Source: Deltaproteobacteria bacterium (GTDB lineage: Bacteria > Desulfobacterota > Desulfuromonadia > Geobacterales > Pseudopelobacteraceae). From it: a stretch of 43,308 nucleotides of DNA. Location: the NCBI GenBank assembly GCA_021778115.1, contig JAJYCS010000012.1, forward strand, positions 1 through 43,308, read 5' to 3'. Positions 1-43,308 of this stretch are shown here, piece after piece. The translations under genes and the position numbers were made by a program. Under the pieces are notes generated by a model. The model was given only the letters and a program-made list of their open reading frames with translations, ran no database searches and was not told where the DNA came from. Position 1 is the stretch's first letter, and each line of letters opens with the position of its first letter.

Positions 1-863
1 GTAAAGGCGCACCCCATGACGGCACCCATCTGTCCGCCCATGCCGAGTCCCATGCCGACACCGACCCCGGCCGCCGCCAAGCCGCCGGGGTTGTTGGCCG
101 CATCCTTGATGGCGCTGGCGGCCTCGTACTGGGTATACATCTCCATATTGCCGATGGCCCGCATGGCCCCTGCCTTATCGATGGCCTGTTCCACCTCTTC
201 CGGCAACCCCACGTCCTGCACCTGGATCTCGGTCAGGGCAAGCCCCATCTCTGCAAAGGCCGGCGCAATCCGTTCCTTGAGCATCTCACCAAGGGTATAG
301 ACCTTGCTCTCCAGGTCGATGACCGGGACCTTGAGCTCCGGCATCACCTCCTTGATCCGCAGGCCGATCTTCCCTTTCAGGTTGTCCTCGATCTCCTCGG
401 TGGTGAACTCCCCATCGGTGCCTGCGATCTCCCGGATAAAGAGTGCCGGGTCCTGCATCCTGATGGCGTAGATCCCAAAGGCGGTCACCCGCACAGCGCC
501 GAACTCGGGGTCCCGCATGGTGCAGGGGCCGGGGGTGCCCCACTTCAGGTTGGTGAACTGGCGGGTGGAGCAGAAGTAGACCTCGGCCTTGAAGGGGGAT
601 TCAAACCCGTATTTCCACCCCTTGAGGGTGGCCAGGATCGGCAGGTTCTGGGTGGTCAGCGCAAAGGTGCCGGGTCTGAAGATGTCGGCGATCTGCCCTT
701 CGTTGACGAAGACCGCCATCTGCCCTTCCCGCACCACCAGTCTGGCGCCGTGTTTGATCTCGTTGTTGTAGCGGGGGAAGCGGTAGATCAGGGTGTCGTT
801 GCTGTCGTCCAGCCACTGGACGATATCTATCAGTTCGCCCTTTAGTTTGTCCCAGAGTGCCAT
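1..863 (-). CDS. SPFH-domain protein (virion-core-protein-like / YdjI-type), 3' end missing
   Basis: The frame is open from an ATG at 863 to the window edge (about 287 codons), preceded by a good ribosome site (AGGAGG). It begins MALWDKLKGELIDIVQWLDD and continues with a band-7/stomatin-like SPFH domain over roughly residues 25-240 (VREGQMAVFVNEGQI, then the FEAEV-like strand, then a helical stretch with KERIAPAFAEMGLALTEIQV). The last visible residues are Gly/Met-rich (GVGVGMGLGMGGQMG), the usual linker before a C-terminal zinc-ribbon segment in this family; that segment would lie outside the window. Family members are thought to scaffold membranes, but the biochemical role is unknown. No partner gene is visible. 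The family is recognised with good confidence; the function is not. Confidence 0.88.
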   Translation of the reverse strand, partial: MALWDKLKGELIDIVQWLDDSNDTLIYRFPRYNNEIKHGARLVVREGQMAVFVNEGQIADIFRPGTFALTTQNLPILATLKGWKYGFESPFKAEVYFCSTRQFTNLKWGTPGPCTMRDPEFGAVRVTAFGIYAIRMQDPALFIREIAGTDGEFTTEEIEDNLKGKIGLRIKEVMPELKVPVIDLESKVYTLGEMLKERIAPAFAEMGLALTEIQVQDVGLPEEVEQAIDKAGAMRAIGNMEMYTQYEAASAIKDAANNPGGLAAAGVGVGMGLGMGGQMGAVMGCAF

Positions 864-946
864 GACCAAACCTCCTGACAGGAACTATTGTTGAGTTTTC
901 CAGTGTAGCCAGTTTTGGAAAACTTGCAACTAGTGAAAAGCCTCTG

Positions 947-1036
947 TCAGCGACCCTTGGTGCGTACCCCCAGCACCGGCGGAATCTGGTGCAGGTCATG
1001 GAACAGCTCGATCCCCTTTGGTTCGGCTGACGTCAT
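947..1036 (-). CDS. possible 29-residue ORF or gene remnant
   Basis: On the minus strand an ATG at 1036 opens 29 codons (starting MTSAEPKGIELFHDLHQIPP) ending in TGA at 947-949. Codon choice resembles real genes here, and it fills the middle of the 254-base gap between vapC and the SPFH gene. There is no convincing ribosome site, and the frame stays open only about ten codons further upstream before a TAG. I do not recognise it. It could be a tiny gene, the tail of a decayed gene, or chance. Confidence 0.25.
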   Translation of the reverse strand: MTSAEPKGIELFHDLHQIPPVLGVRTKGR

Positions 1037-1117
1037 GGGTGATATTCCGTGGTAAGGGATATTTGTCTATGTGCTAGGAACGGTGGAATGCTGTAACGCT
1101 GACGGTAGAACAGGAGG

Positions 1118-1528
1118 CTAGAGCGACTCAAGCCCCAGTTTCTTTAAGGCCGATTTGAACTTCTGGTCAAAGGTAACAACGGTGGCCCCTTTGAATGACT
1201 GTGCAGTGGCGGCGAGCAAGGCATCACCAAAATCAGTGATTCTTGCGGGCCACAGCGAGAGCACAGAATTGAAATCAGTCGGTTGATGCAGTGCAACGCC
1301 CGGCATGGCAATAAAATCCCGGACCATGGCGTTGACGGTCTCTTTGGGGGCTCCGTAGACCCTGTCCATAACGAAGACAAATTCAGTCAGCACGAACTGA
1401 TGACAGATAAGGGTGCATTTCAGGCGGGCAGCTGCCTCAAACAGGGGGACGACCATTGCCTGCTGATCAGGATTCCTTTCCGTGACAAACGAGATGAGTG
1501 CGTTGGTGTCAATGATGTATTTTTTCAT
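1118..1528 (-). CDS. vapC: VapC-type PIN-domain ribonuclease toxin
   Basis: This 136-residue protein has the PIN-domain acidic set: D7 in YIIDTN near the N-terminus, E49 in VLTEF, D99 and D102 in TDFGDALLAA, and D121 in TFDQKF. These bind Mg2+ in VapC endoribonucleases, which usually cut tRNA or rRNA and arrest growth. The start ATG overlaps the end of the upstream antitoxin gene by four bases (ATGA), so the two are almost certainly translated together from one message. All catalytic residues are present, so it looks functional. The RNA target cannot be told from sequence. It lies downstream of the SNF2 helicase gene on the same strand. Confidence 0.92.
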   Translation of the reverse strand: MKKYIIDTNALISFVTERNPDQQAMVVPLFEAAARLKCTLICHQFVLTEFVFVMDRVYGAPKETVNAMVRDFIAMPGVALHQPTDFNSVLSLWPARITDFGDALLAATAQSFKGATVVTFDQKFKSALKKLGLESL

Positions 1529-1758
1529 CGATATTGTTCCATTCGTTTGTCCCGTGAAGCCTGAATATCAGAGGCGATATCGCCTGTACCGGTCTTTATG
1601 CTTCCCCGGTAGGCAAGAAAGTTGCTATGAACCGGTCTGACAACTGCCTTTCCCTTTTCAACCACCCACTCCAGCGCATCGTTGATTGAGATACCCAACT
1701 GTTCCCGTACAGCTTTGGGGATGGTGGTCTGGTATTTTACGGTTACGGTTGAGTTCAT
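1525..1758 (-). CDS. vapB: VapB-type AbrB/SpoVT swapped-hairpin antitoxin
   Basis: The 77-residue protein starting MNSTVTVKYQTTIPKAVREQ carries an AbrB/MazE/SpoVT swapped-hairpin DNA-binding fold over residues 1-45 (TTIPKAVREQLGI ... ALEWVVEKGKAVV), followed by a flexible tail that would wrap the toxin. The ATG at 1758 is preferred because it begins the conserved fold and follows GGGAGAG; an in-frame ATG at 1869 would add 37 residues without family character. The stop overlaps the vapC start by four bases. The protein should neutralise VapC and, with it, repress its own promoter, which should lie in the 117 bases between the SNF2 stop and this start. Confidence 0.9.
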   Translation of the reverse strand: MNSTVTVKYQTTIPKAVREQLGISINDALEWVVEKGKAVVRPVHSNFLAYRGSIKTGTGDIASDIQASRDKRMEQYR

Positions 1759-1875
1759 TGATTGGCTCTCCCTCAAGTTCCTTACAAAATGATGATAGTG
1801 TAAGGAGGGTGTGCTGTCAACGTAGTTAACGAGTTTGCCGGATAATGACGCCAACTGCTTAAAATGCATAGCAGC

Positions 1876-4800
1876 TTACCCCGCCTCCCGTAGCAGCTCC
1901 ATCAGGTCATCGACAGAGACCCGTGCCGCTGTTTCAGCCCCCTCCAGGAGCGAGTTGGCCAGATCTCGTTTCTGCCCATGCAGGGCCACGATCTTTTCTT
2001 CAATGGTGCCTGCCGCCACCAGGCGGTAGACGGTGACCGGCCGTTGTTGGCCGATCCGGTGGGCGCGATCGGAGGCCTGATCTTCCACCGCCGGGTTCCA
2101 CCACGGATCAACATGGATCACGTAATCGGCTGCAGTCAGGTTAAGGCCGGTGCCGCCCGCTTTCAGGCTGATCAGAAACAGCTCCCCCTGGCCGGACTGG
2201 AAGGCGGCTACCCGTTCCTGCCGTTCCTTTTGCGGGGTGGAGCCGTCCAGGTACTGGTAGCTGATCCCCCCACTGTCCAGACGGTTTCGCAGGATGCTTA
2301 GATGATCCACAAACTGTGAAAAGACCAGGGCGCGGTGGCCGTTGTCCCGCAGCTCGGCCACGATCTCAGAGAATGCTGCCAGCTTGGCGCTGCCGATGCC
2401 ACAGTCCGGCATGACCAGCTCCGGGTTGCAGCAGGCCCGGCGCAGCCGCATGATCTCGGCCAGGATCCGGATCTGGCGTTCGCCGGGTTGCTGCCCTTCA
2501 CTTGCCGCAAGTTTTTCCAGCGCGCTGCGGCGCAGCGCCTCATAAAAGGCTGCCTCTTCACCGGACAGCTCGACCCGTTGCACGATGTCGGTGCGGGGGG
2601 GCAGCTCTTCCAGTACCTGACTCTTGGTGCGACGCAGGATAAAGGGGCGGATCAGCTTTTTCAACAGGCTGCGGGCGGTCTTGTCCTGATTCCGCTCAAT
2701 TGGGGTGCCAAACCGCTCCGTAAAGGTCTGATGGGAACCCAATAGGCCGGGATTGAGAAAACGGAACAGGTTCCAGAGTTCATCCAGCCGGTTTTCCACC
2801 GGGGTGCCAGTGGTGGTGATCCTGAAACCGGCCTTTAGCTGCATGGCGGCCTGTGAACGTTTGGTGGTCATGTTCTTGATCGCCTGGGCCTCGTCCAGCA
2901 CCACGGTTTCCCAGGTAACACCGGTCAGCAGCTCCGCCTCCTGCTGGAACAGCGTGTAGCTGCAGATGGTCAGATCAAACGGCTGCAGCGAGGCGATGAA
3001 CGCGGTCCGGTTGCCGGGGCCAAACATGCGGGGATTCAGGGTGGGGGCAAAACGGCGGGCCTCGCTTTCCCAGTTGAGGCAGACCGAGGTGGGGGCCAGC
3101 ACCAGGGCTGGTCCGTTCGGGGCGCGGGTCAGCAGCAGGGCCAACGCCTGGACGGTCTTGCCCAGCCCCATATCGTCGGCCAGACAGGCGCCCACCCCCC
3201 AATGGGCCAGACGGCAGAGCCAGGCAAATCCCTCCTGCTGATAATCACGCAGTTCTGCCTGCAGGGTAGGGGGGATGAGCGGTTGCAGCTCCTGGGCAGC
3301 CTTGAACCGCTCCAACAGCTGCTTCCAGCCTTTGTCCCCCTTGACGGCTGCAGCGCCGGAGAGCGCCTCGTCCAGCAGCGGGGCAGCAAGCTGATGGATC
3401 CGCTGCTCACTCTTGCCATGCCGTTCTGTTATCCGCTGCAGATCATCCAGCCTCTTTCTGAACTCCTCGGTCAGGGCGATAAACTCTCCGCTTTCCAGCT
3501 GAATGAAACGTCCTCGCTGTTCTCTGGTCAGTTCAAGCAGTTGCTTAAGCGTCAGGACTTCATCCTCGCTGATGCTCAGCTCTCCTTCGATGCTGAGCCA
3601 TTCCCTGCCGGATGATACGTTTGCCTTGAGTCTGTTCCAGGAAGCATGTCCCTTTAACTTGAAACGCTCCCCCTCCGGCCAGTGCAGCACAAAGGCGTCA
3701 GGCGAAGTGGTGATCGCCTCCTGCAATTCTTCAAGCAGTTCCAGTGTGCCGTCAGGGTTTTCGATCCGCCAGATCTCATGTTCCTGTTCGTACAGGTCAA
3801 AGGTGCTGCACTGCTGCAGCAGCAGGTGATAATTCTGTTTTTCTTCCGGCAGATTTCGGCGGCAGTGCAGTTTTTTGCCACCCACCTCTGCAATAACGGT
3901 GCTGCCCCCCTGGCCAGGCGGGAATTGCGGTCCCTGCTCCCCAAAGGGGCTGACCCGTAACGCTGCCTGTATGCCATCGCCGGAGGGGCGCAGCAGGATA
4001 TTCAGGCGGCTGTCGGTCTCTACGCTAATCGCCTCGTCGCTGACGGTGACAAGATCGGACTGCACCATCATATGGGGGGATACGGCGGTCACTGCCGCTG
4101 TCACCTGCTGTTCTGCAGACTGGGGAATGGTCAGGCCGTTGCCAATGATGCCGGCAATCCTTTTCTGTTCGGTGGTGGGGCCATACACCAGCAGGCGGTT
4201 CTCGCTTTCCCACCAGTAAAACGGCTGACTGTCAGCATCCAGTGCCGGTGTCATGGAAAGAGTCAGCTGAGTTCCCTTTTTCTTGACTGAAAGAATAAAT
4301 TCACCTTTGGCGATGGTCATCGGCTCGTTGTGGTGGTTAAATAACAGCGGATGTCCAATCAGCGCCTGAATTGTCTTGATGGTGTTAAAATCATAGCTGG
4401 TCTGGGTGTAGTAACCGTAGCTCCTCTCTTTACGGATGCAGGCCGCCGCTGCCAGATCCTGCTTGGTAAGGAACGGCAGCTTGCCCGGTTCTTCAGCCAT
4501 CCGCTTGAGCGCTACATTTCGTCCACGGCTCCAGCCTTTGGAGGACAGTTTCTGCTCAAGCGGCTGGATCTGTGCAAAATTGGTGCGGATGTCGCCGTCA
4601 ATCAGCCAGATCAGCCGCGAATCGTTCTCTTTTGTTGTGGCAGGTGTGCTCTCATCACTCTTCCCCAGCTTCAGCAGCGCGTTGAGGGAACGCTCCCAGT
4701 CCTGCTGATCATCCCGGGCAAGCGTGGTAAGGCTGGTCATCTGAAGCTCTTTGGCTATCTTTTCAGCCCAGCCGGCGTCGGGAGTGCCGATCGGGTCAAT

Positions 4801-6024
4801 GGCTCGACTGGTCAGCAGCAGTTCTGCCGCCAGCCAGCGCAGCCCTGTGCCGCGAGCTTTCAGCGCATAGCTGCGTAAGGTTTTCAACTGTTCCTGCGGT
4901 ACCGGCAGTTGCTGCCACCAGCCGCACAGGCAGCGGATCAGCTGGCTGAGCGGAGTCAGTTCATGGGTCTGGCGGCAGGCCTCTTTCAAGGTTTCGGCTG
5001 ACCTGGTGTTGCCGCTACGGGCCTCTGCCGTCCGCAGGATAAAGCTGTAGTCGATCTTGTCGGCATATTCATCCCGTTTTAATCCTGTCTCGGCCAGCTC
5101 GGCAGCCTGTTTCAACTGCTGCGGCAACCCTCCGGCAAGCAGGGCAAGGCAATGCATCAGCCCAAGTATGCCCGGCAATACTATCTTGCGTTTGCCGGTC
5201 TGTTTTTTGAGGATAACCAGTTCCTGCGCAAAACAGCTGATCGCCTGGTCGACCTTGCCCTGCAGCAGGGCAAGCATGCCGCGATGTCCCTGATACGGCG
5301 CCATTTTCAGGCTGGTAAGGGCTGATTCCAGCTCGTTAAAACGGCCTTGCAGCAGCAGATAGACCGGGTAGTTGTAGCAGAGATCAGAGGTGAGTTTGCC
5401 AGCCTCTTTCAGGTGATCCAGCAGGGCAAACACCGAAGTTGGTTTCAATTTGGTGAAGGACTCTGTCAGCAGCGGGTTGACCAGGGTTGCCAGTAGTAAG
5501 GGCGGCAGATCGGCTACCCAGTCTATGTCCAGGGGTTCAGGAAAGATGACGGCCATGATTGAGGCATCATGACTGTAGTAACGCCGAAGAACAGTGAGCG
5601 CCGTGATTACCTTGTCCGGCTTGTGCATGAAATAGCCAAGCCTGAGAAACTGCAGGGCATGTTCCTGGCTTCGGTAGTAATCGTTTCCCATCTGTTTGGC
5701 AACGAAGGAGCAGTACTCGCTAAAGCGGCCTTCAAGCTGGCACTGGCGGATCAGCGGAAACTGAATCTCCCGTTGGCAGCGAAAATTGCCATGCTCCTCT
5801 ACCGTCAGCCCCAGCCGTCTGGTTTTGGCAAAAAAATCCGCCAACTCTTTGACGTTTATGGCCCGTGTTGGAGTAAAACGGACACGCAGCAATGAAAGCA
5901 TGGCTACCAAAGGAGTTTTTGCAATTGGTACAGCAAAAAAAGCCAGCAGTTGGAGCGTCTGCCGTTCCGGCAGGGGAAGAGAACGACAGGCGGAGAGTAG
6001 TTCTTCGGTTTTGGTTTTGGACAT
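1876..6024 (-). CDS. large SNF2-family DNA-dependent ATPase (HepA/RapA superfamily)
   Basis: This is a 1382-residue protein. The last ~480 residues form a complete SNF2 motor: Walker A in DDMGLGKTVQALALLLTR near residues 950-965, the DEAQAIKN box near 1043, GTPVENRLDELW, and a helicase C domain ending in SDRAHRIGQQRPVTVYRLV near 1320. Residues 1 to about 600 are leucine-rich and helical, perhaps a TPR-like solenoid, and match nothing I recognise; the middle is the substrate-side region common in bacterial SNF2 proteins. Such proteins translocate on double-stranded DNA and remodel bound proteins (RNA polymerase in RapA). It is not obviously part of a DISARM or restriction locus, since no methylase or nuclease is adjacent. 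The ribosome site GGAG lies between the ATG and a terminator-like hairpin. Confidence 0.9.
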   Translation of the reverse strand: MSKTKTEELLSACRSLPLPERQTLQLLAFFAVPIAKTPLVAMLSLLRVRFTPTRAINVKELADFFAKTRRLGLTVEEHGNFRCQREIQFPLIRQCQLEGRFSEYCSFVAKQMGNDYYRSQEHALQFLRLGYFMHKPDKVITALTVLRRYYSHDASIMAVIFPEPLDIDWVADLPPLLLATLVNPLLTESFTKLKPTSVFALLDHLKEAGKLTSDLCYNYPVYLLLQGRFNELESALTSLKMAPYQGHRGMLALLQGKVDQAISCFAQELVILKKQTGKRKIVLPGILGLMHCLALLAGGLPQQLKQAAELAETGLKRDEYADKIDYSFILRTAEARSGNTRSAETLKEACRQTHELTPLSQLIRCLCGWWQQLPVPQEQLKTLRSYALKARGTGLRWLAAELLLTSRAIDPIGTPDAGWAEKIAKELQMTSLTTLARDDQQDWERSLNALLKLGKSDESTPATTKENDSRLIWLIDGDIRTNFAQIQPLEQKLSSKGWSRGRNVALKRMAEEPGKLPFLTKQDLAAAACIRKERSYGYYTQTSYDFNTIKTIQALIGHPLLFNHHNEPMTIAKGEFILSVKKKGTQLTLSMTPALDADSQPFYWWESENRLLVYGPTTEQKRIAGIIGNGLTIPQSAEQQVTAAVTAVSPHMMVQSDLVTVSDEAISVETDSRLNILLRPSGDGIQAALRVSPFGEQGPQFPPGQGGSTVIAEVGGKKLHCRRNLPEEKQNYHLLLQQCSTFDLYEQEHEIWRIENPDGTLELLEELQEAITTSPDAFVLHWPEGERFKLKGHASWNRLKANVSSGREWLSIEGELSISEDEVLTLKQLLELTREQRGRFIQLESGEFIALTEEFRKRLDDLQRITERHGKSEQRIHQLAAPLLDEALSGAAAVKGDKGWKQLLERFKAAQELQPLIPPTLQAELRDYQQEGFAWLCRLAHWGVGACLADDMGLGKTVQALALLLTRAPNGPALVLAPTSVCLNWESEARRFAPTLNPRMFGPGNRTAFIASLQPFDLTICSYTLFQQEAELLTGVTWETVVLDEAQAIKNMTTKRSQAAMQLKAGFRITTTGTPVENRLDELWNLFRFLNPGLLGSHQTFTERFGTPIERNQDKTARSLLKKLIRPFILRRTKSQVLEELPPRTDIVQRVELSGEEAAFYEALRRSALEKLAASEGQQPGERQIRILAEIMRLRRACCNPELVMPDCGIGSAKLAAFSEIVAELRDNGHRALVFSQFVDHLSILRNRLDSGGISYQYLDGSTPQKERQERVAAFQSGQGELFLISLKAGGTGLNLTAADYVIHVDPWWNPAVEDQASDRAHRIGQQRPVTVYRLVAAGTIEEKIVALHGQKRDLANSLLEGAETAARVSVDDLMELLREAG

Positions 6025-6037
6025 GGGGGAACTCCAG

Positions 6038-6068
6038 AAAAAACCGACGAGGAGTGCTCCTCGCCGGT
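6038..6068 (-). terminator. intrinsic terminator-like hairpin upstream of the SNF2 gene
   Basis: Read on the minus strand, AACCGGCGAGGA pairs with TCCTCGTCGGTT (one G-T pair) around a four-base loop and is followed by six T. It lies downstream of the acyl-CoA ligase gene, beyond the REP element, and only 13 bases before the SNF2 start codon, so it may end the ligase message or attenuate the helicase message. Confidence 0.75.
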
Positions 6069-6139
6069 TGTCTGTTTCTATCGCTATCCGTTTATTACCT
6101 ATCCTGATTAGCGCTCAAATTCAGCAAAAACAGAAAAGT

Positions 6140-6278
6140 CCCCTCTCCCTCTGGGAGAGGGTTAGGGTGAGGGCGGGCGCCGTCTGCCCGGGCTCCTGCG
6201 GTTTCCCCTCATCCGGCCTTCGGCCACCTTCTCCCAGAGGGAGAAGGGATATTCTGAATTTCAGTTCTTATCAGGTTA
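6140..6278. repeat. REP/BIME-type palindromic repeat (copy A)
   Basis: Two inverted units face each other. The left unit reads CCCCTCTCCCTCTGGGAGAG followed by GGTTAGGGTGAGGG. The right unit, from 6206, reads CCCTCATCC, then GGCCTTCGGCC, then ACCTTCTCCCAGAGGGAGAA. This is the classic form of RAYT-mobilised REP pairs. The right unit and 27 bases beyond it recur at 20858-20929 with about 92% identity (five mismatches and one gap over 72 positions, counted by eye). The element ends at the stop codon of the acyl-CoA ligase gene. Confidence 0.88.
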
Positions 6279-6279
6279 C

Positions 6280-7929
6280 CTATTCTGATCCTTCCAGGTG
6301 CAGTTCCTTGATCGCCATCTCCCGCAGCTTGAACTTCTGGATTTTGCCGGAGGCGGTCATCGGGTAGCCGTCCACGAACTTGACGTATTTGGGGATCTTG
6401 TAGTTGGCGATCTTGCCCCGGCAGTACTCCCGCACCTCCTCCTCGGTCATGGTCTCCCCTTTTTTTAGGATCACCGCCGCCATCACCTGTTCGCCGTATT
6501 TGCGGTCCGGCACGCCGTAGACCTGGATGTCGGAGATCTTCGGGTGGGTGTAGAGATACTCCTCGATCTCCTTAGGATAGATGTTCTCACCCCCCCGGAT
6601 GATCATCTGCTTGATCCGGCCGGTGATCTTGCAGTAGCCGTTCTCGTCCATGATCGCCAGGTCGCCGGTATGGAGCCAGCCATCGGCGTCGATCACCTTG
6701 GCGGTCTCCTCCGGCATCTTGTAATAGCCCTTCATCACCATGTAGCCACGGGCGCAGAGCTCCCCCTGCTTGCCGGGCGGCAGTGTCTCGCCGGTTTCGA
6801 TATCGATGATCTTGACCTCTGCCCCCGGCAGGGCCCGGCCCACCGTGGCGACCCGCAACTCAAGCGGATCGTCGGTGCGGCTCTGGGTGATGCCGGGAGA
6901 GGACTCGGTCTGACCGAACACGATGGTGATGTCGGTCATGTGCATATCCTTCACCACCCGTTTCATCACCTCGATCGGGCAGACCGAGCCGGCCATGATG
7001 CCGGTCCGCAGGGTGGAGAGGTCGAAGGTCGGGAACGCGGGATGCTCCAGCTCGGCGATGAACATGGTGGGTACCCCGTGCACCGCCGTGCACCGCTCCG
7101 CCGCAATGGTCTGCAGCACCTTCAGTGGATCGAAGATCTCCACCGGCACCATGGCGGTACCGTGGGTGACCGAGGCCATCACCGCCAGGACCGAGCCGAA
7201 ACAGTGGAAGAACGGCACCGGGATGCAGAGCCGGTCGTTCTCGGTGAATTTCATGCATTCGCCGATCTGAAAGCCATTGTTCACCAGGTTACGGCTGGTC
7301 AGCATGACCCCCTTGGGGAAACCGGTGGTGCCGGAGGTGTACTGCATGTTGATGGTGTCGTCACAGCCGATGGAACCCTCCACGGCGGCCAGCTCGGCGT
7401 CGGAGATCTGGTCGCCCAGTTCGGCGATCCGGGCGAAGTTGAGCATCCCGGCCGGGGTGTCGTCACCGATGAAGATCACATGCTTCAGGAACGGCAGTTT
7501 GGGACAGCCCAGGGCGCCGAACGGCGCCGTGGCCAGCTCCGGCGCCACCTCACGCAGGGTGGCCACATAGTCGGTATCCTTCCAGGAGTTGACCATGAAC
7601 AGGGTGGTGGCGTCGGACTGTTCGAGGATATACTCTAGCTCGGCCGATTTGTAGGCGGTGTTGACCGTGACCAGCACCGCGCCGATCTTGGCGCTGGCAA
7701 ACATGAGGATCACCCATTCGGGCACGTTGTAGGCCCAGATGGCGATATGGTCCCCCTTTTTGATCCCCAGCCCGAGCAGTCCCTTTGCCACCCGGCGGCA
7801 GAGCTGGTTCAGCTCCTCATAGCGGTAGCGTAGCTTCCGCTCCGGATAGACCAGGGCGTCATGGTCGGGAAAACGGGTGGCGATCTCGTCCAACAGGCCG
7901 CCGATGGTGAGGGTGATCAGGTCTGACAT
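6280..7929 (-). CDS. AMP-forming acyl-CoA synthetase (fatty-acid-CoA ligase-like)
   Basis: A 549-residue member of the ANL adenylating superfamily, close to its normal length. It has the P-loop [11 protein letters not shown] at residues 197-207, the A5 motif GQTESSP, the hinge [37 protein letters not shown], and the C-terminal catalytic lysine in [14 protein letters not shown]. It should activate a carboxylic acid to acyl-AMP and then to acyl-CoA in the cytoplasm. Overall similarity to medium/long-chain FadD-like enzymes suggests a fatty or aromatic acid, but the substrate cannot be read reliably. The start has a strong ribosome site (AAAGGAGG). It is divergent from the glutamate synthase operon and appears monocistronic, with a REP element directly after its stop. 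Confidence 0.9.
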
Positions 7930-8007
7930 GGTCGCCTCCTTTGGGGGGTGCCGGATAGTGGTTGATGGTGTGTACTTTTTTTACTCATGTAAGTTGTTGC
8001 ATAACGT

Positions 8008-8033
8008 CTGCCCGGTGGCTGTTGCCAGGGCAG
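8008..8033. promoter_or_regulatory. inverted repeat, possible enhancer-binding-protein site
   Basis: CTGCCC (8008-8013) and GGGCAG (8028-8033) form a dyad with a 14-base gap, centred about 150 bases upstream of the transcription start expected from the sigma-54 promoter at 8147. That distance suits an NtrC-family activator site. It does not match the NtrC consensus closely, so the identity of any activator is open. The rest of the 310-base divergent region holds no other gene I can support. Confidence 0.35.
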
Positions 8034-8146
8034 GAAACGGCGATTGCCGGCTGCTGCAGGGGTAGGGAGTGCACTATAAACAAGTTGCTACCGTGATAAC
8101 AAGCAGAAAAACGGATCGGCAGCGCTGTCGGTGGCGTTTCCATGGC

Positions 8147-8163
8147 TTGGCACGACGTTTGCT
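8147..8163 (+). promoter_or_regulatory. sigma-54 (RpoN) promoter of the glutamate synthase operon
   Basis: TTGGCACGACGTTTGCT matches the sigma-54 consensus TTGGCACG-N4-TTGCT at every fixed position. The invariant GG (8149-8150) and GC (8161-8162) are separated by exactly ten bases. Transcription would start near 8174, leaving a leader of about 65 bases before the GTG start at 8240. Confidence 0.85.
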
Positions 8164-8239
8164 AACTTTCTGTGCCTGTTTCCGTCAGGCAGCGGTAGTG
8201 AACGGCAGCGGAAATCCCGAGATCCGGGGGAGGTTGAAC

Positions 8240-9769
8240 GTGCTTTACAAATCGGTCAATGAGTCATTTAACGAGTTTATCGTCGAGCGCAGCGATCCCA
8301 AATGCATCCGCTGCAAGGTCTGTGAGCGGCAGTGCGCCTACGAGGTCCATCGCTATCTCGAGGAGGCCGACTGCCTAGTGGAGGACAGCTCACTCTGCAT
8401 CGGCTGCCGCCGCTGCTCGGCCCTCTGTCCCACCGGCGCCATTACCATCACCAAGAACCCTGAGGCGTTCAAGGATAACGCCTCCTGGTCCACCTCCCAT
8501 ATCCGCAACCTGTACGCCCAGGCCGACAGCGGCGGTATCCTGCTGGCGGCCATGGGCAACCCGCAGCCGTACCGGATCTACTGGGACCATCTGCTGCTGG
8601 ACGCCTCGCAGGTGACCAACCCCTCCATTGACCCGCTGCGGGAGCCGATGGAGCTGCGCACCTACCTGGGTAAGAAGCCTGATCAGCTGGAGGTGGTGAC
8701 CAACCCCCAGACCGGCAAGCCGGAGCTGAAGACCCAGCTCACCCCCCAGGTCAAGATGGAGTATCCGTTCATCTTCTCCGCCATGAGCTACGGGGCGCTG
8801 AACTTAAACGCCCATCGTGCCATGGCCATGGCCGCCGCCGAGTTGGGTACCCTCTACAATACCGGTGAGGGTGGTCTGCACAAAGATCTCTATCACTACG
8901 GCGGCAATGTGATGGTGCAGGTGGCCTCGGGTCGTTTCGGGGTCTCCGAGCAGTACCTGAATGCCGGAGTGGCGATTGAGATCAAGATCGGCCAGGGGGC
9001 CAAGCCCGGCATCGGCGGTCACCTGCCGGGCGAAAAGGTCAATCCGGCCATCTCCGAGACCCGGATGATCCCGGAGGGTTCCGATGCCATCTCGCCGGCG
9101 CCGCACCATGACATCTACTCCATCGAGGACCTGCGTCAGTTGATCTACGCCCTGAAAGAGGCCACCAACTACACCAAGCCGGTCTCGGTCAAGATCGCCG
9201 CCGTGCACCATATCGCTGCCATCGCCTCCGGTGTTGCCCGGGCCGGTGCCGATATCATCACCATCGACGGCTTTCGTGGGGGGACCGGCGCGGCGCCGCA
9301 GGTGATTCGCGACAACGTCGGTATCCCGATGGAGCTTGCCCTGGCCGCGGTGGACGCCCGTCTGCGGGATGAAGGGATCCGCAATCAGGTCTCCATCGTG
9401 GTGGGTGGCGGGGTGCGTAACTCCGGCGACGCCATCAAGGCGATAGCCCTGGGGGCCGATGCCATCAATATGGGGACCTCCACGCTGCTGGCCCTGGGCT
9501 GCACCCTCTGCCAGCGCTGCTACACCGGCAAGTGCCCCTGGGGGATCACCACCAACAATCCGTACCTGGCCAAGCGTCTGAACCCGGAGGTGGGGGCCGA
9601 GCGGCTGGTGAATCTGGTCAAGGCCTGGAGTCATGAGATACAGGAGATCCTGGGCGGCATGGGGTTAAACGCCCTGGAATCACTGCGGGGGAACCGCTAC
9701 AAGCTGCGGGCGGTCAACCTCACCGAGAAAGAGATGTATCTGCTGGGCGTGATCCCGGCTGGAGAATAG
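8240..9769 (+). CDS. glutamate synthase, FMN-binding synthase subunit with N-terminal ferredoxin domain (archaeal-type GltB2)
   Basis: The 509-residue protein begins at a GTG seven bases after GGGGGAGG; the frame is open further upstream, but that stretch contains the sigma-54 promoter and lacks family similarity. Residues 20-70 hold two [4Fe-4S] motifs (C22-C25-C28-C32 and C53-C56-C59-C63). The rest is the FMN-binding glutamate synthase barrel, with SAMSYGALNLNAHRAMAMAA, GQGAKPGIGGHLPG, DGFRGGTGAAP and a [3Fe-4S]-type cysteine cluster LGCTLCQRCYTGKC. It would aminate 2-oxoglutarate to glutamate using ammonia channelled from the glutaminase subunit at 11590. It is the first gene of a five-gene operon; the next begins two bases after its stop. 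Confidence 0.93.
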   Translation: MLYKSVNESFNEFIVERSDPKCIRCKVCERQCAYEVHRYLEEADCLVEDSSLCIGCRRCSALCPTGAITITKNPEAFKDNASWSTSHIRNLYAQADSGGILLAAMGNPQPYRIYWDHLLLDASQVTNPSIDPLREPMELRTYLGKKPDQLEVVTNPQTGKPELKTQLTPQVKMEYPFIFSAMSYGALNLNAHRAMAMAAAELGTLYNTGEGGLHKDLYHYGGNVMVQVASGRFGVSEQYLNAGVAIEIKIGQGAKPGIGGHLPGEKVNPAISETRMIPEGSDAISPAPHHDIYSIEDLRQLIYALKEATNYTKPVSVKIAAVHHIAAIASGVARAGADIITIDGFRGGTGAAPQVIRDNVGIPMELALAAVDARLRDEGIRNQVSIVVGGGVRNSGDAIKAIALGADAINMGTSTLLALGCTLCQRCYTGKCPWGITTNNPYLAKRLNPEVGAERLVNLVKAWSHEIQEILGGMGLNALESLRGNRYKLRAVNLTEKEMYLLGVIPAGE

Positions 9770-9771
9770 CT

Positions 9772-10215
9772 ATGAAGAGAATCTATGCCATTGAAGAGGC
9801 CTGTATCGGCTGCCACCTGTGCGAGGTGGGCTGCATTACCGAACACTCGCTTACCAAGGATCCGGTCAAGGCGTTCCTGCACGAGGCGGAGCGCCCCATT
9901 GCCCGTTGCACCGTGGAGGAGCTGGACGGCGGGGTGCTCTCCATCTCCACCACCTGCCGGCACTGTGATGCCCCTGACTGCCTGCAGACCTGCATCTCCG
10001 GTGCCATCCAGAAACAGGCCGACGGCCGGGTGCTGATCGACACCGCGAAATGCGTCGGCTGCTGGTCCTGTGTGATGGCCTGCCCCTTTGGGGCGGTGCA
10101 GCGCAACCTGAAGAAGAAAAAGGCCAACAAGTGCGACCTCTGTCCGGACCGTGACCTCCCAGCCTGCGTCTCGGCCTGTCCGAACCGGGCACTGGTCTTC
10201 AGGGAGGGGAACTGA
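9772..10215 (+). CDS. multi-cluster [4Fe-4S] ferredoxin subunit (HycB/DmsB-like)
   Basis: The 147-residue protein starts MKRIYAIEEACIGCHLCEVG, with C11-C14-C17-C21 as the first motif. Further motifs follow: CRHCDAPDCLQTC, CVGCWSCVMACPFGA and CDLCPDRDLPACVSACPN. That is sixteen cysteines placed for four [4Fe-4S] clusters, the layout of electron-transfer subunits in molybdoenzymes and in archaeal/Thermotoga-type glutamate synthases. It should wire the flavoprotein encoded next to the FMN subunit. It starts two bases after the upstream stop and ends one base before the next start, so it is tightly co-translated. Confidence 0.92.
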   Translation: MKRIYAIEEACIGCHLCEVGCITEHSLTKDPVKAFLHEAERPIARCTVEELDGGVLSISTTCRHCDAPDCLQTCISGAIQKQADGRVLIDTAKCVGCWSCVMACPFGAVQRNLKKKKANKCDLCPDRDLPACVSACPNRALVFREGN

Positions 10216-10216
10216 T

Positions 10217-11533
10217 ATGAACTACGTCATCGTCGGTAACTCCGTGGCTGCCGTGGGGGCGATCCGGGCCATCCGAGCCCAGGATCAGCAGGGGACCATC
10301 ACCGTCGTCTCCCGCGAACGGCATACCGCCTACGGCCGGCCGTTGATCTCCTATCTGCTGGGGGGGGTGATCACCGAAAAAGGGATGCCCTACCTGCCGG
10401 AGAACTTTTATGACCAGCAGCGGGTCAATCTGCTCTTGGCCACCGAGGTGGCCTCGGTGGATACCGTGGCCAAAAGGGTGCTGTTTACCACCGGTGAGTC
10501 GCTCCCCTACGACAAGCTGTTGCTGGCCACCGGCGGTGACCCGTTCCTTCCCCCCATCGAGGGGATGGCCGACCGTGACCGGGTCTACACCTTCACCACC
10601 TGGGACGATGCTGCCAAGCTGAAGGCGGTCTCGGCTGATATCCAGCGGGCCGTGGTGATCGGCGGCGGCTTGATCGGCCTGAAGGCGGCCGAGGGTCTGA
10701 ACCTGCTGAACAAGAGCGTCACGGTGATCGAACTGGCCGATCGGGTGCTGTCGTCGGCCTTTGACCGGCCGGCTGGCAAGATCGTGGCCCGTAAGATGCG
10801 CGCCAACGGTATCGACGTGATCACCGAGGATACGGTGGTGCGGATCGAAGGGGAGGGGGCGACCATCACCGGTGTGACCCTGAAGTCCGGCGATTTCATC
10901 CCGTGCGACACCGTGGTGGTGGCGATCGGGGTCCGTCCTGCCGCAGGTTTTCTGAAGGGAAGCGGCGTGGAGGTCAACCGCGGCATCGTGGTGGACGACC
11001 GGATGCAGAGCTCGGTGCCGGATATCTTTGCCGCCGGCGATGTGGCCGAGGCCCGCGACTTCTTCAGCGATCAGAAGAATCCGATGCCGATCTGGCCCGA
11101 CGCCTATATCCAGGGCGACATCGCCGGCACCGCCATGGCGGGCGCTGAGAAGGGCTACGAGGGGGGGCTGGCCATGAACTCCATCGAGTTCTTCAAGGTC
11201 TCCACCATCTCCATGGGGGTCACCAATCCCCGTGACCCGGTTGAATACGACATCCTGACCTTCCTCGACAGCGACAACTATCAGTACCGCAAGATCGTCC
11301 TGGACAAGGCGGGCCATCTGGTCGGCGCCGTGTTAGTGGGGAACGTTGACCGGGCTGGCATCTTCGCGGGCCTGATCCGTAACCGGGTAGAGGTGACGCC
11401 GTTCCGCGAACAGCTGCTCACGCCTGAGTTCGGCTTCATCCATCTCCCCCCCGCCATCCGCAAGGAACGGTTCGGCCAGCGCGGCTATTCCTGGCCCCAG
11501 CCCTGTTTTGACGGAAATGGCGGCGGACACTGA
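10217..11533 (+). CDS. FAD/NAD(P)-dependent oxidoreductase subunit of the glutamate synthase
   Basis: A 438-residue pyridine-nucleotide-disulfide oxidoreductase-family protein. It has an FAD-binding N-terminus (YVIVGNSVAAVGAIRAIR), a central NAD(P)-binding motif (AVVIGGGLIGLKAAEGL, about residues 145-160), and the second FAD motif IFAAGDVAEARD (about residue 275). The family includes NADH oxidases and NADH-rubredoxin reductases. No redox-active CxxxxC pair is seen at the usual place, as expected for a plain NAD(P)H dehydrogenase. The ATG at 10217 is chosen over an upstream in-frame start because it begins the dinucleotide fold and sits just after the ferredoxin stop. Its likely job is to pass NAD(P)H electrons to the ferredoxin subunit. 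Confidence 0.88.
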   Translation: MNYVIVGNSVAAVGAIRAIRAQDQQGTITVVSRERHTAYGRPLISYLLGGVITEKGMPYLPENFYDQQRVNLLLATEVASVDTVAKRVLFTTGESLPYDKLLLATGGDPFLPPIEGMADRDRVYTFTTWDDAAKLKAVSADIQRAVVIGGGLIGLKAAEGLNLLNKSVTVIELADRVLSSAFDRPAGKIVARKMRANGIDVITEDTVVRIEGEGATITGVTLKSGDFIPCDTVVVAIGVRPAAGFLKGSGVEVNRGIVVDDRMQSSVPDIFAAGDVAEARDFFSDQKNPMPIWPDAYIQGDIAGTAMAGAEKGYEGGLAMNSIEFFKVSTISMGVTNPRDPVEYDILTFLDSDNYQYRKIVLDKAGHLVGAVLVGNVDRAGIFAGLIRNRVEVTPFREQLLTPEFGFIHLPPAIRKERFGQRGYSWPQPCFDGNGGGH

Positions 11534-11589
11534 TCGTAACCGATTTCAGGGCGGGCAACCGGACTCGTTGCTGCGACAAAGGAACCACG

Positions 11590-12696
11590 ATGACACATCA
11601 CAACCAGTTGTTTTACGAAAAAGAGATATCCAACTGCGGTCTGACCGGCTTTATCTCCAAAAAAGGGCGTAGAATCGGCGGTGAGACCATCATCAAGTCC
11701 ATTACCCTGATGCACGACCGGGGTAACGGCCTGGGGGGCGGCTTCGGCGCCTACGGGATCTATCCCGACTATGCCGACTATTACGCGTTCCACCTGATGT
11801 ACGAGAACGGCATGGCACAGCAGCTGACCGAGGAGTACCTGGAGGCCAACTTCCGTGTCGAGCAGCAGGAGGAGATACCGACCCGCCGTATCCGGGCCAT
11901 CGCCAACCCGCCGGCCTTTAAGCGCTATTTCATCACGCCGCTCAAAAACGACGAATACCTGGAGGCGGTGGACTACCAGGGGCTGACTGAAGAGGACGTC
12001 ATCGTCCGTCACGTGATGGCCATCAACCATGAGATCGAAGGGGCCTTCGTGGTTTCTTCCGGTAAGAACATGGGGGCCTTCAAGGGGGTCGGCTTCCCTG
12101 AAGAGATCGCCGAATTCTTCCGCCTTGAAGAGTACGAAGGGCATATCTGGACCGCCCACAACCGGTTTCCCACCAACACCCCCGGCTGGTGGGGCGGGGC
12201 CCATCCCTTTACGCTTCTGGACTGGTCTATCGTCCATAACGGCGAGATATCCTCCTACGGCATCAACAAGCGCTATCTGGAGATGTACGGCTACCTCTGC
12301 ACCATGTTGACCGACACCGAGGTGGTGGCCTACACCCTGGATCTGTTGATCCGCAAGCACGGCCTGCCGGCCGACCTGGCCTGCACCGCCCTGGCACCGC
12401 CGTTCTGGAAGCTGATCGATCAGCTGCCGGAAGAGGAGCGTCGCCTGTACACCGCGGTCCGTCAGGTCTACGGTAGCGGACTCTTGAACGGTCCCTTTGC
12501 CATCCTCTTTGCCAGCAACAAGGGGCTGATCGGCTTGAATGACCGGGTCAAACTGCGGCCGTTGGTCTGCGCCGAGCATGAGGATATGGTCTACATGGCC
12601 TCCGAAGAGGCGGCCATCCGCGAGATCTGCCCCAACCCCAGCCGGATCTGGGCGCCGCGCGGCGGTGAACCGGTGATTGCGCTGATGGAGAACTGA
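11590..12696 (+). CDS. glutamate synthase glutaminase subunit (class II amidotransferase, archaeal-type GltB1)
   Basis: A 368-residue class II glutamine amidotransferase. The nucleophile motif is NCGLTGFISKKGRRIGGE, with the cysteine at residue 16. In this fold the cysteine must be the N-terminal residue of the mature enzyme, so a 15-residue propeptide has to be removed, as in E. coli GltB; no in-frame start exists just before the cysteine. Other supports are IWTAHNRFPTN with GWWGGAHPF, and SIVHNGEISSYGIN, the glutamine-binding and active-site segments. It releases ammonia from glutamine for the FMN subunit. A 56-base gap separates it from the flavoprotein gene, and the next gene starts one base after its stop. 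Confidence 0.92.
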   Translation: MTHHNQLFYEKEISNCGLTGFISKKGRRIGGETIIKSITLMHDRGNGLGGGFGAYGIYPDYADYYAFHLMYENGMAQQLTEEYLEANFRVEQQEEIPTRRIRAIANPPAFKRYFITPLKNDEYLEAVDYQGLTEEDVIVRHVMAINHEIEGAFVVSSGKNMGAFKGVGFPEEIAEFFRLEEYEGHIWTAHNRFPTNTPGWWGGAHPFTLLDWSIVHNGEISSYGINKRYLEMYGYLCTMLTDTEVVAYTLDLLIRKHGLPADLACTALAPPFWKLIDQLPEEERRLYTAVRQVYGSGLLNGPFAILFASNKGLIGLNDRVKLRPLVCAEHEDMVYMASEEAAIREICPNPSRIWAPRGGEPVIALMEN

Positions 12697-12697
12697 T

Positions 12698-13444
12698 ATG
12701 AAGATAGACGCCCAAGGATTGTACTACAAAGAGCTGAATCAGAAGATTCGCGAGGCCGTGGCCGGCGGTGCCACGACCATTGAGCTTGAGCATGTCAATG
12801 GTCAGTATTTTATCGCCGACGGCATCAACAAGCCGGTCACCATCACCATAAGGGGTGTGCCGGGCAATGACCTGGCGGCCTTCATGAACGGCGCGACGGT
12901 GGTGGTGAACGAAAACGCCCAGGACAATATCGGCAATACCATGAACGCCGGCAAGGTCGTGGTGCATGGCCATGCCGGAGACGTGCTGGGCTACGGCATG
13001 CGTGGGGGGCGGCTCCATATCAGGAAGGATGTGGGGTATCGGGTCGGCATCCATATGAAGTCGTACCAGGAGAACAAGCCGGTGGTGATCGCTGGCGGCA
13101 AGGCTGGGGATTTTTTCGGCGAATACATGGCCGGCGGGGTGCTGGTGCTCTTGGGGATGTTCACCGATGACCCGGCCAAGCCGAAGCACGGCTATCTGTT
13201 CGGTACCGGCATGCATGGCGGCGTGATCTACGTGCGTGGCGGGGTGGACGTATCCCGGCTGGCAAAAGAGGTGGGTGCCTACCCGTTGGAGGCTGCCGAC
13301 CAGGTCGAACTTGAAGGGTTGCTTGCCGACTATTGCAAGGATTTTGGCCTTAACCTGCAGGAGGTCATGTCCGAGCCGTTCGTCAAGGTACTCCCCAAGA
13401 GTAAACGCCCCTATGGGAACATGTACTGCCCCATGCCAAAATAA
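12698..13444 (+). CDS. glutamate synthase GXGXG-domain subunit (archaeal-type GltB3)
   Basis: A 248-residue right-handed beta-helix protein with the repeated glycine pattern of the C-terminal domain of glutamate synthase large subunits (GNTMNAGKVVVHGHAGDVLG, YGMRGGRLHIRKDVGYRVG, VIAGGKAGDFFGEYMAGG). In one-piece GltB this domain is structural and links the ammonia tunnel to the synthase barrel. Here, as in archaea and Thermotoga, it is a separate polypeptide. It is the last gene of the operon and is followed within 35 bases by a strong terminator. Confidence 0.92.
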   Translation: MKIDAQGLYYKELNQKIREAVAGGATTIELEHVNGQYFIADGINKPVTITIRGVPGNDLAAFMNGATVVVNENAQDNIGNTMNAGKVVVHGHAGDVLGYGMRGGRLHIRKDVGYRVGIHMKSYQENKPVVIAGGKAGDFFGEYMAGGVLVLLGMFTDDPAKPKHGYLFGTGMHGGVIYVRGGVDVSRLAKEVGAYPLEAADQVELEGLLADYCKDFGLNLQEVMSEPFVKVLPKSKRPYGNMYCPMPK

Positions 13445-13478
13445 TTCACCTCCACACGTTTCCTTTCCCCTGTATGAG

Positions 13479-13507
13479 AAGGGCGGCAGCTATGCCGCCC
13501 TTTTTTT
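13479..13507 (+). terminator. intrinsic terminator of the glutamate synthase operon
   Basis: GGGCGGCAGCTATGCCGCCC forms a strong GC stem with a short loop and is followed directly by seven T. Confidence 0.92.
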
Positions 13508-13520
13508 GGGCAGGCCCATC

Positions 13521-13569
13521 CCCGCTCGTCACGCTGCATCTTGTGTATCGCTTCACGAGCGGGTACTAT
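13521..13569 (+). promoter_or_regulatory. candidate sigma-70 promoter embedded in an inverted repeat
   Basis: TTGTGT (13541-13546) and TACTAT (13564-13569) are spaced by 17 bases, 31 bases upstream of the lipoprotein start. CCCGCTCGT (13521-13529) and ACGAGCGGG (13555-13563) are perfect 9-base inverted arms; the right arm ends exactly at the -10 box and the left lies just above the -35. That placement suits a repressor operator, or else a stem in DNA. The regulator is unknown. Confidence 0.45.
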
Positions 13570-13599
13570 GACAGCTCAAACTGCACGAGGAGGCTCTCC

Positions 13600-14217
13600 A
13601 TGCCTTACCGACTGAGTGTGGCAAAGCTGTTTATCGCCGGCGTGATCGCTCTTCTGCTGTTGTCCGGATGCGGCACACCCGCCACCACCCCGACCGGTCT
13701 GACCGTTACCTCGACCAACCCCATCACTTTGAGTTGGAACGCCGTATCGAGCGCCACCAGCTATACGCTGTACCGTGGGACCTCATCGGGGGATATCAGC
13801 GCCAAAACCGTCCTGGCTGCCACGATCGCCGGCACAACCTATACCGACACCTCGGCACTGACCGGCACGACCTATTACTACCAGGTGCGGGCCGTGAACG
13901 GGGACGGTGCATCCGGGGGATCGAACGAAGTCGAGGCGACCGCAAGCGGCGGGAGTTTCAGCCTGGTGGGGAATATCTCCGGCGCCACGGTTCAGCTTAC
14001 CTGGTCGGCCATCACCGGCAGCAGCGGGTACAACCTGTACCGCGGCATCTCCCCCATCACCACGAGCATGACCAAGATACGCGCAAATCTGGCAGCGACC
14101 ACCTATACGGACAGCGGTCTCACCCAGGGGACAACCTACTACTATCAGGTTGCCGCCGTTGACGCAGCCGGGACGGAGATCCAGCTCTCATCCGTCAGTG
14201 CGGGTCTCACTCCGTAG
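13600..14217 (+). CDS. lipoprotein with two fibronectin type III repeats
   Basis: The 205-residue protein starts MPYRLSVAKLFIAGVIALLL with a lipobox LLSGC; Cys24 should be lipidated after signal peptidase II cleavage. Residues ~32-115 and ~120-205 are two tandem FnIII-like beta domains with shared signatures (ITLSWNAVSSATSYTLYRGT versus VQLTWSAITGSSGYNLYRGI, and TTYYYQV in both). There is no enzymatic motif. It is expected to be anchored in the outer membrane or facing the periplasm, probably binding a polymer or a partner protein. The ATG is chosen for its AGGAGG ribosome site and because it starts the signal peptide. Terminators flank it, so it is probably transcribed alone. Confidence 0.85.
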   Translation: MPYRLSVAKLFIAGVIALLLLSGCGTPATTPTGLTVTSTNPITLSWNAVSSATSYTLYRGTSSGDISAKTVLAATIAGTTYTDTSALTGTTYYYQVRAVNGDGASGGSNEVEATASGGSFSLVGNISGATVQLTWSAITGSSGYNLYRGISPITTSMTKIRANLAATTYTDSGLTQGTTYYYQVAAVDAAGTEIQLSSVSAGLTP

Positions 14218-14256
14218 GCGACCAGACGACGACATACGGTTCCAGATCCTGTAAAG

Positions 14257-14282
14257 GGGCGGCTGCAATGCCGCCTTTTTTT
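14257..14282 (+). terminator. intrinsic terminator after the FnIII lipoprotein gene
   Basis: GGGCGGC and GCCGCC pair around a six-base loop, followed by seven T. It closely resembles the terminator at 13479. Confidence 0.88.
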
Positions 14283-14344
14283 CGTTTTGCATCCGCATCC
14301 GTAGTCCCGTTTCGAGGTGGGAACGGTGTTGAAACGGCCGCTCA

Positions 14345-14491
14345 CGCTGTAACTGTTTTCACTTAAATAAAACAATGGTATCTGATATTTTGAATATCTC
14401 TATTTTTACCTGTTTTTACGACTTTGATTTTTATAACTAACTGAAATTATATAAATATATTTTTTGTCTGAAAATTGTATCAATATTTTTA
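14345..14491. other. strongly AT-rich intergenic tract
   Basis: About 150 bases upstream of the IclR gene are strikingly AT-rich (runs such as AATTATATAAATATATTTTT), in contrast to the GC-rich surroundings. No ORF is supported here. It could be a curved or nucleoid-protein-binding upstream region, and it contains weak promoter-like matches such as TTGATT and TATATA spaced by 18 bases. Confidence 0.55.
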
Positions 14492-14554
14492 TTGACGCGT
14501 TTTAGAACGACGTGATAAAAAATAACCAGATGAAATGGCGTTATTTTTAGAACG
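14492..14554 (+). promoter_or_regulatory. candidate promoter and operator of the iclR gene
   Basis: TTGACG (14492-14497) and ATAAAA (14515-14520) are 17 bases apart. AAAAAATAAC (14517-14526) and GTTATTTTTA (14540-14549) form a 9-base dyad around 13 bases, covering the -10 and start region. A direct repeat TTTTAGAACG occurs at 14500-14509 and again at 14545-14554. This is suitable for autorepression by the IclR protein encoded 35 bases downstream; that link is inference. Confidence 0.45.
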
Positions 14555-14588
14555 GCGCACTGCATTTCGAATCGTTAAGGGGCGCGGC

Positions 14589-15365
14589 ATGGAGCGGGAC
14601 AAGGGCTCATACTCGGTACAGGCGGTCCTCAAGGCCTTTGAGCTGCTCGAACAGCTGGCTGCCGACGATGCGGGCGCCTCGTTGCCGGCCCTTGCCAAGC
14701 GGCTGGACCTCTCCCGCAACAAGGTATTCCGGCTCCTGGCCACCCTGGAGGCCAAGGGGCTGGTGCAGCGGGATGAGGTGGGCGGGTTTTATCGCCTTGG
14801 TCTGGGGGCCTTTGAGATGTCCCAGCATATCCTGAAGGGGGCCAGTCTGATCCGTCTGGCCCATCCGGTGATGGAGGAGCTGGCCCGCAGGCATGATGAG
14901 GCGATCTACATCACGGTGATGAATAACGACGAGGTCCTGTTCCTCGACATGGTCGATTCATTTCAGCAGATAAAGACTGTACCTCTGGTGGGGCAGCGGT
15001 TTCCGTTCTTTACCAACGCGGCCGGCAAGGCGATGAAGGCCATGGCCTCCCTTGATTTTCTCGATCGGATGGCCAAGCGCAGGGGAAGGAAAGAGCCGTT
15101 CCCCGACATGCAGAAGCTTGAGGCCGAGCTGCGGGAGATCCGTCAGAAGGGGGTTGCGGTGGATGTGGGGGGCCTGGGTGAGGGGATCTGCGCCGTGGCC
15201 GTGGCCATCCGCGATTACGCCGGCAAGGTGGTGGGGGCGTTGACGCTGCTTGCCCCCTCCTTCCGGATGCTGCAGGAACGTCTCGAACAGGAGATCATCC
15301 CCTCCATGCGGGAGGGGGCCGACCTTTTGTCCATGAAATTCGGTTACATGAAGATACCGGCTTGA
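14589..15365 (+). CDS. IclR-family transcriptional regulator
   Basis: A 258-residue protein with an N-terminal winged helix-turn-helix (YSVQAVLKAFELLEQLA, ASLPALAKRLDLSRNKVFRL, residues ~8-70) and a C-terminal IclR effector domain (RLAHPVMEELARRHDEAIYI, GKAMKAMASL, GLGEGICAVAVAIRDYAGKV). The ATG at 14589 is chosen because it starts the HTH domain and follows AAGGGG. The regulator sits directly upstream of the DUF485-symporter pair in the same direction, so it probably controls acetate or other small-carboxylate uptake and senses a related metabolite. IclR members can repress or activate, and I cannot tell which here. Confidence 0.9.
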   Translation: MERDKGSYSVQAVLKAFELLEQLAADDAGASLPALAKRLDLSRNKVFRLLATLEAKGLVQRDEVGGFYRLGLGAFEMSQHILKGASLIRLAHPVMEELARRHDEAIYITVMNNDEVLFLDMVDSFQQIKTVPLVGQRFPFFTNAAGKAMKAMASLDFLDRMAKRRGRKEPFPDMQKLEAELREIRQKGVAVDVGGLGEGICAVAVAIRDYAGKVVGALTLLAPSFRMLQERLEQEIIPSMREGADLLSMKFGYMKIPA

Positions 15366-15464
15366 CAGGGGATAGACAGAGCGACGAAAGGAGGGATGCA
15401 CGAGGCGGTTTAGGTTTGGCGTTGGTGGTACCATTCCCACATTTCATGGAAAGGAGTAACTATC

Positions 15465-15773
15465 ATGGCGGAAAAGACGTATGACTGGGCGGCGATAGCC
15501 AAGAACCCCAAGTTTGTCGAACTGCACCACAAGAAGACGGCCTTCCTGTTCGGCTGGTGGATATTCTCCACTGTCTACTACTTCCTGCTGCCGATCGGGG
15601 CGGCCTATGCGCCGGGTCTCTTCAAGATTCAGGTGTTGGGGCATGTCAACTTCGGCTATCTGTTTGCGTTGTCGCAGTTCTTTGTCTCCTGGGGCATCGC
15701 GATCTACTATGCCCATGTGGCCAACAAGGATTTCGACCGGCTGACCAGGGAACTGGTCAGTGAACTGCACTAG
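15465..15773 (+). CDS. DUF485 small membrane protein, symporter partner (YjcH-like)
   Basis: The 102-residue protein has two predicted transmembrane helices (residues ~26-47 and ~62-84), a basic cytoplasmic start (HHKKTAF) and a charged tail. The DUF485 family almost always precedes an ActP-type sodium:solute symporter gene, as here, with 11 bases between the two. It is thought to help fold or regulate the symporter, but the mechanism is not established. It has a strong ribosome site (AAGGAG). Confidence 0.88.
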   Translation: MAEKTYDWAAIAKNPKFVELHHKKTAFLFGWWIFSTVYYFLLPIGAAYAPGLFKIQVLGHVNFGYLFALSQFFVSWGIAIYYAHVANKDFDRLTRELVSELH

Positions 15774-15784
15774 GAGGTGATTCC

Positions 15785-17773
15785 ATGAAGAGACTGTTCG
15801 TTGCCATCGGATGCGCCCTCTGCCTGAGTGTCGCCGCCTATGCCGCCGAGCCTGCCAAGGCCCCAGCCGCTCCTGATGCCAAAGCTGCTGTTGCAGCCCC
15901 GGCTGCCACACCTGCCGCCTCTGCCGTAGCAGCTCCAGGCGATGCCGCCAAACCGGCCGCCGCCCCTGCCGCCGCCCCGGCCAAGAAAAAAGAAATAAAG
16001 GCCGACAAGACTATCACCATCACCATGTTCGCCATCATCATCGCCATCACCATGGGGATCGTGGTCTGGGCCGCCAAACACACCAAGACGGCAGCTGACT
16101 TCTACGCCGCTGGCGGTGGGATTACCGGTACTCAAAACGGTTGGGCCATCGCCGGCGACTACATGTCGGCAGCCTCCTTTTTGGGGATTTCAGGTTTGAT
16201 CTCCCTGTACGGCTATGACGGGTTCATGTACTCGGTGGGGTGGCTGGTGGCCTATATCACCGTGCTCCTGATCGTGGCCGAGCCCTGCCGGAACGCCGGT
16301 AAGTACACCTTGGGGGATATCCTCTCCTTCCGAACCGAGCCCAAGCCGGTGCGCGCCGTGGCCGCCCTCTCCACCGTAACTGTTGCCACCTTCTACCTCA
16401 CCGCCCAGATGGTCGGTGCCGGCAAGCTGATGCAGCTTCTGATCGGCATCCCCTACAAGACCGCCATCATCGGCGTCGGTATCCTGATGGTCGGGTACGT
16501 GGTGTTCGGCGGCATGACCGCCACCACCTGGGTCCAGATCATCAAGGCCGCCCTGCTCATGTCCGGCGCCTTCCTGCTCTCCATCCTGGTTATGGCCAAG
16601 GCCGGGTTTAATCCGATCGGTTTCTTTGACGAGATCGTCAACAACCCCGCCATCCAGGATTACACCTCCAAGCTGGTGCTGAAGGATGGTATTATTCTAA
16701 ATGGACTTGATGCCGGACAACGGTTCATCGAGCCGGGTCTGTTCTTGAAGGCGCCGCTTGACCAGATCTCCCTCGGTATGGCCCTGGTGATGGGTACCGC
16801 CGGCATGCCGCACATCCTGATGCGCTTCTTCACCGTCCCCACCGCCCAGGCTGCCCGTAAGTCGGTCATCATCGCCATGTTCCTGATCGGCGGCTTCTAC
16901 ATCCTCACCACCCTGCTGGGCTTCGGCGCCGCCATTCATCTGACCCCCCAAGGGATCAAGGCCGTTGACGCCGGCGGCAACATGGCCACCATGATGTTGG
17001 CCCAGAAGATGGGGGCCGACATTTCACCGATCATCGGTGACATCTTCCTGGCCTTCCTCTGCGCCGTGGCCTTCGCCACCATCCTGGCCGTGGTCTCCGG
17101 TCTGGTGCTGTCGGCCTCCGCCGCCATCGCCCACGATATCTACGTCAACGTGGTGAAAGACGGCCATGCCGACCAGCATGAGCAGGTCATGGCCGCCCGT
17201 ATCACCTCCCTGGTGGTGGGCGCCGTCGGTATCGTGATCGGCATCCTGGCCGAGAACCAGAACGTGGCGGTGCTGGTGGCCCTGGCCTTCGCTGTGGCCG
17301 CATCCGGCAACCTGCCGGTGGTCGTCATGTCCCTGTTCTGGAAAAAGTTCAACACCGCCGGGGTCATCGCCGGTCTGCTGGTGGGCACCATCGCCGCCAT
17401 CGGCCTGTTGATGGTCTCCCCCAACATGACCTATCCCAAGGCGGTCGCCGCCGGCGCCAAGAAGACCATCGAGGCCTTGGAGAAGAAGCAGGCCGCCCTG
17501 CCTGCCGGCGCCGTGCTGGAGGAGAAGGACGCCAAGGCCTTGGAGAAGGCGCAGAAGACCTACGACGCCAACAAGGACGGCTCTTCCATGGTTGGTCTTG
17601 ACAAGCCGATCTTCCCGCTCAAAAACCCCGGTATCGTTTCCATCCCGCTGGGCTTCCTGGCTGCCATCCTCGGCACCCTGGCCTTCCCCAGCCGGAAGTC
17701 CGAGGAGATGTGGGACGAGATCTACGTCCGCCAGAACACCGGCATCGGCATGGCCAAGGCCATCGACCACTAA
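15785..17773 (+). CDS. actP: ActP-type acetate/monocarboxylate sodium:solute symporter, enlarged
   Basis: This 662-residue SSS-family transporter is about 110 residues longer than E. coli ActP (549). Residues 1-21 look like a signal peptide (ending SVAAYAAEP), followed by an Ala/Pro/Lys-rich segment to about 78. The core then matches the family: TAADFYAAGGGITGTQNGWA, AGDYMSAASFLGISG, PGLFLKAPLDQISLGMALVM and GTAGMPHILMRFFTVP. Near residues 550-602 a charged, coiled-coil-like insertion (EALEKKQAALPAG, KALEKAQKTYDANKDGSS) precedes the conserved PIFPLKNPGIVSIPLGF segment. It likely imports acetate, the main electron donor of this group; acetate specificity is inferred. It belongs with DUF485 and IclR and is followed by a terminator. 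Confidence 0.9.
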   Translation: MKRLFVAIGCALCLSVAAYAAEPAKAPAAPDAKAAVAAPAATPAASAVAAPGDAAKPAAAPAAAPAKKKEIKADKTITITMFAIIIAITMGIVVWAAKHTKTAADFYAAGGGITGTQNGWAIAGDYMSAASFLGISGLISLYGYDGFMYSVGWLVAYITVLLIVAEPCRNAGKYTLGDILSFRTEPKPVRAVAALSTVTVATFYLTAQMVGAGKLMQLLIGIPYKTAIIGVGILMVGYVVFGGMTATTWVQIIKAALLMSGAFLLSILVMAKAGFNPIGFFDEIVNNPAIQDYTSKLVLKDGIILNGLDAGQRFIEPGLFLKAPLDQISLGMALVMGTAGMPHILMRFFTVPTAQAARKSVIIAMFLIGGFYILTTLLGFGAAIHLTPQGIKAVDAGGNMATMMLAQKMGADISPIIGDIFLAFLCAVAFATILAVVSGLVLSASAAIAHDIYVNVVKDGHADQHEQVMAARITSLVVGAVGIVIGILAENQNVAVLVALAFAVAASGNLPVVVMSLFWKKFNTAGVIAGLLVGTIAAIGLLMVSPNMTYPKAVAAGAKKTIEALEKKQAALPAGAVLEEKDAKALEKAQKTYDANKDGSSMVGLDKPIFPLKNPGIVSIPLGFLAAILGTLAFPSRKSEEMWDEIYVRQNTGIGMAKAIDH

Positions 17774-17807
17774 CCCTTTTCAATCCCATGCGGTGTGGTA
17801 TACATCT

Positions 17808-17836
17808 GGGGGAGGCCGAGGCCTCCCCCTTTTTTA
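17808..17836 (+). terminator. intrinsic terminator after the symporter gene
   Basis: GGGGGAGGC and GCCTCCCCC form a perfect 9-bp stem with a four-base loop, followed by six or more T. It separates the symporter from the DUF294 gene 20 bases later, so the latter depends on read-through or a promoter near the hairpin. Confidence 0.9.
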
Positions 17837-17856
17837 CGAATCACTGAGGAGCGGGT

Positions 17857-19068
17857 ATGCAGATTCTGCCGGAAGAGAGCGCCGCCACTCCCCGCAACCT
17901 GCCACAAATCGCGCAGCTTACCAGCGTCTGCACCGTGACGGAAATCGATCAGGTGCTGGCAGCCCTGCGAGAGGCCCTGGAGGAGCCGCAACGGCGCCTG
18001 GAGGGATGGGATCGGGAGGCCGCCGGGCTGCTTGCGCGGATTCCCGCCGCCGACCGCCGGACCTTGGCGGAGATACACACGGCCTTGAACCGGATTGAGC
18101 TTGAGCGATTTCTCTTGGCCGGTTCGGTTACCGCCCTCCATCGCTCCTGCACCGAATACCGCGACATGCTGGCTGAGCGGGCGCTTACCTGTGTGCTTGA
18201 TGAGATGGCGTCCGAGGGCGCCCCCCCCCCTCCGTTCTCCTTTGCCCTGCTCAGTATGGGCAGTGACGGCCGCAAGGAACAGACCCTCATCACCGATCAG
18301 GATTACCTGCTGGTCTACACCGACGGCGGCGGGGAAGAGGTAGATCGGTGGTTCGCCAACTTCGGCGCGCGCCTGGTCGATTGCCTGGAGGAGGCCGGGT
18401 TCAAACGCTGCACCGGCGGCATCATGACCAGCAACCCGACGTGGCGCGGTTCTCTGCCCCAGTGGCGCCGGCGGCTGTTTGCCATCGTCCGTTACGAGGT
18501 GGAGGACCTGGCCAAGAATATGATGGACCTGATCGTCCTTTCCGATGCTCGTTTCGTCTCCGGCGACCGGCGGCTGGGTGAGCAGCTGATCGAACTGATC
18601 CGGGATATGGAGAAGGAGCACTTTCAGGTGCTCTGGGGGATGGCCCGTGCCGCCACCGAGATGAGGCTTGCCCTGGGGTTCATGCGCAGGCTCTGGACCG
18701 AGCCCGGCGGCGAGCATAAAGGGGAGTTCAACATCAAGCTCCTGGCCTGGGCGCCGCTGGTGATGAACGTCCGGATCTTGGCCATCAGCCAGGGGTTGGC
18801 CGCCACCAGCACCATGGAGCGGATCAGGATGCTGGAACAGGAGGGGAGCCTCTCCGCCGGTGTGACCCAGGGGCTCCTGGAGGCCTATGAGGTCCTCACC
18901 CGGCATCGTATCCTGTTGCAGATCAAGGTCATCAAGGGGATTCAGAAGGATTCCTACCACCTTGATCCGTTGCTGCTCACCCAGGAAGAGCGGGAGCGGA
19001 TCCGGCAGGCGATCATCAGGATCGAGGACCTGCAGAAGTCGATCCACACCACCTTCAACATCATGTAG
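17857..19068 (+). CDS. DUF294 putative nucleotidyltransferase (GlnD-like fold)
   Basis: The 403-residue protein has a nucleotidyltransferase core with LLSMGSDGRKEQTLITDQDY near residues 127-150 (the GS...D-D metal and nucleotide site; D-Q-D is intact) and a helical C-terminal substrate-binding domain (DUF294_C). The N-terminal ~110 residues are helical. Relatives often carry CBS or cyclic-nucleotide domains in front, which are absent here. The fold resembles the uridylyltransferase domain of GlnD, but the substrate is unknown. Genes of this family often sit next to ActP-type symporters, as here, which suggests a regulatory or signalling link to carboxylate uptake. Confidence 0.85.
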   Translation: MQILPEESAATPRNLPQIAQLTSVCTVTEIDQVLAALREALEEPQRRLEGWDREAAGLLARIPAADRRTLAEIHTALNRIELERFLLAGSVTALHRSCTEYRDMLAERALTCVLDEMASEGAPPPPFSFALLSMGSDGRKEQTLITDQDYLLVYTDGGGEEVDRWFANFGARLVDCLEEAGFKRCTGGIMTSNPTWRGSLPQWRRRLFAIVRYEVEDLAKNMMDLIVLSDARFVSGDRRLGEQLIELIRDMEKEHFQVLWGMARAATEMRLALGFMRRLWTEPGGEHKGEFNIKLLAWAPLVMNVRILAISQGLAATSTMERIRMLEQEGSLSAGVTQGLLEAYEVLTRHRILLQIKVIKGIQKDSYHLDPLLLTQEERERIRQAIIRIEDLQKSIHTTFNIM

Positions 19069-19071
19069 CGC

Positions 19072-19100
19072 TTGACACCGACCCGGCGCTCTGCTATTAA
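19072..19100 (+). promoter_or_regulatory. sigma-70 promoter of tRNA-Val
   Basis: A perfect TTGACA (19072-19077) and TATTAA (19095-19100) are separated by 17 bases. The tRNA begins 12 bases after the -10 box. Confidence 0.88.
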
Positions 19101-19111
19101 ACTCCCCTCAC

Positions 19112-19186
19112 GGGCGCTTAACTCAGCGGGAGAGTGCTACCTTCACACGGTAGAAGTCACTGGTTCAATCCCAGTAGCGCCCACCA
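19112..19186 (+). tRNA. tRNA-Val (anticodon CAC)
   Basis: The 75-base cloverleaf has acceptor arms GGGCGCT and AGCGCCC, and an anticodon stem CTACC/GGTAG with loop TTCACAC, giving anticodon CAC (reads GUG, valine). The T arm has GGTTCAATC, and the terminal CCA is encoded. It has its own promoter and terminator. Confidence 0.95.
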
Positions 19187-19197
19187 TAAGTACACGC

Positions 19198-19227
19198 GGG
19201 GTCGGAACGCTGTTCCGGCCCTTTTTT
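19198..19227 (+). terminator. intrinsic terminator after tRNA-Val
   Basis: GGGGTCGGAAC and GTTCCGGCCC form a long stem around GCT, followed by six T, 11 bases after the tRNA end. Confidence 0.88.
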
Positions 19228-19367
19228 GTTTCATGGCCGGCAATCGGTCAACCGATCCTGTCGTTGCGTACACGGTCGGACCGGGTGGGCGCGCACCGCC
19301 TCTTGTCGTATGTCGCGTGTCGTGGTATACAGCCATGCATACACCCTGTCTATCGACCGGAGCGACA

Positions 19368-19511
19368 ATGACCCAGACCGAGACCACTCCTTCCTTCCAA
19401 CCCGATCCCGACGGCGAGATAAACCTGCTCGACCGTGCCCTGGTGCCGTCCGTGCCTGGGCCGTTGCTGCGTATCTGGGAGCGGGTGAGCAGCAGGGTCA
19501 TCCCCCGTTAA
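19368..19511 (+). pseudogene. remnant resembling the N-terminus of a Wzz-type chain-length protein
   Basis: An ATG with a plausible ribosome site (GGAGCGACA) opens 47 codons: MTQTETTPSFQPDPDGEINL then LDRALV, a proline-containing break, and a stop at 19509. The DDEINLLDL-like motif after a short polar lead is typical of Wzz/chain-length-determinant N-termini, just before the first membrane helix. Here the helix and everything after are missing. The stretch 19228-19367 before it shows nothing I can support. The identity is by motif memory only and could be wrong; that it is a fragment is clearer than which gene it came from. Confidence 0.4.
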
Positions 19512-19543
19512 AGGGGTGCCTGTCCCCCTCCCCGCGCTCCTAA

Positions 19544-19672
19544 TATGAACGCAGCATCATCTGGAACGATGCGGGCCTGGCCATCGACTGGCCGCTCGCC
19601 GGCAGCCAGCCGATCCTGGCGGCCAAGGATGCGGCGGGGGCACTATTGACCGGAGCGGAGCTGTTTGACTGA
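19544..19672 (+). pseudogene. rfbC: C-terminal remnant of dTDP-4-dehydrorhamnose 3,5-epimerase (RfbC/RmlC)
   Basis: In one frame the bases read YERSIIWND, then AGLAIDWPL and PILAAKDAAG, ending ELFD and TGA at 19670-19672. This is the C-terminal signature of RmlC (ERSIIWNDPxLxIxWPL...PxLSxKDxxG). A TAA directly precedes the tyrosine codon, and the N-terminal ~140 residues including the catalytic histidine and aspartate are missing, so this is a dead fragment. A 17-codon frame starting at its TGATG overlap (MQQLPDAIVHQAFDYNE) follows and is also probably debris. With the Wzz-like remnant it suggests a lost polysaccharide locus at this tRNA. Confidence 0.75.
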
Positions 19673-19733
19673 TGCAACAACTGCCTGATGCTATCGTCCA
19701 CCAGGCGTTTGATTACAACGAGTAGGCCACGTT

Positions 19734-20015
19734 ATGCGTTTAAAAGAATCTGAAATAATGGCGATCAAAGCTGTTGTCTCAGCGTATGATCCCCAAGCCA
19801 AGGTATACCTGTTCGGGTCGCGAGTTGACAACGCCAAGCGCGGGGGGGATATCGATCTGTTGATTCTGTCAGATCTCCTCATCACAGCGGATCGCGGCAA
19901 AATTCGCTGGAATCTCTGTGAAAAACTCGGTGAACAGAAGATTGACATACTGATAGCCAAAGACACCACCGACCCCTTTGTACAGATCGCCTACAAAACG
20001 GGCAGACAACTATGA
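19734..20015 (+). CDS. mntA: MNT-domain nucleotidyltransferase, antitoxin of an MNT/HEPN pair
   Basis: The 93-residue minimal nucleotidyltransferase has the signature YLFGSRVDNAKRGGDIDLLI: G28-S29 followed nine residues later by D39-I-D41, the catalytic metal site. MntA antitoxins neutralise their HEPN toxin by adding AMP to a tyrosine of the toxin. The stop overlaps the start of the HEPN gene by four bases (ATGA), the standard arrangement. The base composition of this pair is visibly lower in GC than the neighbouring core genes, and it sits between decayed polysaccharide fragments and a dead transposase, which indicates acquisition by transfer. Confidence 0.88.
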   Translation: MRLKESEIMAIKAVVSAYDPQAKVYLFGSRVDNAKRGGDIDLLILSDLLITADRGKIRWNLCEKLGEQKIDILIAKDTTDPFVQIAYKTGRQL

Positions 20016-20452
20016 CTGAAGACCTGAAAAAATTGTTGCGCAGTGAACTGCAACTGCTTGAAGATGCCAGCCAGGTATTAGACTATTCCTTCACAAAATG
20101 CAGCAAGATCGGCATTAAGCCTGACTACTCTCCAGAAGAGCTTGAAAGCTTTGAATCTCTGTGCAGTCGCTTTGCACGACTGAGCGACATCATGACACAA
20201 AAAATATTCAGACTTTTAGCCGAAATAGCCCTTGAACAGCCAGGCACCGTACGTGACCGGATCAACAGAGCAGAAAAATGGTGCCTGATAGAAAGTGCTG
20301 AAACCTTCGTAGACATTAGAATAGTACGTAATGATATCGCCCACGAATATCTGCCCGAGGCGCTACGTGACATCTTCAAGAAGGTACTAGCATTGACACC
20401 TGCCCTACTAAAAAGCGTGGATCTGACAAAAAGCTACTGTAGCAGATTGTAG
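20012..20452 (+). CDS. hepT: HEPN-domain ribonuclease toxin (HepT-like)
   Basis: A 146-residue helical protein with the HEPN ribonuclease motif R-x4-H in IRIVRNDIAHEYLPEAL (R106, H111) extended to R-x4-H-x-Y with Y113, the tyrosine that MntA partners AMPylate in characterised HepT/MntA systems. The active-site motif is therefore complete. The protein should cleave RNA when freed from its antitoxin. It starts inside the MNT gene by a four-base overlap. Whether it acts as an addiction module or in phage defence cannot be told from the sequence. Confidence 0.87.
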   Translation: MTEDLKKLLRSELQLLEDASQVLDYSFTKCSKIGIKPDYSPEELESFESLCSRFARLSDIMTQKIFRLLAEIALEQPGTVRDRINRAEKWCLIESAETFVDIRIVRNDIAHEYLPEALRDIFKKVLALTPALLKSVDLTKSYCSRL

Positions 20453-20474
20453 AGGCGTCCCGAATGTCCACTGA

Positions 20475-20858
20475 AAACGGGCGGGATCAGGCATATATCA
20501 CGTACTCAATCGAGGCAACGGGCAGCAGCGGGTCTTCCAGAGGGATGGCGACTACCAGGCGTTTCTTCTGCTGCTTGGGCAGATGAAGGTGCAGTTTGGC
20601 ATGGATATATACGCCTATTGCCTGATGCCGAATTATTTTCACCTGCTGCTGAAGGCACAAAAAGGAGATGACCTCAGCCGGGGTATGCAATGGTTCATGA
20701 CGACGCATGTCAGGCGCTATCATCGCCATTATCGCACCAGCGGGCATCTCTGGCAGGGGCGCTTCAAGAGCTTTGGCATAGTCGATGATGATCACTTTGT
20801 GACGGTGTCCCGCTATATCAAAGGAAATCCGGTGCGTGCTGCTATGGTCGAGAGGCTC
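20475..20858 (+). pseudogene. inactivated REP-associated tyrosine transposase (RAYT / TnpA-REP) relic
   Basis: The frame reads GIYHVLNRGNGQQRVFQRDG ... IYAYCLMPNYFHLLLKAQKG ... HLWQGRFKSF ... VSRYIKGNPVRAAMVERL, which is clearly a RAYT. Three defects mark it as dead. An in-frame TGA (20472-20474) cuts off the first ~10 residues, leaving only an internal ATG at 20583. The HUH catalytic motif, normally NHFHLL, reads NYFHLL. The usual C-terminal part after NPVRA is missing and replaced directly by the REP sequence. RAYTs are single-stranded-DNA transposases that mobilise REP elements; one lies immediately downstream. Confidence 0.85.
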
Positions 20859-20929
20859 CCTCATCCTGGCCTGCGGCCACCTTCTCCCAGCGGGAGAAGG
20901 GATATGCTGTATTTCAGTTCTGATCAGGT
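20858..20929. repeat. REP element (copy B) abutting the RAYT relic
   Basis: CCCTCATCC, TGGCCTGCGGCCA and CCTTCTCCCAGCGGGAGAAG, then a tail ATATGCTGTATTTCAGTTC and TGATCAGGT, match the right half of the repeat at 6206-6276 with about 92% identity. The matching stretch includes the tail beyond the palindrome. It is a single unit here, without the inverted partner. It ends 11 bases before the PilZ start codon. Confidence 0.88.
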
Positions 20930-20940
20930 AAGGTTTTGTA

Positions 20941-21631
20941 ATGGCCGATGACCATTATCAGCTGGTGAGCATACAGGATGGCAAGTCGGATGCCGATGCC
21001 ATTGTGCAGACCCTGTCCGCCATGCAGGAGGGGCGTCTCAAACCCGACCTGGTCCTGCTCAATTACTGCAGTGAGATACCGGTGAGCTACAGCGCCACGG
21101 TGCAGGCGGTGGACAAGGACAGCGTGGAGTTGGCGGTGCATGAGCACCAGGCGGTGCTGTTGAAGCAGAATAACAGTACCCTGCTGAAAAGCAGGCATTT
21201 TGACAAGGGGCTGGCGGTACACTGCTACGCAGCCTATGTCAATATCCCGAAGAAGGCGGCGATCCTGCATAACTTCGCCTACGCCCAGATCAGGGCTGAA
21301 CGGCGGGAGGCGGTGCGGGTCAAGGTGAACGGCGTCATCCCGGTCTCCTTCACCGTCGACGGGGTGACCATCTCGGGCAGGCTGCTGGATATCTCGGCAA
21401 GCGGCATATCGTTTGTTGCCGACAGCCCGATGCCGGCCACGGTGGAGGGGACCGGCCAGTTTGTCTTTACCCTGCTTGATACCCCGCTCACCGTGCCCGG
21501 CGTTTTTGTCCGGGTCAAGACGGATGCCGAAAACCGCCAGATCGCCATCTTTACCATGACCCCGGACCGGGCCAGCGATACTGTTATCGGCAAGTACATC
21601 TACCAGCGGCAGGTGGAGGTGATCCTCGCCC

Positions 21632-21657
<26 letters not shown>
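20941..21657 (+). CDS. PilZ-domain protein, probable c-di-GMP receptor
   Basis: A 238-residue protein. The C-terminal half has the c-di-GMP-binding PilZ signatures: R-x3-R in RREAVRV (R122, R126) and D-x-S-x2-G in [11 protein letters not shown] (D150, S152, G155). The N-terminal ~110 residues form a separate beta-rich domain of the kind preceding PilZ in YcgR-like proteins, but it is not clearly YcgR-N. It should respond to c-di-GMP in the cytoplasm; the output is unknown. A REP element lies right in front of its ribosome site (TAAGG), so its promoter must be within or beyond the transposon debris. Its 3' end overlaps the convergent DUF255 gene by 26 bases. Confidence 0.87.
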
Positions 21658-23470
<1,813 letters not shown>

Positions 23471-23502
23471 GACGTAAGCCTAGCATATTTTCAGGAAAAA
23501 AC

Positions 23503-23531
23503 TTGCCGAGCCACGGGACGGATAGTACTCT
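23503..23531 (+). promoter_or_regulatory. candidate sigma-70 promoter of dgt
   Basis: TTGCCG (23503-23508) and TACTCT (23526-23531) are separated by 17 bases, with the dgt start 36 bases downstream. The same -10 hexamer and spacing recur in front of aroC. Confidence 0.45.
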
Positions 23532-23567
23532 TTGTCGTGTAGAAATCTCCTCTGCAGGAGTTGATGC

Positions 23568-24710
23568 ATGTTCGACTACAGTGAACGTTCCGATCTGGCG
23601 CCCTATGCCTGTAAGAGCGCCGAATCGCGGGGACGCAAATGCCATGAGGCGTCAGGCGATCCGCGGCCGATGTTCGAGCGGGATCGGGACCGGATCATTC
23701 ATTGTGCCGCCTTCCGTCGCCTGGAGTACAAGACCCAGGTTTTTCTGAACCATGAGGGGGATTACTACCGTACCCGCCTTACTCACTCGCTGGAGGTGGC
23801 CCAGATCGGCACGGCTATCGCTCGCCGTTTGCGCCTGAATACGGACCTGACCGAGGCCCTGGCTCTGGCCCACGACCTGGGGCACACCCCCTTCGGCCAT
23901 ACCGGCGAGGAGGTGCTGAACCAGCTGATGCAGGGACATGGCGGCTTTGAGCACAACTACCAGTCGTTCCGGGTGGTGGATCAACTGGAGGAGCGGTATG
24001 TCGAGTTCGACGGCCTGAACCTCTCCTGGGAGGTGCGGGAGGGGATTCTGAAGCACTCCTCTCCCCATGACGTGCCGACGAATATCCTGGATGAATTCCT
24101 GCCTGCCACGGTGCCTTCCATCGAGGGGCAGTTGATCAATTATGCCGATGAGATCGCCTACAACAACCATGATATAGACGACGGTCTTAAGTCCGGCTAC
24201 CTGACGCTGGATCTGTTGAAGGGGGTTGCGCTGTGGCAACGGATGGCCGACCGGGTCAGGCTACGGTATCCGGCCATTGACGATAAACGGCTGGTGGCTC
24301 GCACGGTCAGTGCCCTGATCGGTATGCAGATCACCGATATCTGCGAAACTACCTGGTCCAACATCCAGCAGTTTGGGATCCATTCGCTGGATGACCTGCG
24401 GCGGGTGAACCGGGTCCTTGTCCACTTCAGCCCCGAGGTGGAGGCGGAGAATCTGGCCTTGAAGCGGTTCCTCAAGGAGCGGCTCTACCGTCATCACAAG
24501 GTGGACAAGATGCGGGTCAAGGCCGAGCATATCCTGACACGACTCTTTGAGACCTATCTCCGGCGTCCCAATCTGCTACCTCCCAAGTACCATCGCCGGA
24601 TTGAGAAGAACGGGGTGGAGCGGACCGTGGCCGATTATCTGGCCGGGATGACCGACCGCTATGCCCTGGACGATTACAAGACGCTGTTCGAGACTTTTGA
24701 GCGGGTCTAG
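23568..24710 (+). CDS. dgt: deoxyguanosinetriphosphate triphosphohydrolase-like HD protein
   Basis: The 380-residue protein matches the bacterial dGTPase-like family: RDRDRIIHCAAFRRLEYKTQ, then THSLEVAQI (H73), AHDLGHTPFGHTGEEVLN (H102-D103, the metal-binding HD pair), LNYADEIAYNNHDIDD and the C-terminal NLLPPKYHRR. The enzyme removes triphosphate from dGTP and often other dNTPs, controlling the deoxynucleotide pool. It lies upstream of a second HD nucleotide phosphohydrolase (yfbR) with a 67-base gap. The length is typical of the short dgt subclass lacking E. coli-type insertions. Confidence 0.92.
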   Translation: MFDYSERSDLAPYACKSAESRGRKCHEASGDPRPMFERDRDRIIHCAAFRRLEYKTQVFLNHEGDYYRTRLTHSLEVAQIGTAIARRLRLNTDLTEALALAHDLGHTPFGHTGEEVLNQLMQGHGGFEHNYQSFRVVDQLEERYVEFDGLNLSWEVREGILKHSSPHDVPTNILDEFLPATVPSIEGQLINYADEIAYNNHDIDDGLKSGYLTLDLLKGVALWQRMADRVRLRYPAIDDKRLVARTVSALIGMQITDICETTWSNIQQFGIHSLDDLRRVNRVLVHFSPEVEAENLALKRFLKERLYRHHKVDKMRVKAEHILTRLFETYLRRPNLLPPKYHRRIEKNGVERTVADYLAGMTDRYALDDYKTLFETFERV

Positions 24711-24777
24711 GGGGACGAAAAACTCCCCGTTTCCTGATGATATGACGTAATCCTGATACATGCTTAAGGCAGGCGCC

Positions 24778-25386
24778 ATGAAAAAACCTGAACAACCGCC
24801 CCGTTACGACTTCTTCGCCTTCCTGGCGCGGATGCAGTACATCAACCGCTGGGGGTTGATGCGCAACACCCAGGCCGAGAACATCAAGGAGCACTCCCTG
24901 GATGTGGCCATGCTGGCCCATGCCCTGGTGGTAATCCGCAACACCTATTTCGACGGCACGCTCGATCCCGGTCAGGCGGCGTTGTATGGCATTTTTCATG
25001 ATGCCAGCGAGATATTCACCGGCGACATGCCCACCCCGGTCAAGCACTTCAACCCCAACTTCAAACGTTCTTTTCATCAACTGGAAGACCGCGCCCGGCG
25101 CAAGTTGCTGGCCATGTTGCCGCCGGAACTGGCCCAGGTGTATGAACCTCTGTTTTTCTTTGAAGAACAGGATGCCGAGTACCGGCCGATCATCAAGGCG
25201 GCCGACAAGATCGCGGCCCTGATCAAGTGCCTGGAGGAGGAAAAATCCGGCAACCTCGAATTCAAGCGGGCAGGGGAGGAACATCTGGAAAACCTTCGCA
25301 AGAGCCCCCTGCCGGAAGTCATCTGGTTTCTGGACCAGTTCCTGCCCGGCTACCGGTTGTCGCTGGACGAACTGCAGCTGGGTTGA
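24778..25386 (+). CDS. yfbR: 5'-deoxynucleotidase YfbR-like HD protein
   Basis: The 202-residue protein aligns by eye with E. coli YfbR along its length: FFAFLARMQYINRWGLMRN, NIKEHSLDVAMLAHAL (H39), YGIFHDASEIFTGDMPTPVK (H74-D75) and the aspartate in KAADKIAALIKCLEEE. YfbR dephosphorylates deoxynucleoside 5'-monophosphates. The ATG at 24778 is preferred to one 18 bases earlier because it follows AAGGCAGG. Together with dgt it gives two steps that dispose of deoxynucleotides. A weak hairpin (GGGGA/TCCCC) lies between the two genes. Confidence 0.9.
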   Translation: MKKPEQPPRYDFFAFLARMQYINRWGLMRNTQAENIKEHSLDVAMLAHALVVIRNTYFDGTLDPGQAALYGIFHDASEIFTGDMPTPVKHFNPNFKRSFHQLEDRARRKLLAMLPPELAQVYEPLFFFEEQDAEYRPIIKAADKIAALIKCLEEEKSGNLEFKRAGEEHLENLRKSPLPEVIWFLDQFLPGYRLSLDELQLG

Positions 25387-25404
25387 GGCGGCCGGGGGAA
25401 ATGC

Positions 25405-25433
25405 TTGCCCTCAGATACCGGCAATGGTACTCT
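25405..25433 (+). promoter_or_regulatory. candidate sigma-70 promoter of the aro-acc operon
   Basis: TTGCCC (25405-25410), a 17-base spacer ending in the extended -10 TG, and TACTCT (25428-25433) lie 35 bases upstream of the aroC start. This matches the layout in front of dgt. Confidence 0.45.
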
Positions 25434-25467
25434 TTCGCCCCATTCTGAGCAGAATAGGAGTTGCGGT

Positions 25468-26646
25468 ATGCGTTATCTGACAGCCGGTGAGTCCCACGGC
25501 CCCCAGTTGACCGCCATCATCGAAGGCCTCCCGGCAGGCCTGGAGCTTTCCCCGGAGATCTTGAACCGGCAGCTGGCCCGTCGCCAGCAGGGGTACGGCC
25601 GTGGCGACCGGATGAATATCGAACGGGATACGGCGGAGATACTCTCCGGTGTACGCTGGGGCGCGACCCTCGGCTCGCCGGTAACCCTGGTGGTGAAAAA
25701 TCGCGATTGGGAGAACTGGCGGGAAAAGATGTCGCCGCTGGCTGAACATCGGGGACAGGCGGAGTCGGTGACCCGCCCCCGTCCCGGTCATGCCGATCTG
25801 GATGGGGCCATGAAGTATGGCCATCGCGATGTCCGCAATATCCTTGAGCGCTCCAGCGCCCGCGAGACTGCAGTGCGGGTGGCGGTCGGCGCGGTGGCGC
25901 GGCAGTTTTTACAGGTGCTCGGGATCGCCATCGGTGGCTATGTAACCGAGCTGGGGGGGGTCGCTGCTGGTGCTGTCGCTGCGCCGTATCCGGGATTATG
26001 GGAACGGGCCGCCGCCTCTGAGCTGTTCTGCTGCGATCCGGCAGCCGAGGCGGAGATGAAGCGCCTGATCGACCACACCAAGGCGGCCGGCGACACGCTG
26101 GGCGGGGTTGTGGAGGTCCAGGTGCTGGGATTGCCGCCGGGACTGGGCAGCCATGTGCAGTGGGATCGCAAGCTGGATGCCCGTCTGGCCATGGCGTTGA
26201 TGAGTATCCAGGCCATCAAAGGGGTCGAGGTGGGGCTCGGGTTCGAAGCGTCCCGGCGTCCCGGTTCACAGGCGCACGATGAGATCACCTATGATCCAGC
26301 CGCCCTGGAGCGTGGTGCTGCTACGGCCTATGTGCGCCCCACCAACCATGCCGGTGGTCTGGAGGGTGGCATGACCAACGGCGAGCCGCTGGTGGTACGG
26401 GCCGCCATGAAGCCGATCCCAACCCTGTACACCCCCTTGCGTTCCGTGGATATCGTCAGCCACGAACCGTACGAGGCATCGGTGGAACGCTCCGATACCT
26501 GCGCGGTGCCGGCGGCTTTGGTGGTGGCCGAGGCGGTGGTGGCCATTGAGCTTGCCAACGCGCTGCAGGAGAAGTTCGGTGGTGATTCCATGGCCGAGCT
26601 GCAGCGTAATCTGCAGCAGTACCAGACCACGTTACGGACCTTCTGA
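25468..26646 (+). CDS. aroC: chorismate synthase
   Basis: A 392-residue protein of normal length for the long bacterial form. It begins [20 protein letters not shown] and contains [60 protein letters not shown] and [20 protein letters not shown], the three classical family signatures. It converts 5-enolpyruvylshikimate-3-phosphate to chorismate using reduced FMN. The start at 25468 follows GGAG and begins the conserved sequence. It is the first gene of a long run of shikimate genes; its stop overlaps the aroK start by one base (TGATG). Confidence 0.96.
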
Positions 26647-27161
26647 TGCGCCGGGTGATCGTTTTGACCGGCCCCATGGGCAGCGGCAAGACCAGTGTGG
26701 GGAGGCTGCTTGCGGCCCGCCTCGGGTGGGAGTTCGTCGATCTGGACCATCTGGTGGAGCAGGCGGCAGGCAGCTGTATCAACGATCTCTTTGCCGAACG
26801 GGGGGAGGTGGTCTTCCGGCAGCTGGAGCATCAGCAGCTCGCCTCTCTGGTGGGGCGTCATCGGATGGTGCTCTCCACCGGTGGCGGGGCGGTACTCAGC
26901 CGGGAGAACCGCGTCCTGCTGCGGCGCCTCGGTGCGGTGGTCAACCTGACGGCGCCGGTGGCGGAACTGGCGCGACGTCTGGCGGCGGCCGACGATCGGC
27001 CGCTGCTGCGGGGAGGTGAGTCGCTAACGGCAACGATCGCTCGACTGCTGCAGGAACGGGAACCGTTCTACGCTGAGAGCGACATAAGAATTGACACCAC
27101 CGCGAAATCAGTGGAAGATGTGGCCGCAGAGCTGCTGAAACGGCTCGCTGAGGGGCAGTGA
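26646..27161 (+). CDS. aroK: shikimate kinase
   Basis: A 171-residue P-loop kinase: Walker A GPMGSGKT at residues 9-16, the shikimate-binding DLDHLVEQAAG, GEVVFRQLEHQQL, the STGGGAVL motif and the lid R in ADDRPLLRGG. It phosphorylates shikimate at the 3-OH. It shares its start with the aroC stop and its stop (TGA) with the aroB start, so the three are translationally coupled. Confidence 0.95.
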   Translation: MRRVIVLTGPMGSGKTSVGRLLAARLGWEFVDLDHLVEQAAGSCINDLFAERGEVVFRQLEHQQLASLVGRHRMVLSTGGGAVLSRENRVLLRRLGAVVNLTAPVAELARRLAAADDRPLLRGGESLTATIARLLQEREPFYAESDIRIDTTAKSVEDVAAELLKRLAEGQ

Positions 27162-28240
27162 TGGCGCACATTCCGGTCCAGTTGGGGCCGCAGAGCTATA
27201 CAATCACCATTGAGGCCGGTCTGTTGGCCGATCTGGGGGCGCGTTGCCGTGACGCTGGGCTTACCGGCCGCGCTGCGGTGGTGACCAACCCGACCGTTGC
27301 CGCCCGCTATGCCGCTACCGTGCTGGACTCGCTGGCGGCGGCGGACTATGAACCCATCCTGGTGGAGATACCCGACGGCGAGGCGTACAAGACCAGTCAG
27401 ACCCTGAACACGGTCTACGACCGTCTGATTGCCGGTGGACTGGATCGACGCTGTTTCGTCGTGGCACTGGGGGGCGGGGTGGTGGGGGACCTGGCCGGCT
27501 TTGCCGCCGCCACCTTTCTGCGGGGGATACCGTTCGTGCAGCTTCCCACGACCCTGCTGGCCCAGGTTGACAGCAGCGTGGGGGGGAAGACCGGCATCGA
27601 TCATCCCGCGGGGAAAAACCTGATCGGCGCCTTTCATCAGCCCCGTCTGGTGCTGGCCGATGTGGCCACCCTGGCAACGCTGCCGGAGCGTGAATACCGT
27701 GCCGGACTGGCTGAGGTGGTCAAATATGGGGTGGTGCTTGACCGGCAGTTCTTTGAGCTGCTGGAGCGCAACGCGCCGGGGTTGTTGCAGCGGGAACCGT
27801 CGCTGATTATCGAGGTGGTGGCCCGCTGTTGCGCCCTCAAGGCCTGGGTGGTGGAGCAGGATGAGCAGGAGGCGGGGCTGCGGGCGGTCTTGAATTACGG
27901 TCATACCCTGGGACATGCCTTCGAGGCCCTGGCGGGATATGAGGGACTGGTGCATGGCGAGGCGGTGGCCATCGGTATGGCGCTGGCAGCGGGGATTTCG
28001 CTGGGCCAAGGGCTCTGCACGCGGGATGAGCATGACCGGATCGTGGGGCTGCTCAGGGCCCTGGGGCTCCCGACGGAGGCCCCTGCAACCGGGCGTGATC
28101 GGCTGCTGGCGGTGTTGACCCGGGATAAAAAGAGTCGTGCCGGCGTGATCCGCTACATCTGCAATCAGGGGCTGGGGGGGCATCTCGAACGGGAGTTCAC
28201 CCCGGCTCAGCTGGCCGAAACCTGTGGAGCGGGGAGGTGA
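27161..28240 (+). CDS. aroB: 3-dehydroquinate synthase
   Basis: A 359-residue NAD+- and metal-dependent enzyme that closes DAHP to 3-dehydroquinate. Signatures are VEIPDGEAYKTSQT, ALGGGVVGDLAGFAAATFLR, QLPTTLLAQVDSSVGGKTGI, AEVVKYGVV and the metal-binding LNYGHTLGHAFE and LVHGEAVAIGM. The ATG at 27161 is chosen; a GTG just before it would add one residue. It overlaps the aroK stop by one base. Confidence 0.96.
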   Translation: MAHIPVQLGPQSYTITIEAGLLADLGARCRDAGLTGRAAVVTNPTVAARYAATVLDSLAAADYEPILVEIPDGEAYKTSQTLNTVYDRLIAGGLDRRCFVVALGGGVVGDLAGFAAATFLRGIPFVQLPTTLLAQVDSSVGGKTGIDHPAGKNLIGAFHQPRLVLADVATLATLPEREYRAGLAEVVKYGVVLDRQFFELLERNAPGLLQREPSLIIEVVARCCALKAWVVEQDEQEAGLRAVLNYGHTLGHAFEALAGYEGLVHGEAVAIGMALAAGISLGQGLCTRDEHDRIVGLLRALGLPTEAPATGRDRLLAVLTRDKKSRAGVIRYICNQGLGGHLEREFTPAQLAETCGAGR

Positions 28241-28248
28241 CAGGGGAT

Positions 28249-28863
28249 ATGCTGCGGTCAACCGAGGCGTTACAGCAGGAGATCCAGGAGCTTGAGGCGC
28301 GTCTGCAGCAAGCCCGCCGCGCGTTGCAGGAGTTGCAGGCCGGAGGCGGGCATGATGCCGAACTTGAGCTGATTGAGCTCAGTGAGAGTGATATCGTTGA
28401 CGAGCCGCTCTCGGATCGAGCGGGTGCACGGCAGCTGTATGAAGAACCGCCGGTGCTTGACCCCTGGGCCGGTCTTGGCGTGAGCGTCACCCCCTCCTCT
28501 CCTGGGCCGCAGCCATCCCTTCCCCCCGCCGTCGAGGCGCCGGTCTGGCCGGGGCAGGATCCCTCCCGCGATCCGCTGCTGACCGGCACCATGGCTGAGC
28601 TGTATCTCTCCCAGGGGGTTGTTGAAAGGGCCCTCCAGATCTATCGAGATATCCTGGCGGTCGATCCGGACAATGCCTCCGTTGCGGCACGGCTTTCGGA
28701 ATTGGAGTCGCAACACCCGGCTGAACCGCTTTTGGAACCGTCTGCCGATCTCTCTGAAACGGTCTCCACCCTGCCGTCCCATGGCAGCGCTGATCAGAGC
28801 AGCGCCCTGGCGGTGCTGGAGGGGTGGCTGGAGAACATCCGGAGGTTACGGGCATGTCGTTAA
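28249..28863 (+). CDS. unknown protein: N-terminal coiled coil, Pro-rich linker, C-terminal TPR-like helices
   Basis: The 204-residue protein starts at an ATG eight bases after a perfect GGAGGTGA that lies over the aroB stop. Residues 1-32 form a short coiled coil (TEALQQEIQELEARLQQARR), followed by an acidic stretch, a Pro/Ser-rich linker (~75-105), and a helical pair of TPR type (GTMAELYLSQGVVERALQIY, RDILAVDPDNASVAARLSEL, ~110-155). No enzyme motif, signal peptide or membrane helix is seen. Its last ten bases overlap the roadblock gene, which suggests the two products work together. It is probably a scaffold or adaptor; I do not recognise a named family. Confidence 0.8.
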   Translation: MLRSTEALQQEIQELEARLQQARRALQELQAGGGHDAELELIELSESDIVDEPLSDRAGARQLYEEPPVLDPWAGLGVSVTPSSPGPQPSLPPAVEAPVWPGQDPSRDPLLTGTMAELYLSQGVVERALQIYRDILAVDPDNASVAARLSELESQHPAEPLLEPSADLSETVSTLPSHGSADQSSALAVLEGWLENIRRLRACR

Positions 28864-29216
28864 GAACCTTACTGACCGGCATGATTCAGCAGGTTGAGGG
28901 GGGGTATGCGGTGATGCTGATGGGGTACGACTGCATCGCCATCGATGAGGTCCAGCAGGGGACCGCCCCTTTTGATGTGCAGTTGATGACCGTTGAATAT
29001 GCCACCGTCATTAGGGAGATCGGCCGCACGGTGCAGGTGGTGGGGGCCGGCGAGATGGAGGAGGTCACCATCACCACCCGGGAATCCTGTATGCTGATCA
29101 GGGTGCTGAACAACGAACTGTTCGCGGCCTTTGTCCTCGCCCGTGACGCCAATCTGGGCAAGGCCCGCTATTTGCTGCGCGCAAACGCTCTGGCGCTACT
29201 GCAGGCTGTGGAGTAG
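28854..29216 (+). CDS. Roadblock/LC7-domain protein
   Basis: The 120-residue protein starts [20 protein letters not shown] and has a roadblock/LC7 fold over most of its length ([76 protein letters not shown]). Bacterial members such as MglB act as GAPs or platforms for small Ras-like GTPases. No MglA-type GTPase is in the window, so its partner is elsewhere or it is a homodimeric scaffold. The start overlaps the upstream TPR-like gene by ten bases, and aroQ starts four bases after its stop. Confidence 0.82.
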
Positions 29217-29220
29217 GCCG

Positions 29221-29664
29221 ATGCGGATCTTCGTCCTGCATGGCCCCAATCTGAACCTGCTCGGGCAGCGGGAGCCGGAGGTGTACGGCAGCCTGCGTCT
29301 GGAGGAGCTCAACGAGGCGTTATGCCGGCTGGCGGATGAACTGGGATGCAGCCTGACGATCCGTCAGTCAAATAGTGAAGGTGTCCTGGTGGATGCCATT
29401 CAGGGGGCCTTTGGCCAGTACGACGGCATCCTGATCAACCCGGCCGCCTACACCCATACCAGTGTTGCCCTGCGTGACGCCCTGGCGGCCGTAGCTCTCC
29501 CCTTTGTCGAGGTCCATCTCTCCAATATCCACCGTCGTGAACCGTTCCGGCACCACAGTTATCTTGCACCGCTGGCCATAGGTCAGATCTGCGGTTTCGG
29601 CCTGGACAGCTATCTCCTTGGCCTGCGGGCGCTTTTCAATCAGATTAAAAACGCATGTCGTTAA
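29221..29664 (+). CDS. aroQ: type II 3-dehydroquinate dehydratase
   Basis: A 147-residue protein of exactly typical length. It has the signature [20 protein letters not shown] with the catalytic Y22, then [33 protein letters not shown] and [18 protein letters not shown] with the catalytic histidine and the substrate-binding arginine. It dehydrates 3-dehydroquinate to 3-dehydroshikimate. It is in the same operon as aroC, aroK and aroB, so four shikimate-pathway steps are encoded here; aroA, aroE and aroG are not in the window. Confidence 0.96.
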
Positions 29665-29720
29665 TTCTTCCCCTGGATGGGCCGAACCCTGAAAATTCGG
29701 TTGAGGAGCCGCTTTCAGTT

Positions 29721-30788
29721 ATGCTAAAAGACAGGCGCTCCCGGCTCTTCCCCTTTTTCGTCCGGGAGCGGCTGGACTGTCTGGTGGTGGCATCGTTGCC
29801 TAACCTGCGCTACCTGACCGGTTTCAGCGGTTCCACCGGCTGCCTGCTCCTGACCCGTGACCGCGGCTGGTTTGTCTCTGATTCCCGGTATACCCTCCAG
29901 GCGGCGGCGGAGGTGCCCGATCTGGAGCTCCTTGAGCATGACCGGCCGTTGCAGGCCCTGGCTACGCTGCAGCAGGAGCAGGGATGGCGCAGGGTAGGTT
30001 TTGAGGCGGCTCATACCACGGTCAGCGCTCTGGATGAGTATACCCGGCAGCTGCCCGGTGTTGAGCTGGCGCCGTTGGGGCCTGAGCTGGATGCAATCAG
30101 GGGCTGTAAGGACCCGTTGGAGGTGGCTGCCCTGGGACGGGTGGCCAGGCTGGCCTCCGATGCCCTGCTGCAGCTGCTGCCGCAGATCAGACCGGGCATG
30201 AGCGAGGCGGCGCTGGCCCTCGAGCTTGAGTTTGAGATGCGCCGCCGTGGCGCTGAAGGACGGGGGTTTGAGTTTATCGTCGCCTCCGGCGAGCGTGGCG
30301 CCATGCCCCACGGCCGTGCCGGCCAGCGGTTGTTGCAGTCAGGCGAGCTGGTAACCATCGATTTTGGCGCAATGCTGGGTGGGTACCACTCCGATGAGAC
30401 GGTGACCGTTGCGTTGGGCACGGTGAGCCGCCGTCACCGGGATCTGTACGAGGTGGTCCTGACCGCCCACGATCGGGCGATTGCGGCGGTTCGCCCCGGT
30501 ATCGGCTGCCGGGAGCTGGACGCCGTGGCCCGGGACTATATCCGGGAACAGGGGTATGGTGACTACTTCGGGCATGGAGTTGGGCATGGAGTCGGGCTTG
30601 AGGTGCATGAAAAGCCGACCCTGTCCCCCCGCAGTGACGGCGTGCTGGAGGAGGGGATGGTGGTGACCGTGGAGCCCGGTATCTATATACCCGGTTGGGG
30701 TGGGGTGCGGATTGAGGACACGGTGCTGGTGACCGCCTCCGGCTGCCGGATCCTGACCGGCGTCCCGAAGAGTTTGATGGTGCTGTGA
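29721..30788 (+). CDS. Xaa-Pro aminopeptidase / M24-family metallopeptidase
   Basis: A 355-residue protein (from ATG 29721) with a creatinase-like N-terminal domain (LDCLVVASLPNLRYLTGFSG) and a pita-bread catalytic domain. All five metal ligands appear: D and D in TIDFGAMLGGYHSDETV, H in GHGVGHGVGLEVHE, E in TVEPGIYIPGWGGVR, and E in RIEDTVLV. It removes N-terminal residues before proline. An in-frame ATG at 29655 overlapping aroQ would add 22 residues of non-family sequence; I prefer 29721 (GAGGAG 12 bases before), though this is not certain. Order aroQ-pepP-accB-accC is common in bacteria, often with efp in between; efp is absent here. Confidence 0.88.
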   Translation: MLKDRRSRLFPFFVRERLDCLVVASLPNLRYLTGFSGSTGCLLLTRDRGWFVSDSRYTLQAAAEVPDLELLEHDRPLQALATLQQEQGWRRVGFEAAHTTVSALDEYTRQLPGVELAPLGPELDAIRGCKDPLEVAALGRVARLASDALLQLLPQIRPGMSEAALALELEFEMRRRGAEGRGFEFIVASGERGAMPHGRAGQRLLQSGELVTIDFGAMLGGYHSDETVTVALGTVSRRHRDLYEVVLTAHDRAIAAVRPGIGCRELDAVARDYIREQGYGDYFGHGVGHGVGLEVHEKPTLSPRSDGVLEEGMVVTVEPGIYIPGWGGVRIEDTVLVTASGCRILTGVPKSLMVL

Positions 30789-30850
30789 CGCTGCGGTCCG
30801 GCCGCAGTCGCGTATGATATCCGGAGAGAACCTGAAGGAAGGAGATGGGG

Positions 30851-31318
30851 ATGGAAATCAAGGACCTGAAGTTGCTGATAAAGATGATTACCGAGACCGA
30901 TATCACCGAGTTTGAGATGGACAACGCCGACGAGAAGATCGTCATCAAGCGTGGTCAGCAGTCGGAGATTATCCAGATGGCGGCGCCGGCGGCCTATATG
31001 CAGGCTCCTGCTGCCGTAACCTCCGTTCCGGCTGTTGTCGCTCCTCCGGCGGTGAGCGCTGCACCGGCTCCGGCGAGTGGCGATACCATCAACTCCCCTA
31101 TCGTCGGCACCTTCTACCGCGCCCCCTCGCCGGAGGCGGTCCCCTTTGCCGAGGTTGGTCAGGTGGTGGAGAAAGGGCAGGTGATCTGCCTGGTGGAGGC
31201 GATGAAGCTGTTTAACGAGATCGAGGCGGAGTTTAAGTGCAAGATCGTCAAGATCTGCGTGGAGAATGCCCAGCCTGTGGAGTTCGGTCAGCCGCTCTTC
31301 ATTGTGGAAAAACTGTAG
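30851..31318 (+). CDS. accB: biotin carboxyl carrier protein of acetyl-CoA carboxylase
   Basis: The 155-residue protein starts [20 protein letters not shown]; the ATG at 30851 has AAGGAG six bases ahead, whereas the in-frame ATG at 30845 touches the ribosome site. A Pro/Ala-rich linker (~43-77) leads to the biotinyl domain, with [20 protein letters not shown] and the biotinylation motif VEAMKL (K119). The 62 bases before it contain a small GC hairpin (CTGCGG/CCGCAG). It pairs with accC eight bases downstream to form the biotin carboxylase part of acetyl-CoA carboxylase in fatty-acid synthesis. Confidence 0.95.
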
Positions 31319-31326
31319 GAGCCACC

Positions 31327-32667
31327 ATGTTCCATAAGATTCTTATCGCCAACCGTGGCGAGATCGCCATTCGGGTGATCCGGGCCTGCAAGGAGCTGGG
31401 GATAAAGACCGTCGCGGTCTACTCGACGGCAGACGCCGAGTCATTGCATGTCAAGCTGGCCGATGAGTCGGTCTGTATCGGCCCCCCTCCCAGCAGCCAG
31501 AGCTACCTGAATATCAACGCCATTATCAGCGCCGCAGAATTGACCGACGCCGAGGCGATCCATCCCGGTTACGGCTTTCTCTCGGAAAACCCCAAGTTTG
31601 CCGAGGTCTGCGAGCAGTGCGGCATTACCTTCATCGGTCCCTCTGCCGAGAGCATGCGGGTGATGGGGGACAAGATCTCGGCCCGTCAGGCGGTGATCGG
31701 CCACGGCGTGCCGATCCTGCCCGGCACGAAGGAGAGCGTCCAGAGTGTTGACGAAGCGGTCAAGATCGCCAAGGAGATCGGTTTCCCGGTGATCATCAAG
31801 GCCACCGCCGGCGGTGGCGGGCGAGGCATGAAGATCGTCCACTCCCAGGCGGCCCTGGCGAACGCCTATGCCACTGCCCGCGCCGAGGCCCAGGCAGGTT
31901 TCGGCAACCCGGATGTCTATATCGAAAAATACTGCGTCGAGCCCCGTCATGTGGAGATCCAGATCCTTGCCGACAAGCATGGTAACTGCATCCATCTGGG
32001 GGAGCGGGACTGCTCCATTCAGCGGCGCCATCAGAAGATCATCGAAGAGGCCCCCTGTCCGGTGCTTGCGCCGGAGACCCGGGCCGCCATGGGGGCAGCG
32101 GCGGTGAAGGCGGCCAAGGCGGTCAACTATTCCAGTGTCGGTACGGTGGAGTTCCTGCTGGATAAGAGCGGCGCGTACTACTTTATGGAGATGAACACCC
32201 GTATCCAGGTGGAACATCCCATCACCGAGATGATTACCGGCGTTGACCTGATCCGGGAGCAGATCCGTTCTGCGGCCGGTCTGCCGCTGCGGTACAAACA
32301 GAAGGATATCAAGATCACCGGCCACGCCATCGAGTGCCGGATCAACGCCGAAGACCCCTTCAAGTTCACCCCCTGCCCCGGCAAGATCACCGCCTATCAC
32401 CAGCCGGGCGGCCTTGGGGTACGGGTTGACGCCTTTGTCTACGATCAGTACAGCGTGGTGCCCCATTACGACTCCATGATCGGTAAGCTGATCGTCCATG
32501 CCGAGAGCCGAGAGGACGCCATCCGCCGAATGGCCCGCGCCTTGGACGAGTACATCATCGAGGGGATCAAGACCACGGTCTTTTTCCATAAACGGATCAT
32601 GACCAACAAGGACTTCATCGAAGGGAACGTGGATACCTCGTTCCTCGACCGGATTGTCTTGGAGTAG
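31327..32667 (+). CDS. accC: biotin carboxylase subunit of acetyl-CoA carboxylase
   Basis: A 446-residue ATP-grasp enzyme of normal length: [88 protein letters not shown] and [19 protein letters not shown] are all intact. It carboxylates biotin on AccB using ATP and bicarbonate. The start ATG at 31327 begins the conserved sequence; an earlier in-frame start would lie inside accB. The gcvH-like gene follows three bases after its stop. Confidence 0.97.
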
Positions 32668-32670
32668 CCC

Positions 32671-33063
32671 ATGGACCTGCCTGACGAGCTTAAGTATTCA
32701 CGGGAGCATATCTGGGTCAGGGTTGAAGGGGAGTACATCGTGGTGGGGCTTACGGACTACGCCCAGGATGCGCTGGGAACCATCGCCTCCCTTGAGTTGC
32801 CGGAGTCGGGGGACGAGGTGGAGCAGGAGGACTCCATGGGCGCCATCGAGGCCCGCAAGACGGTGGCCGAGCTGTATGCCCCCGTGAGCGGTACGGTTCG
32901 TGCGGTGAACCATGAGCTGTTCGACAATCCCTCGCTGATCAACGATGATCCGTACGATGGGGGCTGGTTATTGGAGATCAGTCTGGATGACCCGGATGAA
33001 TTGAAAGGCCTGATGACGTCCGACGACTATATGGATTTCGTTGAGAGCAAAGAAGCCCTATAA
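32671..33063 (+). CDS. gcvH: GcvH-like lipoyl carrier protein
   Basis: The 130-residue protein has the H-protein hammerhead fold: LKYSREHIWVRVEGEYIVVG, LTDYAQDALGTIASLELPES, the lipoyl segment MGAIEARKTVAELYAPVSG with the acceptor lysine K63, and NHELFDNPSLINDDPYDGGW. H protein shuttles the aminomethyl group in the glycine cleavage system, but gcvP and gcvT are absent here and the gene is fused to the end of the accBC run with a three-base gap. It may be a free-standing H protein used in lipoate metabolism or a second copy. The lysine is intact, so it should be lipoylated. Confidence 0.9.
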   Translation: MDLPDELKYSREHIWVRVEGEYIVVGLTDYAQDALGTIASLELPESGDEVEQEDSMGAIEARKTVAELYAPVSGTVRAVNHELFDNPSLINDDPYDGGWLLEISLDDPDELKGLMTSDDYMDFVESKEAL

Positions 33064-33085
33064 AGCCGTATAGCGCTGTGGCATA

Positions 33086-33118
33086 CAGGGCGGGAGCGAT
33101 CCCGCCCTGTTGCCGTTT
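33086..33118 (+). terminator. probable terminator of the aro-acc-gcvH operon
   Basis: CAGGGCGGGA and TCCCGCCCTG form a perfect 10-bp stem with a four-base loop. The T run after it is broken (TTGCCGTTTT), so termination may be incomplete. Confidence 0.65.
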
Positions 33119-33154
33119 TCGGCCCGGGCTGCTGATGCTGTATGAGGTGGAAAT

Positions 33155-34660
33155 GTGTTGAGAACCATTGTCCTGTCGCTGGTAGTGGTGGCCGTTACCG
33201 GCCGGGTGGCCCTGGCCGGGGGGGTGGCGCCGGTCCCGCTGACCCTGGCGGATGCCGTTAAATGTGCGGTGGAGAAGAACCTGGACCTGCGTGTTGAACG
33301 GTATACTCCGGCCCAGCAGGTGGCCGAGTACCAAAAAAGCCTGGGAATCTATGACCCCAACCTGCAGCTCTCCGCTACCTACAGCGATACGACCGCCAAC
33401 AGCTCCTTCTTCCTCTCCCCTCCAGCACGTCAGGCCAGTCAGGATACCCTGCTGAATGCCGCAGTGAGCCAGCTCTTCTTTACCGGCGCCACCGCCACGC
33501 TGGGGTTCACCAACAACTATGCCGGCGGCTCGGCAAACAGCCTGAACGGACTGCCTTCCTATTGGCAGTCCAGCCTGGCGTTTACCGTCAGCCAGCCGCT
33601 CTTGAAAAATTTTGGCCGGGAGACGACCGAATTCTCCATCGAGTCGGCGCGGCTCGGCACCTATGCCGCCCTTGAACAGTTCAACGCCACTCTGAATGCC
33701 CTGGTGGCGCAGGTCAGGACCGAGTATTTCAATCTGTACAGTCTCCGCGAGGAGCGGGAGGTCAAGCGGGTCTCCCTGTCGCTGGCGAGGAAGATCCTGG
33801 CTGAGACTCGGGGGAGGGTGGCTGCCGGTGTGATGCCGGCCATGGAGATCCTGAACGCCGAGTTTGGTGTAGCCACCCGTGAACAGGAGCTGATCGATGC
33901 CGAACGGGCGGTGCAGGACCAGGATGATCTCCTCTGCCGGCTCTTGCAGATCCGCACACCGGGGGAACTGCTACCTGTTGACCCCCCATCCACCGCGCCG
34001 TATGTCGTCTCAGAACAGGATGCGGTGGACCGGGCGCTCTTCGGCCGTCCAGAACTGCGGGAGCTGCGGCGCAACCTGGAGCTGCTGGAACTGCAGACCA
34101 GGGTTGCCGCCAATCAGACCCGGCCCGATCTGACCCTGTCCGCCTCGGCCGCCACGATCGGTCTGGCCACTACCTACCCGCATACCATGGATCGCCTCAC
34201 CTCCGGCGAGTACCCTGACTGGACCGTGGGCCTCTCCCTGACCATCCCCCTGGGGAACCGGGTCGCCGAGAACCAGTACCGGAAGAACCGTCTGCAGGTC
34301 GAACAGGCTCTGTTTAAACTGCGCAGCCAGGAACAGGTGGTGACAAACGATGTCCGTTCCGCCATCAGGGCACTTAGGGCCAGCTACAAACAGCTTGAGG
34401 TCACCGCCCGGGGACGTTCGTATGCCGAGCAGCGTTTTACTGCCTATGTACGTAAATCAGCGGTCGGCCTGGCGACCAATAAGGATGTGCTGGACGTAGA
34501 AAACGATCTGGCCACGGCAAAGGATAACCAGATCAAGGCGCAGGTTGCCTATGCCAATGCGATGACCCAGCTCTGGAAGTCAACGGGAGAGCTGTTGGAA
34601 CAACAACGGATCCGGATGGTGGAGCAGGATGCCACGAAGCTCTACGGAAAGGTGCGATGA
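33155..34660 (+). CDS. TolC-family outer-membrane channel protein
   Basis: The 501-residue protein starts at a GTG just after GAGGTGG (a TTG next to it is an alternative). It has a signal peptide of about 21 residues ending VALA, then the outer-membrane-efflux-protein pattern: LTLADAVKCAVEKNLDLRVE at the mature N-terminus, two repeats of long helices and beta segments, and KDVLDVENDLATAKDNQIKA near the C-terminus. TolC proteins form trimeric periplasm-spanning channels for efflux or secretion. No inner-membrane pump or adaptor gene is adjacent; instead the mqnA gene starts inside its stop codon. Confidence 0.88.
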   Translation: MLRTIVLSLVVVAVTGRVALAGGVAPVPLTLADAVKCAVEKNLDLRVERYTPAQQVAEYQKSLGIYDPNLQLSATYSDTTANSSFFLSPPARQASQDTLLNAAVSQLFFTGATATLGFTNNYAGGSANSLNGLPSYWQSSLAFTVSQPLLKNFGRETTEFSIESARLGTYAALEQFNATLNALVAQVRTEYFNLYSLREEREVKRVSLSLARKILAETRGRVAAGVMPAMEILNAEFGVATREQELIDAERAVQDQDDLLCRLLQIRTPGELLPVDPPSTAPYVVSEQDAVDRALFGRPELRELRRNLELLELQTRVAANQTRPDLTLSASAATIGLATTYPHTMDRLTSGEYPDWTVGLSLTIPLGNRVAENQYRKNRLQVEQALFKLRSQEQVVTNDVRSAIRALRASYKQLEVTARGRSYAEQRFTAYVRKSAVGLATNKDVLDVENDLATAKDNQIKAQVAYANAMTQLWKSTGELLEQQRIRMVEQDATKLYGKVR

Positions 34661-35484
34661 TGCTGAAGGTGGGTTGGATCGATTACGCCAACTGCAGCCC
34701 ACTCCTGCTGCAGATAGAAGACCGGTTGCCGCAGTACCCGATTACCCTCAGCCACGGGGTGCCGGCCCGTTTGAACGCCGCCCTGGCAGGCGGTCGGATA
34801 GATGTCTGCATCTCCTCCTCCATCGAGTTCGCCCGGCATGCAGACCGTTATCTGGTGCTGCCGGGGCACTGCATCGGTTCTGTCGGTCCGGTGCAGAGCG
34901 TCCTGTTGCTCGCCAATCGACCGGCGCAGGAGCTTGGGGGCGAGCGACTGCTGGTGACGGCAGAATCGGCCACCTCGGTGGTGCTGCTGCAGATCCTGCT
35001 GGCACGGCATTGGGGCGCCACCGGTGTGCGGGTCGCGGCGAGTCCGCTCCCCTGGCAGGAGGCGCTGGCACAGGCACCGGGGGTGCTGGTGATCGGCGAT
35101 ACGGCCCTCCGGGCCGCCATGGCCGGGACTGCCCCCTTCTGCTACGATCTGGGTGAGGTCTGGCATGAGATGACGGGGCTCCCCTTTGTCTATGCCCTCT
35201 GGCAGGTGCAGCAGGCGGCGCTTGCAACGGAAGGGGAGGGACTTCGTGGCCTGCTGTCCCTGCTGGATCAGGCTCGGGATCAGATGCCCCACCGCCTGGA
35301 ATCGTTGGCGGCCGTCGCGCCGGAGGCCACCTGGCTGGGGGCCTCCCGTCTTGCCGATTACTGGCGGCATATCACCTATCGATTGGATGACGACCACCTC
35401 GCCGGTCTGGCCCGCTACTATGCCCTGGCCGCCGATGTAGGTCTCCTCTCTGCGCCTGCCACCCCTCGTTTTATGCAGCTCTGA
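34657..35484 (+). CDS. mqnA: chorismate dehydratase MqnA (menaquinone, futalosine pathway)
   Basis: A 275-residue periplasmic-binding-protein-fold enzyme without a signal peptide. Family features are LKVGWIDYANCSPLLLQIED, YPITLSHGVPARLNAALAGG, RIDVCISSSIEFARHADRYL, SVGPVQSVLLL, VIGDTALRA and DLGEVWHEMTGLPFVYALWQ. MqnA dehydrates chorismate to 3-[(1-carboxyvinyl)oxy]benzoate, the first step of the futalosine route to menaquinone, the main quinone of this group. It overlaps the tolC-like gene by four bases (ATGA). Two ATGs in tandem (34657 and 34660) are both possible starts. Confidence 0.92.
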   Translation: MMLKVGWIDYANCSPLLLQIEDRLPQYPITLSHGVPARLNAALAGGRIDVCISSSIEFARHADRYLVLPGHCIGSVGPVQSVLLLANRPAQELGGERLLVTAESATSVVLLQILLARHWGATGVRVAASPLPWQEALAQAPGVLVIGDTALRAAMAGTAPFCYDLGEVWHEMTGLPFVYALWQVQQAALATEGEGLRGLLSLLDQARDQMPHRLESLAAVAPEATWLGASRLADYWRHITYRLDDDHLAGLARYYALAADVGLLSAPATPRFMQL

Positions 35485-35610
35485 ACTTCAATTCCCCTGC
35501 AGCTGCATGCCGCCGCGTTCGACCAGTTGGGACGGCCTGTCCGTAGATCAGAAAGGTGAGCTGGAGCAGGAAATCCACGGAAATCTTTGCTGGGAAAGGG
35601 AACACAACAT

Positions 35611-35645
35611 AAAAAAAGAGGGAGAACCGTCCACGGTTCCCCCTG
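35611..35645 (-). terminator. intrinsic terminator of the PxxKW gene
   Basis: On the minus strand AGGGGGAACCG and CGGTTCTCCCT form a stem with a short loop and are followed by seven T, 29 bases after the PxxKW stop. Between mqnA and this site (35485-35610) I see no gene. Confidence 0.85.
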
Positions 35646-35673
35646 TGAAAGTGAAAAGTTGCCGAGCGGTCGG

Positions 35674-35967
35674 CTATTTCTTTTTGCCGCCGCCGGAGGC
35701 CTTCTTTGAGGCCTTGAGGGGGTTGACTTTGAGATCTTCAACCTTGATCTCTACCTTCACATGGGTGGCGAAGTTGCAGATGCCGTGGGCCCATTTTTTT
35801 GCCGGAGCCGGATAGGCGCTGCAGACCTGGCCGATGGTGCCGGTGACGATCCGCTCACACCCCTCACAGTTTTCTACGACGGTCTGACAGGAACCTTCGG
35901 GAAATGCACACCCCTGTTTACCCCAAAAGGTACACTCGGTACCTGCAAGTACGGTTTGACACTGCAT
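35674..35967 (-). CDS. PxxKW-family cysteine-rich protein
   Basis: The 97-residue protein starts MQCQTVLAGTECTFWGKQGC and contains nine cysteines before the family motif PAPAKKW near residue 60, then NFATHVKVEIKVEDLKVNPL and a lysine-rich tail KASKKASGGGKKK. The start follows a strong purine-rich ribosome site (GGAGGAGGAAGAAGG); an in-frame ATG 27 bases earlier lacks one. The family is small and largely confined to Desulfuromonadota and relatives; its function is unknown, and the cysteine pattern suggests a metal or Fe-S site. It is divergent from the phosphohexomutase gene. Confidence 0.9.
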   Translation of the reverse strand: MQCQTVLAGTECTFWGKQGCAFPEGSCQTVVENCEGCERIVTGTIGQVCSAYPAPAKKWAHGICNFATHVKVEIKVEDLKVNPLKASKKASGGGKKK

Positions 35968-36098
35968 CCTTCTTCCTCCTCCGATATGATTCAAGCTAAG
36001 ACAGAAGTAAACAGTAGCAATTTCTAAAAGAAAAAGTCAATACCAAAAACAGCTTGGACGGGGAATCGCGAGAGCTGCCGGTGCACGGGCTCTTTGGC

Positions 36099-36127
36099 TT
36101 GACGGCGTGCTTCTGCTGTATTAGTGT
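36099..36127 (+). promoter_or_regulatory. candidate sigma-70 promoter for the phosphohexomutase gene
   Basis: TTGACG (36099-36104) and TAGTGT (36122-36127) are 17 bases apart, 40 bases before the start codon. The -35 is good and the -10 weak. The 200-base divergent region holds no other gene. Confidence 0.4.
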
Positions 36128-36167
36128 TAAAAGATAAAAGCTGTCCTATTTTGTCAGAGGAGGGCGC

Positions 36168-37586
36168 ATGCGTCATATCAGCTTCGGTACCTCGGGATGG
36201 CGGGGGATACTCTGCGAGGATTTTACTTTCGATAACGTGAGGACCGTGACGCAGGCGATCGCCGATCACCTGCGGGCAAGCGGCGAGGCGGCCAAAGGGG
36301 TGGTGATCGGGTGCGACACCCGTTTCATGGGGCGCAGGTTTGCCGAGGCGACGGCTGAGGTTTTGACCGGCGCCGGTATTAAGGCGTTCCTCTGCACACG
36401 GGATCTGCCGACCCCCGTCATCTCTTTTGAGATACTGCGTCGTGGCGCAGCCGGCGGGATAAACTTTACCGCCAGTCACAACCCATCCGAGTATAACGGC
36501 ATCAAATTTTCACCGGCCTGGGGGGGGGCGGCCCTGCCCGAGACCACCAGGGATATCGAACAGCGGGCGAACCAGATGCTGGGGGAGGTCTGCTATAGCG
36601 AACTTTCCCTTGCAGAAGCTGCCAGACAGGGGTTGCTGGAGGCGATCGACCCCCGTGAGCAGTACCTTGCCGACTTGGAGCGGAAGATCGATTTTGACGC
36701 CATACGACAGATCGGCAAACTGGCCCTGAACCCGCTTTACGGGACGGCTCGGGGGTATCTGGATCAGCCCCTCAAAAAGCGTAACATCTCCTATGTCATC
36801 ATCAACGATTATCTGGACCCGTATTTTGGGGGGCAACCGCCGGAACCTTCCGAGGCCCATATCCCCGATTTTATCTCTCTGGTGAAAGATGATCCGACGA
36901 TCCGGCTGGGGTTGGCAACGGACGGTGATGCGGATCGTTTTGGTATCCTGGATGCCGACGGCTCCTATATTGAGCCCAACTACATCATCGCCCTGTTGCT
37001 GGACTACCTGCTTCGGGTCCGCAAGATGACCGGAGGCGTGGCCCGCAGCGTAGCTACTTCTCATTTTGTTGATGCCGTGGCGAAAAAACATGGTGTGCCT
37101 GTTTTTGAGACACCGGTTGGCTTTAAATATATCGGTGACCTGATCACGCAGGACAAGATAGTAATAGGCGGCGAGGAGAGCGCCGGGCTTACCATTAAAG
37201 GGCATGTGCCGGAGAAGGACGGTATCCTGGCCTGTTTCCTGGTGGCCGAGATGGTGGCCCGCGAGGGGAAGACGGTACGCGAATTGCTTGAGCGGATGTA
37301 CGGTGAGGTGGGGCGTTTTGTGACCCGTCGCGCCAACTTGCGACTGTCGTCTGAACTGGAGGAGGGATATCGGCAAAAGGTTGCAGCGGTGCCGAAGGAA
37401 CTTGCCGGTACTCGGGTGATCGACGTGATTACTGTGGACGGTGTCAAGCTCCTGTTGGCCGACGGCGCCTGGCTGCTGTTCCGCAAATCCGGTACCGAAC
37501 CGGTGGTGCGGCTCTATGGTGAGGCATCCAGTGAAGCCCGCCTGGGTGAGGTGATGGAGGCGGGAAAACGGTTTATTGTGGGTTGA
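36168..37586 (+). CDS. phosphoglucomutase/phosphomannomutase (alpha-D-phosphohexomutase superfamily)
   Basis: A 472-residue enzyme with the full superfamily set: the start ISFGTSGWRGILCEDF, the phosphoserine loop TASHNPSEYNGIKF (S103), the metal loop ATDGDADRFGI (near residue 250), the sugar-binding GGEESAGL, and the phosphate-binding RKSGTEPVVRLYGEA. It interconverts hexose 1- and 6-phosphates; glucose versus mannose specificity cannot be settled by eye. The stop lies 38 bases before nifU. Confidence 0.93.
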   Translation: MRHISFGTSGWRGILCEDFTFDNVRTVTQAIADHLRASGEAAKGVVIGCDTRFMGRRFAEATAEVLTGAGIKAFLCTRDLPTPVISFEILRRGAAGGINFTASHNPSEYNGIKFSPAWGGAALPETTRDIEQRANQMLGEVCYSELSLAEAARQGLLEAIDPREQYLADLERKIDFDAIRQIGKLALNPLYGTARGYLDQPLKKRNISYVIINDYLDPYFGGQPPEPSEAHIPDFISLVKDDPTIRLGLATDGDADRFGILDADGSYIEPNYIIALLLDYLLRVRKMTGGVARSVATSHFVDAVAKKHGVPVFETPVGFKYIGDLITQDKIVIGGEESAGLTIKGHVPEKDGILACFLVAEMVAREGKTVRELLERMYGEVGRFVTRRANLRLSSELEEGYRQKVAAVPKELAGTRVIDVITVDGVKLLLADGAWLLFRKSGTEPVVRLYGEASSEARLGEVMEAGKRFIVG

Positions 37587-37624
37587 TCCGTTACACTACA
37601 AAACGTGAAGGAGCATGCTCAATT

Positions 37625-38497
37625 ATGTGGGATTACACGTCAAAAGTGAAAGACCACTTCCTGAACCCCAGGAACGTGGGTGAGATACCGGATGCCGATG
37701 CTGTCGGCGAGGTTGGCAGTCTGGCCTGCGGCGACGCGCTGAAGCTCTATCTCAAGCTCGATGAGGCCAAGGAAAAGATCGTTGACGCCAAGTTTCAGAC
37801 CTTTGGTTGCGCCAGCGCCATCGCCTCTTCGTCGGCCCTGACCGAGATGCTCAAAGGCAAGACCCTGGACGAGGCCCTGGCGGTCAGTAACCAGGATATC
37901 GCCGAATTTCTGGGGGGGCTGCCGGAAGAGAAGATGCACTGCTCGGTGATGGGGCAGGAGGCGCTTGAGGTGGCGATCTGCACCTACCGTGGTCTGGAGG
38001 TGCCGGAACACGATGCCGAGCACGACCATGGCCACGCCTACCCCGAGTACGAGGGGACGCTGGTCTGCAAATGTTTTGGCATTACCGATGCCTTCCTGAA
38101 AAAGGTGATCGAGACCAACAAACTGACCACGGTCGAGCAGGTGACGCATTTCACCAAGGCAGGCGGTGCCTGCGGCGGTTGTATCCCCAAGATCAAGGAG
38201 CTGATCGCCGAGGTGTTGGGTCAGCAGACCGCCCAGCCGCAACCCAAGACCGGCAAACTCTCCAACCTGAAAAAGATGCAGCTGGTGCAGGAGGTGCTGG
38301 AACGCGACATCCGGCCGATGTTGTTGGCTGATGGTGGCGATCTGGAGTTGGTGGACATCGAAGGAGATACCGTTCAGATCGCCTTCCGCAAGGCCTGTGC
38401 GGGGTGCTCTTCATCGGGCAACACGGCCCGTTTTGTGGAGATGAAGCTGCGCGAACTGGTACACGATGATCTGCGGGTGCAGGAGGTGCCGGCGTGA
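37625..38497 (+). CDS. nifU: NifU-type Fe-S cluster scaffold (three-domain)
   Basis: The 290-residue protein has all three NifU modules: an IscU-like scaffold domain (C35, C62, C106), a central BFD-like [2Fe-2S] domain (C148, C150, C183, C186 in VCKCFGIT and GGACGGCIP), and a C-terminal Nfu domain with C258-x-x-C261 in CAGCSSSG. The ATG at 37625 begins the conserved MWDYTSKVKDHFLNPRNVGE; an upstream in-frame start lacks support. NifS follows with a four-base overlap. No nitrogenase gene is nearby, and in this group a nif-type pair often serves general Fe-S assembly. This makes sense for a genome rich in ferredoxin-like proteins. Confidence 0.95.
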   Translation: MWDYTSKVKDHFLNPRNVGEIPDADAVGEVGSLACGDALKLYLKLDEAKEKIVDAKFQTFGCASAIASSSALTEMLKGKTLDEALAVSNQDIAEFLGGLPEEKMHCSVMGQEALEVAICTYRGLEVPEHDAEHDHGHAYPEYEGTLVCKCFGITDAFLKKVIETNKLTTVEQVTHFTKAGGACGGCIPKIKELIAEVLGQQTAQPQPKTGKLSNLKKMQLVQEVLERDIRPMLLADGGDLELVDIEGDTVQIAFRKACAGCSSSGNTARFVEMKLRELVHDDLRVQEVPA

Positions 38498-39663
38498 AAG
38501 AGATCTATCTGGACAATAACGCCACCACCAAGGTGGATGAAGCGGTCTTTGAGGAGATGCGGCCCTATTTTTGCGAGCTGTACGGCAATCCCAGCTCGAT
38601 GCATTTTTTCGGAGGCCAGGTACAGGGTAAGGTCACGGAGGCCCGTAAGCGGGTGGCCGACCTGCTGGGGGCCACTCCCGACGAGATTATCTTCACCGCC
38701 TGCGGCACCGAGAGCGACAACGCCGCCATCCGCTCTGCCTTAGAGGTGCTGCCGGACCGGCGTCATATCATCACCAGCCGTGTCGAACATCCGGCGGTGT
38801 TGACCCAGTGCCGCAACCTGCGTCAGAAGGGGTACCGGGTAACCGAGGTCGGGGTGGACAACGTCGGCCGACTGGATATGGAGGAGTACAAGCGGGCTAT
38901 CGATGACGACACCGCCATTGTCTCGTTCATGTGGGCCAATAACGAAACCGGTGTCATCTTTCCGGTGGAAGAGGCCGCGGCCATTGCCAAGGCCCGTGGC
39001 GCCCTGTTCCATACCGATGCGGTGCAGGCCGTTGGCAAGGTGCCGATCAATATGGCAGCGTCGCAGATCGACCTGCTCGCTCTTTCCGGTCATAAGCTCC
39101 ATGCCCCCAAGGGGATCGGCGCCCTCTACCTGCGCCGGGGCACCCCGTTCCGGCCGCTGCTGGTCGGCGGCCATCAGGAACAGAGCCGTCGTGCTGGCAC
39201 CGAGAACGCCGCCGCTATTATCGCCCTGGGCAAGGCCTGCCAGCTGGCCGGCCAGCATATGCAGACTGAAAACAGCACCGTGAAGGCCAAGCGTGACCGA
39301 CTGCAGGATGCCCTGATGCGTGCAATCCCCCATGCCCGGATCAACGGCGACGGGGCCGAGCGGCTGCCCAACACCACTTCGATCGCCTTTGAGTTCGTGG
39401 AGGGCGAGGCTATTTTGCTGCTCCTCTCTGAGTTGGGCATTTGCGCCTCATCGGGGAGCGCCTGTACCTCCGGTTCGCTGGAGCCGTCCCATGTGCTCCG
39501 CGCCATGGGGGTGCCATTCACCTGCGCCCATGGCTCAATCCGTTTTTCCCTGTCGCGCTATACCACCGATGCCGAGATCGACGCGGTCATTCAAGCGATG
39601 CCGCGGATTATCGCCCGGTTGCGGGAGATGTCGCCATTCGGTCGGGAACATCTCAAAGGGTAA
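38494..39663 (+). CDS. nifS: cysteine desulfurase NifS
   Basis: A 389-residue PLP enzyme, class V aminotransferase fold. It starts at a GTG after AGGAGGTG, overlapping the nifU stop. Key elements are YLDNNATTKVDEAV, the PLP lysine K201 in LALSGHKLHAPKGIGALYL, and the catalytic cysteine C324 in CASSGSACTSGSLEPSHVLR. It takes sulfur from cysteine for cluster assembly on NifU. A symmetric terminator follows 35 bases after the stop. Confidence 0.96.
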   Translation: MKEIYLDNNATTKVDEAVFEEMRPYFCELYGNPSSMHFFGGQVQGKVTEARKRVADLLGATPDEIIFTACGTESDNAAIRSALEVLPDRRHIITSRVEHPAVLTQCRNLRQKGYRVTEVGVDNVGRLDMEEYKRAIDDDTAIVSFMWANNETGVIFPVEEAAAIAKARGALFHTDAVQAVGKVPINMAASQIDLLALSGHKLHAPKGIGALYLRRGTPFRPLLVGGHQEQSRRAGTENAAAIIALGKACQLAGQHMQTENSTVKAKRDRLQDALMRAIPHARINGDGAERLPNTTSIAFEFVEGEAILLLLSELGICASSGSACTSGSLEPSHVLRAMGVPFTCAHGSIRFSLSRYTTDAEIDAVIQAMPRIIARLREMSPFGREHLKG

Positions 39664-39697
39664 GAGAGCGCCCGCTCCATCCTTCGGGTGTGCTGTC

Positions 39698-39722
39698 AAA
39701 AGCGGGGGCAGACCCCGCTTTT
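39698..39722 (+). terminator. bidirectional-type intrinsic terminator after nifS
   Basis: AAAAGCGGGG and CCCCGCTTTT are perfect 10-base arms around a five-base loop, with U-runs possible on either strand. Confidence 0.85.
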
Positions 39723-39783
39723 CTGCTTGTGTAGAGCCTCTGTGCATTGATGCCTCCGGATAGGGGGGAAAGGGGCAGGGATC

Positions 39784-41193
39784 GTGTTAGTTCGCGTCGT
39801 TATGGCGCTTGTGGTGACCATGCTGGTGGCAGGGCGTCCTGCTCAGGCCTTCTGGTCATCGGAACCGGCTTCGCTTAAGGAGCTGGCTGCCGGGGTTGCG
39901 TCTGAGCTGAAGGCGAAGGCAAGCGGGGCAAAGAAGCTGTACCTGGACAAGGTTAATGTAAAAGACGCCGTTTCCGGTAAGACGGCCAATCTGTCGGCCT
40001 TCTTGGTTAATGAACTGGAAGGTGCACTTTCGGCGGCCGGGTTCAGCTTCAGCGATTTTATGGAACAGGCCGACTTGGCGCTGGGCGCCACCTATCAGCA
40101 GGACGGGGTCGATTTGCGGGTGTTTGTCAAGTACTGTCCGGCCAGGGATGGCAGCAGCTGTAAGAGCCTGGCGGCTCTGCTACCGATCAGCCGACTCCCC
40201 AAGGACAGCTTCCGTGAGACCCTTGAGAATAAGGTTGACCGGTTGATGCGCAGGGTCACCAGCGCTCAACGGGGGCTGAAGGTGTTTGTCAGCCCGGTGG
40301 TGGAGCGCAGGGGGCGTTATGCCTCCGAGTTTTCCGAGTATCTGACCGCCAAGGCCAGGAGCTATCTGGTCAATAGTCAGCAGTTTGAGGTGCTTGAAGA
40401 ACAGCTGGTGACGCGCTCACTCTCCAATACCCGTGGTTTGATCGCCAAGGCTAGGCAGGTACAGAACCTGGATACCAGCGCCGCCCTGTTCAGCGGTGCT
40501 GATGCGGTGCTGGAGGGGTACTACCTGGAAGGGGCGGGTCGGGTAACCGTCGCCATGACCCTCAAAAATTTACAGGGTATGGTGCTGGGCAGTGCCGAGG
40601 AAACCATTGACAGGCAGTTGATTCCGTACAGCACGGCCAACGCTGTTGCCGGCGCCCTGTCGATGGTCGCCGATGTGGCGGGTCAGGGCAGTCAGCAGAT
40701 GGTAAAGCTGAATACCACCAAGGGAGACCGTTTGCAGGTCTACCGGGCTGGCGAAAAGGTGCAGTTTCTGATTCAGGTCTCCCAACCGTTGTATGTGTAT
40801 CTGTATGGGATTAATGCTAAGAATGAGGTAACCCAGCTCTATCCAGGGCCTGGCCAGCAGGAGGCACCTCTGGCCAGTGGGAGGATTCATACGATACCTG
40901 GCGAGCGGGATAACTGGGAAATCGTGGTTGAACCACCCTTCGGTACGGATGTGGTGAAACTGTTTGCCTGCGCACGTCCCTTGCCGATTCCGGTCATCTC
41001 CGCTACGATCGCATCGAGAAGTTTTGCCGAAGGAACGCGTTCTCTGGTGCGGCGTGACCTGATTCAGCAGCAGTTGGCCAGACAAAAGACGATCAATGGC
41101 TTTGATCTGGTGGACTTCTATAAAGGCGTGGCCGGCCGGGCCGGCCTTGTTTTGTACGAGGACAGCCTGTTCGTACAGACCCGGCCTCATTGA
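39784..41193 (+). CDS. exported protein with DUF4384-like C-terminal domain
   Basis: The 469-residue protein starts at a GTG (AGGGATC before it). Residues 1-22 are a signal peptide ending in AQA, so it is periplasmic. The N-terminal half contains two FlgO/CsgG-like alpha-beta segments (LSAFLVNELEGALSAAGFSF; EYLTAKARSYLVNSQQFEVL), and the C-terminal half has the DUF4384 pattern (GDRLQVYRAGEKVQFLIQVS, PLYVYLYGINAKNEVTQLYP). Such proteins appear in secretion or surface-assembly contexts, but the role here is unknown. It is not a lipoprotein, as the signal sequence has no lipobox cysteine. Pyruvate kinase starts 21 bases after its stop. Confidence 0.75.
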   Translation: MLVRVVMALVVTMLVAGRPAQAFWSSEPASLKELAAGVASELKAKASGAKKLYLDKVNVKDAVSGKTANLSAFLVNELEGALSAAGFSFSDFMEQADLALGATYQQDGVDLRVFVKYCPARDGSSCKSLAALLPISRLPKDSFRETLENKVDRLMRRVTSAQRGLKVFVSPVVERRGRYASEFSEYLTAKARSYLVNSQQFEVLEEQLVTRSLSNTRGLIAKARQVQNLDTSAALFSGADAVLEGYYLEGAGRVTVAMTLKNLQGMVLGSAEETIDRQLIPYSTANAVAGALSMVADVAGQGSQQMVKLNTTKGDRLQVYRAGEKVQFLIQVSQPLYVYLYGINAKNEVTQLYPGPGQQEAPLASGRIHTIPGERDNWEIVVEPPFGTDVVKLFACARPLPIPVISATIASRSFAEGTRSLVRRDLIQQQLARQKTINGFDLVDFYKGVAGRAGLVLYEDSLFVQTRPH

Positions 41194-41214
41194 TCGCCTG
41201 ACGGGGAGATATGC

Positions 41215-42657
41215 ATGCAGCGGGAAAAGCGGAAGACAAAGATCGTCGCTACCCTGGGGCCGGCCAGCGCACGCCTGGAAACCATCGGCAAGTTGCTTGC
41301 GGCTGGTGTTGACCTGTTCCGGCTCAACTTCTCCCATGGCGACCTGTCCCAGAAGGCGCAGTTGATCGAGTATATCCGGACGGCTTCAGAGCGCTACGGC
41401 AGGCAGGTGGGCATCTTGGCCGATCTGCAGGGACCCAAGATCAGGACCGGCATGATGGCCGCCGAGGGGATGCATCTGACCAAAGGTCAGGAAGTGGTCA
41501 TCACGACCGCTGATTGTATGGGGGCAGATGGCGTCATTCCAACCATCTACAAGGCCCTGCCGCAGGACGTAACGGTTGGTTCCCGCATCCTGCTGGACGA
41601 CGGCCTGCTGGAGCTCAAGGTCCTTGATGTACAGGGGGATCGGGTGCGCTGCACGGTGGTGAGCGGCGGCCTGCTGAAAAACAACAAGGGGATCAACCTG
41701 CCCGGCGTCAAGGTGTCAGCACCCTCGTTGACGGAAAAAGACCTGCAGGATCTCCAGTTTTGTCTCGCATCGGATATTGACTATGTTGCACTCTCCTTCG
41801 TGCGGACAGCTGACGATCTGGAGGAGATTAAACGTCTTATCTATCAGGCCGGCAAGAACCTGCCGGTCGTGGCAAAGATTGAAAAGCCCGAAGCGTTACG
41901 CAGCTTCAATAAGATTCTCAAGGTGGCCGACGCCGTGATGGTGGCCCGGGGTGACCTGGGGGTAGAGATGGCGGCGGAGAAGGTGCCGCTGATCCAGAAG
42001 AAGATCATTCAAGCCTGCAACAAGGCCGGCAAACCTGTCATTACGGCCACCCAGATGCTGGAATCGATGATCGTCAATCCTCGTCCAACGCGGGCAGAGA
42101 CGTCTGACGTGGCCAATGCCATTATCGATGGCACCGATGCGGTGATGTTGTCTGGCGAAACAGCCTCGGGGGCCTATCCCGTGGAGGCGGTCGAAACCAT
42201 GGTTCGGATCGCCCGGGATGTAGAGCAGGCCGGTTTTGGCAGCCGTAGTGACGCGTCTCTGGTGACGACCCCTAGTATTGCGCAGGCAGTGGGAGAGGCA
42301 GCCTGCCGCGTTTCGGCCAGTCTCAAGGCCAAGGCAATTGCCGTTTTCACCCAATCCGGCAGTACCGCGGCGTTGATATCACGCTTTCGGCCGCAGATCC
42401 CGATCGTCGCCTTTACCAATTCACAGCAGATCAGGCGCAAGCTTTCCCTCTACTGGGGGGTGCAGACCACGTCGATTGAGATCATGGTCCATATGGATCA
42501 GCAGATTGGGGTGGCGGAGCAGGCGTTGTTGGCTGCCGGGTTTCGTAAAGGGGATATAGTGGTGATCGTTATGGGGACCCCAATTGAGGCGCGAGGTTCG
42601 ACAAATCTTATGAAGGTGCATAAATTGGGAGCTGGCAGATTTTTTGAAATTTTTTAA
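41215..42657 (+). CDS. pyk: pyruvate kinase
   Basis: A 480-residue protein of typical length. It has KTKIVATLGPASARLETIGK, FRLNFSHGDLSQKAQLIEYI, the active-site loop VVAKIEKPEALRSFNKILKV, MVARGDLGVEMAAEKVPLIQ and ITATQMLESMIVNPRPTRAE, covering substrate, Mg2+ and K+ sites. It converts PEP and ADP to pyruvate and ATP. No hairpin terminator follows; the rrn promoter -35 box begins eight bases after the stop, and the last codons (FFEIF) supply the AT-rich tract upstream of that promoter. Confidence 0.97.
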   Translation: MQREKRKTKIVATLGPASARLETIGKLLAAGVDLFRLNFSHGDLSQKAQLIEYIRTASERYGRQVGILADLQGPKIRTGMMAAEGMHLTKGQEVVITTADCMGADGVIPTIYKALPQDVTVGSRILLDDGLLELKVLDVQGDRVRCTVVSGGLLKNNKGINLPGVKVSAPSLTEKDLQDLQFCLASDIDYVALSFVRTADDLEEIKRLIYQAGKNLPVVAKIEKPEALRSFNKILKVADAVMVARGDLGVEMAAEKVPLIQKKIIQACNKAGKPVITATQMLESMIVNPRPTRAETSDVANAIIDGTDAVMLSGETASGAYPVEAVETMVRIARDVEQAGFGSRSDASLVTTPSIAQAVGEAACRVSASLKAKAIAVFTQSGSTAALISRFRPQIPIVAFTNSQQIRRKLSLYWGVQTTSIEIMVHMDQQIGVAEQALLAAGFRKGDIVVIVMGTPIEARGSTNLMKVHKLGAGRFFEIF

Positions 42658-42693
42658 AAAGACATTGACAGAACGTTACGTGTCGGCTATAAA
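42639..42693 (+). promoter_or_regulatory. rrn P1 promoter with UP-like element
   Basis: TTGACA (42665-42670) and TATAAA (42688-42693) are 17 bases apart. The 22 bases from 42639 are almost entirely A and T (ATTTTTTGAAATTTTTTAAA), the position and composition of an rRNA UP element. This tract overlaps the last codons and stop of pyk. Confidence 0.85.
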
Positions 42694-42756
42694 GTGCGTC
42701 TCTTTTGCAGCAAACTTTGCCTCTCCACTCTGTCACGAGAAAAAATAAAAAATATC

Positions 42757-42785
42757 TTGACGGGTGAGATGCTTGGGTGTATAAA
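42757..42785 (+). promoter_or_regulatory. rrn P2 promoter
   Basis: TTGACG (42757-42762) and TATAAA (42780-42785) are separated by 17 bases, 92 bases downstream of P1. Tandem promoters with identical -10 boxes are typical of rRNA operons. Confidence 0.82.
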
Positions 42786-42832
42786 CGGGATTCCTTGCTG
42801 CACGGAGTTTCACGCAACAGGCGGCAAGATTT

Positions 42833-42844
42833 GGTCTTTGACAA
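42833..42844 (+). promoter_or_regulatory. boxA-like antitermination site in the rrn leader
   Basis: GGTCTTTGACAA resembles the boxA consensus (TGCTCTTTAACA), about 80 bases before the 16S gene, where Nus factors would load. The match is partial. Confidence 0.45.
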
Positions 42845-42922
42845 CCAGATAGCAGTAAGATGATTGCGGGTGTAGTAACCGTAATTGATTTGAGTTAGTG
42901 TTTTAGATGATACAGGAACATC

Positions 42923-43299
<377 letters not shown>

Positions 43300-43308
43300 A
43301 GATCGGAA
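43300..43308. other. probable sequencing-adapter residue at contig end
   Basis: After GTGGGGAATT a bacterial 16S gene should continue TTGCGCAATGG or similar. Instead the window ends AGATCGGAA, identical to the first nine bases of the common Illumina adapter (AGATCGGAAGAGC). It is best read as untrimmed adapter, not genome. Confidence 0.85.

Follow-up and report, generated by a model that had tools for sequence, protein, structure and literature searches.

The window analyzed here, a stretch of 43,308 nucleotides that makes up an entire contig (C16) of a deltaproteobacterial genome (G000), carries a SNF2-family helicase gene whose start codon lies directly behind a terminator-like hairpin. The gene order is acyl-CoA ligase, predicted terminator, SNF2, AbrB-like antitoxin, PIN toxin and SPFH gene (Table 1). 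The nearest named relatives of the helicase in the collection are those of Geobacter sp. UBA6802 (73%) and Trichlorobacter lovleyi (57%). A strong promoter-like site (TTGACA-17-TATCAT, 11/12) occurs on the minus strand at 1792-1820, within the listed antitoxin ORF; its location suggests that the true start of the antitoxin may be a later ATG (MNSTVTV...).

Table 1. Coordinates of the features at the ligase-SNF2 locus, as positions of the window.
Feature	Coordinates	Strand	Basis
Spacer: probable 3'-end remnant of a MerR gene (PKGIELFHDLHQIPPVLG), followed by the SPFH 5' flank	870-1117	minus	DNA match and protein level by eye
AbrB/MazE-like antitoxin and PIN-domain toxin genes (VapBC-like), adjoining SNF2	1118-1869	minus	Pfam, gene order
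SNF2-family helicase gene, 1382 codons	1876-6024	minus	Pfam SNF2-rel_dom 1.5e-63, Helicase_C 4.5e-26
GGAG, likely Shine-Dalgarno sequence of SNF2	6032-6035	minus	7 nt before ATG, spacer TTCCCCC
T tract of six bases, the first two of which also belong to the 12-bp stem	6038-6043	minus	read directly
Stem-loop, predicted terminator, 12 bp, loop GCAC	6042-6069	minus	read from sequence, terminator scan, fold
8-bp target duplication TTACCTAT, first copy	6095-6102		read directly, empty-site comparison
MITE/REP-like element, 173 bp, imperfect terminal inverted repeats CCTGAT...ATCAGG	6103-6275	minus	repeat comparison
Second copy of the 8-bp target duplication TTACCTAT, which overlaps the ligase stop codon	6276-6283		read directly, empty-site comparison
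Acyl-CoA ligase gene, 549 codons, TAG stop at 6280-6282	6280-7929	minus	Pfam

The original prediction described a 12-bp stem and six T, the last of them 13 bases before the SNF2 ATG (6024-6022, minus strand), with GGAG in the interval. Direct reading confirms this arrangement, and only one coordinate had to be corrected, as the stem starts at 6069 rather than 6068. Read on the minus strand, the 5' arm AACCGGCGAGGA (6069-6058) and the 3' arm TCCTCGTCGGTT (6053-6042) enclose the loop GCAC (6057-6054). The 12 pairs, 7 of them G-C, represent the highest pair count among the 23 terminator-like sites listed for positions 1-20000. The hairpin alone has a predicted folding energy of -19.8 kcal/mol, and a 71-nt region around it reaches -24.8 kcal/mol (z = -3.96), a value matched by none of 200 shuffled sequences. 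The element thereby combines the stable G+C-rich stem-loop and the directly following T tract of an intrinsic terminator, and from these features we infer that it terminates transcription in the cell. The 31-nt hairpin pattern is found once in the window's own genome, as is its 24-nt core when up to three mismatches are allowed; with a single copy, a dispersed repeat is ruled out.

Between the ligase and the hairpin lies a 173-bp element with the hallmarks of a miniature transposable element (MITE), namely terminal inverted repeats, a target duplication and several copies. Elsewhere in the genome there are two partial copies and one that is full-length. An 87% copy at G000:C107:19323-19496 is flanked on both sides by the 8-bp duplication AAGGGGTT, and full or partial relatives occur in 11 of 15 genus genomes, including the window's own. 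Because of this element, the hairpin now lies 210 nt behind the ligase stop codon. Subtracting the element and one copy of the duplication leaves 29 nt, close to the 30-41 nt found in four relatives. The hairpin is not itself a part of the MITE, which ends at 6103, and four other hairpins directly follow the ligase where no MITE is present. Elsewhere in the window, a Y1_Tnp (IS200-like) ORF at 20583-20951 on the plus strand, which we take to resemble a fragment of a REP-associated transposase, overlaps with its 3' end a 70-bp piece of this same MITE-like element (20858-20928).

The DNA downstream of the ligase was read in 11 genus genomes, including the window's own, and 15 were scanned with the hairpin pattern. 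A hairpin with a T tract follows the ligase stop codon at 31 nt in G003 and G012, at 41 nt in G006 and at about 30 nt in G010, and in none of these four genomes is SNF2 adjacent to the ligase. The 12-4-12 layout with its T tract is the same in G003, G006 and G012 and looser in G010. G006 and the window also have 21 bases in front of the hairpin in common (CGATAGAAACAGACAACCGGC). The 31-nt pattern occurs in 4 of the 15 genomes (G000, G003, G006 and G012), once in each and always just behind the ligase; since it was written from these very sequences, it is informative only for uniqueness and place. The automatic terminator scan allows no G-T pairs and for this reason left the G003 and G012 hairpins unflagged; they were seen by eye and confirmed by alignment and pattern. 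The homologous hairpin, placed shortly behind the stop codon, is thus conserved in 5 of the 11 regions read, the window's included, and is absent from the other six (G001, G004, G005, G008, G009 and G011). A terminator-like hairpin does occur in G004, about 145 nt downstream of the ligase stop, but it is unrelated. The 11 regions leave out those behind the more distant ligase matches of G013 (51% identity) and G014 (64%), and no ligase match was found in G002 or G007 at E <= 1e-150.

In the alignment of the five hairpins, 96.7% of the 60 cells pair and 3 of the 12 pairs have changed on both sides, while a control with sliding partners gives 38-65% pairing. Of 500 shuffled alignments, 15 equal the observed pairing and covariation and 69 the observed number of pair types; taken alone, the evidence from covariation is therefore moderate. 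These data bear on one alternative, in which the hairpin would be a functionless inverted repeat that arose by chance. Terminator-like sites in the first 20 kb exceed the shuffle rate only moderately (23 vs a mean of 16.2, sd 3.7), which favors such an accident, but position, layout, T tract and paired changes are conserved in four other genomes, and the probability of a functionless repeat appears close to negligible.

The six genomes that lack the hairpin speak against simple inheritance, and its distribution does not follow ligase similarity. The ligases most similar to that of the window belong to G005 (90%), G009 (87%) and G011 (85%), all of which lack the hairpin, so that a loss or a local recombination has to be assumed; either a loss in this sub-lineage or a local exchange would explain the absence. 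Over the last 150-base bin of the ligase, DNA identity to the window is 89-91% for G003, G006, G010 and G012 and 83-88% for G005, G009 and G011, the alignments of the latter three ending 13 bases early. Inspection of the ligase DNA by eye, in 150-base bins, found no clear recombination break.

Genomic neighborhoods point to a rearrangement on the SNF2 side. Domains were scanned on the G006 proteins and on the window's SPFH protein, and the remaining neighboring genes were assigned by clustering. The SPFH gene is the first ORF of at least 100 aa behind the ligase in G009 and G011. In G005 and G006, ligase and SPFH are separated by further genes, which include an ABC1-kinase gene and a MerR gene. 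The 248 bp that precede SPFH in the window contain PKGIELFHDLHQIPPVLG, which by eye resembles the MerR C-terminus of G005, G006 and G012; at the DNA level, the match to the 3' end of the G005 MerR gene is weak (E 0.017). A MerR remnant in front of SPFH is, on these sequence matches, fairly well supported. G014 (locus L153, 2544-7471) contains SNF2 together with the same VapBC-like pair as window positions 1118-6024, in a different neighborhood. Similarity to the region upstream of the G014 SNF2 gene (CGGAGCCCTCCGATG) starts, by eye, at about GGAG, which would place the edge of the shared segment at the T tract. This fits a replacement of the ABC1-MerR part by a SNF2-VapBC segment with its left edge at that point.

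The hairpin is absent before both of the nearest SNF2 orthologues found, those of G014 and G001, as judged by eye, and its pattern is absent from both genomes. In G001, a SNF2 gene (58% identical) also lies behind the ligase, with a spacer of about 275 bp and with neither the toxin-antitoxin pair nor the hairpin. Its presence there implies that the ligase-SNF2 adjacency may be older than a simple history would have it, or may have arisen twice. In the G001 spacer (L152, about 2857-3130), an inverted-repeat element (GTAACCACTCAGC...GCTGAGTAGTTAC, by eye) occurs along with further repeats that look dispersed, which is suggestive of a hot spot for insertions.

Two observations, homologues behind the ligase where SNF2 is missing and the absence of the hairpin before the two nearest SNF2 orthologues, lead to the best explanation of the locus. 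The hairpin is most likely the inherited intrinsic (Rho-independent) terminator of the acyl-CoA ligase, behind which SNF2 would have come to lie later; we place the probability of this reading at roughly 0.87. That the structure might be only the ligase terminator had been offered as one option in the original prediction, and the four genus members with a homologous hairpin but no adjacent SNF2 lend it their support. In the order of events that we infer, the lineage would have possessed the ligase terminator before SNF2 was present at this position. A SNF2 and VapBC-like segment would then have landed directly behind the T tract, bringing the SNF2 ribosome site but no recognizable promoter, and would have taken the place of the genes found between the ligase and SPFH in relatives. 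The MITE-like element would have inserted at the ligase stop codon, shifting the terminator from 29 to 210 nt. SNF2 would be expressed by read-through or from an unrecognized promoter, and the hairpin in front of it seems to be there by accident, through the way the genes came together, and not as a designed switch.

Two alternative explanations concern the transcription of SNF2. The statement that the stretch between the hairpin and the ATG leaves no room for a normal promoter is right for that stretch. A promoter of SNF2's own could nevertheless overlap the hairpin DNA or depend on another sigma factor, making the hairpin irrelevant for SNF2. The helicase ORF is intact, and its comparison with G014 (dN 0.18, dS 0.95) indicates that SNF2 has been under purifying selection since the two genes diverged, which suggests that the gene is probably expressed; the estimate, however, includes time before the rearrangement. 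Against an own promoter, the best sigma-70 score in 6025-6340 is 7, a value equaled in 235 of 300 shuffled sequences, so that no match above chance was found by a scan restricted to sigma-70 type sites whose -10 box has A as its second and T as its sixth base. The regions upstream of SNF2 in G014 and G001 gave similarly unremarkable results, their best scores being reached by 129 and 74 of 300 mononucleotide shuffles, respectively. A TTGACA-17-TATTGC sequence noticed by eye upstream of the G014 SNF2 gene was not counted, as it fails the -10 rule of the scan. Overall, a separate promoter seems unlikely, though it deserves serious consideration, and it is compatible with the hairpin serving as the ligase terminator.

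The second proposal of the original prediction, that the hairpin is an attenuator keeping the helicase low or conditional, found no support. It supposes that an inherited terminator was co-opted, so that most transcripts coming from the ligase, or from a promoter within the MITE or the spacer, end at the hairpin and pass it only under certain conditions, making SNF2 conditional. The arrangement itself favors the idea, since no transcript started further upstream can reach SNF2 without passing the hairpin and the leader shows no outstanding sigma-70 match, and premature termination in 5' UTRs is reported to be widespread in E. coli (PMC7815308). The elements expected of a regulated leader were nevertheless missing from the predictions, which gave no antiterminator, leader peptide or ligand-binding domain: in the minimum-energy fold of the transcript as it stands ahead of the 3' arm, the 5' arm finds no strong partner elsewhere, and no leader ORF of at least 6 codons reaches the hairpin. 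At the gathering threshold, a partial 16S rRNA and a tRNA are the only Rfam matches in the window; at E values up to 1, three hits (one miRNA and two sRNA families) fall in 5980-6310, all below their gathering scores. Conservation argues in the same direction, as the hairpin is missing before the SNF2 orthologues in G014 and G001 and present where SNF2 is absent. Co-option as an attenuator is therefore highly improbable. The hairpin may passively lower SNF2 expression.

A variant of the terminator reading goes one step further. The accidentally inherited ligase terminator could now be the effective control of a promoterless SNF2-VapBC unit, with SNF2 expressed only from ligase read-through, coupled to ligase transcription or to termination factors, and with further tuning by the MITE. 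Such coupling appears doubtful at best.

The abutment of a terminator and a start codon is uncommon but not singular. A 443-kb sample, consisting of the window and 20 stretches of 20 kb from G006, contains 82 strong terminators. Five of them, the present one among them, end no more than 25 nt from a possible start codon of a same-strand ORF of at least 150 aa, which rules out uniqueness. A Pfam scan covered three of the other four ORFs, all but L167; in two of these it gave domains above the cut-off (DUF294 and glycosyltransferase) and in the third only a cytochrome match below the cut-off. The SNF2-ligase locus is ordinary in itself. Its interest lies in how a gene that lands behind a neighbor's terminator can mimic an attenuator, and in how the two readings can be told apart by comparing what follows the upstream gene in relatives that lack the downstream gene.

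Set beside known systems, the hairpin resembles attenuators and terminator-type riboswitch leaders in one respect, the position of a terminator before the ribosome site of a gene on the same strand. Unlike these leaders, it is not conserved before the two nearest SNF2 orthologues, and the searches found neither an antiterminator nor a leader peptide nor a match to a known leader family. From a typical intrinsic terminator it departs in its present distance of 210 nt from the stop codon and in a T tract that abuts the ribosome site of the next gene, whereas its G+C-rich 12-bp stem, 4-nt loop and immediately following T tract are those of this class. The neighboring 173-bp element, for its part, resembles MITEs and REP/REPIN sequences in its imperfect terminal repeats, its internal CCCTCTCCC-type palindromes, its 8-bp direct duplication and its multiple relatives.
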